Shown here: positions 1 through 64,000 of the stretch, in pieces
Position numbering within the stretch: position 1 is the first letter of the stretch
Layout of the letters: every line of letters begins with the position of its first letter
Assembly: GCF_007066085.1 (NCBI RefSeq)
Contig: NZ_CP041405.1
Span: forward strand, 4,419,001-4,483,000
Length of the DNA stretch: 64,000 nt
Direction: 5' to 3'
DNA from: Paenibacillus thiaminolyticus
GTDB taxonomy: Bacteria > Bacillota > Bacilli > Paenibacillales > Paenibacillaceae
The notes under the pieces: generated by a model
What the model was told of the DNA's origin: nothing
The model's input: only the letters and a program-made list of their open reading frames with translations
The model's database searches: none
Translations under genes and position numbers: made by a program

Positions 1-426
1 ATTTTTCGGAGCACAAAACTGCAGTATATCAACCTTACCGTGCCTAGTCTAATCGCAGTCATCGCCATTCATCGCATCATCGGGCAGGCGTGTTCCCATA
101 TAAAAAACTACCTTCTTTTTTAGTTGAAGCGCACCATTTATCACCCAAAGCAATCAGGAGACCAAATCCAAAGAAGAAGTAAACGAAACGGCAGAGTGAT
201 CGTTGATGGACCCCCTAAAGGTGAAGCTCCGCCCAGTTGAATGTGGCGAGACTAGCCTTGGGGATTGAAAACCCGTAGGCAGCGCATCGACGCTCGCAAG
301 GCGAGGGCCGCGTTATGGGCATGCAGAAGATACATGCAGATGGGCATCCGAACGAATGGCCTATTGTCATCGTGCAATAGAAGGGCGTTTCAACCATATG
401 CATAGTTTTATGACATCAACAACTGC
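1..426. other. Gene-free stretch at the window edge
   Basis: No convincing coding region is seen here. The reading frames present lack a ribosome binding site and resemble no family I know. A short AAAACTGCAG stretch near position 16 resembles the core of the intergenic repeat found at 31.6 and 61.3 kb. I could not find clear terminal inverted repeats for the neighbouring transposase-like gene. Confidence 0.4.
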
Positions 427-1386
427 CTATGCAGCGGGAATTACATAAGAGGTGTTCGAGCCACGCGCATTACGGAACGACAAGCATGAACGCAATAAAT
501 TGCTCCGCGATGCTGTTCCATCGGCTGCTGCATTATGGCGGAAACAGAACTCATCCAAGTACAGTTGGAGGTAAGTAGATCCAATGCCGTGAAACGTATT
601 ATTCATCCATTGCCAGGCACGCTTAAATGTCTGATACAGGAAGCCCTTGCGCCGGACGTGGAAGTAATAACGAGTAATGGAGACGGTAGAATCGCAATGG
701 GCATGCAGCTTGGCGAATTCATCGCAGCCTGTGCGCAAGAGCGATTTGCCGGAGCAATGCATCCGGTCAACGATCTTCATCTTAATCCTCCGGGTATGGG
801 TGACTTGTTCGTTCATTTCTATAACAGAAAGTGAATTGGCGGAATCGGAGTTGGTGGAATCAGAATTGGCGGACTCCGCGATGCCGGACTCAGCAACAAT
901 GATCGGGCTCTCGCGCTCATGGAGAAGGATAGGCGAATAAAAGGGACGACCATAGAAAGCGACGATGCCATGCACCGCTCCCTCCAATGGTTGAGCAGTG
1001 TCGGCACGGCTAATGGCCGTTCGAATCTTATGAAGCATTGACCAGGCCGTCTTATAAGTTACTTGAATGAGGGACCGGAGTTGAACCGCATTGAAAGACA
1101 GGTCGGTACGAGAGACGAGCCAGATTGCCGTAAGCCACTTCCATAGCGCCGTACGGCTTCCCTCCATTATCGTTCCTGCTATAAGGGAAGTCTGATGGCG
1201 GCATGCGCGGCAATCATACAGAGGCAGCCGACGAGTCTTGATGACATAAGCCTCCCCATGATGGCAACGCGGGCATACAAACCCAGAAGGCCACTTCATA
1301 TGAAACAAGAAAGAATTGATCTCGGCTTCGTTATGTAACAATTGGAGTAGTTCTTCCACGCTATGAATCGACTCCCAGCTGCTCAT
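427..1386 (-). CDS. IS1595-family transposase-derived protein, probably catalytically degenerate
   Basis: About 319 residues. The N-terminus has a zinc ribbon (CPRC near residue 37, then CRAC near 60) followed by the 'W..A.WL' helix typical of IS1595/ISXO2 transposases, and the C-terminus keeps the LDEFCFR motif near residue 280. An ATG further upstream (1422) is possible, but the ATG at 1386 sits 6 nt behind a GAGGAGGG Shine-Dalgarno and is preferred. Where active relatives have a 'VDE' motif opening the DDE catalytic fold, this protein reads GAVHGIVAFYG, so the first catalytic Asp seems absent. A run of Ser/Asn/Asp-rich five-residue repeats (near residues 170-185) interrupts the domain. No inverted repeats or target duplication were found. 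It may be a decayed or domesticated transposase; similar proteins occur in several copies in Paenibacillus as far as I recall. Confidence 0.7.
   Translation of the reverse strand: MSSWESIHSVEELLQLLHNEAEINSFLFHMKWPSGFVCPRCHHGEAYVIKTRRLPLYDCRACRHQTSLIAGTIMEGSRTALWKWLTAIWLVSRTDLSFNAVQLRSLIQVTYKTAWSMLHKIRTAISRADTAQPLEGAVHGIVAFYGRPFYSPILLHERESPIIVAESGIAESANSDSTNSDSANSLSVIEMNEQVTHTRRIKMKIVDRMHCSGKSLLRTGCDEFAKLHAHCDSTVSITRYYFHVRRKGFLYQTFKRAWQWMNNTFHGIGSTYLQLYLDEFCFRHNAAADGTASRSNLLRSCLSFRNARGSNTSYVIPAA
833..892. repeat. Four tandem 15-bp units inside the transposase-like gene
   Basis: Units begin at 833, 848, 863 and 878 (GAATTGGCGGAATCG, GAGTTGGTGGAATCA, GAATTGGCGGACTCC, and a diverged fourth). The 15-bp period keeps the reading frame and encodes the Ser/Asn/Asp-rich pentapeptides of the gene on the minus strand. 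Confidence 0.85.
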
Positions 1387-2015
1387 ACCGTTTCCCTCCT
1401 CGAAAAATACGGGAACATACATTCCTGCACCATTATACCGAACTAACGTTCTTGTTTCAAGTAATTGTTTGAAAATTAATCCAATAAATTGGTCGTTACC
1501 GTCTCCGCTCTTTATCTTCCTATCTGAAGAACTTTAACCCCCTAATACTTTACTTTCCGAAGCTGTGTTAGAAGCCATGTTAAAAGACGTAAGGTGAGAT
1601 GTTTCATCGATAACAAGCATACTTTTTTGAAATGAATGCCTATCTATTGCCTTTGCGTCACTATCCCGTTGAATCAGCTTGAGTGGAGGGGATAATGGAC
1701 AAAAGGACATAAATATAGGCACTGTGTGATTCGACAAGAAGGAACGTCTGGGCAAAGCAAAAAGGGAAATACAGGGAAATAGGCGATGTTAATAGATGCT
1801 AACGTGAACTCACTAGTGAACTCAGACGTGGGCAGGGTCGAAGTTCGGCATTGCCAGGGTGGTGCTGAGGAGTAACGTGCTTGATGGCCGGGTGTGGCGG
1901 AGGTATTTGACTGTGACGGCGGGAGTCAGCAATAGGAGGACAACGGGAGTGGCCAATAGGCGGGACAACGGAAGGTAAGCAGCCCAGGGGGGGCGAAGGC
2001 TCTCAAGTAAACGGC
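1387..2015. other. Intergenic region without recognisable genes
   Basis: About 630 bp between the transposase-like gene and the terminator of the FGE gene. A 73-codon frame at 1534-1755 on the minus strand has no recognisable similarity and no good ribosome binding site. No RNA or mobile element boundary was recognised. Confidence 0.5.
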
Positions 2016-2044
2016 AAAAAAACCGGAGGCAAGGAGGCCTCCGG
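2016..2044 (-). terminator. Rho-independent terminator of the FGE gene
   Basis: On the minus strand an 8-bp stem CCGGAGGC/GCCTCCGG with a 6-nt loop is followed by seven T residues. It lies about 50 bp downstream of the stop codon of the formylglycine-generating enzyme gene. Confidence 0.92.
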
Positions 2045-2093
2045 CTAATGGTGTGACTCTCTGCGGCAGCAAGGGCATTTTCGTGAAAAGGAA

Positions 2094-3209
2094 TCAGGGG
2101 GCGTCGGCTGCGCAGCGGAAGCCGAGGTTGCCGGTTGAGCTGTCGGGGGTGTTTTTGCTCCGTGCGCCGACGCGGTAGCGGTTACAGTATGATTTGTGGC
2201 ATAGGTAGGAGCCGCCCTTCATGACGCGTTCCGCTCCTGTCTCTGGTCCGCGAGGCTGAACGGCCGGGCCGCGCTCGTCCGGGTTGGCGGTGAACCAATC
2301 CGCGCACCATTCCCATACGTTGCCGGCGACGTTGTACAGCCCGTAGCCGTTCGGCTCGAAGGCGTCGACGGGAGCGGTGGCGATGTATCCGTCGCTGGCG
2401 TTGTTTTTGACGGGGAATTTGCCCTGCCATATGTTGCAGCGATGATCCCCGTCCGGCTTCAGCAGATCGCCCCAAGGATAGCGTCGGCGTTCCAGTCCGC
2501 CGCGGGCGGCGAACTCCCACTCGCTCTCGGTGGGGAGGCGCGTACCGGCCCATTCGCAGTAGGCCTGGGCATCATGCCATGACACGTGGATGACGGGATG
2601 GTTCATCCGTTCGGCGACGCTAGTGCCGGGGCCTTCCGGACGATGCCAGCAGGCCTGGCGAACGCCAAGCCACCAGGGGGTTCCCTGCGGGCGGCCGATG
2701 ATGTGCTTCTCCTCCAGATCGGGAGCCAGCAGATGGAAGACGTAGGACCAGCCGAAGCGCTCCGCTTCGGTTACATAGCCCGTGGCTGCGACGAAGCGGG
2801 CGAATTCTTCATTGGTGACGGCATAAGGAGCAATCCGGAAGGGGCCGACCGTCACTTCCCGGATTGGTCCTTCCCCGTCCGCCGGGAACGACTCGGCATC
2901 CTCCGAGCCCATGGCGAAGGTGCCGCCTTCCAGGAGGATGAAGCTATTAAGGGACGGACGCGGCGGAGTTCCTCCGTCCAAAGTGGCCAGCAGCTTCCGT
3001 GCGGCCTGGGCCGACTCGTCCAGCGAGACGGCAGCCCCCGTATTGTCCAGGCCCGTTGAAGAAGCGGAGGCATGCAGGCCGGAACAGTCGGGACGGGGTG
3101 ATTCGTTCAGGCGATCTCCGGCTGGTGGTTCTGCCGAGAGGGAGGTGCCGCGTGCTGCGGAGCAGCAAGGCCGCGGTGAATCGTCCGGATGTTGGTTGAT
3201 CTGAGTCAT
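2094..3209 (-). CDS. Formylglycine-generating enzyme (sulfatase-modifying factor)
   Basis: 371 residues, ATG preceded by AAGGAGGCGATCACG. The FGE-sulfatase domain runs from about residue 90 to the end: GGTFAMGSE start, 'P.I.VSW.DA.AYC.W.G.RLPTE.EWE.AARGG', 'GNVWEW', and the C-terminal SYLCHKSYCNRYR segment. The two cysteines five residues apart there match the pair that binds copper in true FGEs, which oxidise a sulfatase active-site Cys in a C-x-P-x-R motif to formylglycine. This distinguishes it from the many FGE-fold proteins that lack the pair. The first ~85 residues are low-complexity but contain a PCC motif seen near the N-terminus of bacterial FGEs. No sulfatase gene lies in the window, so its substrate is encoded elsewhere. 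Transcribed alone, with its own terminator. Confidence 0.9.
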   Translation of the reverse strand: MTQINQHPDDSPRPCCSAARGTSLSAEPPAGDRLNESPRPDCSGLHASASSTGLDNTGAAVSLDESAQAARKLLATLDGGTPPRPSLNSFILLEGGTFAMGSEDAESFPADGEGPIREVTVGPFRIAPYAVTNEEFARFVAATGYVTEAERFGWSYVFHLLAPDLEEKHIIGRPQGTPWWLGVRQACWHRPEGPGTSVAERMNHPVIHVSWHDAQAYCEWAGTRLPTESEWEFAARGGLERRRYPWGDLLKPDGDHRCNIWQGKFPVKNNASDGYIATAPVDAFEPNGYGLYNVAGNVWEWCADWFTANPDERGPAVQPRGPETGAERVMKGGSYLCHKSYCNRYRVGARSKNTPDSSTGNLGFRCAADAP

Positions 3210-3357
3210 CGTGATCGCCTCCTTGGCTGAAATAGAATCGCTTGGACAATACGATTGTAAACTGTATTTTACGGTCTATGTCGTGTTCATATTGTGCGTT
3301 GCTGCGTGCTTGGTATGTGCGATGTGCACTCTAGTGTTTATAGGCCTTGGTATTGTG

Positions 3358-4596
3358 CTACATGTGCATCGCCTGGGAAGGCGGGACGGGCGCCGTCAGC
3401 TGATCCAGCACCATGAGCGCTCCGCCGACGGCAAGGGCTTCTTCGCCGTAGCTGCCCTTGCTGAAGACGACCTGATATTGCGGGTAATGATAGGTTTTGC
3501 GAATCGCTGTCTGCGTCGCGGTATAGAAATAGAGATCGTTACTATTCATGAACGGTCCGCCCAGCACGACGCGCTCCGGATGGAGCACATTGAGCAGGTT
3601 GGCAAGGCCGACCCCGAAGTAGGTTGCCGCTTGGGTAACCAGTTCGGTAACGAGCGGATCGTGCTTCTTCAGCGCCTCGATAATATGCGGGAACCCGGCG
3701 GGCTCTCCGCGGGGCACGATATGTTCCAGCAGGCTGCGCCGGCCGATGCGAAGCATCGCGTTCGCCTCGCGCTCCAGCGCGTAAATGGTGGCATAGGAGT
3801 CGAGGCAGCCATAATTGCCGTTCGCGGAGCGGTTAGGGATGCCGTCGGCCTGAATGATCATTTGGCCGAGCGCCCCTTCCATATCAACGGCTCCATAGAT
3901 GAGCTTGCCGTCGGACATCATCGCCGAGCGGAGGCCGATCCCGACATGAACGTACAGCATGTGGCGCACATCCATGGAGCGGTTCGCCCATGCCTCGGCC
4001 CGGATGGCGGTATTCGCGCCATTGTCCAGCAGCACGGGCAGCTGCAGCTGCCGTTCGAGCTCGGCGACGATAGGGACGTTCTCCCAGCCGGGCGCAGGGA
4101 AGTACTCTGGTTGCAAAATGACGCCGTCAAACCGGTTGAGCGGTCCGACAGCGCCAATGCCAAGACCGAGTGCCGTGTCCGAATTCAGCCGGTACTCGTC
4201 CATCCATGTATGAATATGAGCCGCCACACGCTCGGTTAGCCGATCCGGCGTCATCTGGTCGTTCATCTCGATGACGTGGACCGCCTTCATCTGTCCGGCC
4301 GTGTCCAGCAGGACGAGCCGGGAAGAGGTCCGGGAGATGTCGAGACCAAAGGCATAGCCGTATTCTGCGCGAACACGGTACAAGATTGGACGCCGTCCGC
4401 CCGTGGAGGCGCCGAAGCCGCTCTCTACAATAAGGCCGAGCGCCGTCAGCTCCTCCAGTACACGGGTCAGCGTGCTGACGGTAAGCCCGCTGTCGCTGAC
4501 CAAATCATTTTTCGATATTTCCGGCGCCCGGCGAATCCGTTGAAACAGTTCTTTTCCCTTTTTGGAAGGGATGCGTTGCTCCAATACGTTACCCAT
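3358..4596 (-). CDS. ROK-family transcriptional regulator (NagC/XylR type)
   Basis: 412 residues. A winged helix-turn-helix occupies residues ~10-60 (ISKNDLVSDSGLTVSTLTRVL). An actin-like ROK sugar-kinase fold follows: 'D-I-S-R-T-S' phosphate-loop-like start near 95, DNGANTAIRAEAW near 195, and a glycine-rich 'VVLGGP' near the C-terminus. The ROK zinc motif (normally C-x-C-G-x-x-G-C) is reduced to NGNYGCLDSY with a single Cys, so the zinc site is probably lost. The start codon overlaps the end of the upstream chromate transporter gene by 8 bp, which indicates translational coupling and a three-gene operon. The ligand is unknown; ROK regulators usually answer to sugars, so the pairing with chromate-type transporters is unexpected. 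Confidence 0.88.
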   Translation of the reverse strand: MGNVLEQRIPSKKGKELFQRIRRAPEISKNDLVSDSGLTVSTLTRVLEELTALGLIVESGFGASTGGRRPILYRVRAEYGYAFGLDISRTSSRLVLLDTAGQMKAVHVIEMNDQMTPDRLTERVAAHIHTWMDEYRLNSDTALGLGIGAVGPLNRFDGVILQPEYFPAPGWENVPIVAELERQLQLPVLLDNGANTAIRAEAWANRSMDVRHMLYVHVGIGLRSAMMSDGKLIYGAVDMEGALGQMIIQADGIPNRSANGNYGCLDSYATIYALEREANAMLRIGRRSLLEHIVPRGEPAGFPHIIEALKKHDPLVTELVTQAATYFGVGLANLLNVLHPERVVLGGPFMNSNDLYFYTATQTAIRKTYHYPQYQVVFSKGSYGEEALAVGGALMVLDQLTAPVPPSQAMHM

Positions 4597-5125
4597 AGAT
4601 TACCATCCCCACTATTCCAGACAATATAATGACCGTGATTGGATGCAATCGAAGCCAAATCAGTGCGAACAAGGCCGTGATAAACAAAATGACCGGCCAG
4701 GCCGAACTGATCGTCCAGCCATCCAGGTAGCCTGCGCCCCGCGTCATGTTGACGGCCGCCAATGCAATCAGCGCCACGACAGCCGGCTTCATGCCGTCCA
4801 ATGCGGACTGCACCCAATGATTATCATACACGCGGTGGAAAAATATGGCAACGACGAACATGATGATGGCCGACGGCAGTGCGATGCCGAACGCGGCCAT
4901 GAGGCTGCCCGGCCAGCCCGCCGCGGTATAGCCAACGTATACGGCGCTGTTCATCGCGATAGGTCCGGGAGCCATGCCAGCCAAGGCAACGGCTTCCGTA
5001 TATTGCGAGGCGGTCAGCCATTGGTGGCTTAGCGCTTCATGCTCGATCACCGGCAGCATGGCATAGCCGCCGCCGAACGAGACGAAGCCCAGCTTGAAAA
5101 ACGTCCAAAATAAGTCCCATAGCAT
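4589..5125 (-). CDS. Chromate transporter family subunit (half-size CHR protein)
   Basis: 178 residues from the ATG at 5125, which follows AAGAAGGATGCAGC; longer upstream starts lack a ribosome binding site and would overlap the preceding gene. The opening FxxGFVSFGGGYAMLPVIEHE matches the CHR-family signature, followed by five or six hydrophobic segments and a P-G-P-I-A-M-N motif. Bacillales often encode two half-size CHR proteins of opposite topology that work together; its partner lies immediately upstream (41-bp gap). Predicted role: chromate/sulfate-type anion export in the cytoplasmic membrane. Its stop overlaps the start of the ROK regulator gene. Confidence 0.9.
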   Translation of the reverse strand: MLWDLFWTFFKLGFVSFGGGYAMLPVIEHEALSHQWLTASQYTEAVALAGMAPGPIAMNSAVYVGYTAAGWPGSLMAAFGIALPSAIIMFVVAIFFHRVYDNHWVQSALDGMKPAVVALIALAAVNMTRGAGYLDGWTISSAWPVILFITALFALIWLRLHPITVIILSGIVGMVIYG

Positions 5126-5165
5126 GCTGCATCCTTCTTTCTGGCCGATTCGGGATTGATATCGT

Positions 5166-5825
5166 CTATCCTTGTTCCCGCTTGACCTGCCGGGAGGAGG
5201 AAGGCGGATGGAGAGAAGAGGCGGCATAGGGGCCGTCATGCCGGCGTAATCTGCGGTGCCGGAACCATTCCGATACGAGGCCGGCAGCCGCTCCGATGGC
5301 AAGCACGGCAATCGGATTGAACGGGGTCCACAGCAGCAGGGCGACGGACAATAAGGATACCGTCCAGCCGAAGACGTGGCGCAAGGCATCTTTCCCCATG
5401 CGGAAGGCGGCGTATACGATCAGGGCGATGACCGTCGGTTTAATGCCTGCAAGTGCTCCTTGCACGTAAGGGTTGGTGCGGAACCAAGCGGCTGTCATTC
5501 CGAGCGCGAGCATAATGAAGACGGTGGGCATGGCAATGCCCGCAATGGCTACGATGAGGCCGGGAAGGCCGGCAATCCGGTAGCCGACAAGACCGGCAAC
5601 ATTTAGGCCGATTCCCCCGGGGGCGGCCCCGGACAAGGCGGTGATTTCCCCCATTTCCTGCGCCCCGAGCCATTGGCGCTTCTGGGTCACTTCCCGGTCG
5701 ATGACCGGCAGAATCGCATACCCGCCGCCGAAGGTGGTCGGGCCGATTTTGAGAAACGTAATAAATAATTGCAAAAGAAGAGCGGGATATCCCGGTGATT
5801 TTCCGGCGTTCGGAGTGTCGCTCAT
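5166..5825 (-). CDS. Chromate transporter family subunit (first of the pair)
   Basis: 219 residues. It shows the CHR signature near the start (FLKIGPTTFGGGYAILPVIDRE) and the second motif GAAPGGIGLNVAGLVGYR, with about six hydrophobic segments and a polar, Arg/Ser-rich C-terminal tail of ~30 residues. It is the first gene of the operon with the second CHR subunit and the ROK regulator. Upstream on the minus strand a TATACT -10-like box lies at about 5873-5878 with only a weak -35. Substrate could be chromate or another oxyanion; family membership alone does not prove chromate resistance. Confidence 0.9.
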   Translation of the reverse strand: MSDTPNAGKSPGYPALLLQLFITFLKIGPTTFGGGYAILPVIDREVTQKRQWLGAQEMGEITALSGAAPGGIGLNVAGLVGYRIAGLPGLIVAIAGIAMPTVFIMLALGMTAAWFRTNPYVQGALAGIKPTVIALIVYAAFRMGKDALRHVFGWTVSLLSVALLLWTPFNPIAVLAIGAAAGLVSEWFRHRRLRRHDGPYAASSLHPPSSSRQVKREQG

Positions 5826-6162
5826 CGCTTCATCCCCATTCTTGTGGCTGATAGGCTTTGCTATGCCTCTTTTGCTAGTATAACCGACTTTTATTCAAAA
5901 TGGAATAAAGTTAAAAGAGAAAAGGCGTTATTTCCAAGAAAAAACCTGTTATGGACCGGCTTGGAAGAGGAGGACGGAGAATGATAACCGCTCTTTCATT
6001 CGTTATGATAAAATGATTGCAGAATGATAGGGCTTCGCGCCTATACGGCGGTGCCGTCTGACCATACTCTAGGTCATACAAGTTAGGAGAAATAGATTAT
6101 GGGGACATTTTGCAATAGAATGAATAAGGGTTTGTACCGTTAGAGAAAAGAGAGGTGAAGGC
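5826..6162. other. Divergent intergenic region
   Basis: Separates the leftward chromate operon from the rightward VTT gene. A TATACT box on the minus strand near 5875 may serve the chromate operon. AGAGAGGTGAAGGC before the ATG at 6163 is the ribosome binding site of the next gene. No RNA motif was recognised. Confidence 0.4.
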
Positions 6163-6849
6163 ATGGGGAAATGGGCCACCGCCGCCATCTATATGCTGGC
6201 TATGGCCGGAGTCTGGTTCTGGCGCGAGGAGCTGCTTCAATGGATAGAGAGCTTGAAGTCCTCCCGGGATGCGGCTACCGCTGTGCAAATGTTCGTCCTA
6301 GCGTCGATTGCTTCTCTTTTTCCCGTTATCCCATTCGGCGTCGTCGGGGGCATTATGGGAGCCGCGTACGGACTCTGGCTGGGCGGGTTGATGAACACAG
6401 CCGCTTCGACGCTGGGGGCGGCCGTCATGTTCCTTGGGGTTCGGCATGGTTGGAAGGAGCAGGGCAGGCGCTATCTGGATCGGGTCGCACTGCTGCACAA
6501 GCTGAACGCCACGATGGAACATCACCCGGTGACATCCATCTTCATCGCCCGTACGATTCCGGTACTCCCTGCTATCGCGATCAACGTATATGCGGCGCTT
6601 GTGTCTGTGCCGTTCGTCTCTTTTTTGCTCGCTACAGCGGCAGGCAAGCTGCCGGTGATGCTGGTCTTTGCTTTCATCGGGGAGCAGCTGTTGGAGGACG
6701 GCATGAAGATTCCGGCTGTCCTGCTTCTCTATGCGGCGATGGCGGGCGGAATGTATGCGGCATACCGTTATCGGGCGAGCCGGCGCCGGAAGGAGCAGAA
6801 GGAACGGTCCGGCACGGACATGCAAAAAGGGACCGTCCCCAAGGTCTGA
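6163..6849 (+). CDS. TVP38/TMEM64 (VTT/DedA-like) membrane protein
   Basis: 228 residues. An N-terminal membrane segment (residues ~4-20) is followed by the VTT domain: 'VLASIASLFPVIPFGVVGGIMGAAYG' near 45-70, further helices, then 'FIARTIPVLPAIAINVYAALVSVPF' near 125-150, where FxxRxxPxxP is a hallmark of this superfamily. The C-terminus is basic and cytoplasmic. Members of the family are linked to lipid scrambling or flipping and envelope stress; the specific job here is unknown. It is a single-gene unit facing sodA across a shared hairpin, and its stop codon lies within that hairpin. Confidence 0.85.
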   Translation: MGKWATAAIYMLAMAGVWFWREELLQWIESLKSSRDAATAVQMFVLASIASLFPVIPFGVVGGIMGAAYGLWLGGLMNTAASTLGAAVMFLGVRHGWKEQGRRYLDRVALLHKLNATMEHHPVTSIFIARTIPVLPAIAINVYAALVSVPFVSFLLATAAGKLPVMLVFAFIGEQLLEDGMKIPAVLLLYAAMAGGMYAAYRYRASRRRKEQKERSGTDMQKGTVPKV

Positions 6850-6876
6850 TAAGACCCGAGGGACTGTCCCTTATTT
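6824..6876. terminator. Bidirectional terminator between VTT gene and sodA
   Basis: A long imperfect inverted repeat: AAGGGACCGTCCC on the left and GGGACTGTCCCTT on the right, flanked by an A-run upstream and a T-rich stretch downstream, so it can end transcription from both convergent genes. The TGA stop of the VTT gene lies in its centre. Confidence 0.75.
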
Positions 6877-6882
6877 CATTCC

Positions 6883-7497
6883 TTATTTTGTAGCGGCTTC
6901 GTAGTTCTTCTCAACTGCCGGCCAGTTGACGACGTTCCAGAACGCAGCGATGTAATCTGGGCGCTTGTTCTGATATTTCAGGTAGTATGCATGCTCCCAT
7001 ACGTCCAGGCCGAGAAGCGGAGTCTTGCCTTCCATCAGCGGGCTGTCTTGGTTCGGCGTGCTGGATACGGACAGCTTGCCGTCCTTATCGACTGCCAGCC
7101 AAGCCCAGCCGGAGCCGAAGCGAGTCGTAGCTGCCTTCGCGAAATCTTCCTTGAACTTGTCGAATCCGCCAAGCTCCTTGTCGATTGCTTCAGCCAACTT
7201 GCCGGACGGCTGTCCGCCGCCGTTCGGTCCGATTGTCTCCCAGAACAGGGAGTGGTTCGCGTGGCCGCCGCCGTTGTTGCGGACTGCCGTACGGATGCTC
7301 TCAGGCACGCTGTTCAGATCGGAGATGAGTTCCTCAACGGATTTGGACTGCAATTCAGGTGCAGACTCCAATGCCGCATTCAGGTTCGTCACATAGGTGT
7401 TGTGGTGACGGTCATGGTGAATCATCATCGTCGTCTCGTCAATGTGAGGCTCAAGAGCATTGTTCGCATACGGAAGAGCTGGTAATTGGTGTGCCAT
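6883..7497 (-). CDS. sodA: Manganese superoxide dismutase
   Basis: 204 residues, the usual length. Metal ligands are visible: His in [14 protein letters not shown] near residue 27, His in [11 protein letters not shown] near 82, and the [13 protein letters not shown] motif carrying the C-terminal Asp and His. The GNGG-type segment [10 protein letters not shown] and Gln/His pattern fit the Mn-type enzyme. It disproportionates superoxide in the cytoplasm. ATG preceded by GGGAGGAATGAACG. Monocistronic. A second, extended SOD is encoded at 19.7-21.2 kb. Confidence 0.97.
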
Positions 7498-7817
7498 CGT
7501 TCATTCCTCCCAAAAAATATGTAAGTGATATATTCTCATTTAACCATGAGTCGGGCTAATAAATCAACATAAATGTTTCAAAAGTCAGAGCTTTGTCATA
7601 GGACGCTGACTTTATATCATTACCCATTACATGAGGCTTTCAAACGTAGCACATGCTTCAAAACAATGGTCACAAAATTGGCACATTTGCCAATTTTTTA
7701 TACCTATGGACCCTAAAGTAATGTAAACGCTTTATATAAAACGCTTACACGAGAAAAACCGTGTTTTTTCGGCGTTTTTCCTGGAATCTGAATGATAAAG
7801 AAGGAATTTCGCGATTT
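7498..7817. other. sodA upstream region with palindromes
   Basis: AT-rich. It contains a symmetric hairpin AAAATTGGC-ACATTT-GCCAATTTT at 7674-7697, a 28-bp near-palindrome at 7722-7749 built from two imperfect cre-like sequences (TGTAAACGCT and ACGCTTACA at its ends), and a small ACACG/CGTGT hairpin with a T-run at 7747-7768. These could be terminators or regulator sites; no transcript could be assigned. Confidence 0.5.
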
Positions 7818-7846
7818 TTGTCGTATTTGTAAATACTATATATAAT
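7818..7846 (+). promoter_or_regulatory. SigA-type promoter of the GNAT gene
   Basis: TTGTCG, a 17-nt spacer, then a perfect TATAAT. It lies about 105 bp upstream of the acetyltransferase ATG. Confidence 0.75.
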
Positions 7847-7950
7847 GGAATGAGAGCAAAAAGGATGTCCGTTGGCGTAGACTGTTTGTTCACAGATAGA
7901 GAAGAGAACCGTATATTTTACACCAAGCTCAGGATGAGGGAGAGTAAGAC

Positions 7951-8388
7951 ATGAACGTTCGATCCTTTCGTTTGGCGGATTATTTGCCGGCTACTCAGTT
8001 ATTGAAGGAATCGTTGTCCGAGGAATGCTGCGAGAAGACACTGGATGCCTTTGCGCGCCAGTTGTCCTTGGACGGAGAGCTTGTGCTCATCGCGGAACAG
8101 GAGAACCCGAATGGGGAGACGATCATGGTCGGGCTGGCTATCGGCACCATCGATCGCAACAACGGGTACTATTATCGTCTGGCGGTGCACCCGGAATTCC
8201 GCAACCAAGGCGTAGGCAAAGGGCTTGTCGCCGGAATGGAACAGAGATTCCAGCAGCGCAAGGTCCGCAACATTATGATTGCTGCGGATGAGCATACGGA
8301 ATTCGTATTGCCTTGGTTCGAGGCATTGGGATACGGGGCCCAGCATGTCTTGCGTTCATTGAAGCAGCTTCGGATTGTTGCCGGCTAG
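7951..8388 (+). CDS. GNAT-family N-acetyltransferase
   Basis: 145 residues. The GNAT core is clear: a YYYRLAVHPEFRNQGVGKGLVAGME segment (residues ~71-94) holds beta-4 and the acetyl-CoA pyrophosphate loop Q/R-x-x-G-x-G. The C-terminal 'NIMIAADEHTEFVLPWFEALGY' is the usual last strand/helix with the substrate-closing Tyr region. It transfers acetyl from acetyl-CoA to an unknown amine. A promoter is present upstream and a terminator follows within 85 bp, so it appears to be a single-gene unit. Confidence 0.88.
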   Translation: MNVRSFRLADYLPATQLLKESLSEECCEKTLDAFARQLSLDGELVLIAEQENPNGETIMVGLAIGTIDRNNGYYYRLAVHPEFRNQGVGKGLVAGMEQRFQQRKVRNIMIAADEHTEFVLPWFEALGYGAQHVLRSLKQLRIVAG

Positions 8389-8425
8389 CTGTCTCTAAAT
8401 TGAACATTTGTCGTCGAATGGGAAG

Positions 8426-8471
8426 GCATATCTTTACAACCGTTGCAATCGGGGTGAAGATATGCTTTTCT
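8426..8471 (+). terminator. Rho-independent terminator after the GNAT gene
   Basis: Stem GCATATCTT/AAGATATGC followed by TTTTCT. It lies between the acetyltransferase stop and the DUF402 gene, which may be read by leak-through or from its own promoter. Confidence 0.75.
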
Positions 8472-8516
8472 ATTAATAATAAGTGATGAGAAATGAAGTA
8501 AAGCCGAGGAAAACGT

Positions 8517-9068
8517 ATGGAACGTTATGAGAAAGCCCTTGTGAAAAGTTTCAAACACGATGGCCATTTGCACCGGATGTGGCTGGAGAACTGGATCGTT
8601 CCCTCCTCGCTCGTGCATCCCGAGCATGCTGCTGAAGGAATGTTCGTGCTGATTAACAGCCAGACACCGATCAGGGAAGCGGACGGGAAGCAATGGAACA
8701 GCAAAATTCCTGCCGTTACGTTCCTCATTCCGAAGCAGTGGTTCAATGTGGTGGCGCTGATTGAGGATCACGGCATTCGCTACTACTGCAATATTGCCTC
8801 GCCGCCATATCGCACGGACAACATTTTCACCTATATCGATTACGATCTGGACGTCATTCAGATGCCCGGCGGCCAGGTGAATGTGGTGGACCAGGACGAG
8901 TATGAACAGAACCGGCATGTGTACCACTATCCTGATCTGGTGGAGCGCAAGATTAGCGCCGGCCTGGACGCGGTGCTGGAACGGATTCGGCATCGCCGGC
9001 CTCCGTTCTGGGACGATGAGGTGCGCCGGTACTACGAAGACTGGAAGCAGGCGATCCAGCCGGAATGA
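8517..9068 (+). CDS. DUF402 nucleoside tri-/diphosphate phosphatase (Ntdp/UPF0374 family)
   Basis: 183 residues, full family length. The DUF402 barrel is recognised by 'GIRYYCNIASPPYRTDNIFTYIDYDLDVI' (residues ~85-115), with the acidic metal-binding positions 'YIDYDLDV' and 'DQDEYEQN', and by the C-terminal 'WWxxxx'-like helix. Characterised relatives (Staphylococcus Sa1684, B. subtilis YgaC) hydrolyse terminal phosphates of nucleoside tri- and diphosphates with divalent metal. ATG preceded by GAGGAAAACGT. Cytoplasmic; physiological substrate here not determinable. Confidence 0.87.
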   Translation: MERYEKALVKSFKHDGHLHRMWLENWIVPSSLVHPEHAAEGMFVLINSQTPIREADGKQWNSKIPAVTFLIPKQWFNVVALIEDHGIRYYCNIASPPYRTDNIFTYIDYDLDVIQMPGGQVNVVDQDEYEQNRHVYHYPDLVERKISAGLDAVLERIRHRRPPFWDDEVRRYYEDWKQAIQPE

Positions 9069-9257
9069 GGGAATTCCTATGCAGGCTGGAGGCCGGGGGA
9101 GCAAGGAATGCGGCAGGGATGAATGGAAATGCAGGGAAGTCAGACCGTAACAGGAGCGGCGCCTGCTCTGGGGAATCCGGTACCCGGAGCTAGGGGGCCG
9201 TTCTGCATTTAGAGCGGCGCGATCCGCGCAGCGGTATCAATGAAGGAGGTGAACGGG

Positions 9258-10991
9258 ATGGCGGAACAAAAGCAAACGAAACGATGGACTCCATGCGGAA
9301 CAGATCAAGCGCCCGAGGCCAATGCGATCCGGGAAGCGGAACGCTGGCAGCGGCTCAAGCAGGAGATTATGGATGCAGCGGCTTCCATGGGTATTGACCA
9401 GATCGGCTTCACGACGGCAGACCCGTTCACCGAATTGAAGGCGCGCCTGCAGCATTCTATCGATCAAGGCTATGCATCCGGCTTCGAGGAGCCGGATCTG
9501 GACAAGCGGACGCAGCCGGCGCTGCTGCTGGACGGGGCGCGCTCCATTATCGCGATTGCGGTTGCTTATCCATCCAAGATGGAGGCCGGTCCGAAGTCGG
9601 AGGCGGGGGCTTACAGAGGAATGTTCGCCCGGACCGCATGGGGATTGGATTACCACCATGTGCTGAGGGATCGGCTGCAGCGGCTGGAGCAGTTCCTGCG
9701 CGAGAGGGTGCCGGAGGTGCGGGTGAAGAGCATGGTCGACACCGGCGAGATGTGCGACCGGGCGGTCGCCGAGCGTTCCGGCATCGGCTTCAGCGGCAAA
9801 AACTGCTCGATTATTTCCCCGAAGTGGGGATCGTGGATTTACTTGGGGGAAATGATTACGAATCTGCCGCTGCCGCCCGATCACCCGTTGACCGAGGATT
9901 GCGGGGAGTGCACACGCTGCCTCGATGCCTGCCCGACAGCAGCCTTCGCCGGTCCGGGGCAGCTGAATGCGCAGCGCTGCATCTCGTTCCAGACGCAGTC
10001 GAAGGAGATGCTGCCGCATGAGATGATGGTCAAGATAGGCAACCGGCTGTATGGCTGCGATACCTGTCAGATCGTATGCCCGAAGAACCGCGGGCTGAAT
10101 TGGACCCATCATGCCGAGATGCAGCCGGATCCGGAGCAGGCGAAGCCGCTGCTCGTGCCGCTGCTGTCGCTGTCGAACCGGGAATTCAAGTCCCGGTTCG
10201 GCAGCAGCGCGGCGGCGTGGCGCGGGAAGAAGCCGATCCAGCGCAACGCGATTGCGGCGCTCGGCAATTTCCGCGACCGCCAGGCCGTCCCGGCCCTGGA
10301 AGGGCTGCTGCGCACGGATGAGCGGCCGGATATCCGCGCCGCGGCGGCATGGGCCCTCGGCCAGATCTCCGGTCCGGACGCCAAGCGAATATTGAAGGCG
10401 GCGCTAAGCCGCGAGGAGGAGCCGAAGGTGAAGGAAGCTGTGATGCAAGCGCAGGAGCGCGCCGAAGCTCAGCATGAGCCGCTGTATGTGCAAGAGATGG
10501 AGAGCCCGCTTGGGCCGCTGACGTTGGCCGCGACCGCGACTGGATTGTTCGCGATCGAGTTCGGAGACGCGTTGTCGGTGGCCGAGGGGCTGCAGCGGCG
10601 GGCAGCCCGCAGCTACGGCCGCGTCGTGCTGCAGCGCCATCCGGAGCGGCTGCAGGCGGCCAAGCGCCAGTTGGAGGAGTATTTCGCGGGAACGCGGCGC
10701 GAATTCGATCTGACGCTGGATATCCAGGGGACACCGTTCCAGCGTCAGGTATGGCAAGCCTTGACCGGCATCCCTTATGGGGAGACCCGGTCCTATAAGC
10801 AGATCGCGGAAGCGATCGGCAATCCGGGGGCGGTACGGGCCGTCGGCGGAGCGAATAATCGCAATCCGCTCTCCATTATCGTGCCTTGCCACCGCGTGAT
10901 CGGTGCCGACGGACAGCTGGTCGGATATGGCGGCGGCATGGACAAGAAAGTCACGCTGCTTCGTCTTGAGGGCGTGTCTTGCGGGCAATGA
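9258..10991 (+). CDS. queG: Fusion: epoxyqueuosine reductase (QueG) plus methylated-DNA methyltransferase (Ogt)
   Basis: 577 residues in one uninterrupted frame; ATG 9258 follows AAGGAGGTGAACGGG, so an upstream ATG at 9240 is rejected. Residues ~1-405 are QueG: cobalamin-binding DUF1730 region, two [4Fe-4S] motifs (CGECTRCLDACPT near 215 and GCDTCQIVCPK near 265) and a C-terminal HEAT-type segment. QueG reduces epoxyqueuosine to queuosine at tRNA position 34. Residues ~410-577 form a full Ogt/MGMT domain: PFQRQVWQALTGIPYGETRSY and the suicide-Cys motif PCHRV near 545, which removes alkyl groups from O6-guanine. The two activities are usually separate proteins. No terminator is evident before the next promoter. 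Confidence 0.92.
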   Translation: MAEQKQTKRWTPCGTDQAPEANAIREAERWQRLKQEIMDAAASMGIDQIGFTTADPFTELKARLQHSIDQGYASGFEEPDLDKRTQPALLLDGARSIIAIAVAYPSKMEAGPKSEAGAYRGMFARTAWGLDYHHVLRDRLQRLEQFLRERVPEVRVKSMVDTGEMCDRAVAERSGIGFSGKNCSIISPKWGSWIYLGEMITNLPLPPDHPLTEDCGECTRCLDACPTAAFAGPGQLNAQRCISFQTQSKEMLPHEMMVKIGNRLYGCDTCQIVCPKNRGLNWTHHAEMQPDPEQAKPLLVPLLSLSNREFKSRFGSSAAAWRGKKPIQRNAIAALGNFRDRQAVPALEGLLRTDERPDIRAAAAWALGQISGPDAKRILKAALSREEEPKVKEAVMQAQERAEAQHEPLYVQEMESPLGPLTLAATATGLFAIEFGDALSVAEGLQRRAARSYGRVVLQRHPERLQAAKRQLEEYFAGTRREFDLTLDIQGTPFQRQVWQALTGIPYGETRSYKQIAEAIGNPGAVRAVGGANNRNPLSIIVPCHRVIGADGQLVGYGGGMDKKVTLLRLEGVSCGQ

Positions 10992-11025
10992 GACACAGGG
11001 GCAACCCCGGATAGATTCCATTCGT

Positions 11026-11054
11026 TTGTCATATTGGAAGGGACATGCTATCAT
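11026..11054 (+). promoter_or_regulatory. SigA-type promoter for yneF-folE
   Basis: TTGTCA, 17-nt spacer, TATCAT. It lies about 150 bp before the small membrane protein gene and is probably shared with folE. Confidence 0.6.
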
Positions 11055-11201
11055 AATGGCGGACGAGTTCCGCGAAGCCATGCCTTCTCACGGATAGATC
11101 GAAGTGAGTGTTCACAATGCCGGTTTGCAAGATATGCAATGAAAGGCGTTTTGTGAATTAGCTCATGTAACTAATTTTTTTGTTGGGGTGACCATAAGCA
11201 G

Positions 11202-11408
11202 ATGATTTGGGTTGTAGGGATAATCGCACTCATCGTAGGCCTCATTATCGGCTTTGCCGGCGGAGTGTTCTACTTGCGCAAGCAGATGGAGAAGATGCAA
11301 TCGGATCCGCAAATGCTTCAAAAAATGGCAAAGCAAATGGGCTATAATTTGAATGCGAAGCAGATGCAGCAAGCACAGAAAATGATGCAGCAAAAAAAGA
11401 GAAAATGA
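11202..11408 (+). CDS. yneF: YneF-family (UPF0154) small membrane protein
   Basis: 68 residues. One N-terminal membrane helix (residues ~3-25, glycine-rich GLIIGFAGGVFYLRKQME) is followed by a highly charged Gln/Met/Lys-rich amphipathic tail with the family motif 'DPQMLQKMAKQMGYNLNAKQMQQ'. The GGGGTGACCATAAGCAG sequence before the ATG gives a plausible but spaced ribosome binding site. Function unknown; conserved in Bacilli. Only 53 bp separate it from folE, so the two are likely cotranscribed. Confidence 0.88.
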   Translation: MIWVVGIIALIVGLIIGFAGGVFYLRKQMEKMQSDPQMLQKMAKQMGYNLNAKQMQQAQKMMQQKKRK

Positions 11409-11461
11409 AATAACGGAACTGCCCGCGTCCATGGGCACGGCAGGCGGGAGGAGGCACAATT

Positions 11462-12055
11462 ATGGCTGGCTTGAAAGACTATGTTAATTCAAAAGTCGGT
11501 GAGAATCGCGAGAAGATCGAACATCACGTAAAAGAAATTTTGAGGCTGATCGGCGAGGATGTCGATCGGGAAGGTCTGCAGGAGACGCCGGCGCGTGTCA
11601 CCCGCATGTACGAGGAGATCTTCGGCGGGTATGAGGTTGACCCGCGCGACGTGCTCGGGGTTACCTTCGACGAAGCCCATGAGGAGCTTGTCATCGTCAA
11701 GGACATAACGTATTACAGCTTGTGCGAGCATCATATGGCGCCGTTCTTCGGCAAGGTGCATATCGGCTATATTCCAAGCGGACAGGTGGCCGGCCTGAGC
11801 AAGCTGGCGCGGCTGGTCGAAGCAGTCACGCGCCGTCTGCAGGTGCAGGAGCGGGTCACGGCGAGTATCGCGGATATTATGGAAGAAGTGTTAAAGCCGC
11901 ATGGCGTGATGGTGGTTGTCGAGGGCGAGCATTTGTGCATGTGTTCCCGCGGCGTCAAGAAGCCTGGCAGCAAGACGGTTACGATGTCGACGCGGGGCAG
12001 CTTCAAGGACGATGCGGCGCAGCGCGCGGAATTTTTGTCACTGATTAAGCAGTAA
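11462..12055 (+). CDS. folE: GTP cyclohydrolase I
   Basis: 197 residues, typical length of type IA enzymes. Zinc ligands are visible in [13 protein letters not shown] (Cys and His near residues 85-89) and in EHLCMCSRG (Cys near 158). The '[10 protein letters not shown]' and '[10 protein letters not shown]' motifs complete the active site. It converts GTP to 7,8-dihydroneopterin triphosphate, the first step of folate and, through related enzymes, queuosine precursor synthesis. The nearby QueG fusion makes a functional theme around pterin/deazaguanine and tRNA modification possible but unproven. ATG preceded by GGGAGGAGGCACAATT. Confidence 0.96.
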
Positions 12056-12088
12056 ATTGGTGCTTTAGGGTTTGAGCAGAACCAATGG

Positions 12089-12119
12089 AACCCGTTCCGG
12101 GCAAAGGGGCGGGTTTTTT
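12089..12119 (+). terminator. Terminator after folE
   Basis: AACCCG/CGGGTT stem with a GC-rich 15-nt loop followed by six T residues, 35 bp after the folE stop. Confidence 0.7.
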
Positions 12120-12217
12120 GCTTGGCCTGCAAGAAGGTATAGAGAGATGCGGCGTTTTGGGATTGAGGAGCGCTTGCGGCAGAGCGCAGCATGGAAGAGG
12201 AGGACGAAGGGAATTCT

Positions 12218-13279
12218 ATGACAAAGACGGATGTAGAACAGATGGAACGCAAGGAAGAAGCGGTGGAATTAACCGAAGAACAGGCGGAATGGCATCGCCT
12301 CTATGAAGCGGCGGCAGCCTTCAAGAAGCAAGGAAGCTGGAAGTGGGTGTCCGATGCCGAGATCTTCGGCGTGTGCAACCCGGAGGATGGAGAGGTCGGC
12401 TATTGCACGATCATGGGTTCGAACGAAGAGTTGTTCGGCCTGGCTGTCTTTCGCGGAGGCGAAGGTCTGGAGAGCCTGCAGGATATGATGCTGGATCGGG
12501 ATGAGCCTTATGCTTGGCTGAACCGGCAAAAATGCATCATGGTGACGTTCGAGGATCGGACCGAGCTGGACAAGCAGGATCTGGCGCAAATCAAAGAGCT
12601 TGGCTTCCGCTTCCGCGGCCGCAATGCTTGGCCGCTGTTCCGGGCTTACGATCCGGGGCTTGTACCATGGACGCTTGACCGGAAGCAGGTCTGCTTCCTG
12701 ACGAACGCCTTGGAGCAAGCGGTGGAGCTGGCTGCTCGATGCAAGAAGGACGAGCAGCTGTTCGTGCCGCCGGTCTCCGGGCAGCTGTTGGTCCGCGCGC
12801 AGGAGAACGGGGAATGGAGCGAAGGCTGGCGCGATCCCGAGTTCGTCCTGAAGCGCCCGGCGAAGTATGAATACAGCGATGACGCGAAGCTGATGGACCT
12901 TGTGCGCCGCATTCCGGAGAAGCGGGGACAGTGGGAGACCGATTATTTCTTCGCCCCTGTCGCGGTGCAGGGCGAGGCCGAGCGGCCGTATTACCCGAGG
13001 CTCTGTCTGTGGGTGGATCGCCAGACCCGCAGCGCGGTCGGCTTCCATGTCGCTTATGAAGGGAATTTCGAGCAGGAATTCATTGATCATATGATTCAGT
13101 TAATCGAGGAGAAAGGGGCGCGCCCGCAAAAGCTTATTATCCGGTCGAACGAAGGTCTCGATTTGTTCGAGAAGACGGCGCAGCGCCTAAAGATCAAAAT
13201 CGAACGCGAGCCGCGCCTCGTCTATCTGGAGGAAGCACAGGCAGATCTGTTCGACTATTTTGCTAACCACGAATCTTGA
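12218..13279 (+). CDS. Uncharacterised conserved protein (DUF7309/DUF6930-like)
   Basis: 353 residues. ATG 12218 follows AGGACGAAGG; the earlier in-frame ATG at 12191 lacks a binding site. The N-terminal half (residues ~20-170) reads like DUF7309 (WKWVSDAEIFGVCNPEDGEVGYCTIMG, VFRGGEGLESLQ), and the C-terminal half (residues ~215-350) like DUF6930 (FFAPVAVQG, LWVDRQTRSAVGFHVA, KLIIRSNEGLDLFE). These names come from recall, not a search. No membrane segments or signal peptide, so probably cytoplasmic. Single-gene unit ended by a strong terminator. Function unknown. Confidence 0.75.
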   Translation: MTKTDVEQMERKEEAVELTEEQAEWHRLYEAAAAFKKQGSWKWVSDAEIFGVCNPEDGEVGYCTIMGSNEELFGLAVFRGGEGLESLQDMMLDRDEPYAWLNRQKCIMVTFEDRTELDKQDLAQIKELGFRFRGRNAWPLFRAYDPGLVPWTLDRKQVCFLTNALEQAVELAARCKKDEQLFVPPVSGQLLVRAQENGEWSEGWRDPEFVLKRPAKYEYSDDAKLMDLVRRIPEKRGQWETDYFFAPVAVQGEAERPYYPRLCLWVDRQTRSAVGFHVAYEGNFEQEFIDHMIQLIEEKGARPQKLIIRSNEGLDLFEKTAQRLKIKIEREPRLVYLEEAQADLFDYFANHES

Positions 13280-13320
13280 TTGCTATGCCGGGTGTTCTTG
13301 CAGAATGCGCGGCAGCCAGC

Positions 13321-13358
13321 GGGCCAGTTAAGGATATCCTTCAACTGGCCCGTTTTTT
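13321..13358 (+). terminator. Strong Rho-independent terminator
   Basis: GGGCCAGTT/AACTGGCCC 9-bp stem, a loop that itself can pair (AAGGATATCCTT), then G and six T residues, 41 bp after the upstream stop codon. Confidence 0.92.
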
Positions 13359-13408
13359 GATTATGGCCGATTGTTGGGCCTGGCATCTTTTTACTTCGTT
13401 TGCATCCA

Positions 13409-13437
13409 TTGACGGAAATAGGCCCGGTCGATACAAT
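13409..13437 (+). promoter_or_regulatory. SigA promoter of the adenine deaminase transcript
   Basis: TTGACG, 17-nt spacer, TACAAT. Transcription would begin near 13444, just before the purine riboswitch aptamer. Confidence 0.85.
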
Positions 13438-13457
13438 GTAGAGAATTAAATATTATA

Positions 13458-13530
13458 TTCTTCGTATAATTTTGGAAATAGGGTCCAACCGTCTCTACCA
13501 AACTACCGTAAATAGTTTGACTACGAGGAA
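13458..13530 (+). ncRNA. Purine riboswitch aptamer, guanine class
   Basis: All elements of the purine aptamer are readable. P1 pairs TTCTTCGTA (13458-13466) with TACGAGGAA (13522-13530). J1/2 is TAAT(T). P2 is TTGGA/TCCAA with loop AATAGGG. J2/3 is GTCTCTACC, with the only core change at the non-conserved flipped-out position 48. P3 is CAAACTA/TAGTTTG with the canonical loop CCGTAAA, and J3/1 is GACTA. The C in GACTA is the discriminator position (C74), so guanine or hypoxanthine rather than adenine is the expected ligand. Residues 13514-13521 (AGTTTGAC) can instead pair with 13590-13597 (GTCAAACT) to form an antiterminator. Ligand binding should therefore favour the terminator: an OFF switch for adenine deaminase. 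Confidence 0.93.
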
Positions 13531-13592
13531 GAGAATGCCTGCCGCGGAGGATGGCTCCCCGCTGGGACAGGCTGTTCTTGCTCCTTGCCGTC

Positions 13593-13622
13593 AAACTCTA
13601 GTTGCTGGACTAGAGTTTTTTT
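13593..13622 (+). terminator. Riboswitch-controlled intrinsic terminator
   Basis: AAACTCTAG/CTAGAGTTT stem, 8-nt loop, and a T-run. Its 5' half overlaps the predicted antiterminator partner at 13590-13597, so this is the expression platform of the purine riboswitch. Confidence 0.92.
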
Positions 13623-13677
13623 GTTGTATCCGAAGCGCGCAATCATCCTATAAAAAAACAAAGGAATGTGAAATCGA

Positions 13678-15453
13678 ATGAATTGGAGCAAGCAACATTG
13701 GAGCAAGCGGATTGCCGCAGCCGCCAGAACGGCGCCTGCCGACCTTGTCATCACGAACGGGAAAATCGTCGATGTTTTCAACCTCGACATCATCGAAGGG
13801 GATGTCGCGATTGTGGACGGCATGATCGCAGGCATCGGCGGCAGCTATGAAGGCGCCCGCGTCATCGATGCGGAGGGACGCTATATCGCCCCGTCCTTCA
13901 TCGATACACATGTTCATATTGAATCCGCCATGGTGACGCCTGCTGAATTCGCCCGCGTCGTGCTCCCTCACGGCGTCACGTCCGTCATCGCCGATCCGCA
14001 CGAGATCGCGAATGTGGCCGGGACGGACGGCATTCAATATATGCTGGACGCTTCCGAGAATCTGCCGCTGGACGTATATGTCATGCTGCCGTCCTGCGTG
14101 CCATGCACGCCGTTCGAGCACGCTGGAGCGAAGCTCGATGCGGCCAGTCTGGACGCATTCTACGACCACCCCCGGGTATTGGGGCTGGCCGAGGTGATGG
14201 ATTATCCATCCGTGCGCCGCGGCGATGACGATATGCTGGACAAATTGATGTCCTCTCATCGGCATGGCGGAATGATTGACGGTCACGGCGCTGGACTGGA
14301 TGAAGAGGCCATTAATGTGTACCGGGCGGTCGGCATCCGCAACGACCATGAATGCGTAACGGCTGAGGAAGCCAAGGCGCGGCTGCGGCGGGGCATGTAC
14401 GTGATGATTCGCGAAGGCTCGGTCGCCAAGGATGTCGAAGCGCTCATCCCGGCCGTGACCGCCAGCAACGCGCGCCGCTGCGTGTTCTGCACCGATGACA
14501 AGCATTTGGACGAGCTGCTGGAGGAGGGCAGCGTTGATCATAACGCGCGTCTGGCCATACGCTGCGGGCTTGACCCGCTGCAAGCGATCCAGATGGCTTC
14601 TCTGAATGCGGCCGAATGCTACGGATTGCAGACCAAAGGCGCGATCGCTCCCGGGTACGAGGCCGACTTCTTGCTGCTCGACGATCTCGAGCGCTTGACG
14701 ATTGCCCAGGTGTACAAAGCGGGCAGACTGGTCGGCGAGAACGGCCAATATATCGGGCCGCAGCCGCAAACGGCCAAAATCCCGGCTGGACTATTGAAGT
14801 CGGTTCATCTGCCCGAGATAACGGAGCGGGATTTGCAAATCCGGCTGCAGGAAGAGCGCCGCTGCCATATTATCGGCATCAATCCGAACAGCCTCATTAC
14901 GACGCGCCTCGTGGAGGAGGTGGATGCGGAGGATGGCTGCTTCCGCCCTTCGGTGGCCAAGGATCAATTGAAGATCGCCGTGTTGGAGCGGCATCATCGT
15001 ACCGGATGCATCGGACTGGGCATCGTCAAGGGATTTGGCATTGAATGCGGAGCGATCGCCTCTACCGTGGCGCATGACTCCCACAACCTCGTCGTGGCCG
15101 GCAGCAACGATCGGGATATGCTGACCGCCATACAGGCGCTGCGCGATCTGGAGGGCGGATTGGTCGTAGCCAGCGACGGCGTCGTGCTGGCGGCCATCGA
15201 GCTTCCATTGGCAGGCTTAATGTCCACTGCCGATTATGCCAAGGTGCTCCGTCATATGGAAGAACTCCATCACGCTCTGGCGCGGATCGGCGCTTCAAGC
15301 GAGTTCAATCCATTTGTTACGCTGTCGTTCCTATGCTTGCCCGTTATACCCGAACTGAAGCTGACGGATATGGGCTTATTCGATTTCGCTGCCTTTCAGC
15401 ATATTCCGGTAACGGAAGGAGAGAGCCGCACCGCCGATTATGTGCCGTGTTGA
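13678..15453 (+). CDS. ade: Adenine deaminase
   Basis: 591 residues, family length. An amidohydrolase-fold enzyme: metal-binding DTHVHIES near residues 78-85, 'GVTSVIADPHEIANVAG' near 100, 'HGAGL' near 203, 'CTDDKH' near 275, and a C-terminal adenine-deaminase domain with 'GLGIVKGFGIECGAIASTVAHDSHNLVVAG'. It deaminates adenine to hypoxanthine with release of ammonia, in purine salvage. The upstream guanine-class riboswitch fits feedback by its product hypoxanthine or by guanine. ATG preceded at some distance by AAAGGAA. A hairpin follows about 85 bp after the stop. Confidence 0.96.
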   Translation: MNWSKQHWSKRIAAAARTAPADLVITNGKIVDVFNLDIIEGDVAIVDGMIAGIGGSYEGARVIDAEGRYIAPSFIDTHVHIESAMVTPAEFARVVLPHGVTSVIADPHEIANVAGTDGIQYMLDASENLPLDVYVMLPSCVPCTPFEHAGAKLDAASLDAFYDHPRVLGLAEVMDYPSVRRGDDDMLDKLMSSHRHGGMIDGHGAGLDEEAINVYRAVGIRNDHECVTAEEAKARLRRGMYVMIREGSVAKDVEALIPAVTASNARRCVFCTDDKHLDELLEEGSVDHNARLAIRCGLDPLQAIQMASLNAAECYGLQTKGAIAPGYEADFLLLDDLERLTIAQVYKAGRLVGENGQYIGPQPQTAKIPAGLLKSVHLPEITERDLQIRLQEERRCHIIGINPNSLITTRLVEEVDAEDGCFRPSVAKDQLKIAVLERHHRTGCIGLGIVKGFGIECGAIASTVAHDSHNLVVAGSNDRDMLTAIQALRDLEGGLVVASDGVVLAAIELPLAGLMSTADYAKVLRHMEELHHALARIGASSEFNPFVTLSFLCLPVIPELKLTDMGLFDFAAFQHIPVTEGESRTADYVPC

Positions 15454-15537
15454 TGATGCTGCTCGCAGGCTTGAACCTCCGTTCATCCAATCGTAAGGTA
15501 AAAGTTCTACAGGCTTGGAAATCAGCGCAATAAAAAA

Positions 15538-15565
15538 GACCGGGGGCAGATAATCGCCTCCGGTC
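15538..15565. terminator. Hairpin after adenine deaminase, probable terminator
   Basis: GACCGGGGGC/GCCTCCGGTC 10-bp stem. The T-run is on the minus-strand side (A-run at 15532-15537), so it would terminate leftward transcription best, although no leftward gene is seen; it can still serve as the ade 3' end. Confidence 0.55.
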
Positions 15566-15804
15566 GTGCTTCTCATTCAACCATACCAAAAATAGGTTGT
15601 CTATGTAACATAAAGCATGCTTAATAGCTTGTCCATCGCTTGCAGCCGCATCCATCCTATGGTACGATATCAGGTGCGGCACAAGAGTGTTATGAACAAA
15701 TATATTTTTACCCAAATATATAATATCATAACGCACGGGGTGTTGTCAACTGGTTAAGCACCCGGTGCCGCAAAATCATAATCTATAGTAAAGCGGGTGA
15801 TCAG
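15566..15804. other. AT-rich intergenic DNA with an imperfect inverted repeat
   Basis: GTTATGA near 15690 and TCATAAC near 15726 bracket a long A/T-rich palindrome. No small toxin-like or other ORF with a ribosome binding site was found on either strand. It probably holds the promoter of the helD gene. Confidence 0.4.
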
Positions 15805-18165
15805 ATGGACCCGAATCATCGGGAGCGGCAGTTGGAGGAAGCGCGGGCTGTCGAGGTAATAGAGAAGATTGAGCAGCGCATCATTCCGCTGCAGGAAGAG
15901 ATGGGCGCGGTCAAGCGCGAAGTCGTGGGTATCCGCCGCGAGTTCTGGGACGACGTCAAGGTCAATCTGGATGATGCGAATGAAGCTATCGAGACGCATG
16001 CCAGCTTGAAGCAGCAGGCGGAAGTCTTGGCGGAGCGGGAGCGCAGGCATCTGCATGCGGCCCAGCAGCTTGATGTATGGAAGCGGATGGCGCAGTCCCC
16101 TTATTTCGCGAGGATTGATTTCCGGGAGGAGGGGGAAGCAGAGGCAGAGCGAGTGTATATCGGAATCGGCTCGTTCCGGGACAAGGACGACAACTTCCTC
16201 GTCTATGATTGGCGTGCGCCTGTGTCCAGCCTATATTATGACTATTCGCCGGGCCCGGCCCACTATGAGACGCCGGCCGGCCTCCTGTCGGGGGAGATGG
16301 GGCTCAAGCGCCAATTCATCATCACGGAGGGCCGGTTCCGGGGCATGTTCGATACGGGGCTTACGATTGGCGACGAGCTCCTGCGGCAGATTCTCAGCCG
16401 GCCGTCCAGCGCGCATCTGAAAAGCATCGTCGGGACGATCCAGCGGGAGCAGAACCGTATCATCCGCAACGAGCAAAAGCGGCTCATGGTCGTCACCGGC
16501 CCGGCAGGCAGCGGCAAGACATCGACCGCCCTGCAGCGGATCGCGTTTTTGCTGTACCGGTACCGGGATACGCTGCAGGCCGATGAGATCGTGCTGTTCT
16601 CGCCGAATCCGATGTTCAACCGCTATGTCTCGACCGTTCTGCCGGAATTGGGGGAACGGAATATGCGGCAGACGACGTATCAGGAGTATGTGGAGCATCG
16701 CTTGGCTGATTCCTTCCGGCTGGAGCATCCGGCCGAGCAGATGGAATATGCGCTGAGCGCCGGGGAACAACCGGAATACGCGGCGCGAATGGAAGGCATT
16801 CGCTATAAGGCGGGGGCATCTTTCTTCCGGCTGCTCGGGCGTTATGTAGAGCGGCTCGGACAGGAAGGCATGCGATTCCGAGATCTTCGCTTCCAGGATC
16901 GGACGCTCATATCGGGGGAAGCGATGCTGCGGCACTTTTATGAGCTGGATGCGTCCCTGTCAATCTCGAACCGGCTGAGCCAGATAGCGGAATGGCTGCG
17001 GGGCGAGCTGGCCGCCGCCGCGCGCCGGGAACGGAAGTCGAACTGGGTAGAGGAAGAGATCGAGCTGCTCGACAATGAGGATTATGTCAAGGCGTTCCAG
17101 GAGGTGCAGCGTCGTCAAAGATATCAGGAGGAGACGTTCGATGACTTCGATCGCGAACGTGAATGGCTCGCCCGCCAGATCGTGAATGAGCGCTTCAAGC
17201 CGCTTCGGGCGGACATCAAGCGCTTCCGCTTCGTCGATATGCCGGCCATCTACACCCAATTGTTCGCCAGTCCGGACTTCGCGGCCAGCCTGGCCGGAGA
17301 AGAGGGGCTGCCTGAGCGTTGGGCCGGCATCTGCGCCCTGACGGCCGAACGGATGAACCGGGGCGAGATGACTGTCGAGGATGCGACGCCATACTTGTAT
17401 TTGAATGAATGTCTGGAAGGCTTCCATATGAATACGTCGATCCGGCATGTCTTTGTGGATGAAGGCCAGGACTATGGGGTCTTCCAGCTTCATTTCCTCA
17501 AGCGTCTGTTCCCCCGTGCCCGGTTCACGGTCCTGGGGGATGAGGATCAGGCGATTTACCCGCATGCCGAAGGAGCGGCATCGGTACCGCTTCCGGCGTT
17601 GGCGGAAGTATTCCCGGCCGAGGAGGCGGAGTCGTTCCAGTTGACCCGAAGCTATCGTTCGACCCGGCCGATTATGGAGCTGGCCCGCCGCATCATTCCG
17701 GGCGGCGAGCGGATCGATACGTTCGAGCGCGAAGGTCCGGCGCCGACGCTGACGGGATTAGAGGACAGGGAGGAATTGAACTCCCGGATCGCCGCGCGGA
17801 TGCGCGAGCTGCTCGCCGCCGGGCACCGCAATGTCGCTCTGCTCTGCACGACGGCTCAGGAGAGCCGCGAGGCGTACGAGGCGCTGAAGGATGTTGTGCC
17901 GCTGCGGCTCGTACATCAGGAGACGGTGACCTTCGAAGCGGGCGCCCTAGTCATTCCGTCGTACCTGGCCAAGGGCGTCGAGTTCGATGCCGTCGTGCTG
18001 TACAATGCATCCGATGAAGGCTATGGCCGGGAGAGCGAGCGCAAGCTGCTGTATGTGGCGTGCACGCGGGCGATGCATGAGCTCCATATCTACTATATGG
18101 GGCGGCCGAGTCCATGGCTGGAAGCCGCACTTGCGGGAGCGGATGAAGGGCAGGCACAGGCCTGA
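15805..18165 (+). CDS. helD: HelD-type RNA polymerase recycling helicase (UvrD-like)
   Basis: 786 residues, close to B. subtilis HelD (774). A charged N-terminal coiled-coil arm (residues ~1-90) fits the HelD arm that enters the RNA polymerase channel. It is followed by Walker A GPAGSGKTSTALQR near 230, Walker B-like VFVDEGQDYG near 550, GDEDQAIYPHAEG near 578, and helicase motifs QLTRSYRST and LLYVACTRAMHEL near the C-terminus. HelD uses ATP to remove stalled or inactive RNA polymerase from nucleic acid. ATG follows GCGGGTGATCAG. Confidence is high for the family; a repair-helicase role is the alternative. Confidence 0.9.
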   Translation: MDPNHRERQLEEARAVEVIEKIEQRIIPLQEEMGAVKREVVGIRREFWDDVKVNLDDANEAIETHASLKQQAEVLAERERRHLHAAQQLDVWKRMAQSPYFARIDFREEGEAEAERVYIGIGSFRDKDDNFLVYDWRAPVSSLYYDYSPGPAHYETPAGLLSGEMGLKRQFIITEGRFRGMFDTGLTIGDELLRQILSRPSSAHLKSIVGTIQREQNRIIRNEQKRLMVVTGPAGSGKTSTALQRIAFLLYRYRDTLQADEIVLFSPNPMFNRYVSTVLPELGERNMRQTTYQEYVEHRLADSFRLEHPAEQMEYALSAGEQPEYAARMEGIRYKAGASFFRLLGRYVERLGQEGMRFRDLRFQDRTLISGEAMLRHFYELDASLSISNRLSQIAEWLRGELAAAARRERKSNWVEEEIELLDNEDYVKAFQEVQRRQRYQEETFDDFDREREWLARQIVNERFKPLRADIKRFRFVDMPAIYTQLFASPDFAASLAGEEGLPERWAGICALTAERMNRGEMTVEDATPYLYLNECLEGFHMNTSIRHVFVDEGQDYGVFQLHFLKRLFPRARFTVLGDEDQAIYPHAEGAASVPLPALAEVFPAEEAESFQLTRSYRSTRPIMELARRIIPGGERIDTFEREGPAPTLTGLEDREELNSRIAARMRELLAAGHRNVALLCTTAQESREAYEALKDVVPLRLVHQETVTFEAGALVIPSYLAKGVEFDAVVLYNASDEGYGRESERKLLYVACTRAMHELHIYYMGRPSPWLEAALAGADEGQAQA

Positions 18166-18293
18166 ATCGAGAACCGGCTCTGGAACGGAAGGGCAAGGAG
18201 ATATAAGCTGTCTAGCGCTGCATGGGTTCGCCGCAAGGGCGCCCATGCGGCGCGGCAGCTTATTTGTACATAGGGAAAAAAGAGGGAAGGCAA

Positions 18294-18419
18294 GTGGTGG
18301 AGCTGATTATAATCGTGCTGCTGATGTGCAATCTGCTGCTTCTGCTGGCGGATAAACTCGAAGCTGCCACGGAGAGACAAGGCGGAGGAGGCGGTGAAGC
18401 GGGCCAGGGAACGCTATAA
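18294..18419 (+). CDS. Possible small single-pass membrane protein
   Basis: 41 residues from a GTG that follows GAGGGAAGGCAA. Residues ~3-20 form one strongly hydrophobic helix (ELIIIVLLMCNLLLLLADKL), then a charged Gly-rich tail. It resembles no family I know. A longer frame begins at 18222 without a binding site. A GAGGGGC/GCCCCTC inverted repeat (about 18433-18478) follows and might terminate it. Confidence 0.45.
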   Translation: MVELIIIVLLMCNLLLLLADKLEAATERQGGGGGEAGQGTL

Positions 18420-18610
18420 TCTGGATTGAGGGAGAGGGGCGGTCCGCCGTTCCTATCGGTGTGCGGCAGGCCCCTCCTTGACATTCAACATATCGTAACG
18501 GTCAAATGGCTTCTCCCCGGTGACATCTTTTCCTCAGCGGCTTGCCGTCATGTCTTTCATTCCCCCTGAGCTCACCTTGTGGTGCATGAGCCGTCCCTGT
18601 CCCCGCCTTA

Positions 18611-19447
18611 TTATTGGGGTTGATAATTCATGACAAGCACTTCGTCCACCGCGCCGCGGGCGGTCGCCTTAGAGTTGATATTGCGGCGGGCTTGTACGAT
18701 ATGGAGCGGGAAGCCTTCATACAGCTCGCGAATATAGTCTGTCGCATGGTTGGACAGCATCACATACACGCCGCGGCCGTCCAGCTCGCGGAACAGGTTG
18801 GCCAGCCGCAGCTGCTCGTCCCGTCCGAAGCCGTCCTTCGCATAGGAGGTGAAGGCGGCCGTCTTGGTCAAGACGTCGTATGGCGGATCGAAGTAGACGA
18901 AGTCTCCCGCCTGCGCCGATTCCACGGCTCGCTCGAAGTCGCCGACCGTCATGGCGATATCCGCCTCTTGGAAGTAGGAAGCCAAGGCGCGGATCGTCTC
19001 TTCCTGGACGATATCCGGCTGCTTGTAGCGTCCGAAGGGAACGTTGTTCTGTCCCTTCGCGTTGACCCGGTACAGGCCGTTATAACATGTCCGGTTCAAA
19101 TAGACGAGCCGGGCGGCCCGGGTAACGGCGTTCAGCTGCGCGTATTCCTCCAGATTCCGGTCCCAGGAGCGGACTTCATAGTAATAGCTCTCTTCGTTCC
19201 GGTGAACCCGCAGCGCGTCGATGAGCGCTTCCGGCTCCCGGCGAATCGTCTCATACAAATTGATCAGCTCGCCGTTCACGTCGTTGATGCAGGCGCGCGG
19301 CGGCATCAGATCGAACAGCAGCGCGGCGCCGCCGATGAACGGCTCATAATAGGCCGCCTGCGACCAGTCGAGGCGCGGCAGACGGCGGCGGATGTCGGGG
19401 AGCAGTTGGCGCTTGCCTCCCGCCCATTTGAGTATCGGTTTCAACAT
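18611..19447 (-). CDS. dam: Dam-type DNA adenine-N6 methyltransferase (D12 class)
   Basis: 278 residues, typical of Dam/DpnM enzymes. Motif I KWAGGKRQLLPDI lies near residue 7, EPFIGGAALLFDL near 35, 'RTCYNGLYRVNAKGQNNVPFGRY' near 120, and catalytic motif IV YFDPPYDVL near 193. By family, the likely target is GATC, methylated at adenine with S-adenosylmethionine. No restriction enzyme, MutH or second methylase lies nearby, so it looks like a solitary methylase with a regulatory or protective role. ATG follows GGGTGAAGGGCA. Flanked by HelD and an extended SOD, with no phage genes visible. Confidence 0.9.
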   Translation of the reverse strand: MLKPILKWAGGKRQLLPDIRRRLPRLDWSQAAYYEPFIGGAALLFDLMPPRACINDVNGELINLYETIRREPEALIDALRVHRNEESYYYEVRSWDRNLEEYAQLNAVTRAARLVYLNRTCYNGLYRVNAKGQNNVPFGRYKQPDIVQEETIRALASYFQEADIAMTVGDFERAVESAQAGDFVYFDPPYDVLTKTAAFTSYAKDGFGRDEQLRLANLFRELDGRGVYVMLSNHATDYIRELYEGFPLHIVQARRNINSKATARGAVDEVLVMNYQPQ

Positions 19448-19521
19448 TGCCCTTCACCCCTGTCGGTTATCTGCGTCGTGAGGACTTGCTCGCCCGCAGG
19501 CGGGGCAGTCTCTCCTCACGC

Positions 19522-19546
19522 AAAAAAAAGGCGGCCTGAAGGCCGC
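19522..19546 (-). terminator. Terminator of the extended SOD gene
   Basis: On the minus strand GCGGCCT-TC-AGGCCGC is followed by C and eight T residues, 110 bp beyond the SOD stop and upstream of the dam start. Confidence 0.92.
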
Positions 19547-19656
19547 ACGTAAGTTCGCGTATCCTCTTCTATTGTACCGAACGGGAGGGAGAAGACGCAA
19601 TATCGAAAATGCGGCCGTCAGTTGCTCTCCTGGGGAATCCGGCGATTTCGCAGACA

Positions 19657-21198
19657 TTAGTACGGCTTCCATGCCAGGGTCCGCGCCGCCTGGAACCGTT
19701 CGTCGACCGCCGGCCAGTTGACGACATGCCACCAATCCTCGATATATTTGGCCCGCTCGTTCTTGTGCTTCAAATAGTAGGCATGCTCCCATACGTCGAT
19801 CGGAAGGAGCGGGATGACGTCCCACTGCGACAGATTCTGATGCTTCTCCGCCTGCAAAATCTCCAAGCGGCGGCTGCGCGGGCTCCAGACGAGAATCGTC
19901 CACCCGCCGCCCTGGACCTTCTCCGCGGCCTTGGAGAAATGCATTTTGAACGCCTTGAAGCTTCCGAAGTCACGCGTAATCTGATCGAGCAGTTCTCCGG
20001 TCGGTTGGCCGCCGCCCACCGGATTCATCGTATTCCAGAAAATCGTGTGCAAATAGTGGCCTGCGCCGTTAAACGCAAGCTCATTCGACCAGTGCTTCAC
20101 CAGATCGAAGCGGCCGGTGCGCCGTGCTTCCGCCAATGCGCGTTCGGCCCGGTTCAAGCCGTCGACATAGCTCTGGTGGTGCTTGTCATGATGTACCCGC
20201 ATCGTCGTCTCGTCGATATACGGCTCCAACGCATCATACGAATATGGCAATGGCGGCAGCGTATGGCCGCCGATCGGGACGGAGGCCATGTCCCCGCGCA
20301 GATAGTACTCCGGCATCAGCGGCTGATGTTGAGGATGGCCGGGCGGCCATCCTCCCGTCGGGGCATACGTCACCTCCCGGTACACCGAGTAGCCGAAGGG
20401 TACATTGTCAGGGGCGGTCCGGGCTTCGTCCTGCTTCTGTACCGGCTTAGCTTCCTGTTCCTCTGCTGGCTGGACCGCCTGGGCTGCCTGGTCCTGGTCC
20501 TGGGCCGTCAGAGGCGTCTGGGGTGTCTGAGCCGAACCGATGTAAGCCAGAATGCCGGAAGCAGGCGATTGCGGTAGGGTTGCCGCCGGTTCGCGGGAAG
20601 TATCCTCGGGTTCACTGTTGCAGGCTGTCAAGGGATTTTCCTCTTCCGGCGGGGAGCCGGAGCTGCTGCCGCCGTCGAGCGGCGGGACTTCGTGGATGAA
20701 CGCCTTCGGCTGTACGGCGCTGCCGGGCGGAGCGGCGTGCGCCCCCGGTGCGTCCGGCGAAGCGAAGGAAGACAGCGGCTTGTCTTTCAGAGCGTGCACG
20801 ACGTTCAGGAAATAGGCGGATTCACTGGCGATATGATCGAATACAATCGGGGCGAGCGGCACGCTATGCACGGCACGGCTATACTTCTTCATCGTCTCCA
20901 GATGCTTCACGAACTGCTCGGATTGATAGACGGATGCCTTGAGCAGCAGCTCGATCTTGTGCATCGTATCGGGAAGCGTGCTTCCCCCTTGCGACAGAAT
21001 GAACTGGAGCCAGGCTGAGGCAGCTTCCTCGGTTTTGGTGAAGACCGGCTCCCATTCCCGGAGCACTTGGACATATTCCGGCTCTAGCTGCGGTACGATG
21101 GCGAGAATGACCTCGATATGCTCGCGTTCTTGTTTTTTCCAAAATACGACCTCTTCCAGCACGCGGACAGGCATAAGTGACCCATATATGTACTCCAA
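19657..21198 (-). CDS. Fe/Mn superoxide dismutase with long helical and disordered N-terminal extension
   Basis: 513 residues, over twice a normal SOD. TTG start at 21198 is preceded by GAGGAGGAACGCTCG. Residues ~1-135 are a helical domain resembling DUF2935-type metal-binding bundles (EEVVFWKKQEREH start, HKIELLLKASVYQSEQFVKHL). Residues ~140-290 are Pro/Gln/Ala-rich and probably disordered. Residues ~300-513 are a complete SOD: TTMRVHHDKHHQSY, GAGHYLHTIFW, and [15 protein letters not shown] with the metal ligands. The SodF proteins of Bacillus also carry N-terminal extensions, so this may be an enlarged SodF. No signal peptide. Which metal is used cannot be told. Monocistronic with its own terminator. 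Confidence 0.87.
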   Translation of the reverse strand: MEYIYGSLMPVRVLEEVVFWKKQEREHIEVILAIVPQLEPEYVQVLREWEPVFTKTEEAASAWLQFILSQGGSTLPDTMHKIELLLKASVYQSEQFVKHLETMKKYSRAVHSVPLAPIVFDHIASESAYFLNVVHALKDKPLSSFASPDAPGAHAAPPGSAVQPKAFIHEVPPLDGGSSSGSPPEEENPLTACNSEPEDTSREPAATLPQSPASGILAYIGSAQTPQTPLTAQDQDQAAQAVQPAEEQEAKPVQKQDEARTAPDNVPFGYSVYREVTYAPTGGWPPGHPQHQPLMPEYYLRGDMASVPIGGHTLPPLPYSYDALEPYIDETTMRVHHDKHHQSYVDGLNRAERALAEARRTGRFDLVKHWSNELAFNGAGHYLHTIFWNTMNPVGGGQPTGELLDQITRDFGSFKAFKMHFSKAAEKVQGGGWTILVWSPRSRRLEILQAEKHQNLSQWDVIPLLPIDVWEHAYYLKHKNERAKYIEDWWHVVNWPAVDERFQAARTLAWKPY

Positions 21199-21308
21199 CG
21201 AGCGTTCCTCCTCTACATGTCAATGAAACGCGCATCCATGACCTCTTGTTACTAGCCTATTCCGCCGACAGGTTGGCTTATGCTTCTCCCGCTGCGCCGG
21301 AGAACTGC

Positions 21309-21338
21309 AAAAAACCCGCAAGCCATAAGGCTTACGGG
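21309..21338 (-). terminator. Terminator overlapping the hydrolase stop codon
   Basis: On the minus strand CCCGTAAGCC-TTAT-GGCTTGCGGG is followed by six T residues. The TAA stop of the alpha/beta hydrolase is inside the stem. Confidence 0.93.
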
Positions 21339-22351
21339 CGGGCGATCATCGATGCGGCATCGGCGCGGTAGGCTGCACTCAGAAATGAGGCGGCCTTGCC
21401 GAGGTAGTCTTTGCGGTGCGTGCGGTAGATGAGCTCATGCTGCACATTGGGCACAATCCAGGATTCTGACAGCTTATTGCTCTGATGGGCCGCAATCTGT
21501 TCGGCGATCTCGTATGGCGCCTTCGTATCCGCGGTTCCATGAATGATGAGCGTTGGCATCTCGTAGCTGGTTGCCTTCACCTCGGTATACGGGATCTGCG
21601 CCAGACTGGTGCCGTTCAGCGCCGGGAAGAAGAAGCGCAGCAGATCAAGTGACGGACGCTTCGGAAGCGGCACGTACTGCTTCAGGTTGTGGTACAGCGT
21701 ATCCGGCTCCAGCAGGAAGGTGCTGTCCAGTATCATCGCATCAATGTCATCGGTCAACAGCGCGGCCTGCAGGGCGGTTCCGGCTCCCATCGAGAAGCCC
21801 CAGACGACGATGTGTGAGGCTCCCTGTTCCTTGGCCAGGTTCACGGCGCCAAGCAGCTGCTCCTTCTCCAGCTTGCCTCCGGTGGCGGTTGTCTTGTGCT
21901 GCTCCGAAGCGAAGCCATAATCGAACATGATGACGTTATAGTCAAGCCGGTGGGCGAACTGGGCCAGATCGTACATCGGCACCCAGTATTCTTCGCGGTT
22001 CGCGCCATAGCCATGGCTGAAAATGATGGTCCGCGACGAAGCGGAGTCCGAAGGAATATACCACCCGTCGACGAGCGTATGGCCGTCGGCTGCCGGAAAG
22101 GTCACCGTCTCGTAAGGCATTCCCTTGGCCTCCATCGGATTGGAAAAGAGCGGAGGCACCTGCGGATTCGCGAACATCCAGGCGATAAAGCCGTGCAGGG
22201 CGAGGAAGATAACCGATGCGGCGAACACCGTCGACAAGGACAGGGCGATCACGATATGCTTCAGACGGATGCGGCGCGCGGCCGCAGGCGCCAGACCCGA
22301 GGGCCCGAGCCATTCCGGTTGAAGCGCGGGTGTGACGACAGGTGTGCTCAT
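21332..22351 (-). CDS. Membrane-anchored alpha/beta hydrolase
   Basis: 339 residues from ATG 22351, which follows AGAAGGAGGTCATGCCT; the longer frame from 22399 has no binding site. One membrane helix near residues 30-52 (HIVIALSLSTVFAASVIFLAL) is followed by an alpha/beta-hydrolase fold. Visible are the oxyanion region SHGYGANREEYW, nucleophile elbow GFSMGAGTA near residue 180, acid IHGTADTKAP near 270, and catalytic His in VQHELIYR near 307. It belongs to the serine aminopeptidase/lysophospholipase-like group with BAAT-type relatives. Substrate unknown; the anchor suggests action at the membrane. Divergent from the IclR gene. Confidence 0.85.
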   Translation of the reverse strand: MSTPVVTPALQPEWLGPSGLAPAAARRIRLKHIVIALSLSTVFAASVIFLALHGFIAWMFANPQVPPLFSNPMEAKGMPYETVTFPAADGHTLVDGWYIPSDSASSRTIIFSHGYGANREEYWVPMYDLAQFAHRLDYNVIMFDYGFASEQHKTTATGGKLEKEQLLGAVNLAKEQGASHIVVWGFSMGAGTALQAALLTDDIDAMILDSTFLLEPDTLYHNLKQYVPLPKRPSLDLLRFFFPALNGTSLAQIPYTEVKATSYEMPTLIIHGTADTKAPYEIAEQIAAHQSNKLSESWIVPNVQHELIYRTHRKDYLGKAASFLSAAYRADAASMIARP

Positions 22352-22471
22352 AGGCATGACCTCCTTCTGGATGTGCGGGAAAGGGAGAAAAGCTCGCAAT
22401 GCGAGGTATCGACATAAATTGACATTAACTAGAACGAAAGTCTTGGTTCACGTTATATAAAAGCTTGCTAG

Positions 22472-22484
22472 TGAAATCGTTTCA
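22472..22484. promoter_or_regulatory. Short perfect palindrome TGAAATCGTTTCA
   Basis: It lies in the 370-bp region between the hydrolase and IclR genes. It uses the same TGAAA/TTTCA half-sites as the palindromes at 22689 and 47470 but in the opposite arrangement. A regulator site is possible. Confidence 0.35.
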
Positions 22485-22647
22485 TTTGATCCGAAATGTA
22501 TTATTATCGTATGCCGCGAGCCGCATAACGTCAATAAAAGTGCACGTTTTGTAAGGTGTTTGTAATCGTCTCGTAACATTGCAATCCATGTGTAAAGAAT
22601 GTCGAAATCAGGGACGTTGGTCGGGGTGACGATCGGCGGTCCGTCCC

Positions 22648-22676
22648 TTTACGGCATCGGAAAAGGGGGTTATACT
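22648..22676 (+). promoter_or_regulatory. SigA-type promoter of the IclR gene
   Basis: TTTACG, 17-nt spacer, TATACT; transcription would begin near 22683, about 40 nt before the GTG start. Confidence 0.7.
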
Positions 22677-22688
22677 AGATGTAACGTA

Positions 22689-22705
22689 GTTTCACTCAAT
22701 GGAAC
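22689..22705 (+). promoter_or_regulatory. Candidate IclR autoregulatory operator
   Basis: GTTTCACTCAATGGAAC is a 6-5-6 imperfect inverted repeat placed just downstream of the predicted transcription start. IclR-family proteins often repress their own gene from such sites. A perfect version of the same motif lies in the aconitase leader at 47470-47486. Confidence 0.45.
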
Positions 22706-22721
22706 GAAAGAGGGAGATGAC

Positions 22722-23471
22722 GTGGAGGAACGAGGAAAATTAACCGTTCGTGCCGTGGAACGGGCGCTCGATATTTTGATGTGCTTCACGGAGCAATATG
22801 AGATGAGCTTGACCGAGCTGGCCGCGCGGGTCAACTTGAATAAGAGCACCGTGCACCGGCTGCTCACGACGCTGGAGGAGCGCGGCTTCGTGCTGCGCAA
22901 CGGCGACAAGTACCGCCTTGGCTACCGGGTATGGGAGTTGTCCGCGAACCTGACGCAGGTTGGCGACGCCGCCCAACTTCTGCTTCCTGAGATGGAGGCG
23001 CTGCGCGACCGGCTGGGGGAGACGGTGAGCCTGTATGTGCGCGACGGCTCGGATCGGATTCGCATTCAGGCGGTGCAGAGCAACCAGGCGATTCGGCGAG
23101 TGGCCCCGGTCGGAGCGCGGCTCCCGCTGTTCGTCGGCGCATCGAGCAAGGTGCTGCTTGCCTTCGCCGATCCGGCCGAGCGCGACGCGGCGCTTCGGGA
23201 TGCCTTTTGGCCGCCCAGTGTCGACAGCGAGGCGTGTATGCGGCAGCTGGAAGAGGTGCGCCGTCAAGGGTACGCGGTGAGCATCGAGGAGCGTGAGCCA
23301 GGAGCGGCCGCGGTCTCGGTGCCGATATTCGACCGCAGCGGCAAGCTGGCGGCGGCGCTGTCGGTCTCCGGCCCGGTCAGCCGGATGTCGCTCCAGACAC
23401 TGGAGGCTTATGCGCCGCAGTTGACGGAGGCCGCCCGCCGGATGGCGACGATGCTGCGCTCGATCGGATAA
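22722..23471 (+). CDS. IclR-family transcriptional regulator
   Basis: 249 residues from the GTG at 22722, which follows AGAGGGAGATGAC; an upstream ATG frame (22599) would overlap the promoter. The N-terminal winged helix reads VRAVERALDILMCF then SLTELAARVNLNKSTVHRLLTTLEERGFV. The C-terminal effector domain begins near residue 80 with 'LLPEMEALRDRLGETVSLYVRDG' and includes 'GASSKVLLAF' and 'REPGAAAVSVPIFD'. IclR proteins sense small carboxylates or aromatics and control their breakdown; the ligand here is unknown. No catabolic operon adjoins it, so it may act at a distance. A long hairpin follows. Confidence 0.9.
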   Translation: MEERGKLTVRAVERALDILMCFTEQYEMSLTELAARVNLNKSTVHRLLTTLEERGFVLRNGDKYRLGYRVWELSANLTQVGDAAQLLLPEMEALRDRLGETVSLYVRDGSDRIRIQAVQSNQAIRRVAPVGARLPLFVGASSKVLLAFADPAERDAALRDAFWPPSVDSEACMRQLEEVRRQGYAVSIEEREPGAAAVSVPIFDRSGKLAAALSVSGPVSRMSLQTLEAYAPQLTEAARRMATMLRSIG

Positions 23472-23500
23472 GAGGCCGCAATGCAGGTATAACGAGAGGC

Positions 23501-23536
23501 TGTCCCATTAGCAGGTAAAGGCTGCTAATGGGACAG
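23501..23536 (+). terminator. 15-bp perfect inverted repeat after IclR gene
   Basis: CTGTCCCATTAGCAG and its exact complement are separated by 6 nt. Only a weak T-run (TTCC) follows, so it is either a terminator or a remnant of a small repeat element. Confidence 0.6.
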
Positions 23537-23621
23537 TTCCTAGGCATGAGCTTTTGAAGCCGAGGCATGGGGTTACGTTAGTTGCTTCAGATAACGTGCT
23601 GTGCGGAAGACCGCATCAACA

Positions 23622-23663
23622 AACGGGCCGGTCAGGGATGAAACCCTTGACCAGCCCGTTTTT
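23622..23663. terminator. Bidirectional hairpin terminator between IclR and AraC genes
   Basis: AACGGGC(C)GGTCA paired with TGACC(A)GCCCGTT, with A-rich DNA on the left and TTT on the right. It lies about 85 bp beyond the stop of the AraC gene on the minus strand. Confidence 0.75.
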
Positions 23664-23746
23664 GGTTGGGGCGAAGTCTGCTCTGGCCCGACTCTTCATA
23701 CTGGGAATCCACGAACTGAACAGCCTCTTCTCCGGCGGGGACGGCC

Positions 23747-26077
23747 TTATCCCGCATGCTGCTGCCGGTATTGGCCGGGCGTCATGCCTTCCATCTTCTT
23801 GAACATCCGGTTGAAGTATGAGGGCTGGTAGCCGACCGCTTCCGCGATCTCGTTGATTTTCATATCGGTGGACAGGAGCAGTTCCTTGCATTTATTCATC
23901 TTGATCGACGTCAAGTAATCGACATAGTTGGAGCCGGTCATCTGCTTGAAGGCCTTGCTGAGCTGGGATGCGCTCACGCCGGCCTCCGCGGCGACGATGT
24001 CGAGCGACAGATCGCTCATATAATCATGGCCGATGCGTTCCAGCATCTCCTCGACCAGCCGCTTCATGGTCGCGCTGTAGCTCTTGTTCAGCGAGGCGAT
24101 GTACGGCCGGATGATGCGGGTATGGAACCAGGTCAGGCAGGCGCGCGTGTCGCGCAGCCCGTTCAGCTCCTCCTGCAGGCCCGCCGCATCGAACACCGCA
24201 TACGGATTGTGCCCGGCCTGAAGCATCGCGCGGTGAATGTTGCCGACGAGCCGCATTAAGGCTTGGTGGATCAGCCATTCGGCCGCCCCGCCGCCATGGA
24301 GAGCGGTGACGAACTGCTCCACCCCTTGCACGGCTTCCTCTTCCAGGCCCATATTCAGGGCGTGAATGATGTCCTGCTCCAGCTCTAGCGGGAATTCGAC
24401 GTTGCCTGCGGTCTGGGACAGGACATGCTCTGCCTCCAGCAGCTGGCTGCCGGAATCGAAGGTGCGGTGCCGCAGGGCGCGCCGTGCCTGCTCAAGCGCA
24501 TACGGCACATCGAGCCAGGAGGAAGTCGGCCCGCTGACGACGATCGTCGCCTCCAGACGGAGCACGTCGCGCAGAGCGCGCAGGCATTGATCACAGAGCT
24601 GCTCGATCCGGCTCCGGGATTCGTCCGGCTCCGCTCCGGGCAGGATGAGGACGGCGCCGAAGGAGCTGTCAAGGAAGTTGATCAGGTGGACGTAATCGGC
24701 CGCCTGCTCGGACAGCTCCTGCACGATATTGATGGCCGCGAACGCCATCAGATGCTCATCCCGGTCGGAGAACGGCTCCCGGCCATCCCCCAACGCATGC
24801 GGCTGCACAACGACGGCCGCGAAGCGCTTCCCCTCGATATTCACCTGCAGCAGCCTCAGCTTCTCGCGAATCTCCCGCTCGGTCAGATGCGAAGCCTGTC
24901 CGGTCACGAACTGGTTGATGAATGCTTCGCGCACGGAAGGGATGGATTGATCGAGGCGGCTCTGCAGCGTCTCGTTCGCGAACCGGTACTGCTTCCATTC
25001 CTTCTCGATATAGTCCAGCTCATTATGGACTGCGGACTCCGGCGTCCGCCAGCCGCCGAGCATCGTGACGACCCGGCGAATCGGCCGGTACATCCGGCGC
25101 GAAGCGAACCAGCTGAGCGCGAGCGCCGCCAACAGGGCGAAGCCCCATAGGACGAGCACGACATGGGTATACGGCCGGGTAGGGGCCGTAATGACCGACA
25201 GCGGGGTTCCCGCGATATAGGTCCATGCTCCCCCCATTTTCTCGAAGGAGACGGTATTGACGAGCAGCGAGTCCCCGCCTTCGATCGGCATCTGCCATGT
25301 TCGCGGCGGAGGAAGGCGTCCCGGTTCGGCCGGGGCAGTCTCTTCCTGCAGATGCTCAAGAATGAGCGGCAGCGCCTCCGGATGCTCCGCGGTCTTCGCG
25401 GAATGGCCGATGACATGCCCCTCCGCGTCCAGCACATACGACACGTTGTCTGTATTGGCGAAAATATGCAGCTTCGACGGATTGATGTAGATGACGATCG
25501 CGCCGAAGGAGGTTGATCCGTTGAACGGGAGCTTGAGGACGATCGCGTGCGGCGCGCCGCCTTTGGCGAACGGGCGCACGAGATCATGCACCCAGTAGAT
25601 GCCCTTCTCCTCCTGCAGCAGCCGGCCCCAGCGCTCGGCATCCTGCGTATCCTCCAGCGTGCGAAGGCCAAGAGAAGGCTGCAGCACTTTGTTCTGCTTC
25701 TGCACGTACAGGTACACTTGATCGATCAGCGGATCGGCATTTTCGATTAAGGTGAGCGTATCAAGAAGCTGGAGCGTCTCCTCGAATTGAAGCCCGAAAT
25801 CCATGTCGGACACGGACGGCTTGAAATGCGGCTTCACGACCATGTTCAGCGCGTATTGGACAAGCTGGGAAAATTGCTCGTCAATCTGCTTCGCCGCATC
25901 CTGGAGCGCGTCCTCATTCTTCTGCTGGAACTGGTTCACCATATGCTGGTTCCCGATATATAAATAAGCCGCGCTGATGACCGTCAGCGGAAGACAGGTC
26001 AACAGCACAGCCATCGCGATGGTTTTCCAATACAACACGCCTTTCGAAGACAACAGGCTTATCCATTGTCGTCTCAA
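23747..26077 (-). CDS. Membrane-bound AraC-family regulator with extracellular sensor (YtdP-like)
   Basis: 776 residues from a TTG at 26077 placed behind GGGAGGATCACCG; the longer frame to 26206 lacks a binding site. TM1 lies at about residues 17-38, an extracellular Cache-like sensor at ~40-310, TM2 near 320-340 (THVVLVLWGFALLAALALSWF), then a cytoplasmic linker, and a C-terminal AraC double helix-turn-helix from about 675 (LSLDIVAAEAGVSASQLSKAFKQMTG and INEIAEAVGYQPSYFNRMFKKMEGMTPGQYR). It is divergent from the sugar ABC importer genes, the arrangement known for YtdP/YtcPQ-type loci. It probably senses an extracellular sugar or the binding-protein complex and activates the importer operon. 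Confidence 0.92.
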   Translation of the reverse strand: MRRQWISLLSSKGVLYWKTIAMAVLLTCLPLTVISAAYLYIGNQHMVNQFQQKNEDALQDAAKQIDEQFSQLVQYALNMVVKPHFKPSVSDMDFGLQFEETLQLLDTLTLIENADPLIDQVYLYVQKQNKVLQPSLGLRTLEDTQDAERWGRLLQEEKGIYWVHDLVRPFAKGGAPHAIVLKLPFNGSTSFGAIVIYINPSKLHIFANTDNVSYVLDAEGHVIGHSAKTAEHPEALPLILEHLQEETAPAEPGRLPPPRTWQMPIEGGDSLLVNTVSFEKMGGAWTYIAGTPLSVITAPTRPYTHVVLVLWGFALLAALALSWFASRRMYRPIRRVVTMLGGWRTPESAVHNELDYIEKEWKQYRFANETLQSRLDQSIPSVREAFINQFVTGQASHLTEREIREKLRLLQVNIEGKRFAAVVVQPHALGDGREPFSDRDEHLMAFAAINIVQELSEQAADYVHLINFLDSSFGAVLILPGAEPDESRSRIEQLCDQCLRALRDVLRLEATIVVSGPTSSWLDVPYALEQARRALRHRTFDSGSQLLEAEHVLSQTAGNVEFPLELEQDIIHALNMGLEEEAVQGVEQFVTALHGGGAAEWLIHQALMRLVGNIHRAMLQAGHNPYAVFDAAGLQEELNGLRDTRACLTWFHTRIIRPYIASLNKSYSATMKRLVEEMLERIGHDYMSDLSLDIVAAEAGVSASQLSKAFKQMTGSNYVDYLTSIKMNKCKELLLSTDMKINEIAEAVGYQPSYFNRMFKKMEGMTPGQYRQQHAG

Positions 26078-26361
26078 CGGTGATCCTCCCATCATGCAGC
26101 GGATTCGGATCGCGGAAGTCCGGATGCCGTTGTCTTCATCATACTGAATGACATGCAGATTGAAAAGGCTTTCAATCGAAAATGTCCCGTTGGACAAGGG
26201 GGACACAAGCGTGGAGAGGCCCGGAAAAAAAGTGCAACGGCAGGAAATCGGATCGGGCCGAAAAGAGGCAGCAGCTGCGCTCTGTCCAGGCAGGGCGCGG
26301 CTTCTCGGCTTGGCCCATCATAGCGGTAAAGGGATAAAGCTAATCTGGAAAAAAAGTCAAA

Positions 26362-26390
26362 TTGCACGGAATCGTGACAGCGTTTACATT
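26362..26390 (+). promoter_or_regulatory. ABC-importer promoter overlapped by a cre box
   Basis: TTGCAC, 17-nt spacer, TACATT. TGACAGCGTTTACA at 26375-26388 matches the CcpA cre consensus TGWAANCGNTNWCA at every fixed position except one, and covers the spacer and -10. Carbon catabolite repression of the importer operon is therefore expected. Confidence 0.75.
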
Positions 26391-26441
26391 GGCATTACCA
26401 AGCCATGAAGCTTCGATTCGAATAGAAAGCGAGGGAGACCG

Positions 26442-27422
26442 ATGAGCTCACAGCCAACGAATATCGCCGCCGAGCGAACAGCAGGTCCTGCGCCCCGTGT
26501 CCGTGCTCGTGCCGGCAAGCGTAAGCTATGGTCTGATCTGAAGCGTGACAAGTATTTATATTTGTTAGCCCTGCCGGGACTGCTGTTTTTTCTGATCTTC
26601 AAGTACATTCCGATTACGAATCTGGTCATTGCCTTCCAGGATTACTCTCCGTACTTCGGCGTCACCAGGAGTCCCTGGGTCGGGTTCGAGCATTTCAGCC
26701 GCTTTTTCGCCAATGAAGATTTCTATATTTTACTGCGGAATACGCTGGCGATCAGCTTCCTGAATCTCCTTTTCTTTTTTCCGGCGCCGATCATTCTGTC
26801 CCTCATGCTGAACGAGGTGCGGAACTTGGTGTTGAAGCGCACGGTGCAGTCGCTCATCTATATTCCGCATTTTCTGTCCTGGGTGCTTATTTATGGCTTG
26901 ACGTTCCTCATGTTCTCCCAATCGGAGGGGATGGTGAACAAGCTGCTCGTATCGATGGGCAAGGAGACGGTCGACATTTTGTCCAACCCGAATTATTTCT
27001 GGGGCTTGCTGACGGCGCAATCGATATGGAAGGAAGTCGGCTGGGGCACGATTATATTCCTGGCGGCGATCGCCGGCATCGATCCGCAGCTGTATGAAGC
27101 GGCCGTCATGGACGGAGCGGGGCGGATGCGCCGCATCTGGCATATTACGCTGCCGGGCATGCGCAACGTCATCATGATTCTGTTCATTCTCCGCCTCGGC
27201 ACGATTATGGATACCGGCTTTGAGCAGATCTATCTGATGATGAATTCGGCGGTCACGCATGTGGCGGATGTGTTCGACACGTATGTGTACCGCATCGGGA
27301 TCAAGCAGGGCGAATTCAGCTACAGCACGGCTATCGGGCTATTCAAGTCGGTCGTCGGCGTCATTCTCGTCGTGACGGCGAACAAGGTGGCGAAGCGGTT
27401 CGGTCAAGATAGTCTGTACTAA
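26442..27422 (+). CDS. Sugar ABC transporter permease (LplB-like)
   Basis: 326 residues. After a ~35-residue basic cytoplasmic tail come six membrane helices, the first in KYLYLLALPGLLFFLIFKYIPI. The binding-protein-dependent permease EAA loop reads YEAAVMDGAGRMRRIWHITLPGM near residues 222-244 and contacts the ATPase. LplB-type permeases form the membrane channel for oligosaccharides together with the next gene. No ATPase gene is present, which is normal: these systems share an MsmX-type ATPase. ATG preceded by GAGGGAGACCG. Confidence 0.93.
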   Translation: MSSQPTNIAAERTAGPAPRVRARAGKRKLWSDLKRDKYLYLLALPGLLFFLIFKYIPITNLVIAFQDYSPYFGVTRSPWVGFEHFSRFFANEDFYILLRNTLAISFLNLLFFFPAPIILSLMLNEVRNLVLKRTVQSLIYIPHFLSWVLIYGLTFLMFSQSEGMVNKLLVSMGKETVDILSNPNYFWGLLTAQSIWKEVGWGTIIFLAAIAGIDPQLYEAAVMDGAGRMRRIWHITLPGMRNVIMILFILRLGTIMDTGFEQIYLMMNSAVTHVADVFDTYVYRIGIKQGEFSYSTAIGLFKSVVGVILVVTANKVAKRFGQDSLY

Positions 27423-27469
27423 CTTATTGAATAGTCTCTATTAGAAAAGCAGGAAAGGGGTCGAATGCC

Positions 27470-28351
27470 ATGAGAGAACAGTGGCGGGATCGGTTGTTCC
27501 AAGCGAGCAATGTGACGGTGCTGATTCTGTTCAGTATCGCTACCGTATTCCCCATTTACTATACGATTGTGCTGTCGTTCACGGATCCGACGGAATATTA
27601 CACGCGGCCGCTGATCCTGTTCCCGCAGCAATGGACGCTGGACGCCTATAAATATTTGCTGTCCAACGGGCTGTTCATGAGCTCGCTCGGAATCAGCGCC
27701 TTCCTGGCGACCGTGGGCACGGCGTTCAGCCTGATCGTATCGGGAGGACTCGCTTATGCGCTGTCCCGCAAGCGGCTTCGCTTCCGCAAAGCCATTATGA
27801 TGATGATTCTGATTACGTTCCTGTTCCAGCCAGGGCTGGTGCCGCTGTACCTGGTCGTCCGCAATCTGGGCTTGATCGACAGCGTCTGGTCGCTTATTTT
27901 GCCGAGCCTGACGAGTGCCTGGTACGTCCTGCTGATGAAAGGATTCTTCGACAGCATCCCGGACAGCCTCGAGGAAGCCGGCCGCATCGACGGCTGCAAC
28001 GAGATCGGGGTGTTCTGGCGCATTATGCTTCCCTTGTCCCTGCCGGCGCTGGTCGCCTTCGGCCTCTTCTTCGCGGTAGGCTACTGGAACACCTACTTCA
28101 ATGCGCTCATGTTCATCAACGACCAGAGCAAATGGCCGCTGCAGGTGCTCCTGCAAAATATGCTGGTCGACCCGACGGCGATGGGCGGCGGAACAGGTGG
28201 CGGCATGGACTTCCATGTGAACCGCCAGATGCCGACCGAGACGCTCAAAATGGCCGCGGTCGTCATCGCGACGCTGCCGATTATGATGGTGTATCCATTC
28301 TTGCAGAAGCATTTCGCCAAGGGCGCGATGGTTGGCTCTGTCAAAGAATGA
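27470..28351 (+). CDS. Sugar ABC transporter permease (YtcP/YesQ-like)
   Basis: 293 residues with six predicted membrane helices. The EAA loop EEAGRIDGCNEIGVFWRIMLPLSLPAL near residues 165-190 and the C-terminal 'LPIMMVYPFLQKHFAKGAMVGSVKE' are family hallmarks. It is the second channel subunit, 47 bp downstream of the first in the same operon. ATG follows AGGAAAGGGGTCGAATGCC. Confidence 0.94.
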   Translation: MREQWRDRLFQASNVTVLILFSIATVFPIYYTIVLSFTDPTEYYTRPLILFPQQWTLDAYKYLLSNGLFMSSLGISAFLATVGTAFSLIVSGGLAYALSRKRLRFRKAIMMMILITFLFQPGLVPLYLVVRNLGLIDSVWSLILPSLTSAWYVLLMKGFFDSIPDSLEEAGRIDGCNEIGVFWRIMLPLSLPALVAFGLFFAVGYWNTYFNALMFINDQSKWPLQVLLQNMLVDPTAMGGGTGGGMDFHVNRQMPTETLKMAAVVIATLPIMMVYPFLQKHFAKGAMVGSVKE

Positions 28352-28402
28352 CGAGATAAGGATGCACAAAAAGCATGTTCACGTAAAAAAGGAGGGTCTA
28401 CG

Positions 28403-29932
28403 ATGATTCACAAGCAACCACGCAAGCTGGCTTCCGCGTTGACAACATCGATGCTCATTCTGCTCGCCTGCTCGCTGCTCCTGACGGCATGCGGCGGCGA
28501 AGGCAAAAGCGCTTCGTCCGGAGGGGACGGTCCGACGAAGATCTCGATTCAGACGTTGAACTATGCGACAGACATGGTCAACAACAGCAGCCCGATCTGG
28601 ACAGAGCTCGAGAAGCGCACCAACACGGAGCTGGATATCACCTGGCTGACGCCGACGACGATCGAGGACAAGGTCAATGTCATGCTCGCTTCCGGCGACA
28701 TGCCGGATGTCGTCTTCGTGGAGTCGCTCAACAACGCGCAGCTGCAGAAAATGATCAAGCAGGGCGTCTTCTGGGATGTGACCCCATTCATCAAGGATTA
28801 CCCGAACTTGACGGACGGGGATAAGGCGTCGATGTGGGACGAGACGAAGATCGAAGGCCAAAATTACGTCATTCCGCGCTATTACCCTAGCTTCGGGGGC
28901 GGCGCCTTCGCGATGCTCCGCAAAGACTGGCTCGATGCGCTGAATCTGGAGGTGCCGACGTCGCTCGACTCCCTGTTCGATGTGCTGAAGGCGTTCAAGG
29001 AGAACGATCCGAACGGCAACGGACAGGCGGATGAGATTCCGTATGCGGCCTCTCCTAGCTCGATGGGCTTTGTCTACAATATTTTCAACGAGACGCAGGG
29101 CAATTGGAAGCTGAAGGATGGCAAGCTTGTGCCGATTATTACGGAGGACGCCTCCCGCGACGCGCTCCTCTGGATTAAGAAAGCATACGATGCGGGGTTG
29201 TTCCCGAAGGATTTCGCCATATTGAAATTTTCGCAAATCCTGGATGCGTTCCGCAGCGGCAAGGTCGGCGGCACGGGCTTGTCCATGAACCATGTCTGGG
29301 TAACCGGCAAGCTGCTGCGCGACATCGACCCGAAGGCGGATCTGTATCCGCTGCCATACTTGGAGAATCCGAACGGCTATAAATATACGCCATCCGGGGC
29401 TTCGTACTACGGCGTGTATTTGATTCCGAAGAAGGTGCCGGAGGACAAGGTGAAGAAAATTCTCGAGCTGTTCGATTACGGCAACAGCCCGGAAGGGAAT
29501 ATTTTGACCTATTATGGTCTGAAAGATATCCATTACAAGGAAGAGAACGGGAAGATCGTGCCTACGGAGCAGGCGAAGCAAGATTTGACGGGAGACGGCA
29601 ACATGTCGAGCCTCTTCCATCTGATTAGCGACGATATGGCCATCGGGGCCGTCGGCATGCCGGATGATCTGTACGAACGCAACGTCCAAATCGTGAACGA
29701 GCGGAAGAAGCATGTCGTGCCGGAACCGGAGCGGGGCCTCTACTCGGAAGCGTATAATCGCTATTTTCCGGAGATAAAGAAAAAAGTTGACGATATGCGT
29801 ACAAAAGTAATTATTGGCAAAGAGACGATTGAGGAGTATGATAAATTTATCGAAACAATCAAAAAAGATAAGGATTTAATCAAAGTTATTGACGAAATGA
29901 ATCAGGCTTACCAAGCCACCCAAGCAAAATAA
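28403..29932 (+). CDS. Sugar ABC transporter substrate-binding lipoprotein (LplA/YtcQ-like)
   Basis: 509 residues. Lipoprotein signal: basic N-terminus, hydrophobic core, lipobox LLTAC with Cys at residue 30, followed by a Gly/Ser linker. A family-1-type solute-binding fold fills the rest (ITWLTPTTIEDKVNVMLASGDMPDV near 75, EIPYAASPSSMGFVYNIF near 210). It binds an oligosaccharide outside the membrane and delivers it to the two permeases; sugar unknown, though LplA/YtcQ relatives are linked to plant cell-wall or uronide-containing glycans. AAGGAGGG precedes the ATG. Confidence 0.94.
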   Translation: MIHKQPRKLASALTTSMLILLACSLLLTACGGEGKSASSGGDGPTKISIQTLNYATDMVNNSSPIWTELEKRTNTELDITWLTPTTIEDKVNVMLASGDMPDVVFVESLNNAQLQKMIKQGVFWDVTPFIKDYPNLTDGDKASMWDETKIEGQNYVIPRYYPSFGGGAFAMLRKDWLDALNLEVPTSLDSLFDVLKAFKENDPNGNGQADEIPYAASPSSMGFVYNIFNETQGNWKLKDGKLVPIITEDASRDALLWIKKAYDAGLFPKDFAILKFSQILDAFRSGKVGGTGLSMNHVWVTGKLLRDIDPKADLYPLPYLENPNGYKYTPSGASYYGVYLIPKKVPEDKVKKILELFDYGNSPEGNILTYYGLKDIHYKEENGKIVPTEQAKQDLTGDGNMSSLFHLISDDMAIGAVGMPDDLYERNVQIVNERKKHVVPEPERGLYSEAYNRYFPEIKKKVDDMRTKVIIGKETIEEYDKFIETIKKDKDLIKVIDEMNQAYQATQAK

Positions 29933-30002
29933 GCAGAGTATGCCGGAGGAACGCCGCTGAGTGCTGGCGTTTCTCTGCGTCGTCCAAAGGAGAGATGTCA
30001 TT

Positions 30003-31286
30003 ATGAATCCGGTTACAGCCATTGTCATAGGTGCAGGCGACCGGGGTGCGCGCGCTTATTCTCCGTATGCCCTGGATAATCCGCATGAGCTGCAGCTTGT
30101 CGGCGTCGCCGATCCGAATGCCGAGCGGCGGCAAGCCTTCGCCGAGCAGTTCGGCCTGAACGAGTCGCAGCAGTTCGAGACATGGGAAGCGATCCTGGAA
30201 GGGGATCGGCGTGCCGATGTAGCCATCATCTGCACGATGGACCGCATGCATTATGAGCCGACGCTGCGGGCGCTGGAGCTCGGTTATCATGTGCTGCTGG
30301 AGAAGCCGATGTCGCCGGAGCCGCGGGAATGCGTCGAGATGGAGCTGGCGGCGAAGAAGCATAACCGGCTGCTGACGATATGCCATGTGCTGCGCTACAC
30401 GTCCTTCTGGGCGGCGATGAAGCGGGAGATCGATCGCGGCGCGATTGGCGATATCGTATCCATTCAATTGAACGAGAATGTAGGCAATATGCATATGTCG
30501 CACAGCTTCGTCAGAGGGAACTGGCGCAACAGCGATGAATCGAGCCCGATGATTTTGCAGAAGTCGTGCCATGACATGGATATTTTGGCGTATCTGATGA
30601 ATGAGCCCTGCGTGCGGGTCAGCTCGTTCGGCTCGCTGATGCATTTCCATGAAGGGCATAAGCCGGAAGGGGCGCCGGCCCGCTGCATCGAGGGCTGTCC
30701 GGCGGAGCAGAGCTGCCAGTACCATGCGCCGCGTTATTATCTTGGCGAGGGCATCGACTGGGCGCGCAAGATTACGGATGACTATACGAAGGAAGGCATC
30801 CTGAAGGCGCTCTGGGAAGGTCCGTACGGGCGCTGCGTCTATCAGACGGACAACAACGTCGTCGACCATCAGGTCGTCAATCTCGAATTCGCGAGCGGGG
30901 CGACCGCGATGTTCAGCATGTGCGGCTTCACGCACGATAATACGCGCATCGTGCAGGTGATGGGCACGAAGGGCGACATCCGCGGCAATATGGAGGATGA
31001 CTCGTTCACGATCACCGACTTCGTGACGAAGGAGAAGCGGAGCGTTCAGCTCGCTCCGTCCATCACGGGCCACGGCGGCGGCGACTCGGGCATCGTACGC
31101 TCGTTCCTGAAGGAAGTGCGCGGCTTAGGCTCCGGCACAGAGAGCCTCTCCTCCGCCTCGGTATCCGTGCGCAGCCATCTGATGGCCTTCGCGGCCGAGC
31201 AATCCCGCCTCCAGGGCGGCCAGGTCATCGACCTGCAAGCGATGTATGGCGAGCTGGCGGGCGCGGTCCCGTCCGGGAAGGCGTAA
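30003..31286 (+). CDS. Gfo/Idh/MocA-family NAD(P)-dependent oxidoreductase
   Basis: 427 residues from ATG 30003, preceded by AAAGGAGAGATGTCATT. N-terminal Rossmann fold: AIVIGAGDRGARAYSPYA, 'VGVADPN', and the 'EKPMS' catalytic Lys motif near residue 102. The C-terminal substrate domain contains KSCHDMDILAYL, with the catalytic His region near 185. An unusual Cys cluster (RCIEGCPAEQSCQYHAP) occurs near 220-235. Last gene of the importer operon (70-bp gap), so it probably oxidises the imported sugar or a product. A terminator follows. Confidence 0.9.
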   Translation: MNPVTAIVIGAGDRGARAYSPYALDNPHELQLVGVADPNAERRQAFAEQFGLNESQQFETWEAILEGDRRADVAIICTMDRMHYEPTLRALELGYHVLLEKPMSPEPRECVEMELAAKKHNRLLTICHVLRYTSFWAAMKREIDRGAIGDIVSIQLNENVGNMHMSHSFVRGNWRNSDESSPMILQKSCHDMDILAYLMNEPCVRVSSFGSLMHFHEGHKPEGAPARCIEGCPAEQSCQYHAPRYYLGEGIDWARKITDDYTKEGILKALWEGPYGRCVYQTDNNVVDHQVVNLEFASGATAMFSMCGFTHDNTRIVQVMGTKGDIRGNMEDDSFTITDFVTKEKRSVQLAPSITGHGGGDSGIVRSFLKEVRGLGSGTESLSSASVSVRSHLMAFAAEQSRLQGGQVIDLQAMYGELAGAVPSGKA

Positions 31287-31441
31287 GGCGGCGCAAGCGT
31301 GCATGCGGATGCAAGCGTGCAGGCAGCTGCAAGCGCTGCATGGCCGGCTTGCGGGCGCCATGCTGGCCGCGCAAGCGTCCGGGTAGTACAGGATGCAGCC
31401 GGAGTAGCATAGCATAGCGAGATAATCGCATGTGGAATAGG
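31287..31441. repeat. GC-rich GCAAGCG-repeat tail after the dehydrogenase
   Basis: GCAAGCGTGCA-like units recur about every 17-20 bp between 31293 and 31380. This seems to be simple-sequence expansion beyond the stop codon, with no coding potential recognised. Confidence 0.5.
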
Positions 31442-31487
31442 CGATCACCCCTGAAGTTGGTTCGGGGGGTGATCGTTTTTATTTTTC
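31442..31487 (+). terminator. Terminator of the sugar importer operon
   Basis: CGATCACCCC/GGGGTGATCG 10-bp stem followed by TTTTTATTTTT. Confidence 0.93.
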
Positions 31488-31560
31488 CGCGGTTGCAGCA
31501 TCGGCATCGGCGTCGGCGGCGTCGGGGCCAGCGTCGGTATCGGCAACGGATCGGAAGCAA

Positions 31561-31695
31561 TCCTGCAAAAATGCATCTTTTTGTCCCGATATGGGGCATC
31601 TTGGATGGAATTCCTGCAAATGCGCATCTTTTTACTCGATATGTCTCTAATTCGGGCTATAATGGAAGAAATTCCTGTAAATTTGCAGGATTCCT
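31561..31695. repeat. Intergenic repeat cluster with TCCTGCAAA core
   Basis: Units start at 31561 (TCCTGCAAAAATGCATC), 31612 (TCCTGCAAATGCGCATC) and 31672 (TTCCTGTAAATTTGCAGGA), spaced 51 and 60 nt. Between the cores the first two share CATCTTTTT...TCGATATG/CCGATATG. The third is a near palindrome. The same core recurs at 61.3-61.5 kb. No ORF or RNA family was recognised. Just upstream, 31498-31555 is a separate simple repeat of CGGCATCGGCGTCGG type. Confidence 0.75.
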
Positions 31696-32060
31696 ATTTT
31701 ACAAAATTGGCTTCAATAAAAATGCTGTAGTTTTGCACCATTGGAGGTCCCTGAATGTAAAGGCGAGTATTTTCAACCTGGAGGTATGCTCGATTGTCCA
31801 TCCTCGATTGTGCTCGATTGCGCTTGATTGACAATATGTGGGGGAGGGGAACTTGGTTTTGATTAATCAAAATGGGAACCATATCGAGTTCGTAACATTT
31901 TACTAACCAGCTAATTTCAATCCGGGATTTCAATCAGCATAAGGCTTGAAGCCCCTACAAGCTTCTTTTTTACAATACGGCTAGTCCTAAACCAATTGAA
32001 TCGATTGCCGGGACAGCGCCGTATAGAAACAGTAGATTTGACGTTATGGAGGCGCTTTTT
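31696..32060. other. Upstream region of kptA
   Basis: AT-rich, no gene seen. GGAGG at 32047 serves the kptA start. No convincing promoter with standard spacing was identified. Confidence 0.4.
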
Positions 32061-32615
32061 ATGACCAGACAGAAGATAGATTTGTTCAAATTAAGCAAGG
32101 AAATATCCTATGCGCTGAGGCATGCCCCTTGGGAGTATGAATTGGAACTGGATGAGGAAGGCTGGGTAAGCCTGGAGCAGCTGCTGCTGGCGCTTCGTCT
32201 GGACCAACGTTGGGAAGCTGTTCATGAACAGGACATCCATACTATCATGGCAACAGCGGACAAGCAACGGCTTGAGGTTGCGGACGGGAAAATTAGAGCG
32301 TTATACGGGCATTCGGTGCCCAGCAAAATTGTCAAGAAGGCAGAGAAGCCTCCCTCCGTCGTGTATCACGGAACGGCGAGACGCTTTGTGGCGCAAATCT
32401 TGGACGAAGGAATACGGCCGATGGGAAGACAATATGTTCATGTCTCCGCCGACAAAGAGACGGCCATGATGGTCGGGAAACGGAGAGATGCGGCCCCGGT
32501 GTTGTTGAAGGTGGATGCCGAGACGGCCCGGAACGAAGGGATTATGTTTTATCCGGGCAATCATACGATATGGCTGGCGGACTTTATTCCTCCCAAGTAT
32601 ATTTCAATCGAATGA
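32061..32615 (+). CDS. kptA: RNA 2'-phosphotransferase (Tpt1/KptA)
   Basis: 184 residues; ATG 32061 is chosen because GGAGG lies 8 nt upstream, whereas the ATG at 32046 contains that GGAGG. N-terminal winged-helix domain: LSKEISYALRHAPW with the catalytic Arg-His. C-terminal ADP-ribosyltransferase-like domain: VVYHGTARRFVAQILDEGIRPMGRQYVHVS near residues 98-128 with the Arg/His/Arg active-site set. In fungi it removes the 2'-phosphate from spliced tRNA using NAD+. Bacteria have no such splicing, so its substrate here is unknown; RNA repair or RNA ADP-ribosylation are proposals. Monocistronic. Confidence 0.92.
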   Translation: MTRQKIDLFKLSKEISYALRHAPWEYELELDEEGWVSLEQLLLALRLDQRWEAVHEQDIHTIMATADKQRLEVADGKIRALYGHSVPSKIVKKAEKPPSVVYHGTARRFVAQILDEGIRPMGRQYVHVSADKETAMMVGKRRDAAPVLLKVDAETARNEGIMFYPGNHTIWLADFIPPKYISIE

Positions 32616-32872
32616 ATCGAGCGAACGGATGTTTAGGATGCGGATGAGTCAACGAAAAGAGGATGATGAATGAGACGGCCGCAACGTTAAGAGAACCAGC
32701 CGCTTGCTTCTGATCGAAGGGGATAGCGGCAATAAGGGATGAAAAATAAGAAAAATATCGCGTTGTTCCCCTTGATTGACTCCCTGTCCTTCAAGGATTC
32801 TTTTTGTGGAATGATAAGGGGGAAGTGTTAAGGCAATTCCGGCATGAACGAGCCGCGCATCTTCATATATTT
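32616..32872. other. Intergenic region between kptA and the surface nuclease gene
   Basis: No ORF with a plausible binding site. CCTTGA/TCAAGG followed by ATTCTTTTT at 32770-32806 is a weak terminator candidate for kptA. Confidence 0.45.
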
Positions 32873-32902
32873 TTTACAGTCCCCTAACACCAAGGTTATA
32901 CA
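32873..32902 (+). promoter_or_regulatory. Promoter of the surface nuclease gene
   Basis: TTTACA, 18-nt spacer, TATACA; about 50 bp before the ATG at 32953, which is preceded by GGGAAGGGAGCGACAAA. Confidence 0.65.
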
Positions 32903-32952
32903 GACAAGCTACGATTTGTAATGATAACCCATATTGGGAAGGGAGCGACAAA

Positions 32953-35900
32953 ATGGTACATCGGATCTGGACCAAGTCAATCAGTATCATTATAGCGGCG
33001 GTATTGCTGCTGTCTTCGATTGCGCCTGCGGGATGGACCGCAGGAACTGCCGCTGCAGCGGAGGCGATACTTACTGTTGCCGATGCGATCGGGAAGAACA
33101 ATGACGGCAAGTCCTACTCGGTGGAAGGGTATGTTGTCGGCTTTGCAACCGGCAGCAAATCATTTACGCAAGACAGCACGAAATTCAACTCAGATACCAA
33201 TCTGGTGATTGCGGATAGCGCAGCGGAGACGGCAGAGGACAAGACGCTATTCGTCCAGATTGCTTCTCCATTCAGACAACAGTTCGGCCTGCAATCGAAT
33301 CCGGGCCTGCTCGGATCCAAGCTTCGAGTCACCGGCACGCTGGCCGAGTACTTCAAGCCTCATCGGGGCATCATGTCCCCATCCTCCATGGAAAAGGTCA
33401 TCGTCACGCCTCCGGATCAAGCGGCTTCCGTAATTGCCGCTCCGCCTTCCGGAGCGGTGCAAGCGGGGACGCAGGTGAGTCTCTCGTCGCCAACGGTGAC
33501 CGCTTCCGTCTACTACAATTTGAATGGCAGCTCCGATAAGTCCGAGTTCGTTCCGTATACGGAGCCGATCGAGATTACAGGCCCGACGACCATCAAGGCC
33601 TATGCCAAGCAGGATGGACTGAAGGACAGCGATATTTCCGAATTCACTTATTCGGTTGTGGGGGTCTCCAGCATTGCGGAGGCAAGAGGGCGTAATGCGG
33701 GCGATGCCGCCCTGGTGCAAGGCATTGTTACTTATAGGGAAGACACGGGCAGCGGCTTCTCCAATCTGTATATTCAGGACGATACGGCAGGGATTGTCGT
33801 CCGCGGCCAGAATATAACGGCCGAGCAAGGAGATAAGATCGAGGTTCAGGGCAAGCTGGAGCTGTATAGCGGCCTGCTGCAGTTGAACAAGGAGCCGGGC
33901 GGGAGCCTCCGGATCGTGGAACCGGGTTTGCCTCTGCCGGCGACGAAGCCGATCACTTCAGCCGATTTTGCCCAGAATGCCGGGAAGCTGTACGAAGGCC
34001 AACTGGTGGAAGTCGCCGCGGCTGCGATTGACCGAAGCAGCGGATCTACCTACTATGCCACCGACAAGCTCGGCGCAGGCATTGTCATTTACGCCAAAAA
34101 CGTTCCCGCAGCGTTCACGGTCAACCGCACCTACGAGAGGATTACCGGGGTCTTGTCCTATCATAGCTCGTACGGGTACCAGCTGATTCCGCGCGCGTAC
34201 GCGGATGTGGTAGAGACCGAGCTGTCGGTAACGGCAAGCCTTCCATCCGGGAATGTCGCGAAGAGCACCGAGATCGCGCTTAGCACGCCGGCTTCCGGCG
34301 GCGTCATCTACTATACGCTGGATGGAACGGAGCCGACGCAGGCCAGCGCCCGCTATGAAGCGCCGATTGCGATCATAGAGGATACGGCGGTCAAAGCCAT
34401 CGTCGTGAAGGACGGAGCGGCCAGTGCGGTCTATACGTTCACGTACAAGGTGCTGAAGGATACGGGCAATCTCCTGATCCACGACATTCAGGGCGAAGGC
34501 CACCGCTCTCCGTACGCGGATCAAGCCGTGACGGGCGTGGAAGGCATCGTGACGTTCAAGCGGGATAAAAGCAACTTCTATATCCAGGAAAGCAATCCGG
34601 ACCGGTACAGCAAGGATGGCCGGGCATCGGACGCCATTCTCGTCTATCACAAGGACAGCCCGGTGAAGGTCGGGGACCAAGTCAAGGTATCCGGCGTAGT
34701 CAAGGAATATAAGGAAAAGACGTATTCCAGCAATCCGGTCGATCTGACGACGACGGAAATCGCGGCTTCGAGCGTGGATATTATTTCGCATGATCAGGAT
34801 CTGCCTCCCCCCGTTGTGCTGGGGAAGGATCGAGTGATTCCGCCATCGATCATTACGGACGGTTATCAATTGACCGATGCTTATTACGCTCCGGAGCGCA
34901 ATGCGCTCGATCTGTACGAGAGTCTGGAAGGGATGCGCGTCATGATCGAGAACCCGGACATTATCGGCCCTTATAAATATGAGATTCCGGTCTACGTGCG
35001 GCAGGAGGGCAGTCATCCCGTTGTGTCTCCGGCGGGCGGCCTCGTCCTGACCGAGGGCAGCCTTAATCCGCAGCGCGTGCTGATATCCCTTGATTATGTT
35101 ACGCCGAAGCCGAATCCGGTCGTCAAGACGGGTGATCGATTTATAGAACCGATCACCGGCGTCATCGCCTACTCCTTCAGTAATTATAAGCTGCTGCCGG
35201 AACGGCTGCCGGAGGTGGAGAGCGGCAAGGGGGAGCCTGCGGTGACGAGCATCGTGACGGACAGCGAGAAGTTGACGGTCGCTTCTTTCAATGTCGAAAA
35301 TTATTGGAACGATCCGAGCGCCAAGGGAAAAGAGAAAACCCGCAAAATCGGAGACGTTATTGTGCGCAACCTGAAATCTCCGGATATTATCGGATTAATG
35401 GAAGTGCAGGACAATAACGGGGAAACGGATAATGGCGTCATCGATGCCAGCCGCAACTATGAAGCGATCATCGGGGCGATTCAAGCGGCCGGCGGTCCGG
35501 TCTATCACTATACGGATATCAATCCGGAGGATAAAAAGGATGGGGGCGCGCCGGGAGGCAATATTCGCGTCGGGTTCCTGTACAATCCGGAGCGGGTCAC
35601 GCTGGCCGGCAGCCAACAAAATGGGAAGGGCGACGCGACGACCGCCGTCCGTTACGGTCCAGACGGATTATCATTCAACCCGGGGCGGATTGAGCCGGCG
35701 AACGAAGCGTTCAACAGCTCGCGCAAGCCGCTGGCCGCAGAGTTCCTGTTCCGGGGCGAACGGGTGCTGGTCATCGCCAACCACTTCAATTCGAAGGGCG
35801 GGGATCATGCGCCGTATGGAGGCATTCAGCCTCCGCAGCGTTCGAGTGAAGTGCAGCGTGCGAAGCAAGCCGCGCTCGTTCACGGCTTCGTGAGCGAAGT

Positions 35901-38900
35901 GCTGACTCGCAACCCGCAGACGAACGTCGTGCTGATGGGGGATTTGAATGATTTCCAATTCTCCGACACATTGCGGATTGTCGCGGGGAATGAATTGATC
36001 AATCTGGTAGACGGACTGCCGGAAGCCGAGCGCTACTCTTATATTTATGAAGGCAACTCGCAGACGCTGGATCATATTTTGGTCGATCACAAGCTGGCCA
36101 AGCGCGCAAAGCTGGACATCGTGCATATCAATGCCGATTTCATGGAAGCGCATGGACGGGTAAGCGATCATGATCCGCTGCTTGCTCAGCTTCAGTTCGG
36201 CAAGCCGGATGTTGACGACTTCCATCTAAGGCTGCTTCATACGAATGATACGCATGCGCATCTGGACAGTGTGCCGCGCCGCATTACGGCGATCAAGGAA
36301 GCGCGCGCGGAGGCGGATCATTCCCTTTTGCTCGATGCGGGCGATGTATTTTCTGGCACGTTGTACTTCAACAAGTATGAAGGCATGGCGGATGTGGACT
36401 TCATGAACCTGATCGGCTACGATGCGATGACCTTCGGCAACCATGAATTCGATGCTGGGCCGGCGAAGCTGGCGAACTTCATCAAGCAGGCGAAGTTCCC
36501 GTTCGTCAGCGCCAATATCGATTTCGATAAGGAGCCGGAACTGCAGGGCCTGTTCCATCATGAGATCGGCCATCCGGGAGCGGAAGCAAGCATTTACCCG
36601 GCGATTATCCTCGATGTGGATGGCGAGAAGGTCGGCGTATTCGGCTTGACGACGGAGGATACGGCATTTCTGGCTTCTCCGGGCGAGCATATCGCCTTCC
36701 GCAATTACGCGGAGAGCGCCCGGGCAACGGTGGCCATGCTGCGCGAAGAAGGAATCGACAAAATTATTGCGCTAACCCATCTCGGTTATGAAGTCGACCG
36801 GGCGCTGGCGGAGAGCGTGGAAGGCATCGACATCATCATCGGCGGCCATTCGCATACCAAATTAACGGAGCCGGTCGTCATCGAACGGGCAGGCGGTGAG
36901 CGGACCTTGATCGTCCAGACCGGGGAATACGGGCGTTATCTCGGCGAGTTGGATGTCACCTTCGACCGCAACGGGGCATTGACGGAGTGGAGCGGCAAGC
37001 TGACCGATATTGATGCGAAGGATGCCGCGGGCCAGTATGTCTTGGCCGACGATGCGGAGGCTGCGGCGAAGCTGGCCGAGTATGCCGGACCGCTGGAGGA
37101 ATTCAAGAAGCAGGTCATCGGCAAGACGAAGATGTTCCTGGACGGCGAGCGCGGCAGCGTGCGCAAGCAGGAGACCAATCTGGGCAATCTGATTGCCGAC
37201 AGCATGCGCGCGAAGGTGCAGCGCTTGTTGAACGAGACAGACGTCAAAGGTTACGTAACGATCCAAAATGGGGGCGGCATTCGGGCTTCCATCCAGGCGG
37301 GTGACATTACGCTGGGCGATCTGCTGACGGTCATGCCGTTCGGCAACAATCTGTCCGCCGTGAAGATGACGGGCGAGGAAATTATCGCTGCCCTGGAGAA
37401 CGGCGTCAGCGGCGTGGAGACGGGCCAGGGACGCTTCCCGCAAGTGTCGGGCATGCGCTTCTATTACGACTCCGCGAAGAAGGGCGAGACGATCGACGCC
37501 GTGACCGGCGAGGTCACCCAGACAGGCGAACGGATCGTCAAGGTGCAGGTGAAAAATGACGGCGGGACTTATACCGATATCGATCCGCAAGGCTATTACA
37601 TCGTGGCGACGAACTCGTTCATGGCGGACGGGGGAGACTTCTACCGCTCGATGAAGCAGGCGAAGAACGACGGCCGCTTCTATGAACTGAACATTGTCGA
37701 TTATGAAGTGTTCATCGAGCATCTTGATCGCGTCGGCACCATCAACGCCAGCGTGGAAGGGCGGATTACTGATCTGAAGGGCGGCAAGATTCCGGAAGAG
37801 CCCGGGCCGAAGCCGAATCCGGACCCCGGGACAGGTTCGGGTTCCGGATCGAGCTCCAGCTCCGGGTCAAGCTCGAGTTCCGATTCACGCTCGAATCCAA
37901 CTCCAGCGCCAAGTCCACAGCCTGCCGAAGATAAGCCGGGAACCGTAACGGCGACACCGGAAAAGCTGGCTGCTGACGGACGAGGCACCATCGTCTTCGA
38001 GATGCCGGCCGGGACTAGCGAAGTGAAGTTCCCGTCCAATACGTACGGACTGCTGCTTCAGAATAAGCTGGAAGTAAAGTCGGAGCATATCTCGCTCGAG
38101 GTTCCTTCCGAATTGATGAAGCAGTTGATCAACAAATGGACGGACAGCGAGAAGCAAGGATCGGTTATCTCCCTGAAGCTGGCACCGCTCGCGAAGGAGA
38201 AGGCGAACGGCATGATCGCCAAGGCCGGGAGGGCATCCGGCATGAAGGTGAGGCTGGCCGGCGATATATATGACCTTGGCCTTATGATCACGCTCGCGAA
38301 CGGGACGACGGAGAAGCTGACCTCCTTCGATCAGCCGATTACGCTTCGGCTCACCGCCAATTCGGGTATCAACCCGAGATGGGCAGGAATCTATTCGATC
38401 TCTGACAGCGGAGCGGCCGTGCAGGCAGAGGGAGACTACGCTCGTGCCGAGCGGGCTGCCCTTATCCGCCAGTTCGGCACCTATGCGGTGCTCGAAATGA
38501 CGAAGCCGTTCACCGATCTGCTTTCTGGCCATTGGGCTTATGGCGTCATTCAGGAGCTTGCGCTGAAGCGGATCATAAGCGGCACGAGCGCAACGAAGTT
38601 CGACCCGGCGCGGGCCATTACCCGGGCGGAATTCACCGCGCTGCTGGCGCAGGCGTTGCAGCTGGCCGGGACGAGCGGCAACGTATTTGCCGACGTCGAT
38701 GCGGAGGCATGGTACGCCGCGCCGGTCGCGGCGGCGCATGAGGCGGGGATCGTCAGCGGCAAGGGCGCGAACCGCTTCGATCCCGCGGGCACGGTTACGC
38801 GGGAAGAGATGGCGGTCATGCTGGTCAAAGCTTATGAAGTGAAGACTGGCAAGAAGCTTGCCGCCAACGCGAAAGGGACATTCAGCGATGCGGACCGGAT

Positions 38901-39045
38901 CTCACGCTGGGCCGTCGATCATGTGAACGCCGCGTCCGGCTTGGGCTTGATGAAGGGCCGGGCGACAGGACGGTTCGTTCCGGGAGCCGCGGCGAATCGC
39001 GCGGAAGCTGCGCAAGCCATTTATAATTTACTGATCGATAACTAA
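32953..39045 (+). CDS. SLH-anchored extracellular endonuclease/5'-nucleotidase (YhcR-like, 2030 residues)
   Basis: Signal peptide ~1-37. Then in order: a DUF6359-like module (~38-150); a chitobiase-C-terminal-like beta sandwich (~160-235); OB-fold-like modules (~236-420); a second such sandwich (~422-500); another OB-like module (~505-590); an ExeM/NucH-type endonuclease/exonuclease/phosphatase domain (~774-1080: SFNVENYW, GLMEVQDNNG, GDLNDFQFSDT, SDHDPLL); a complete 5'-nucleotidase (~1090-1610: LLHTNDTHAHLD, GNHEFDAG, GGHSHTK, NGGGIRAS); a Ser/Pro/Gly linker (~1616-1656); a further domain; and three SLH repeats (~1853-2030). It likely degrades external nucleic acid to nucleosides and phosphate while bound to secondary cell wall polymer. 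Larger than B. subtilis YhcR, which lacks SLH. Single-gene unit. Confidence 0.92.
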   Translation: MVHRIWTKSISIIIAAVLLLSSIAPAGWTAGTAAAAEAILTVADAIGKNNDGKSYSVEGYVVGFATGSKSFTQDSTKFNSDTNLVIADSAAETAEDKTLFVQIASPFRQQFGLQSNPGLLGSKLRVTGTLAEYFKPHRGIMSPSSMEKVIVTPPDQAASVIAAPPSGAVQAGTQVSLSSPTVTASVYYNLNGSSDKSEFVPYTEPIEITGPTTIKAYAKQDGLKDSDISEFTYSVVGVSSIAEARGRNAGDAALVQGIVTYREDTGSGFSNLYIQDDTAGIVVRGQNITAEQGDKIEVQGKLELYSGLLQLNKEPGGSLRIVEPGLPLPATKPITSADFAQNAGKLYEGQLVEVAAAAIDRSSGSTYYATDKLGAGIVIYAKNVPAAFTVNRTYERITGVLSYHSSYGYQLIPRAYADVVETELSVTASLPSGNVAKSTEIALSTPASGGVIYYTLDGTEPTQASARYEAPIAIIEDTAVKAIVVKDGAASAVYTFTYKVLKDTGNLLIHDIQGEGHRSPYADQAVTGVEGIVTFKRDKSNFYIQESNPDRYSKDGRASDAILVYHKDSPVKVGDQVKVSGVVKEYKEKTYSSNPVDLTTTEIAASSVDIISHDQDLPPPVVLGKDRVIPPSIITDGYQLTDAYYAPERNALDLYESLEGMRVMIENPDIIGPYKYEIPVYVRQEGSHPVVSPAGGLVLTEGSLNPQRVLISLDYVTPKPNPVVKTGDRFIEPITGVIAYSFSNYKLLPERLPEVESGKGEPAVTSIVTDSEKLTVASFNVENYWNDPSAKGKEKTRKIGDVIVRNLKSPDIIGLMEVQDNNGETDNGVIDASRNYEAIIGAIQAAGGPVYHYTDINPEDKKDGGAPGGNIRVGFLYNPERVTLAGSQQNGKGDATTAVRYGPDGLSFNPGRIEPANEAFNSSRKPLAAEFLFRGERVLVIANHFNSKGGDHAPYGGIQPPQRSSEVQRAKQAALVHGFVSEVLTRNPQTNVVLMGDLNDFQFSDTLRIVAGNELINLVDGLPEAERYSYIYEGNSQTLDHILVDHKLAKRAKLDIVHINADFMEAHGRVSDHDPLLAQLQFGKPDVDDFHLRLLHTNDTHAHLDSVPRRITAIKEARAEADHSLLLDAGDVFSGTLYFNKYEGMADVDFMNLIGYDAMTFGNHEFDAGPAKLANFIKQAKFPFVSANIDFDKEPELQGLFHHEIGHPGAEASIYPAIILDVDGEKVGVFGLTTEDTAFLASPGEHIAFRNYAESARATVAMLREEGIDKIIALTHLGYEVDRALAESVEGIDIIIGGHSHTKLTEPVVIERAGGERTLIVQTGEYGRYLGELDVTFDRNGALTEWSGKLTDIDAKDAAGQYVLADDAEAAAKLAEYAGPLEEFKKQVIGKTKMFLDGERGSVRKQETNLGNLIADSMRAKVQRLLNETDVKGYVTIQNGGGIRASIQAGDITLGDLLTVMPFGNNLSAVKMTGEEIIAALENGVSGVETGQGRFPQVSGMRFYYDSAKKGETIDAVTGEVTQTGERIVKVQVKNDGGTYTDIDPQGYYIVATNSFMADGGDFYRSMKQAKNDGRFYELNIVDYEVFIEHLDRVGTINASVEGRITDLKGGKIPEEPGPKPNPDPGTGSGSGSSSSSGSSSSSDSRSNPTPAPSPQPAEDKPGTVTATPEKLAADGRGTIVFEMPAGTSEVKFPSNTYGLLLQNKLEVKSEHISLEVPSELMKQLINKWTDSEKQGSVISLKLAPLAKEKANGMIAKAGRASGMKVRLAGDIYDLGLMITLANGTTEKLTSFDQPITLRLTANSGINPRWAGIYSISDSGAAVQAEGDYARAERAALIRQFGTYAVLEMTKPFTDLLSGHWAYGVIQELALKRIISGTSATKFDPARAITRAEFTALLAQALQLAGTSGNVFADVDAEAWYAAPVAAAHEAGIVSGKGANRFDPAGTVTREEMAVMLVKAYEVKTGKKLAANAKGTFSDADRISRWAVDHVNAASGLGLMKGRATGRFVPGAAANRAEAAQAIYNLLIDN

Positions 39046-39056
39046 GCCGGAACAAC

Positions 39057-39097
39057 AAAACAGGGCGGGCAGTGTGAAATCTGCTGCGCCCTGTTTT
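39057..39097 (+). terminator. Terminator of the surface nuclease gene
   Basis: AAAACAGGGCG paired with CGCCCTGTTTT (11 bp), then CTTG; 12 bp after the stop. Confidence 0.9.
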
Positions 39098-39286
39098 CTT
39101 GTTGATCGGATGGCAAGCCATTGGAATCATTAGTGCCGCCTAGAGGAACAATTTAACAATCCTTCTCGTATAATCTAGTAAAGGAGATATCCTGCAGCGT
39201 ATATAATAGAAACAACCGAAGCACATGCCCAAGTGAAATAGGGCACATTCCTTCGGGTAAGATTGATGTCGGGGCGTATCATAGTT

Positions 39287-39300
39287 AGATATCGATATCT
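39287..39300. promoter_or_regulatory. 14-bp perfect palindrome AGATATCGATATCT
   Basis: It lies 60 bp before the broken response-regulator gene in a 265-bp gap with no other feature. Could be the operator of the former regulator; TATAAT-like boxes lie at 39168 and 39200 without good -35 partners. Confidence 0.4.
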
Positions 39301-39361
39301 TTCATGAGCCTGGCTGCCGAACGAAGGGGTCTCAACTATATAACCTGCGGAGGGAAGGCCG

Positions 39362-40181
39362 ATGAGAGCCATATTGATCGATGATGAGTATTTGGCGCTT
39401 TCTTATTTGAATGACCTGTTGGCTGAGATAGGGAAAATAGTAATAGAAGGAACCTATCAGGATCCGAAGCGGGCCCTGAAGGAATTGGAAGAGATGGAAC
39501 CTGCATATCGAGTTCGAACATCCGTCGCAGAAGCCGATCCGGTGGCGAACGTCCAAAGCCCAAGAACTGTTCGCCTATTTGCTGCATCATCGGGGACGGC
39601 AGGTTCGCAAAGAAATTCTTCTCGAGCTGCTATGGCCGGACATGAATGCCAAGAAAGGGTATGCCCAATTGTATACGGCCATTTATCAAGTGCGCAAAGC
39701 ATTGGAGCCTTACCTCGACCAGATGAAGATCATCAACTGCGAGGACAGTTATATGCTGGTCCTCCAAGACGTGGTCATCGACTGCGTGCAATGGGAGCAG
39801 GAGACAGAAGCGCTGCCTCCTGTTGGTCAGGATAAGATTCTGGCCTATCGGGAGCTGCTGCAGCAGTACAGCGGCGATTATTTGGCCGATTGCAGTTACT
39901 TGTGGGCGGAGGGAGAACGGCAGCGCCTTCGCTCCTTGTGGCTCCATCTCGTGAACGAGGTGGCTGACTACTACGTGGCTGACAACGATTTCCCGGCTGC
40001 GCTCGAGGTCTATCACCGTCAGGTCAATGTCTATCCTCGAATTGAATCCGGCTACTACATGCTGATGCGGTTATACGCGGAGTTGGGGGACCGGAATGCG
40101 GTGGAAGCCACCTATGCCAAGCTGTGCGACATGACGCAGAACGAGTTCGGGATTCCGCCGCAAGCGGCCTATCAATCATGA
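39362..40181 (+). pseudogene. Broken response regulator with REC, winged-helix and bacterial transcriptional activation domains
   Basis: The first ~48 codons, with a good GGAGGGAAGGCCG site, encode the start of a receiver: MRAILIDDEYLALSYLNDLL through KRALKELEEMEPA. The frame then stops resembling a protein. In the +1 frame, from about 39500, the C-terminal part of the same protein type begins: LHIEFEHPSQKPIRWRTSKA, then an OmpR/SARP-like winged helix and a BTAD tetratricopeptide-like domain ending at 40181. The middle of the receiver, including the phospho-accepting Asp, is missing. The simplest reading is one internal deletion of roughly 200 bp or more, with loss of frame. No histidine kinase is adjacent. 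An internal start at 39579 could still give a DNA-binding fragment. Confidence 0.85.
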
Positions 40182-40383
40182 TATGAGAGATGGAGCGGCA
40201 ACGAGAAGAGATGATTTCCAATGTACATAATCTAACGGGTAACGCATCCCGCAGTGGAGGCTTGTTGCACTGGCAAGGGGGAATTGGAAAATGTCCGTCC
40301 AAAGGCTGATTCGCAGCCTATGGATGTATGGTACATTCATGGAATCTAGATCTAACGCATGGGAAGAGAGGAGAGACTGAGCG

Positions 40384-41505
40384 ATGGAGTGGGCACGTGA
40401 ACATGATTTGCTGCCGCTGTCTCATTTTGCGAAAATGCGGGCGGAGAGTCCGCTGGCGCTGGAGAATGATGTGTGGAATGTGTACCGGTATGATCGGCTC
40501 AAGGAGATTTTTGCCGATCATGATCATTTCTCATCGAGTGCGATGACGGAGGAGAAGGCGCCGATCGAATTCAGCATTTTGCGTACCGATCCGCCGAAGC
40601 ATCGCCAGCTGCGTACGCTCGTAACGACAGCATTCACGCCCCGGGCGATTGAAGAGATGATTCCGCGCATCGAAGCGGTGACGCATGAGCTGCTGGATAA
40701 GGCGGCACAGGAGGGGCGGATGGATGCGGTGCGCGAGTTCACCGGTCCGCTTCCGGTCATAATCATTGCGGAGATGCTCGGCATTCCGGCCAGCGATCGC
40801 GAACAATTCCGGGAATGGTCGGACGCGCTGGTGAGCAATGACTATGAGCGCTATGTCCATTGCCAGAAGGAGATGTCCGTCTACTTCGAAGCGATTGCCG
40901 CAGAGCGCCGCCACAATCCGCAGGACGATCTCATCACCCGGCTAGTGCATGCGACCGCCGGCGGGGAGCCGCTGTCCTCCATCGAACTGATCGGCTTCTG
41001 CATTCTGCTGCTCGTCGCGGGCAACGAGACGACGACGAATCTTCTCTCCTCAGCCCTGCTCTGCTTCGACAGCGACCGCGAGGCCTGGAGCGATGTCCGA
41101 GAGGAGCGCTCGCTATTGCCAGGGGCGCTCGAGGAGGTGCTGCGCTATGCGTCGCCCGTCCAGGTTATGGAACGCCGCATTAAGGAGGATGTAGAGATCG
41201 ATGGACAGCTATTGAAGGAGGGGCAATATGTGCTCCTCTGGATCGGTTCGGCCAATCATGACGAATCGGTCTTCGAGAAGCCATCCGTCTTCAATATCCG
41301 CCGCCATCCGAACCCGCATGTCGCGTTTGGCCACGGCATTCACTTCTGCCTCGGCGCTCAGCTCGCCCGGCTGGAGGCGAAGATTGCCCTGAACGCGTTG
41401 CTTGACCGCTTCCCGAACTACCGCCGCGATCGCTCCTGCCGGCTGGAACGCCTTGACAGCCAGCTTGTGTTCGGCGTGAAGTCCCTGCCGCTTATTCTGT
41501 CATAA
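40384..41505 (+). CDS. Cytochrome P450 (CYP107/CYP109-like)
   Basis: 373 residues, slightly short at the N-terminus but with all core motifs. These are I-helix LLLVAGNETTTNLL near residue 218, ExxR in EEVLRYA near 258, and the heme loop FGHGIHFCLGAQLAR near 318-332 with the Cys thiolate ligand. It is soluble (no membrane anchor), as for bacterial class I P450s. GAGGAGAGACTGAGCG precedes the ATG. No ferredoxin or reductase is adjacent, so redox partners must come from elsewhere. Substrate unknown: fatty acids, terpenoids or macrolide-like molecules are typical for relatives. A terminator follows. Confidence 0.94.
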   Translation: MEWAREHDLLPLSHFAKMRAESPLALENDVWNVYRYDRLKEIFADHDHFSSSAMTEEKAPIEFSILRTDPPKHRQLRTLVTTAFTPRAIEEMIPRIEAVTHELLDKAAQEGRMDAVREFTGPLPVIIIAEMLGIPASDREQFREWSDALVSNDYERYVHCQKEMSVYFEAIAAERRHNPQDDLITRLVHATAGGEPLSSIELIGFCILLLVAGNETTTNLLSSALLCFDSDREAWSDVREERSLLPGALEEVLRYASPVQVMERRIKEDVEIDGQLLKEGQYVLLWIGSANHDESVFEKPSVFNIRRHPNPHVAFGHGIHFCLGAQLARLEAKIALNALLDRFPNYRRDRSCRLERLDSQLVFGVKSLPLILS

Positions 41506-41551
41506 GTTAGCGTGGACGACACGCTTATACATCCATGCTTTTCATGTTTCA

Positions 41552-41587
41552 GGCAGCCCCGCTCCAGTAGCGAAGGCTGTCTTTTTT
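41552..41587 (+). terminator. Terminator after the P450 gene
   Basis: GGCAGCC/GGCTGTC stem (one G-U pair), 16-nt loop, six T residues; 47 bp past the stop. Confidence 0.85.
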
Positions 41588-41694
41588 GGTTCGGTGCAAC
41601 GCATTATCGATATACACGTATAGACTGATATAGTGTTGCAGGGGAAGAAGGAGTTCTCTCGCATCCGGCATGAATCGAAGGGAGGGTTATCACC

Positions 41695-41874
41695 TTGGTT
41701 TTTGTATGGGAAAATATGCTCGTTACCCTCGTTCTCATGCTGCTGCCCGTCTTGCTTATCATCGGCCTGGTCGTATATGCGCGAAGAAGACAGAGCCGTT
41801 CGCGCGGGCAGCAGAACGATAGAGAGGGAACCGGCCGTACGCCGGAACGGGGCATCGAGCCTCAGAAAAGGTAG
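41695..41874 (+). CDS. Small single-pass membrane protein
   Basis: 59 residues from a TTG start 8 nt behind GGGAGGG. The N-terminus is a hydrophobic helix (residues ~7-27, MLVTLVLMLLPVLLIIGLVV) followed by a strongly basic then Gln/Arg/Glu-rich cytoplasmic tail. The composition and clear Shine-Dalgarno support translation. I recognise no family. It is bracketed by terminators and so is probably its own unit. A longer overlapping frame from 41633 has no binding site and is rejected. Confidence 0.6.
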   Translation: MVFVWENMLVTLVLMLLPVLLIIGLVVYARRRQSRSRGQQNDREGTGRTPERGIEPQKR

Positions 41875-41948
41875 CGGCCCCGGGTGGAAAGGAGCCGCAC
41901 GTCAGGTTCCGCTTGCTTGCTTTGTCTAACGGAACACGCGGCATTCGC

Positions 41949-42000
41949 CGCCCCCCTGGATGCTCCCCTGGGAAGGGAACGCGTCAGGGGGCGTTTTCTT
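41949..42000. terminator. Terminator between the small membrane protein and the dehydrogenase
   Basis: CGCCCCCCTG pairs with CAGGGGGCG (one bulge) and is followed by TTTTCTTG. It ends rightward transcription and sits at the 3' end of the convergent dehydrogenase gene. Confidence 0.7.
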
Positions 42001-42009
42001 GTGCTTCAA

Positions 42010-42918
42010 CTAAGGCAGCCTTACCGTACGATTCTCGGCGAGGCTTGCATTGGCCGCTTCCAGGAAGGCGATAAGCTCCAGCGTCTCCGCGAGCGGGACG
42101 TCCGGCGCCCGGGTCTGGAAGAACGTCATGACCCGTTCCAGCAGGCTCGCATAGAATGGCTTGGCATCGGCCGCCACATCCGCATAGCGCGATTGGCGCT
42201 CGCCATGAACGAGCGCGCCGAACGGTCCGCCCTGGCGGCCGCGGATCGTCGCCATGCGCCCGTCTTCCCAGCGGGCGGTAATGCACTCCCCGCCGGGAAT
42301 CGCTTCCGCCCGGACTTCCCGGCAGCCGGGCCCCATGGCCGCGTACAGCATCTCCGCACAGTGGATGCCGTAATAGAACAGCCCTGGCGCGCCATCTCCC
42401 CGCGGCGTCGGGCCGAAGGCGTCCACGCCTTGCACATAGGGCCCGCCTTCCGCCTCCGCAGTCACTTCCTTCACCGCCGAGGTAAGCGCTTCCGCATAGC
42501 GCAGCGCGGAGCTGCTCATCACCGGCGTGCCGTAACGGGCGGCGAGGTCTGCGATGCGGCTGGCGGAGGCGGTGGAGAGCGCCAGCGGCTTGTCGATGAA
42601 GACGGGCTTGGCGAAGGGCGCCACCGCCGCGAACTGCGCTTCATGCACGCCGCCGTCGACCGACTCCAGCAGCAGGACATCGCATTGCTCCGCCAATGAC
42701 GGGAGATCCGGCACGAGAGTGACGCTGTATTGCCCGATGAGCTCATCTGTATACGCTTTCAAACGGGACATGCTTAGCTCCAGCCCAGGCGTCCCGCCTT
42801 GATAGGCGGCAACGACCTGCCCGCCTGGCACATGATAGGGATGAGTGGCGTCATTCAACAGCGCAGTGAAGGCCGTGACGTGGGATGTATCGAGTCCGAT
42901 AATTCCGATCCGGAGCAT
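42010..42918 (-). CDS. Gfo/Idh/MocA-family oxidoreductase
   Basis: 302 residues, short for the family. Rossmann start MLRIGIIGLDTSHVTAFTALL; the usual GxGxxG is replaced by GIIGLDTSH, a variant seen in a subgroup. EKP is replaced by FIDKPLALS near residue 110, with the Lys kept. 'YYGIHCAEMLYAAMG' near 190 holds the C-domain His. GGAGGTAGCATT precedes the ATG. It probably acts on a sugar or inositol-like compound. It follows the permease gene on the same strand with a 112-bp gap, so the permease may bring in its substrate. Confidence 0.83.
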   Translation of the reverse strand: MLRIGIIGLDTSHVTAFTALLNDATHPYHVPGGQVVAAYQGGTPGLELSMSRLKAYTDELIGQYSVTLVPDLPSLAEQCDVLLLESVDGGVHEAQFAAVAPFAKPVFIDKPLALSTASASRIADLAARYGTPVMSSSALRYAEALTSAVKEVTAEAEGGPYVQGVDAFGPTPRGDGAPGLFYYGIHCAEMLYAAMGPGCREVRAEAIPGGECITARWEDGRMATIRGRQGGPFGALVHGERQSRYADVAADAKPFYASLLERVMTFFQTRAPDVPLAETLELIAFLEAANASLAENRTVRLP

Positions 42919-43030
42919 AATGCTACCTCCTAGCTAGTTCCTGGATAATTGCTCCTTCTATCGTACTCTCATTTTGGCGCAGACGCCAGTCACTTCCCGT
43001 CCTGCTGCCGCATGTCCTCCGCTGTCGCTC

Positions 43031-44434
43031 TTAGTGAAGCGCCAACAGAAGAATGGCGGCGAGCATAGTTGCCGCTAGGCCGACGAGGACGGGAATCAGA
43101 TTGCGGCGGGCCAGCTCGAATGGACTGACGCCGCAGATAGCGGCCGCAGGGATCAGCGCCCATGGGATGAGTGTTCCGCCGCCGACCCAGATGCCCGCGA
43201 TCTGGCCGAGCGCCGTCAAGGTCGCTGTTCCATCGCCGCTGGCGGTTCCGAACAGGGAGGCGACCGATCCGGCGAGCGAGATGCCGGAGAACCCGGAGCC
43301 GTCCAGGCCCGTAATGGCGCCGACGACGGCCAGCGTCCCGGCTCCGACCGCCGGGTGAAGCGGCACACTATGGGCCAGCGCGACGCCCAGATCATTGACG
43401 ATTCCATGGGACCCTGCCGGCAGCCCGTGATGGAACAGATCGAAAAAGGCCGCATCGCCGAGATAGAAGAAGGCGGCGATCGGAATGACCGGGCCGAACA
43501 CCTTGAAGCCGAACTGCAGCCCTTCGATCAGATAGGAGGTTGTGGCCTCCAGCGCCTGCTTCCGGTGGGTGAGTCCGGTCAGGAGCACGAGAATCGCGAT
43601 GGCCGTTCCGCCGATAAGGGCGGTTGCCTCCCCGCCTTGCAGATGGAGGCGGAACAGCAGGGTGACATCGATGGCGAACAGCAACGGGATGAGCAGCGCC
43701 ACCGCCGTCTTGGCCCGGGCGGATAGAGGCAGGCGCGCCGGCTCGCTGCCGGCGGCATTGTTCGCCAGACCGGTCGCCATCGTCAGCCGGCCGGCCTGCA
43801 TGTCGCGGCGCATCATCCAGTAGGAGACGGCGACCGTCACCGCGCCCATGACGAGGATGAGCGGCACGCTTGCCTGCAGCACCTGCTGCACAGGCACGCC
43901 TGCGGCGTCGGCGGTCAGCTTCGGCGCGCCCTGGATGACGAAATCGCCGGACAGCGCGATGCCGTGGCCGAACAGGTTCATGGCCATGGCGACCGCCAGC
44001 GGCGGAAGGCCGACGCGGACCGCAGCCGGCAGCAGGACGGCGCCGATAAGGGCGACGGCCGGAGAAGGCCAGAAGAACAGGCTGATGAGGAACATAAGGA
44101 TCCCGACCGTCCAATAGGCCGGCCCCGGTCCCCGCATGAGCCGAGTGAACGGGGAGATCATGGTCTCGTTCACGCCGGACGCGAGCATGACGCGGCTCAT
44201 CGCGACGATGATGGAGATAATGAGGATCGTCCTCAGCAAATGCTCAAGCGCATAGATGAAGCTCGTGAACATGCCGCTCACCGCGGAACTGGCCGATGAG
44301 GTGGCGAGCAGTCCTAACGCAAAGATGCCGATCAGGCAGACGATCGTGGTGTCCCGCCGCAGGACGAGGCACAGAATAATGAGGGCGACGAAGAGCAAAT
44401 AGACGGCGTGAATGCCAGTTAACGCGACTGTCAT
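43031..44434 (-). CDS. Predicted organic-acid/ion permease (GntP/DctM-like, possibly YhfA type)
   Basis: 467 residues with about 11-12 hydrophobic helices. Central features include FFWPSPAVALIGAVLLPAAVRVGLPPLAVAMAMNLFGHG near residues 120-160 and a Gly-rich re-entrant-like segment 'GAITGLDGSGFSGISLAGSVASLFG' near 370-395, both typical of ion-transporter superfamily carriers such as GntP and DctM. Substrate not determinable; carboxylates or gluconate-like acids are the best guess. GGAGGCGATTCT precedes the ATG. Its neighbours, a dehydrogenase downstream and aconitase beyond the start, would suit an acid carrier, but that is only context. Confidence 0.6.
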   Translation of the reverse strand: MTVALTGIHAVYLLFVALIILCLVLRRDTTIVCLIGIFALGLLATSSASSAVSGMFTSFIYALEHLLRTILIISIIVAMSRVMLASGVNETMISPFTRLMRGPGPAYWTVGILMFLISLFFWPSPAVALIGAVLLPAAVRVGLPPLAVAMAMNLFGHGIALSGDFVIQGAPKLTADAAGVPVQQVLQASVPLILVMGAVTVAVSYWMMRRDMQAGRLTMATGLANNAAGSEPARLPLSARAKTAVALLIPLLFAIDVTLLFRLHLQGGEATALIGGTAIAILVLLTGLTHRKQALEATTSYLIEGLQFGFKVFGPVIPIAAFFYLGDAAFFDLFHHGLPAGSHGIVNDLGVALAHSVPLHPAVGAGTLAVVGAITGLDGSGFSGISLAGSVASLFGTASGDGTATLTALGQIAGIWVGGGTLIPWALIPAAAICGVSPFELARRNLIPVLVGLAATMLAAILLLALH

Positions 44435-44569
44435 AGAATCGCCTCCGCAGGATATGCCTTGGTCTCAAGATAGTTCATCCTATGCGGGAGCCTAGCTGTT
44501 GGGAAGCGGTTGGCAGCGGGGGCAGGAAGAAATAATTGCGGCGGGATAATACAGGCTGCAGGCGCGAAC

Positions 44570-44614
44570 AAAAAAGAGCTGCTCCCGGCGGTCATGGACC
44601 TACGGGAACAGCTC
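44570..44614 (-). terminator. Terminator of the aconitase gene
   Basis: On the minus strand GAGCTGTTCCCG pairs with CGGGAGCAGCTC (12 bp, one mismatch) and is followed by six T residues. Confidence 0.92.
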
Positions 44615-44656
44615 CGTTATTATTTTTCAACCGTTATGCAGTCAAGCGCCATTCGC

Positions 44657-47383
<2,727 letters not shown>

Positions 47384-47469
47384 TGAAAATTACCTCCTTC
47401 TAAATTCTGTTCATCCGAAGCCCGTCATGGAGCTTCATGCTGTCATGCTTCATTTGTTTTACGTTGTCC

Positions 47470-47486
47470 GTTTCATCTGGTGAAAC
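47470..47486 (-). promoter_or_regulatory. Perfect palindrome in the aconitase leader
   Basis: GTTTCATCTGGTGAAAC, a perfect 6-5-6 inverted repeat located just downstream of the predicted acnA transcription start. Position suggests a repressor site. It matches the motif in front of the IclR gene at 22689 (GTTTCA-N5-TGGAAC). Confidence 0.55.
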
Positions 47487-47512
47487 CCGATTTCATAATT
47501 GCTTACATCTTT

Positions 47513-47541
47513 AGTATATCGTGTTCGTGAGACACCGTAAA
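47513..47541 (-). promoter_or_regulatory. SigA-type promoter of acnA
   Basis: On the minus strand: TTTACG (47541-47536), 17-nt spacer, TATACT (47518-47513). Start of transcription near 47506, giving a ~120-nt leader. Confidence 0.75.
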
Positions 47542-47706
47542 GAGCTTTTCCCGTACAAACACGCCTAAATCTACCGCTTCGACATGCGAAGCGGCATTTC
47601 TGCATACAATGGATAGCAAAATACCGGGCCGGCGAAGAGAAAGGAGCGATAGGCTCCAATCCGCGGCTGACGCGACAAATGTGAGTGAAGGAGGTGGAGA
47701 GAGGAG

Positions 47707-48702
47707 ATGCGTCACGATTGGAAAACGACTCTTTATTTGTACGTAGATCAGCATAATCGTTCTGAGATCGACGAACGGCCCCGGGCCATCCAGGCACCGG
47801 TGACCGACATGGAACATGCGCTCCTCACGAGCGAACGGGCGCGGAGGCTGGTCTCGTGGTACGAGAGCAGGGGGGCCAGTCCGACCAAGTGCGAGACGAA
47901 GGCGAAGCTCCTGCGCACCCATGAGGCCGATCAGGAGGTTACGGTAGACCTCGAATTCCATATCCGGCGAGGCTATGAGCAGAAGGGGCTGCCTCTGAAG
48001 GATGAGAGAATTGAGAGAGAACGGCTGACCTTGCTCAAGGAAGGAACCGGGTGGGTCGTGTCCAAGGTGGAGGTTCCGGTGCCGGAGAGGCGGGGACAGC
48101 AGCTCGTCGGAGCTGAGCAGGATCGGGCATCGCGTTCGAACCGCTCGCTGCCGCTGTTGAACCGGAATGTGCTTGGGCCGCCCGGCTCGCTGCGGGCCAT
48201 CCCGTACCGCCGCGACAAAGCAGTCGCCTATGCGGATGAATGGTGGAATGAACCGAACCCGCGTTTCCTTAGCTTCGAGGTCGATTGCACCAATTATATC
48301 TCGCAATGTCTCTTTGCAGGCAGCGCACCGATGAACTATACTGGTAGAAGAGATTCGGGCTGGTGGTATAAAGGCATGGTTAACGGCCAGGAAGCGTGGA
48401 GCTACAGTTGGGCGGTCGCCAACAGTTTGGAGCGGCATTTGACGAACAACACGTACGGCCTGCGGGCCGAACTGGTCGAGCATCCGAGTGATCTGCAGCT
48501 CGGTGACGTGATCGCGTATGATTGGGACGGCAACGGCCATTACCAGCATACGACCATTGTCACCGCCTTCGATGCGAACGGCATGCCGCTGGTGAACGCT
48601 CACACGGTAAGCAGCCGCCACCGGTACTGGGATTACCAGGACTCGTATGCATGGACGGAAGCGACGCGGTACCGCTTTTTCCATATTGTCAATGCATTTT
48701 AG
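47707..48702 (+). CDS. Amidase-domain (Amidase_6, NlpC/P60-like fold) protein
   Basis: 331 residues. The C-terminal ~150 residues match the putative amidase domain. This opens with AVAYADEWWNEPNPRFLSFEVDCTNYISQCLFAGSAPM, where the Cys of DCTNYISQ is the likely nucleophile (near residue 194). It is followed by 'QLGDVIAYDWDGNGHYQHTTIVTAF' with the His near 280, and 'NAHTVSSRHRYWDY'. The N-terminal ~150 residues resemble the variable region of such proteins. No signal peptide is visible, so secretion by a normal route is doubtful. AAGGAGGTGGAGAGAGGAG precedes the ATG. A cell-wall or spore role is possible. Divergent from acnA. Confidence 0.85.
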   Translation: MRHDWKTTLYLYVDQHNRSEIDERPRAIQAPVTDMEHALLTSERARRLVSWYESRGASPTKCETKAKLLRTHEADQEVTVDLEFHIRRGYEQKGLPLKDERIERERLTLLKEGTGWVVSKVEVPVPERRGQQLVGAEQDRASRSNRSLPLLNRNVLGPPGSLRAIPYRRDKAVAYADEWWNEPNPRFLSFEVDCTNYISQCLFAGSAPMNYTGRRDSGWWYKGMVNGQEAWSYSWAVANSLERHLTNNTYGLRAELVEHPSDLQLGDVIAYDWDGNGHYQHTTIVTAFDANGMPLVNAHTVSSRHRYWDYQDSYAWTEATRYRFFHIVNAF

Positions 48703-48823
48703 GTTGCCAGGCGGGGAAGGAGACAATCCGTTCCCGCTTATTGCGGTGTGGCCCGATGTGCGAGGCGTGACGGGCATTCTGGGAGAAGACAACAGGCGCA
48801 TCAGGCGCTAACCGGAGGGGAAC

Positions 48824-49954
48824 ATGGAACAAGAACGCAAATTGCGCGTCGGACTCATCTACGGCGGCAAATCAGGGGAACATGAAGTATCGATGGCTAC
48901 AGCCTTTGCGGTGATGGGAGCGATGGATTACGGCAAGTATGAGATCCTTCCTTTTTATATTACGAAAAAGGGAGAGTGGCGGGTCGGCACATGGCGGGAC
49001 CGGCCGTTCGCGAACCAAGAGGAACTGACGCTGGAATCGCTTAGAGGGGGAACCGTAACGGCGATGGAGATGCTGTTCGCGGGCATAGACAGCGCAGAAG
49101 GGGCGTCGGAGGACGGCGTGAGCCGGCGCCAGAGGCGCCAGATCGATGTAATATTCCCGCTTCTGCACGGCACGAACGGCGAAGACGGCACTATCCAGGG
49201 ACTGTTCGAGATGGCCGGCATCCCGTATGTCGGAGCGGGGGTGCTCGCCTCTTCCGTCGGAATGGACAAAGCCGTCATGAAGCAAGTCTTTGCCCAAGCG
49301 GGATTGCCTCAGTGCAAATACGAGTATTTTCTTCACTGGGAGTGGGATCAGAAGCAAGCGGAGATTATGGACCGGGTGCAGACTGAGCTGGGCTATCCAT
49401 GCTTCGTGAAGCCGGCCAATCTTGGGTCCTCGGTCGGTATTTCCAAAGCCCGCGATGCAGCGGAATTGAAGCAGGCGATTGAGTTCGCGCTGCAATACGA
49501 TCGGAAGATTATTGTAGAGGAATTCGTTGACGCACGGGAAGTTGAAGTGAGTGTTCTTGGCAATGACGAGCCGCAAGCGTCCATACCGGGGGAGATTATC
49601 TCGTCTAACGAATTTTATGATTATAAGGCAAAATATATCGACGGCAAATCAGAAATCGCTATCCCTGCGCCCCTGGACGAGGAACTGCTGGAGCGCATCC
49701 GCGAGATGGCGCTGCAGGCATACCGTGCCATCGACGGCTCCGGACTGTCGCGCGTGGACTTCTTCGTCCGCCGTTCCGACATGGCCGTCCTAATTAATGA
49801 AGTCAATACGATGCCAGGCTTCACTCCGATCAGCATGTACCCGATCTTATGGCAGGAGATGGGCATCACGTATCCGGCTCTGCTCGATCGTCTCATTCAG
49901 CTTGCTCTGGAGCGCTTCGAGATGAAGCAGAAGCTGCAATACGAGAACGTATAG
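48824..49954 (+). CDS. ddl: D-alanine--D-alanine ligase
   Basis: 376 residues, normal length. ATP-grasp enzyme: GGKSGEHEVSMATA near residue 15, HGTNGEDGTIQGLFEMAGIPYVGAGVLASSVGMDK near 105-140, 'CFVKPANLGSSVGISKA', and the metal/phosphate site INEVNTMPGFTPISMYP near 325. It joins two D-alanines with ATP for peptidoglycan precursors. CCGGAGGGGAAC precedes the ATG. A strong terminator follows at 50025. Confidence 0.96.
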   Translation: MEQERKLRVGLIYGGKSGEHEVSMATAFAVMGAMDYGKYEILPFYITKKGEWRVGTWRDRPFANQEELTLESLRGGTVTAMEMLFAGIDSAEGASEDGVSRRQRRQIDVIFPLLHGTNGEDGTIQGLFEMAGIPYVGAGVLASSVGMDKAVMKQVFAQAGLPQCKYEYFLHWEWDQKQAEIMDRVQTELGYPCFVKPANLGSSVGISKARDAAELKQAIEFALQYDRKIIVEEFVDAREVEVSVLGNDEPQASIPGEIISSNEFYDYKAKYIDGKSEIAIPAPLDEELLERIREMALQAYRAIDGSGLSRVDFFVRRSDMAVLINEVNTMPGFTPISMYPILWQEMGITYPALLDRLIQLALERFEMKQKLQYENV

Positions 49955-50024
49955 CTTTGGCTCAAAGCCATTGAAGAAAAGAGAATCCGCCGGACATGGA
50001 CAACATGTGTCGGTTGACTTTGCG

Positions 50025-50062
50025 AGAAACCCGGTCTTTGCTAAGACTTCGGGTTTCTTTTT
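50025..50062 (+). terminator. Terminator of ddl
   Basis: AGAAACCCG/CGGGTTTCT 9-bp stem with a long T-rich tail (TTTTTCTTTT). Confidence 0.93.
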
Positions 50063-50364
50063 CTTTTGGGCGTGTTGAAGGGGAATGATGCATATAATAG
50101 GAAGAAAAACGGTAAATAGCACCCGCCAAGGAGAAGACTGGCATGCGGTGAAATCGGTGGAAGGGAAATGTCGAATAGGAGGGTATGCCTTACGCCCCCC
50201 TTACGGCCACTATCCCCTTGCTTCAGAAAAGGGACGAATATCGCATCCGCTGAACATCCTACACGCAAAGCTGAACATCATATACGCAAAAAGGGAAAGA
50301 ACCCGTGCCAACATTCGGTTGCCGCTCTAAGAATGAGCATGTACTTAGTGCTGAACTCTCCACC
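50063..50364. other. Intergenic region before the hairpin array
   Basis: No gene with a plausible binding site was recognised; short frames cross the region but have no family resemblance. No known RNA motif. Confidence 0.4.
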
Positions 50365-50690
50365 CCGCCCGTTCGGGCGGTCTGTGTCCTATCCCGTGCG
50401 CCTGCCGGTCCGTATCCCATCCCGTGCTGAGCGAATGGGACAATGCCCGAAAGGGCCCGCCGCCCCGTGTCCCATCCCGCGCTGAGCGAATGGGATACTG
50501 TGCCCAAAGGGCCCACCGCCCTGTGTCCTATCCCGCGCTGAGCGAATGGGACAATGCCCGAAAGGGCCTGCCGGCCTGTGCCCTATCCCGCGCTAAGCGA
50601 ATGGGATACTGTGCCCAAAGGGCCCGCCGCCCCGTGTCCCATCCCGCGCTGAGCGAATGGGATTACGCGGCAATGGGATCGACGTGAGGC
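50365..50690. repeat. Nested tandem array of hairpin-forming repeats (55/56-nt units, 111-nt period)
   Basis: It opens with a CCGCCCG-TT-CGGGCGG hairpin (50365-50380) and a truncated unit at 50391. The core ATCCCGYGCTGAGCGAATGGGA then starts at 50419, 50474, 50530, 50585 and 50641, spaced 55, 56, 55 and 56 nt. Linkers alternate between type A (ACAATGCCCGAAAGGGCC) and type B (ATACTGTGCCCAAAGGGCC), so the true period is 111 nt. Each core folds as TCCCAT...ATGGGA with an inner CGC/GCG stem. Type-A linkers form GCCC-GAAA-GGGC, a GNRA-tetraloop hairpin, and type B CCC-AAA-GGG. An ORF crosses it only because 111 is a multiple of 3; it has no ribosome binding site. Confidence 0.9.
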
Positions 50691-50777
50691 GGGAGTTATG
50701 CCACAATAGATATCAATCAAGCCGAAGGCTGTGAGTGAGTCCTATTTTAGGAAAAAGAAAAGGAGGAAGGAGAGCCT

Positions 50778-51281
50778 ATGCGCATCGGAATCGTGTCGGA
50801 TACCCATATGCCCCATCGGGGACAGAAGCTGCCTCGCGCTCTGGCCAAAGGGCTGCGCGGCGTTGACCTCATCCTGCATGCGGGAGACTGGACATCGTCA
50901 AGCGTCATCCCGATGTTCGAGTCGCTGGCCCCGGTTGACGGCGTCGCCGGGAATAATGACGGTACGGCTATTGTGAAGCGCTTCGGCCGCCGCAAAATCA
51001 TCGAGGCTGGCGGTATCCGGATAGGCCTCGTTCATGGGGACGGGGCAGGACGATCGGCGAAGGATACCGCCTTCCACACTTTCCGCAATCAAGGTGTCGA
51101 TATCATTGTCTTCGGCCATTCGCATATCCCGTATATGGAAGAAAGGGAGGGGATTCTGCTCTTCAATCCCGGCTCCCCGACGGACAAACGGCTTCAACCG
51201 AAGTATTCGTACGGCTTATTGGATATCGGAGAGGATCAGTCCCTCCAGCTTCACCATGTCTACTACCGCAGCAAGGAGTAA
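50778..51281 (+). CDS. YfcE/MJ0936-type metallophosphoesterase
   Basis: 167 residues. All dinuclear-metal motifs are present: SDTHMPHRG (residues 7-15), HAGDWTS near 34, GNNDG near 57, VHGDG near 86, and GHSHIPY near 115. This family hydrolyses phosphodiesters; physiological substrates are mostly unknown. AAAAGGAGGAAGGAGAGCCT precedes the ATG. Small, cytoplasmic. A GC-rich inverted repeat near 51308-51346 (GCGGGCCA/TGGCCCGC) followed by TTATAT may end transcription. Confidence 0.9.
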   Translation: MRIGIVSDTHMPHRGQKLPRALAKGLRGVDLILHAGDWTSSSVIPMFESLAPVDGVAGNNDGTAIVKRFGRRKIIEAGGIRIGLVHGDGAGRSAKDTAFHTFRNQGVDIIVFGHSHIPYMEEREGILLFNPGSPTDKRLQPKYSYGLLDIGEDQSLQLHHVYYRSKE

Positions 51282-51469
51282 TCGAATAACCTCCGCTCTC
51301 TTCTCTACCGGGCGGGCGGGCCATCATTCGGCTGGCCCGCTCCCGTTATATATTGGTATGCGGGTTGCCGGTGCGGCGGACGAGCAGCGGTAATTTCCGG
51401 TGCTGATGCCTGAAGAATGCGCATAAGGTGAAATGTACCTTATTTCAATCCGATCGGAGGTTCAGGCCC

Positions 51470-51799
51470 TTGTATCAGTCATATTCAGCCCATGATTCCT
51501 CGTCCCCGCATCAACAAGCTATCTATCAGGCGGAGCCAAGTACGGTGCAAACCTTGCATTCCATACGGGCACGGGTCCAGTATGTCGGCCATATGTATAA
51601 GAAGCGGTATGTGCGGATTCAGACGATAGACGGTCATGTGTACGATGGCGTTATTGTGAATGTTGACCAGGGCTTTCTCTATCTGCACACCCGGATGCCG
51701 ATGGATCGACGGGCATTCCCCGGTTCAGCGGCTTATAGTGATGTCATTTTGCCGCTTGTTCTGTATCAATTACTGGTTATTTCGTTATTGTATACGTGA
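51470..51799 (+). CDS. Hypothetical small protein with a YuzF-like core
   Basis: 109 residues from a TTG start 8 nt after CGGAGGT; a GTG at 51428 is possible but lacks a site. After a polar Ser/Gln-rich N-terminus (~35 residues), the core HMYKKRYVRIQTIDGHVYDGVIVNVDQGFLYLHT resembles the small beta-barrel 'V.I.T.DG..YEG.IV.VD...+YL' pattern of short Bacillales proteins (YuzF/DUF2642-like, by recall). The C-terminus is hydrophobic (VILPLVLYQLLVISLLY), a possible membrane segment. Function unknown. A strong terminator follows at 51831. Confidence 0.6.
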   Translation: MYQSYSAHDSSSPHQQAIYQAEPSTVQTLHSIRARVQYVGHMYKKRYVRIQTIDGHVYDGVIVNVDQGFLYLHTRMPMDRRAFPGSAAYSDVILPLVLYQLLVISLLYT

Positions 51800-51830
51800 G
51801 CGAATTATGTTCCAACTGAGAATTATTCAG

Positions 51831-51859
51831 TCCTTGCATACAAAGATGCAAGGATTTTT
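51831..51859 (+). terminator. Rho-independent terminator
   Basis: TCCTTGCAT/ATGCAAGGA 9-bp stem, 6-nt loop, TTTTTCTTTTT. Confidence 0.94.
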
Positions 51860-51866
51860 CTTTTTC

Positions 51867-52362
51867 GGAGAGAGGGAAGAGAAGTAGTCCTTTTTTATCC
51901 ATTTTAGATTATCCATTTTCAGGATTATTTTAATATGAAAATAGTAGAAATTAACTAGAAATTGTTAAAAACATTTTAATGCAATGAATGTTAATATAAA
52001 TATGACTAAAGAACGAGAAAACTAGGTATTATTGGTAAAATGGTTACAATACCGAAACTTTTAAAGGAGGAACGCGTCTAACCATGTCAAATAAAGAAAA
52101 CCAGAACCAGACTCCTGCTTTTGTCCTCACTGATAGACGGGACTAACCGAATAGACTGTCTGATCACGGGCCACTGCCTTCCGCCCGCTTAGAACCATTT
52201 TTTTGACTCAAGGGTCCTGAACAAAAAGAGTCTAAATAACCATGTTAAACCATTGGTTTTCTTGGTTATAGTTAGTGTTAGGTGTTGCGCTTGATTTCCG
52301 CGGCACTGGATAAGTCACAGGAATTACGTTGTGCAGGAAAGGGTGAACAAATACTACGATCC
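51867..52362 (+). promoter_or_regulatory. Long, probably structured leader of the exopolysaccharide-like operon
   Basis: A very AT-rich start (51890-52040) gives way to a distinct leader. AAAGGAGG at 52063-52070 precedes a 20-codon ORF (52084-52146, MSNKENQNQTPAFVLTDRRD). Further on are a GC-rich block (52160-52200), GACTC/GAGTC arms near 52205-52232, and a hairpin ATAACCA...TGGTTAT (52236-52269) enclosing AAACCATTGGTTT. I could not match it to a known riboswitch. A regulatory RNA, for example an antitermination element as in some Bacillales exopolysaccharide operons, is possible. Exact promoter not assigned. Confidence 0.5.
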
Positions 52363-54573
52363 ATGAGCCGGAGAATGAAGTGGAATCTCATTACAGTTGT
52401 TGTCTTGCTTCTCGCTGCCGGCGGGCTGGCGGGGTATTATTTACCCGGTCTGCTGTATCCGAAGCAGATTGCCTATGCTGATGCGAGCGGCATCAAGCTG
52501 AAGTTCAAGACGGAAGGAGATCAATTCCTCGAATACAGGAATGAGCAGTTCGAACCGTTATTTGTGAAAGGAGTCAATCTTGGGGCGACGGTTCCGGGAC
52601 ACTTCCCGGGTGAATTTCCGGTCGACGAGGAGACGTATCTGCGCTGGTTCCGCCAAATTCATGATATGGGCGCCAATGTTATCCGCGTCTATACGGTGCA
52701 CCAGCCGGTCTTCTATAAGGCGCTAGTGAAGTTCAATCGGGAGGAAGCGGAACGCCCGCTTTATTTTATACAAGGAATCTGGTCCCCGGAGGAGCAGCTC
52801 ATCGAGAAGCAGGATGCGTATCTTCCGGAGATCCAACAGGAGTTCAAGCAGGAAATCGAGAAGGCGGTCAAGGCCGTCTATGGGGATCTGGATATCCCGG
52901 GCAAGCCGGGGACAGCAGGGGGAAAGTACAAGCAGAATGCGGGGCAGTATTTGATGGCCTGGCATCTCGGGACTGAGTGGGACCCGACGATGGTCGATAA
53001 TACGAACCGCCTGCATAAGGAGCTGAAGCCCTACCAAGGAAGCCGGTTCCAGGCGACGGAGAAGGCATCGCCATTCGAGAGCTGGCTGGCAGAAATGATT
53101 GATCATGCGGCAGAGCTGGAGAACCAATACGGCTGGCAGCATCCGATGACGTTCACCAACTGGGTGACGACCGACGTGCTGACGCATCCCGGCGAACCGC
53201 TGTTCCAGGAAGATATGGTCAGCGTCGACGCGCGCCATATTCAGCCGGTTGACTGGAAGGCCGGATATTTCGCGGCATACCACGTATATCCGTATTACCC
53301 GGACTTTTTCCATCTGGACAAGACGTTGCAGACGGTGAAGGATGAGAATGGACAATTCAATACGTATAAAGCGTATTTGCGCCTGTTGAAGGCGGAGTAT
53401 CCCGATATGCCGGTCATGATTACCGAATACGGGGTGCCGGCCTCGATCGGCATTTCCCATCTGGGCATGGGAGGCCGCAATCAGGGAGGACATGACGAGC
53501 GGGAGCAGGGCCGCATTAACGCCTCCTTGACGAAGGATATTTATGACGAGGAGTTCGCCGGCGCGATTCTGTTCATGTGGCAGGATGAATGGTTCAAGAA
53601 GACCTGGAACACGATGCGCTTCGAAATTCCGGAGGATCGCCGTTCCTACTGGCTGAACGTGCTGACGAATGAGCAATTGTTCGGCATTCTCGGCATGTAT
53701 TCGAGCAAGGAAGAACAGATCGTGCTTGATGGCGATTGGAGCGACTGGGAGGCCCTGGAGGACAAGGTTCAATTGAAGACCGAGCTTCCGGGCATCCGGG
53801 AGATGTGGGCGACCCATGATGAAGCCTACGTCTATCTTGCGCTCAAGCTGGACAAGCCATTCGATCCGAAGACGCAGAAGCTGCATATTGGCTCCAGCGT
53901 GCTGGAGGGGGGCAACCGCACCATGCCGGAACTCCCGGGCCTGAAGCTGGATGAAGGGCTGGAGACGCTCATCACGCTCGGCACGGATCAGGACAGCGAG
54001 ATCCGCATCGCGTCCAACTATGATTTCAACAATCGGCTGTATGGTCCGTCTGGCTATTGGATGGTGGATCCGGACAAGAAAGAGCTTCAAGATAATTCAG
54101 GGATCTTCAATCCGTGGAAATTGGCTGTCAGCCTGAAGATGGAGCCGCCGGATACGCGAACGGCGCATCCGTTCCAGGATGTGACGGTAGGCAAGCTGAT
54201 CCGCGGGACGAATAATCCGCACGATGAACAATATCAATCGCTTGCCGCGTGGCAGTATAAGGAAGATGTCATCGAGATGCGCATCCCTTGGATGCTGTTC
54301 GGCTTCGCCGACCCGAGTTCGAAGCAGGTTATCAGCTATGACCCGGTCAAGGACAAGCGGACGTTCACGACCGTGAAGACGGAAGGCATCCGGTTCCTGC
54401 CTTGGCTGTCGGAACGGGAACAAGCTTCATCCGGGAAGAAGGCCGTATCATACGCTTTCCGAAATATCCCAGTATACCAATGGGATGACTGGGAGCAGGT
54501 TGGCTATACCGAACGGTTGAAGCAAAGCTATACCGACATGAAAAATATATTCGAGCAGTTGGGTGCAGAGTAG
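52363..54573 (+). CDS. Membrane-anchored glycoside hydrolase-like protein (clan GH-A fold)
   Basis: About 736 residues from ATG 52363; the frame is open back to a GTG at 52282 and no start has a good Shine-Dalgarno, so the start is uncertain. An N-terminal membrane helix (residues ~5-27) is followed by a (beta/alpha)8-type domain: FVKGVNLGATVPGHFPGEF near 68, GANVIRVYTVHQP near 105, acid/base candidate Glu in WHLGTEWDP near 205, nucleophile candidate Glu in MITEYGVPA near 355. A C-terminal beta-rich domain (~445-735) is sugar-binding-like. First gene of an operon with a polysaccharide synthase, so it may trim or modify the polymer outside the membrane. Exact family not assigned. Confidence 0.8.
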   Translation: MSRRMKWNLITVVVLLLAAGGLAGYYLPGLLYPKQIAYADASGIKLKFKTEGDQFLEYRNEQFEPLFVKGVNLGATVPGHFPGEFPVDEETYLRWFRQIHDMGANVIRVYTVHQPVFYKALVKFNREEAERPLYFIQGIWSPEEQLIEKQDAYLPEIQQEFKQEIEKAVKAVYGDLDIPGKPGTAGGKYKQNAGQYLMAWHLGTEWDPTMVDNTNRLHKELKPYQGSRFQATEKASPFESWLAEMIDHAAELENQYGWQHPMTFTNWVTTDVLTHPGEPLFQEDMVSVDARHIQPVDWKAGYFAAYHVYPYYPDFFHLDKTLQTVKDENGQFNTYKAYLRLLKAEYPDMPVMITEYGVPASIGISHLGMGGRNQGGHDEREQGRINASLTKDIYDEEFAGAILFMWQDEWFKKTWNTMRFEIPEDRRSYWLNVLTNEQLFGILGMYSSKEEQIVLDGDWSDWEALEDKVQLKTELPGIREMWATHDEAYVYLALKLDKPFDPKTQKLHIGSSVLEGGNRTMPELPGLKLDEGLETLITLGTDQDSEIRIASNYDFNNRLYGPSGYWMVDPDKKELQDNSGIFNPWKLAVSLKMEPPDTRTAHPFQDVTVGKLIRGTNNPHDEQYQSLAAWQYKEDVIEMRIPWMLFGFADPSSKQVISYDPVKDKRTFTTVKTEGIRFLPWLSEREQASSGKKAVSYAFRNIPVYQWDDWEQVGYTERLKQSYTDMKNIFEQLGAE

Positions 54574-54616
54574 AGGCCCAAGCTGCACTTGATACCGACA
54601 AAGGAGGCACACGTAC

Positions 54617-55807
54617 ATGTTTTCCAGTTTGGGAGTCGCTCTCGGCTTCATTTACGTTTGTCTTGGCTTGATTGGCATCGGTGTACTCATTTTGTTATTG
54701 ATGAAAGCACGCAATAACCGGCTAGCCAAGCATCAGGAGATTTATTTGGAGAAGCATCAGCCCTATTTCGTGTATTTGCAGAGACATATGCTGGACCCGG
54801 ATCCGTTCCAGCCTCCCAAGGGGCCTCTTCGTACGCTGGAGATGAGGGTGATTCAGGAGAAGCTGATGGAATGGATGGACAAATTCAGCGGGGAGCAGCA
54901 GCAGAAGCTGACGGCGCTCTGTGAAGACATGGGTCTGGTGGACCGCGATATTAAGGAGTTAGGCAGCCTGTTCTACTCCAAGCAGATGAAGGCGGCGTTC
55001 CGGCTGGGCGGAATGCGCTCCGAGCGGGCGGTTCCCCATCTGATGAAGGCGATGATGCAGGAGAAGGACGGTCCGCTCCTGCAGGTGCTGGCGCGTTCCG
55101 TGGCCAAATGCGCCAACGAGGCGGAGCAGCTCCATACGATGCTTCAGCAGTTGACGCGCCACCGCCAAAGCCATTTGCTGGCTGCGGAGGTGTTGGAAGA
55201 GACGCGGGTGAACGCGACCCCGATGCTCGTCCGCTGTCTCAAGGACGAGTCGGACAATATGGTCAAGGCGGCTTTGCTCGCCTTAAGCGGACAGACGGAC
55301 GTCGCGCTGACGCCCGCCCTGCTTCCGCTCGTTGACAGTCATGACAAAGAGATCCGGGCCCTCGCGGTCAAAATGCTCGTTCGCGCCGGACATGCGCTGA
55401 CCGAGAACAACATCCGCGAATGGATCAAGGATCCGGAATGGGAGATCCGAGCCGCTGTGGCAGAAGCGCTCGGACATTCCAAGAACACGGATCGAATCCC
55501 GGTGCTCAAGCAAGCATTGACCGATTCCAATTGGTGGGTTCGCTACTACAGTGCGAACAGCCTGTCCAATATGGGGGATGAAGGCTTCCATGCGCTGTGC
55601 GAAGCAGCACTGGAGACCGACGATCACTTCAAGTCGGACATGGCGAAAGATCGCATACACAAGGAGCTTCTGCGCGAACACTTCTTTGCCGGCCGGCGAG
55701 AGCAGGGTGCCGGATATCAGCCGAAGCGGATCATCTATGAGCAGTATTTCGGCGAGGCCGCGATCGCTCCGCTACTTGGCAGGGTAGGAGGCGATTATTC
55801 TGCTTAG
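54617..55807 (+). CDS. HEAT-repeat protein with N-terminal membrane anchor
   Basis: 396 residues; AAAGGAGGCACACGTAC precedes the ATG. One membrane helix (residues ~7-29) is followed by a cytoplasmic helical region and six or so HEAT-like repeats from about residue 110 (RSERAVPHLMKAMM, 'DPEWEIRAAVAEALGHSKNTDRIPVLKQALTDSNWWVRYYSANSLSNMG'). Such repeats are protein-interaction scaffolds. Its 3' end overlaps the proposed non-ATG start of the glycosyltransferase gene, which implies coupled synthesis. It may tether the synthase complex; no enzymatic motif is seen. Confidence 0.82.
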   Translation: MFSSLGVALGFIYVCLGLIGIGVLILLLMKARNNRLAKHQEIYLEKHQPYFVYLQRHMLDPDPFQPPKGPLRTLEMRVIQEKLMEWMDKFSGEQQQKLTALCEDMGLVDRDIKELGSLFYSKQMKAAFRLGGMRSERAVPHLMKAMMQEKDGPLLQVLARSVAKCANEAEQLHTMLQQLTRHRQSHLLAAEVLEETRVNATPMLVRCLKDESDNMVKAALLALSGQTDVALTPALLPLVDSHDKEIRALAVKMLVRAGHALTENNIREWIKDPEWEIRAAVAEALGHSKNTDRIPVLKQALTDSNWWVRYYSANSLSNMGDEGFHALCEAALETDDHFKSDMAKDRIHKELLREHFFAGRREQGAGYQPKRIIYEQYFGEAAIAPLLGRVGGDYSA

Positions 55808-57227
55808 AGATCTGCTGCTTGTCTATGGCATCGTCGTCATGTACTACGTCATTATTGTCAACTCTATTTATTTCGGCATAATGCTGTGTTCTTTTAAGAG
55901 CATTTCCTCAATTGTTCGCCGCAAGCGATATGCGCTGCGCAGCAATCTCGCAGGCTCGGAGCATGTACCGCCGGTATCGCTGCTCGTGCCTGCCTATAAT
56001 GAAGAATTGACGATTATCGAGAATGTGAAGTCGCTTATGACGCTCAACTATTCGACCTACGAGATTATCGTCGTCAATGACGGCTCCAGCGATAATACGC
56101 TGCAGGTGATGATCGAGGAGTTCGGGATGTACCGTATGGACAATCTGGCTGTGCGCTACGCGGTCAATTGCACGAAGTTCCGGGGCGTCTATTACAATCC
56201 GGAATATCCGAATCTGTATCTTATCGACAAGGCGAATGGCGGGAAGGCCGACTCGCTCAACGCGGGGATCAACTTCTCCCACTATCCGCTCATCTCGTCG
56301 ATCGACGCCGACTCGCTGCTGGAGAAAGACTCGCTTATCCAAATGGCGAACCTGTACATGTCCAATCCGGAGGAGTATGTCGCCATCGGAGGCAATGTGC
56401 GGATCGCCAATGGCTGCAAGATCGAGAACGGCACCGTCACCGACGTGAGACTGCCGAAGAAGTGGTGGCCGATGTTCCAGACGCTGGAGTATTTGAAGGC
56501 GTTCCTCGGCGGCCGCATCGGCTGGGGCGCGATCAACGGGTTGATCATCGTCTCGGGCGCGTTCGGCCTGTTCCGCAAGGATTATGTCATCAAGGTCGGC
56601 GGGTACCGCGAAGGGTATCCGGGCGAGGACATGAACATCATTATCAAGCTGCACCGTTATATGCTGGAAAATAAACTGCCGTACCGTGTCGCGTTCTGCC
56701 CGGAAGCGGTCTGCTGGACGCAGGCGCCGGATACGTATCATATTTTGTCCAATCAGCGGAAGCGCTGGGGACGCGGCAATCTGAAAAACATGATCGAGAA
56801 CTACGACATGGCATTCCGTCCGAAGTACAAAGTATTCGGCTTGCTCTCGATGCCGTATACGATCCTGTTCGAGGCGCTGAATCCGTATTTCAAAGTCACG
56901 GGCTTGCTTGCCCTAATCGGGTATGCGTTCTTGGACATGACGCAATGGCCTATCGTGCTTATCTTCATGCTGATTAATTTCTTGTCCGGCATGCTGCTTG
57001 CCATCGGTTCGCTGCTGCTGGAGGAGATCGCCTTCAAGCGATATCCGCGGATCAGCGACCTGCTGCGCATGCTCGCATTCAGCGTGCTCATGTTCTTCGG
57101 CTATCGTCAGTTGGGAAGTCTATGGCGGATTCAAGGCCATATTCAATATTTCCAGAACAACAACTCGTGGGGGGCCATGACCCGCCAGAGCTGGCAAGAG
57201 GACAGCAAGCCGGCCAAATCGGCTTGA
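55800..57227 (+). CDS. Processive family-2 glycosyltransferase (polysaccharide synthase, BcsA/NodC-like)
   Basis: 475 residues if started at the CTG at 55800 (or ATT just before), which lies 8 nt after TAGGAGG and completes the first membrane helix. The first ATG (55839) has no binding site and would cut that helix. Catalytic motifs: VVNDGSSDN near residue 87, SIDADSLL near 163, GEDMN near 277, QRKRWGRGN near 320. This is the D, DxD, (E/T)D, QxxRW set of processive beta-glycosyltransferases. Several C-terminal helices form the export channel. It should polymerise a nucleotide sugar across the membrane; the neighbouring dehydrogenase suggests a uronic-acid-type sugar in the product. Confidence 0.88.
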   Translation: MLRDLLLVYGIVVMYYVIIVNSIYFGIMLCSFKSISSIVRRKRYALRSNLAGSEHVPPVSLLVPAYNEELTIIENVKSLMTLNYSTYEIIVVNDGSSDNTLQVMIEEFGMYRMDNLAVRYAVNCTKFRGVYYNPEYPNLYLIDKANGGKADSLNAGINFSHYPLISSIDADSLLEKDSLIQMANLYMSNPEEYVAIGGNVRIANGCKIENGTVTDVRLPKKWWPMFQTLEYLKAFLGGRIGWGAINGLIIVSGAFGLFRKDYVIKVGGYREGYPGEDMNIIIKLHRYMLENKLPYRVAFCPEAVCWTQAPDTYHILSNQRKRWGRGNLKNMIENYDMAFRPKYKVFGLLSMPYTILFEALNPYFKVTGLLALIGYAFLDMTQWPIVLIFMLINFLSGMLLAIGSLLLEEIAFKRYPRISDLLRMLAFSVLMFFGYRQLGSLWRIQGHIQYFQNNNSWGAMTRQSWQEDSKPAKSA

Positions 57228-57260
57228 CGATAACAGTTGGGAAAGGTGGTATTTCCGAAA

Positions 57261-58058
57261 ATGCTGAACACGGTAATGAAACCGGAAGCTGCACCGTCTG
57301 TCAAAGAAAAGGTCCAACGCTTGTGCGCCACTGACAGCGACCGCCTGGGGGTGATTCTCCTTCACGCTCAACCGTTCGGTTCGAACTGGGAAGCGCAGGC
57401 ACGGGAGTGGCTCTCGGCTGACCGGAATCTTCGCTTCGAGCTGCTGCGCGATGCGGCCCATGACATTCTGGCCGTGCTGCTGCCGGACTCCGCGCTCGAC
57501 ATGACCCACTATCATGCGCTGCAGCTGAAGATGCTGCTTGAGCAGAGCCATGTCGGCAAGCCGATCGTATGCGCGATCGCCGCCCCGGACAACCCGGCGG
57601 AAGCGAAATCGCTCCTCTTCGATCGCTGGTCGGAGCTGAAGATGATGGACGGCACCGCCGGCATTTGCGTCCTGCACGATGAGCTGGAGGCGCCTGATGC
57701 GAAGAAAATTCTCATCGTCGACCATGACGACAGCGTGCGCGAGTTCCTGCAGATTCAGCTCAAGCTCCAGGGCTATGAGGTGCATGCGGCAACCGATGCG
57801 ATAACCGCCCTGGACATGATCCGGAAGGAAGGCTACGACCTGATCGTCACCGAGCTCAATCTGTACGGGTTGAATGGCTTGCCGTTCATTTCCCAGATTC
57901 AGAAGATGGAACTGGCCAAAGAGCCCAAAATCGTCATTCTGTCGGAGCAGCGCGTAGGAAGTACGATCGAGCACTGCTTCCAGCAGGGCGTGAGCGACTA
58001 TATTACGAAGCCGTTCTCGCCGGCAGATTTGGACGCTAGAATCAGAAGCTGTTTTTAA
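57261..58058 (+). CDS. Pseudo-receiver protein with possible degenerate GGDEF-like N-terminus
   Basis: 265 residues from ATG 57261 (AAAGGTGGT upstream; an in-frame TTG at 57237 is less likely). Residues ~145-265 form a CheY-like receiver: KKILIVDHDDSVREFL, then DLIVTELNLYGLNG. Here the phospho-acceptor Asp is replaced by Glu (about residue 198), while the Ser (ILSEQR) and Lys (TKPF) positions are kept. The N-terminal ~125 residues have the spacing of a GGDEF domain, with LLRDAAHDILAVLLPDS where GGDEF would be, but no signature residues; this resemblance is my inference. It sits between the synthase and dehydrogenase genes, so it probably controls synthase activity or assembly by binding rather than by phosphorylation. 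Confidence 0.75.
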   Translation: MLNTVMKPEAAPSVKEKVQRLCATDSDRLGVILLHAQPFGSNWEAQAREWLSADRNLRFELLRDAAHDILAVLLPDSALDMTHYHALQLKMLLEQSHVGKPIVCAIAAPDNPAEAKSLLFDRWSELKMMDGTAGICVLHDELEAPDAKKILIVDHDDSVREFLQIQLKLQGYEVHAATDAITALDMIRKEGYDLIVTELNLYGLNGLPFISQIQKMELAKEPKIVILSEQRVGSTIEHCFQQGVSDYITKPFSPADLDARIRSCF

Positions 58059-58146
58059 ATAGATATATAAGTGCGTTCCCGCGGGCCGGCAAGCGGACTG
58101 TGGGAACAAACACGATAATCCAATTCTTCTATGGAAGGTGAAGCCT

Positions 58147-59511
58147 GTGAACATGTATGCCGCCAATTTGAAACACAACATCGAAAATCAATCGTCTGTC
58201 GTCGGAGTCATTGGTCTCGGATATGTCGGTCTGCCGCTCGCGGTCGAGATGTGCAAGCAAGGGTTCCGCGTCATCGGAATTGACCTGAACCCTTCGAAGA
58301 TCGCCAGCATCCGCAAAGGACACTCCTACATCAAGGACGTCAGCGATGAGACGCTGCAACAATGCATGGACACAGGTCGGTTCATGGCTACGAACGAGTA
58401 TGAGCATATCCGCGAAATGGATGCGGTCAGCATTTGCGTCCCGACGCCGCTGAGCGAGAATCAGGATCCGGATACGTCGTACATTACGCAAGTCGTGGAT
58501 CAATTGAAGCAGTATATGAAGAAGGGGAGCCTCATTACGCTCGAGAGCACGACTTATCCGGGCACGACGGAGGAGCTCATTCAACGGGAGATCGAGAAGC
58601 TGGGCTACCGTGCGGGAGAGGATTTCTTCCTCTGCTTCTCGCCGGAGCGGGTCGATCCTTCCAACACGAAATACAATACGTTCAACACGCCGAAGGTCAT
58701 CGGCGGGGCCACCCCGACCTGCCTGGAGCTGGGGGCCGCACTCTATAGCCGCGTCGTCATGGAGGTCGTGCCGGTCTCGTCCACGAAGGTGGCCGAAATG
58801 TCCAAGCTGCTGGAGAACACGTTCCGCAGCATCAATATTGCCTTCATCAACGAGATGGCGATGATGTGCGACCGGATGAGCATCGACATCTGGGAAGTCA
58901 TCGAAGCGGCTTCGACGAAGCCGTTCGGATTCATGCCGTTCTACCCGGGACCGGGGATCGGCGGCCACTGCATCCCGCTTGATCCAATGTATCTGTCTTG
59001 GAAGGCGAAGGGCTTCCGCTTCTACAGCAAATTCATCGATATTGCCCAATCGATCAATGCGAACATGCCATACTATGTCGTGGAGAAGACCGGACGGATT
59101 CTGAATCAGAGCTCCAAATCGCTCAATCATTCCAAGATCCTCATCCTCGGGATGGCGTACAAATCCGACATCGACGATCTGCGGGAATCGCCAGGACTGG
59201 AAGTGTACGAGCTGTTCAAGGCGAGCGGCGCCAATGTCGATTATTACGATCCGCATGCCACTCACTTCATCAGCAAGTCGGGTAAAATGGTGCGTACTAT
59301 CGACTACAATCTGCAGGACTTCGGAACGTATGACTGCATGGTGCTGATTACGAGCCACCAGTCATTCGATTATGAAGAACTTGCCGATCTGGGCATTCCG
59401 ATTCTGGATACCCGCAACGCCTTCAAGGGCATCGAGCGGCCGAATATTTTCAAGCTGGGCAATTCGGTGCAGCAAATTCAGAGTGAGTGGGATCAGGTTG
59501 TTCTGGTCTAG
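58147..59511 (+). CDS. Nucleotide-sugar 6-dehydrogenase (UDP-HexNAc type, WbpA-like)
   Basis: 454 residues from the GTG at 58147 (GGAAGGTGAAGCCT upstream). NAD-binding VIGLGYVGLPLAVEM near residue 20, ESTTYPGTTEELI near 130 (a pattern typical of UDP-GlcNAc/UDP-ManNAc dehydrogenases rather than UDP-glucose ones), and the catalytic Cys in GPGIGGHCIPLDPMYL near 275. 'AYKSDIDDLRESPGLEV' belongs to the C-terminal UDP-binding domain. It oxidises the sugar C6 alcohol to a carboxylate in two NAD+ steps, supplying a uronic acid donor for the synthase of this operon. Confidence 0.9.
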   Translation: MNMYAANLKHNIENQSSVVGVIGLGYVGLPLAVEMCKQGFRVIGIDLNPSKIASIRKGHSYIKDVSDETLQQCMDTGRFMATNEYEHIREMDAVSICVPTPLSENQDPDTSYITQVVDQLKQYMKKGSLITLESTTYPGTTEELIQREIEKLGYRAGEDFFLCFSPERVDPSNTKYNTFNTPKVIGGATPTCLELGAALYSRVVMEVVPVSSTKVAEMSKLLENTFRSINIAFINEMAMMCDRMSIDIWEVIEAASTKPFGFMPFYPGPGIGGHCIPLDPMYLSWKAKGFRFYSKFIDIAQSINANMPYYVVEKTGRILNQSSKSLNHSKILILGMAYKSDIDDLRESPGLEVYELFKASGANVDYYDPHATHFISKSGKMVRTIDYNLQDFGTYDCMVLITSHQSFDYEELADLGIPILDTRNAFKGIERPNIFKLGNSVQQIQSEWDQVVLV

Positions 59512-60445
59512 ACCGCTTCTGTGGCTGTTCCGCAGGAACGAGGAAGGCGGTTGGCGGCCCTCGTTCCTTACTGGGCAGCACGGGCTGAAGGTGGCCGTGC
59601 TGCTCTGCTGTTTGGCGGTCGCTGCTCTGCTGCTCAGCCAGGCCGGAACGGAGAATACGCGGGCGACCTGGCTGTGGGAGACGAAATGGATGGCGGAAGC
59701 GCCGGCCGATATCGTCTCCTTCGCGCAAGCGCAGCGGATCAATCTGATCTATCTGCAGATTGATGAGGAGCAGGAAGCGGAGTCTTACCGCCGCTTCATA
59801 CGCATGGCCCGCGAGGCCGGCATCCAGGTGCACGCCCTGGAAGGGAAGCCCGAGTGGGCCAAGCCCGACCGCCGCGAGGAGGGCGTCGGCTTCATCCGCT
59901 GGGTCCGCGATTATAATGCGGCCGTTCCGGAGGAGGAGCGGTTCAGCGGCGTCCATTTCGATGTCGAGCCTTATCTCCTGCCGGGCTGGAAGGAAGAGCA
60001 GGCTCGCATCGTGAAGGAATGGACGGACAGCATGGACCGCTGGATTCACGAGGCCCGGGAGGCGGGGCTGTTCATCGCGGCCGATGTGCCCTTCTGGCTG
60101 GACAAGATTCCGGCGCCAGAGGAGGACGCCTCGATGAGCGTCTGGGTGCAGGAGCGGTTCGACGCCATCACGATTATGGCGTACCGCAACCATGTCAATG
60201 CGATCTATGACGTGGCCGCGGCCGATCTGAGCATCGGGGAGCGGCTGAACCGCCCGGTTCTCGTCGGGGTCGAGCTGGGCCAGACCGACGAAGGCGAGAG
60301 CGTATCTTTCCATGGCCAGTCGGAGCATTATTTTGATTACCATTTACGGGCGCTGGAGCAGCAGGGAGGACGCCATCCGTCCTTCGCCGGCGTCGCCATC
60401 CATCATCTGCGGGCGTGGTACGACAAGGTATACGAAGCGGAATGA
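59483..60445 (+). CDS. Membrane-anchored TIM-barrel-like protein of the exopolysaccharide operon
   Basis: About 320 residues; the frame overlaps the end of the dehydrogenase gene. The start is unclear: the GTG at 59483 is used, but no good Shine-Dalgarno is seen. A membrane helix (GLKVAVLLCCLAVAALLLSQ, residues ~36-55) precedes a domain with beta/alpha repeats. These include INLIYLQIDEEQEAESYRRFI, 'GIQVHALEGKPEWA', FSGVHFDVEPYLLPGW near 160, 'FIAADVPFWLD', and 'ITIMAYRNH' near 240. The acidic HFDVEP strand end and the MAYRN strand resemble GH18/GH-like barrels. Glycan hydrolase or binding activity is inferred, not shown. Last gene of the operon. Confidence 0.7.
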   Translation: MSGIRLFWSRPLLWLFRRNEEGGWRPSFLTGQHGLKVAVLLCCLAVAALLLSQAGTENTRATWLWETKWMAEAPADIVSFAQAQRINLIYLQIDEEQEAESYRRFIRMAREAGIQVHALEGKPEWAKPDRREEGVGFIRWVRDYNAAVPEEERFSGVHFDVEPYLLPGWKEEQARIVKEWTDSMDRWIHEAREAGLFIAADVPFWLDKIPAPEEDASMSVWVQERFDAITIMAYRNHVNAIYDVAAADLSIGERLNRPVLVGVELGQTDEGESVSFHGQSEHYFDYHLRALEQQGGRHPSFAGVAIHHLRAWYDKVYEAE

Positions 60446-60485
60446 AACAAATAGATGGGAGCCTTGCTTTTATTGCAAATAAAAT

Positions 60486-60510
60486 GAGGGGCTGAATAAT
60501 CCGGCCCCTC
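60486..60510 (+). terminator. Hairpin after the exopolysaccharide operon
   Basis: GAGGGGC/GCCCCTC with an 11-nt loop, followed by GATATTG; the T-tract is weak, so termination is probable but not certain. Confidence 0.55.
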
Positions 60511-60639
60511 GATATTGTAATCATTCATTAAACCTCCAAGAGAGGTTCTATTCATAACGAACTGAAGTCATAATGATTCCCATTGATTTTTAATTGTAAA
60601 TATATACACCATCCCAATTCAGGTCGTTTAGGACGTTAG

Positions 60640-61235
60640 TTACATGACCATATCCAAATACATCCGACTTATATCTATCATGAACCCAGCAAAGGATAAA
60701 GTGCCTGTCACTGATCTCATCATTCCAAAGTCGGTATGAAACGTCGGTGCTCCACTATCCTCTTTAGCCTTCACAACTCTCATTTGTGAGTACCTAATAC
60801 CTGGATTCTCTTCATCAAGGGTAAAATACCGGTTTGTAACGAGTTCACCGCAAGTAATTTCCGTTGTATCGCCAGATTTACATATAATAGAACCTAGAAC
60901 TTCTTCGTCTTCTCTTTCCCAACCATTGATAGACAGGCTCTCATATCGATTGTTATCAATAAACTTACCTGCCTCTGATGAAGAAATTGGAATGCTGAGA
61001 GCATCAGATAAACTTGGTCTTCCAGGCAAGGCCGAAACTCTGTTTACAGAACCAATAGAGCTTCCACCTTGCTGGAAGGAGTCGCCGACACGGCCGCAAT
61101 GTCCTGCTGTAATATACTAATACCGCCCTCCGCTATAAGCAGAAAATGATCCTGTACATCACTGGCACTTTATTTTGACTCGTCCTCCAGTAGAAAAAAT
61201 TGATGTAAAACGCTCTAAGTGCCAAGTTTTACTTA
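60640..61235 (-). pseudogene. Decayed chymotrypsin-like (S1) serine protease gene
   Basis: The minus-strand frame reads a recognisable S1 protease of streptogrisin type. It contains a GSFSAYSGGRY segment, the catalytic-His motif ITAGHCG (about 61105-61085), SDALSIPI with the likely Asp, the CKSGDTTEITCG strand typical of these enzymes, and EDSGAPTF where GDSGxP is expected. Two in-frame stops interrupt the N-terminal half: TAG directly before YITAGHC and TGA about 18 codons earlier. The signal/pro region cannot be traced. A 129-codon open frame (60640-61029, TTG start) is only the remnant. The region is clearly richer in A/T than its surroundings. Confidence 0.82.
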
Positions 61236-61261
61236 GGAAAATGGACAATCTCCACCCCCAG

Positions 61262-61535
61262 ACACGTCTATCCGGTAAGCGGAATCCGCAGAACTGCATG
61301 ATTTCTCCAGACACGCTTATTCGGTAAGCGAAATCCTGCGCAAAGACAGCAATTCGCTATAGACGACCTCACCAGTAAGGGAATCCTGCAAAACTGCAGG
61401 AATTTCACCCGTTTCGCTTCGACTTGGAGCAAAAGGGGCTAAAATGATGTAGATATGCAGCAATTCCTCGTGATGTGGACTCATTGGGCCAAAATTCCTG
61501 TAAATTAGCAGCAATTCCCTCCACAGTTCAAGCCC
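61262..61535. repeat. Second intergenic repeat cluster (about 50-nt units, TCCTGCAAA core)
   Basis: Three tandem units begin at about 61262, 61311 and 61361: ACACGCTTATTCGGTAAGCG-like sequence followed by AATCCTGCAAAACTGCAG-like sequence, the third with a perfect TCCTGCA-AAAC-TGCAGGA palindrome at 61384-61401. More degenerate copies follow near 61455 (ATGCAGCAATTCC) and 61495 (TTCCTGTAAATTAGCAG). Same core as the cluster at 31.6 kb. Non-coding as far as I can see. Confidence 0.8.
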
Positions 61536-61649
61536 CAGGGGGCAACGATGCCTTCAGAGGGCGATGATACCCCCAGGATCCGAGCGTTTATCCAATTTCG
61601 GCTGTAATATTTACTTGAATGAAAAAAGAGTGAGGATGTGAGAAAGCAT

Positions 61650-62315
61650 ATGAGAAAATTTTTTCTATGTACGATTATCATTTTCCTTGTTTCAAATTTG
61701 GCAGTGGTAGTGAAGGCGGAAGTTCAGAAAGGACAAAAATAAGCGATAACGTACTCAAATCAGATGTGACGATAGAAGTGAACAACAATGTAGTCGAAGC
61801 GGATTGATATCGATCATCAGCCGATGAAGACGATGAAATCGAGCAAGAACGCGAGGGCCCGGAAGGGAGACTTCACGTTGTCGCTCTATTCATCGAAGAC
61901 AGTATATAAGGCAGGAGAGCCGATAGACATCTGGTCGACGCTACAATATGAAGGTGATGATCGTATAGAAATCATTCATCCGAATCGGATGATACTCTAT
62001 TCCATTCGAGACGAAGCGGGGCAAGCTACAGATGACATGACCCAGGTTGCGCGCAAGCAAACGGTATTCGAGCCGGGGGACATGGTGCTGGATGCCCTGA
62101 ATTCCTTTCATTTGGTAACTTATAATTTTCTATATAATAGAGACACTGCACCGGAGCCTGGCGTAAACGATCCGCTCAGCGACAATGTAAGGCGCGCTTT
62201 CTTGCCAGCTGGCAAGTACCGAATTCTGGCTTATACTTCTTCATTGGAAGAGGAGGGAGCCGGAGAGAAGCTCGATGAACTGCGGGTGGAGTTGGAGATC
62301 GAGGTGCAGGAGTAA
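61650..62315 (+). pseudogene. Secreted protein gene disrupted by two compensating frameshifts
   Basis: ATG 61650 (after GTGAGGATGTGAGAAAGC) encodes a clear signal peptide beginning MRKFFLCTIIIFLV. The frame then stops at about 61740. In another frame, 61690-61806 reads a plausible mature N-terminus (GSGSEGGSSERTKISD, then VTIEVNNNVVEAD) ending at a TGA. The original frame resumes by 61824 with a coherent domain (DFTLSLYSSKTVYKAGEPID ... AGKYRILAYTSSLEEE) to 62315. So the signal peptide and C-terminal domain share a frame while the middle is shifted: two indels, or sequencing errors. The C-terminal beta-rich domain may be BsuPI-like; function unknown. Confidence 0.7.
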
Positions 62316-62333
62316 GCGGAGCAAGAGGTGTCA

Positions 62334-62616
62334 ATGGTATGGAGTTCCTGCGCCCGCGCGCTGGCGGACCCAGGATTGGGCATTGTCCAACGGGCGCGAG
62401 AATTTGTGCCGTATCGGAGGCATGCCCTCCTGGATACAGGACGCTCAATATCCGAGCTGCCCCGAATGCCGCGAGACGATGGCCTTCATCGCCCAGCTCG
62501 ATTCCGATCTGCCGCTGGCGGACGGCGGGGAATGGATGTGGGGCAGCGGCGGGATCGGCTACCTATTCTGGTGCGACTGCTGCAAAGTGAGCGGGCATTT
62601 ATGGCAATGCACCTGA
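62334..62616 (+). pseudogene. C-terminal remnant of a zinc-ribbon/DUF1963-like protein
   Basis: From about YGVPAPARWRTQDW onward the frame has strong protein character: CRIGGMPSWIQDAQYPSCPECRETM, 'FIAQLDSDLPLADGGEWMWGSGG', and 'FWCDCCKVSGHLWQCT' at the end. Paired Cys (CPEC, CDCC) suggest a metal-binding fold, and the GG-P-W-x-QD pattern resembles YwqG/DUF1963 proteins. The N-terminal part of such a protein is missing; the frame upstream reads only as arginine/serine-rich shadow of the previous gene. Only 18 bp separate it from that gene. Confidence 0.65.
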
Positions 62617-62658
62617 CGGGAGCAATGAAAGGTAACGGGATTACGGAGCGTGAATGGA

Positions 62659-62703
62659 ACCCCGTAGGCGGAGCACTTCGCTAGTGCCTCTGCTCTACGG
62701 GGT
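62659..62703. terminator. Long GC-rich hairpin between convergent genes
   Basis: ACCCCGTAG/CTACGGGGT 9-bp outer stem with an inner GAGCAC/GTGCCTC-type pairing, about 45 nt in all. No T-run on either side, so it may be a structural repeat or part of a terminator pair. Confidence 0.5.
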
Positions 62704-62774
62704 ACTGCTAAGTGCCAAGGGGGTGCTTGGCCGTAGATGTTCGTGAATAGAGGGAGTGCAGCTCCATATATGAC

Positions 62775-63491
62775 CTAATCAATATATTCGTTCAGTTTTT
62801 GCGCATTCAGGATCGTGATTTCCCGGGTGCCTTTGATTTCAATAATACCCAGCCGTTCAAACTTGCTGAATTTGCGGCTGATTGTTTCCCGTGTCACGCC
62901 CACATAATTGGCCAATTCTTCGCGCGACAGGGGAAGTTTTATCTTTATCCTCTCCTGCGCTCCTTGAACCGGTTTGCCGTATTTATTGCCGAGTTCCAGG
63001 ATCATATAGGCAATCCGTATTTCAGGGTCCTTGGTAGCCAGGCTTTGGGCCAGATTTTCCGTGTGCGCCAATCGTTTGGTCACCGTTTTGAGCAGCTTCA
63101 ATGAAATGTCCGGGTTGTTGCGGACAAGATGCTCCATATCATCCTTGGTGAACATGCAAATGTCGGTCTTTTTCAGCGCATAGGCACTAAAATTACTCAA
63201 TTCATCGCTGTTGAATATATTCAACTCGCCAAAAAAATCACCGTTGGACAGGATATGCAAGATTTGCTCTTTGCCCTGAGGCGTCACTTTCAACAGCTTG
63301 ACATGGCCTTGCTTAATAATGAATAAGGTGTCTGAAGGTTGTTCCTCCAGAACGAGCGCTTCGCCTTTCTCATACTTTCTGTGTTTGATCATGGCGCTGA
63401 CTTTAGCCAGTTCCTCATTGGAAAGAGAGGCGAAAATAGGAACCTTGCGGGTGCAAGGCTCCTCGGCGTATTGGCAGGAATCTTCTGTCAT
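62775..63491 (-). CDS. Crp/Fnr-family transcriptional regulator
   Basis: 238 residues from ATG 63491 (GTGGAG upstream); a longer frame to 63548 is less likely. Cyclic-nucleotide-binding-like sensor barrel at ~20-140 (YEKGEALVLEEQPSDTLFIIKQGHVKLLKVTPQGKEQILHILSNGDFFGELNIF). Crp-type helix-turn-helix at ~185-220 (LSREELANYVGVTRETISRKFSKFERLGII). Two N-terminal cysteines (C6, C13, in CQYAEEPC) precede the VPIF motif common in Fnr-like sensors of redox or NO, but a full Fnr Cys set is absent. Together with the rubredoxin and reductase genes directly upstream it suggests control of an oxygen- or NO-related electron chain. Confidence 0.9.
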   Translation of the reverse strand: MTEDSCQYAEEPCTRKVPIFASLSNEELAKVSAMIKHRKYEKGEALVLEEQPSDTLFIIKQGHVKLLKVTPQGKEQILHILSNGDFFGELNIFNSDELSNFSAYALKKTDICMFTKDDMEHLVRNNPDISLKLLKTVTKRLAHTENLAQSLATKDPEIRIAYMILELGNKYGKPVQGAQERIKIKLPLSREELANYVGVTRETISRKFSKFERLGIIEIKGTREITILNAQKLNEYID

Positions 63492-63562
63492 CGTCTCCAC
63501 TCCATTCCCTCTATCTGCTCCATGTGCAGTGCGCAAGCATGACCGCACATCATTTCATGCTG

Positions 63563-63727
63563 TTAGCCTTCAATAGGCACGAATTGGCTCTTATCTTCTC
63601 CGCACACCGGACACACCCAATCCTCGGGAAGATCCTCAAACGCGGTGCCGGGTAAAATATCTTCATCAGGATCGCCAATGCTTGGGTCGTAAATATATCC
63701 GCAAGGCTGACATATATATTTTTTCAT
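63563..63727 (-). CDS. Rubredoxin
   Basis: 54 residues, complete. Both iron-binding pairs are present: [19 protein letters not shown] at the start (C6, C9) and [13 protein letters not shown] near residue 40 (C39, C42). The conserved [15 protein letters not shown] core is intact. It carries one electron at a mononuclear Fe(Cys)4 centre in the cytoplasm. AAGGAGAGAATAGG precedes the ATG. It lies 15 bp after the flavoprotein reductase stop, so the two are cotranscribed, and that reductase is the likely electron donor. Confidence 0.96.
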
Positions 63728-63742
63728 CCTATTCTCTCCTTG

Positions 63743-64000
63743 TCATTGTAATCTTTTGGCGACTTTATTCATAACTTCCTCCAAGCCGCAGCTTGCAACA
63801 TCGATTCCATCCAGAGGAAGCTTTTGTTCAATAGCGGCTTTATACGGTAAGGAAGCGGCAGCGTTTTCGAAGGCAATCGCCCCGCATAGGGAACCGCCTT
63901 TGATAAAAATCCGTCTGAAACGCCCTTGCGCCGATTCGGTTATGCTGGTATCGCACTGCTGTTCATCCACCAGACCGATGGAAAACAAAGGTGTGTTGAA
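63743..64000 (-). CDS. FAD-dependent NAD(P)H oxidoreductase, C-terminal part (probable rubredoxin reductase)
   Basis: Truncated by the window edge; only the last 85 residues are present. 'PLFSIGLVDEQQ' and 'RRIFIKGGSLCGAIAFENAAASLPYKAAIEQKLPLDGI' match the C-terminal dimerisation/reductase domain of the NirB/NorW/rubredoxin-NAD reductase flavoprotein group. Adjacent rubredoxin on the same strand supports a rubredoxin reductase role. N-terminal FAD and NAD sites lie outside the window. Confidence 0.7.
   Translation of the reverse strand, partial: FNTPLFSIGLVDEQQCDTSITESAQGRFRRIFIKGGSLCGAIAFENAAASLPYKAAIEQKLPLDGIDVASCGLEEVMNKVAKRLQ

Follow-up and report, generated by a model that had tools for sequence, protein, structure and literature searches.

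A conserved six-gene operon of Paenibacillus thiaminolyticus proposed to direct synthase-type assembly of a GlcNAc-based extracellular polymer

The hyaluronan has operon (HasA, HasB, GlmU) combines a single GT2 glycosyltransferase with a nucleotide-sugar dehydrogenase and a UDP-GlcNAc supply gene, while Pel-type proteins, BcsB and PilZ domains are the marks of Pel and cellulose systems. Processive GT2 synthases as a group carry D, DxD, (T/G)ED and QxxRW motifs. In Paenibacillus polymyxa, two exopolysaccharide (EPS) clusters, pep-1 and pep-2, comprise 12 and 17 genes, eight of them listed as glycosyltransferases, and contain a YveK-like protein and a tyrosine kinase, together with ugdH, named as a UDP-glucose dehydrogenase, and two predicted glycosyl hydrolases, PepM and PepN; the main text on these clusters never uses the word HEAT (PMC7911366). 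Gram-positive Pel and cellulose clusters follow a synthase-type logic with a regulator and a glycosidase in the operon; PMC7112168 deals with Pel. Among the matches listed in the open, non-subscription literature on the present gene set and on Paenibacillus EPS, none describes the six genes reported here.

The locus lies in a 64,000-nucleotide stretch of the P. thiaminolyticus chromosome (contig NZ_CP041405.1), hereafter the window. It resembles the has operon in its single GT2 and its nucleotide-sugar dehydrogenase, with a supply gene present in some relatives, but model score and motif place its dehydrogenase (UDH) in the HexNAc type, and it has a HEAT protein and predicted extracellular glycosidases as well. 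Relative to the PNAG systems (PgaABCD / IcaADBC), the GT2 scores far under the PgaC cut-off and the operon adds the HEAT protein, the regulator REC, UDH and a GH157-like enzyme. As in the Paenibacillus EPS clusters pep-1/pep-2, a dehydrogenase gene occurs together with two predicted glycosyl hydrolases, and the Gram-positive Pel and cellulose clusters are matched in their overall logic. In clusters related to the window operon, 9 of 14 regulators scanned carry a GGDEF domain. The Pfam scan covered the six genes and four other ORFs between 47.7 and 63.5 kb of the window; in these 10 ORFs there was no Pel-type protein, BcsB, PilZ domain or PgaB/IcaB-type polysaccharide deacetylase and no Wzx/Wzy-like gene, as the preliminary description had said of BcsB, PgaB and Wzx/Wzy.

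Table 1 Features of the operon and its upstream region (window coordinates).
Feature	Position	Strand	Details
ECF-sigma-like promoter	52053..52081	+	-35 CGAAAC (52053-52058), 16-nt spacer, -10 CGTCTAA (52075-52081)
Conserved leader motif (putative)	52225..52276	+	AACCATGTTA...TTGGTTA
GH1	52363..54573	+	N-terminal membrane anchor, clan GH-A-like (beta/alpha)8 barrel, C-terminal beta-sandwich
HEAT-repeat protein	54617..55807	+	One N-terminal membrane helix, predicted cytosolic; Pfam HEAT_2 7.3e-31
GT2 processive glycosyltransferase	55839..57227	+	D81, DxD 156-158, GED 262-264, QxxRW 306-310
REC	57261..58058	+	~150-aa N-terminal domain and receiver domain, Glu at phospho-Asp position
UDH, UDP-HexNAc-type nucleotide-sugar 6-dehydrogenase	58138..59511	+	Assigned by profile scores and motif
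B2	59498..60445	+	N-terminal anchor and GH18-like barrel, D-x-E within GVHFDVEPY; probable TTG start

All six ORFs are present, contiguous and in the order first described, on the forward strand between 52363 and 60445 (Table 1), and the set consists of real genes. The intergenic gaps calculated from the coordinates are 43, 31, 33, 79 and -14 bp, so that the partial translational coupling suggested earlier holds for UDH and B2, the sole overlapping pair; the other pairs are separated by 31-79 bp. The REC ORF opens at TTG 57237, with ATG 57261 taken as the start here, and B2 read from TTG 59498 overlaps the UDH stop and matches entry P0013 of P. dendritiformis in length. Judged by sequence comparison, the GH1 start is most likely ATG 52363: the Met at this position is kept in aligned relatives, and an upstream stop shortly before the start is indicated because the open frame in the four closest relatives is 741 aa long. 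The interval 51867-52362, ahead of the GH1 coding part, holds the promoter and leader.

The linkage of these genes exceeds chance, and comparison across relatives bears out that they belong together. Of 80 named relatives, among them Paenibacillus, Brevibacillus and Cohnella, 58 keep the order and strand of all six, with other genes between UDH and B2 in 13 of the 58, and 66 keep the first five, B2 being absent or on the opposite strand in 8 of these 66. A search of 197 genomes of the family detected the HEAT gene in 63, and in all 63 it lies on the same contig as GH1, at a median gap of 52 bp (200 bp or less in 57 of the 63). Fusions of B2 to GH1 (loci L032 and L033) and of GH1 to HEAT (L179, HEAT part 42 bits) likewise argue that the operon parts form a unit. 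The idea of a system limited to Paenibacillus does not hold, as the GH1-HEAT-GT2-REC core is also present in Brevibacillus, Cohnella, Ammoniphilus, Aneurinibacillus and Pontibacillus; it turns up more rarely in further families within the phylum, and of 17 neighbourhoods from outside the family, 9 have GH1 but lack the other core genes. Because 13 of 80 named loci keep HEAT-GT2-REC-GH1 with no UDH within the fetched stretch, the uronate step is accessory.

The two barrel proteins have no significant Pfam match, and structure models give the fold of both, in line with the earlier reading of two anchored barrels. In clan GH-A barrels one catalytic Glu follows strand 4 and the other sits on strand 7; in the GH1 model, the strands at 197-203 and 351-356 of such a barrel carry E205, the predicted acid/base, and E355, the predicted nucleophile. 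Both residues are invariant in 81 of 81 sequences; one distant member, L050, lacks E205. In structure comparison, GH1 is nearest in fold to GH157 (LaGH157, PDB 9g4n/9fz9/9g5g), to which it adds the anchor and a C-terminal beta-sandwich that we take to be CBM9/DOMON-like. The likeness to GH157 is one of fold, a sequence search of the PDB giving no match and Pfam none of significance; the structure comparison was run with the 736-residue model, which may mask matches to single domains.

The B2 model finds its fold matches in GH18 and Cwp19 and has a GH18-like barrel, and the B2 profile matches PDB 10yv, a Cellulomonas fimi protein titled 'Putative GH97', at 1.9e-30 across nearly its length. When set against the GH18 signature motif, B2 differs from GH18-fold enzymes in keeping D-x-E alone, and Glyco_hydro_18 is absent from the 11 Pfam families matched by any of 16 B2 members at E up to 1. 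Database names would make B2 an SGNH/GDSL hydrolase or an amidase, and a weak Pfam match of one member would make it a GH53; the structure model and the 10yv profile match stand against each of these. Topology prediction places GH1 and B2 outside the cell, both anchored, and the HEAT protein inside.

Pfam confirmed the domain assignments of the remaining proteins, with HEAT at 106.7 bits, the GT2 domain, Response_reg (PF00072) at 82.4 bits and three UDPG_MGDP_dh domains in UDH. The GT2 carries the motifs of a processive synthase, and its core (D81, DxD, GED, QxxRW) is invariant in 80 of 80 sequences from the named loci and the window. The core is likewise unchanged in all 43 members of another set, which overlaps the first in part. 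It falls far under all curated synthase cut-offs: the best curated model, TIGR03937 (PgaC/IcaA), gives 133.3 bits against a cut-off of 422.3, the second best is an XrtG-associated transferase, and TIGR03030 (CelA/BcsA-type) gives 36.6 bits against 699.1. A sequence search of the PDB at E 0.001 gave no hyaluronan synthase match, a result compatible with a HAS-type enzyme. The HEAT protein was initially proposed to be a membrane scaffold, and its repeats are confirmed and a membrane helix is predicted, while the scaffold role is one it may have; the N-terminal helix is found in 77 of 80 members, with a more positive N side in none.

REC agrees with its earlier description as a pseudo-receiver in that it has a receiver domain but, in the window, Glu in place of the phosphorylatable Asp of a two-component response regulator; the site is Glu in 68 of 78 members and Asp in 10 of 78. 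A degenerate GGDEF domain at its N-terminus looked plausible by eye and was rejected after profile comparison of this part by itself, which gave a probability of 0.2% and thus did no better than reversed controls at 0.8%; a profile probability of 99.7% was due to the receiver part. No GGDEF was detected in the window REC, and c-di-GMP control of the operon thus has no support from the REC N-terminal domain.

UDH scores 433.5 bits against the nucleotide-sugar dehydrogenase subfamily model TIGR03026 (cut-off 189.8). It reaches 265 bits with the ManNAc dehydrogenase model versus 157 and 145 bits with UDP-Glc models, and it lies under the ManNAc- and TviB-type equivalog cut-offs, which makes its substrate assignment tentative. 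All 67 UDH sequences carry the motif ENTFR, which is also found in 4r16 and 3g79, with ENTYR in Cap5O; the EN-x-x-R pattern common to these three is absent from CalS8 and from the genome's own UDP-Glc-like dehydrogenase, a separate enzyme at 1.62 Mb assigned by reading. We infer that EN-x-x-R reports the substrate class, and the scores and motif together point to the UDP-HexNAc type named in the preliminary description.

Genes for UDP-GlcNAc supply accompany the cluster in many relatives. Of the 80 named loci, 31 have glmS, glmM or glmU within the fetched stretch of up to 10 kb on each side of GH1 (GlmS in 27, GlmU uridylyltransferase in 15, GlmM in 10), and in 49 none of the three was found. 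The 14 genomes with linked glmS that were checked (G110, G178 and 12 of the 27 named) all encode a further full-length GlmS. In the window genome the sole full-length GlmS lies ~1.4 Mb from the operon. Since linked GlmS occurs in UDH-plus (18 of 66) and UDH-minus loci (9 of 14, one of the UDH-minus loci, L140, being a 4.5-kb fragment), GlcNAc is suggested as the shared sugar. The linked GlmU is short in 14 of 15 cases (253-356 aa), stopping before the acetyltransferase part, and would be unable alone to complete UDP-GlcNAc synthesis.

The promoter region was aligned with 24 relatives, and the ECF-sigma-like label follows what we take to be the ECF consensus. Of 67 UDH-containing sequences, counting the window, 16 have GAAAC-N15-17-CGTC 5' of GH1, where 20 shuffles gave 0.4 on average (maximum 2), although the sequences are related and hence not independent; one match, in L121, lies at a differing distance and is probably due to chance. 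With a looser pattern the count was 24 of 67, the shuffles giving 3.2 (maximum 7). The count of 0 of 14 in UDH-minus loci is uninformative on the promoter because GH1 is the last gene there, and the stretch before it is not the operon upstream region. The leader motif came from an iterated nhmmer search, with an alignment of 22 sequences after three near-duplicates were dropped from 25. Rfam gave nothing above the gathering score for it. Known leader families at gathering score in six loci were limited to group II intron parts in L077, and relaxed thresholds added, for L085 and the window, nothing but weak hits to unrelated families. Three further candidates were set aside: an RsaF hit below threshold (51824-51932; 30.7 bits, gathering 60) that looks like chance or a terminator; a leader peptide (MSNKENQ...) at 52084, whose frame by eye is intact in L005 and broken in L004 and L006, with L003 and L007 uninformative owing to reversed orientation, and which is not a steady feature; and an RNA hairpin in which, by eye, exchanges keep pairing in some loci and pairs are broken in others, such as L083, L077 and L149.

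On balance, we favor the reading that the operon is a synthase-type system for a GlcNAc-based, probably HexNAc-uronate-containing, extracellular polymer. The synthase-dependent uronate polymer first suggested for this locus stands as a working proposal and gains support from the supply genes, the invariant motifs, the split between outside and inside proteins and the tight linkage. Computation establishes the genes, the predicted folds and motifs, the topology bias, the conserved gene order and, in many relatives, the proximity of glmS/glmM/glmU; the polymer, its sugars, the UDH substrate, extrusion by the GT2 and the scaffold role are inferred. UDP-GlcNAc would serve as the base donor in the cytosol, where UDH would convert part of it to a UDP-N-acetyl-hexosaminuronate, most likely UDP-GlcNAcA. 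The GT2 may then polymerise one or both donors and export the chain through its own membrane channel, with the membrane-held, cytosol-facing HEAT protein as a scaffold bridging GT2 and REC, and REC, with its Glu, serving for docking or switching and not as an ordinary two-component regulator. The anchored enzymes GH1 (GH157-like) and B2 (GH18-like) could cut, release or re-join the chain outside the cell.

A glycosaminoglycan-like product, in which UDH would convert UDP-Glc to UDP-GlcA and the single GT2 would alternate GlcNAc and GlcA in the manner of hyaluronan synthase, is unlikely, given that the UDH scores and ENTFR motif fall on the HexNAc side and that the genome has its separate UDP-Glc-like enzyme; the fold match itself shows no specificity. 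We consider it quite improbable that the product stays wall-bound, as a wall or secondary wall glycan, with B2 and GH1 remodeling it or peptidoglycan. Many membrane GT2s transfer single sugars, and the XrtG-associated transferase of unknown role among the curated matches, like the conflicting database names of the cluster proteins, would fit a non-processive GT2 in a cluster that decorates a lipid or protein while both barrels act on environmental glycans; full conservation of QxxRW and GED, a top curated model that is the PNAG polymerase, tight linkage to two anchored glycosidases and the precursor genes in many relatives make this very unlikely.

If the synthase-type reading is right, the operon would represent a polysaccharide machine common to widespread soil and gut bacteria, and would offer a compact and tractable synthase system in Gram-positives, equipped with a HEAT scaffold and a regulator without a phosphorylated Asp. 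More tentatively, these loci could form a phylum-wide, previously undescribed family of single-GT2 EPS machines on a cytosolic HEAT scaffold, with the Paenibacillaceae-type product a new polyanion that contains GlcNAc and N-acetyl-hexosaminuronate, or consists of the uronate alone, and whose chain length is determined by two coupled glycosidases on the cell surface. The product may be a new amino-uronate polymer, akin in kind to glycosaminoglycans, and the two uncharacterised glycosidase families of GH1 and B2, mostly hypothetical or under doubtful names in databases, would gain an obvious candidate substrate.

All six genes lie consecutively on the forward strand of the window, which belongs to a 6.6-Mb genome, and of the named loci those of Paenibacillus sp. 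2.1 and P. dendritiformis come closest to it (GH1 identity 96%). The preliminary description had the operon starting at 51867; this position falls in the upstream region, as GH1, our label for the gene of the anchored clan GH-A-like protein, begins at 52363. A tandem array, built of 4.6 copies of a 56-bp unit with 84% matches (111 bp in an alternative reading), sits between a D-Ala-D-Ala ligase-like ORF and a metallophosphoesterase-like gene. Directly upstream of the operon is a small ORF of 123 aa from GTG, the middle of which we take, by eye, to resemble Hfq/Sm.

Features of the operon and its surroundings (window positions)
Feature	Position	Strand	Remark
D-Ala-D-Ala ligase-like ORF	48824-49954		assigned by eye
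Tandem array	50410-50662		
Small ORF	51428-51799		
Conserved promoter-leader stretch	52053-52276		
Conserved leader motif	52225-52276		downstream of ECF-like promoter
GH1	52363-54573	+	
HEAT	54617-55807	+	
GT2	55839-57227	+	
REC	57261-58058	+	
UDH	58138-59511	+	
B2	59498-60445	+	
Crp-like gene	62775-63548	-	

A putative ECF-like promoter lies upstream of GH1, its pattern recurring in 16 of 67 upstream regions of UDH-containing loci, which are related sequences and so not independent, versus 0.4 in shuffles; at one of the 16 (L121) it stands at a different distance from GH1. The ECF reading presumes the usual ECF consensus. The leader motif has no Rfam match above the gathering score.

The gene set first described keeps its order in many relatives. 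Among 80 named loci, taken from the top of a list of at least 593 GH1 matches and so biased towards the window's type, GH1-HEAT-GT2-REC-UDH occur in this order on one strand in 66 and the complete set in 58, as called by score thresholds; UDH and B2 are separated by other genes in 13 of the 58, and HEAT is split into two ORFs in one (L109). A UDH-less HEAT-GT2-REC-GH1 arrangement accounts for 13 of the 80, and one locus is a 4.5-kb fragment. In the family-wide draw of 197 genomes, GH1 is present in 94, weak matches counted, and the cluster-type HEAT protein in 63 at E 1e-15, a cut-off too strict for those HEAT proteins in related clusters that have diverged further. Every one of these 63 matches shares a contig with a GH1 match, at a median gap of 52 bp (<200 bp in 57; maximum 7.8 kb).

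The phylum draw returned GH1 in 17 of 299 genomes, including the window's own and one family member. From outside the family, 17 neighbourhoods were fetched, two genomes contributing two each: GT2 and HEAT are linked to GH1 as separate genes in six, a GH1::HEAT fusion stands beside GT2 in one, GT2 and REC lie on the opposite strand from GH1 in one, and GH1 is alone in nine at the thresholds used. The core cluster thus extends beyond the family, and GH1 is not invariably part of it. In L179, from a distant family of the phylum, GH1 and HEAT (42 bits) form one 1081-aa protein (6844-10089) adjoining GT2.

A second cluster type lacks UDH (L035-L048, L071, L180, L184); its regulators contain GGDEF, REC or Hpt domains, histidine kinases are sometimes present, and at several loci GH1 is longer (about 1060-1125 aa), with an unassigned N-terminal part. 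In tandem with GH1 there is another GH1-like protein, diverged and 1026-1062 aa long, in L046 (6873-9953), L047 (6622-9723) and L048 (9594-12782); the one copy scanned, from L046, has no Pfam domain. Elsewhere, P. rubinfantis (L077) has group II intron domains downstream of its cluster (20905-21200), and 15 of the loci surveyed (L058 15156-15704 among them) have a member of a Crp/Fnr-like regulator family, identified by Pfam on one member, within the operon stretch, after B2 in the three inspected (L057-L059).

In GT2, each of the four processive motifs retains its core residues in 80/80 and 43/43 proteins of partly overlapping sets, and the best curated model for GT2 is PgaC/IcaA (133 of 422 bits). 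By simple hydropathy, an N-terminal helix is found in 72/80 GH1 proteins (66 N-in), 67/74 B2 proteins (57 N-in) and 77/80 HEAT proteins; since no HEAT helix has the more positive N side, the HEAT repeats are predicted to be cytosolic. The phospho-site residue of the REC receiver domain is Glu in 68/78 and Asp in 10/78. GGDEF is present in 9/14 equivalent regulators scanned from related clusters, and profile comparison found no link to it in the N-terminal domain of the window's REC.

A model for nucleotide-sugar dehydrogenases in general gives the dehydrogenase UDH 433 bits; ManNAc-dehydrogenase models give it 265 and 255 bits, TviB gives 220, and UDP-Glc types give 157 and 145. The ENTFR motif of UDH is kept in 67/67 proteins, an EN-x-x-R-type pattern common to Cap5O (ENTYR), 4r16 and 3g79 and absent from CalS8. 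Two further such dehydrogenases in the same genome were assigned by reading, one of UDP-Glc-dehydrogenase-like pattern and one of Cap5O type. UDP-GlcNAc 6-dehydrogenases do occur in Bacillales, as one from B. cereus NVH 391-98 is employed in published work (PMC5078965).

The strongest evidence on the product comes from UDP-GlcNAc supply genes, whose identities were verified for examples. Across the neighbourhoods fetched around the 80 named loci, GlmS occurs in 27, the GlmU uridylyltransferase in 15 (14 of 253-356 aa, one of 458 aa) and GlmM in 10; at least one is found in 31 and none in 49. Twelve of the 27 GlmS-linked loci were examined and have two or three full-length GlmS per genome; G110 and G178 have two each, whereas a single copy is found in G000, where GlmS is not linked. 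Because GlmS is linked in UDH-plus (18/66) and UDH-minus loci (9/14) alike, the shared sugar is probably GlcNAc-derived.

We infer, at somewhat better than even chances, a mechanism in which GT2 would polymerise UDP-GlcNAc, and HexNAc-uronate supplied alongside it by UDH, and then extrude the chain, while HEAT and REC organise the system on the inner membrane face and GH1 and B2 process the polymer outside the cell. The remaining, rather smaller probability is shared by a GAG-like product, a wall polymer and a non-processive GT2.

Where databases name these proteins, most GH1 entries among the best 120 of 3,115 matches read 'hypothetical protein' and some 'Family 2 glycosyl transferase'; for B2, the best 120 of 257 matches go by 'hypothetical', 'amidase' or 'SGNH/GDSL hydrolase'. 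No description of this gene set was found in the open-licence literature among the matches listed. The P. polymyxa pep clusters described earlier are built differently, with many glycosyltransferases (PMC7911366). The logic of the operon is that of known synthase-dependent systems, and its set of partners appears to be new.
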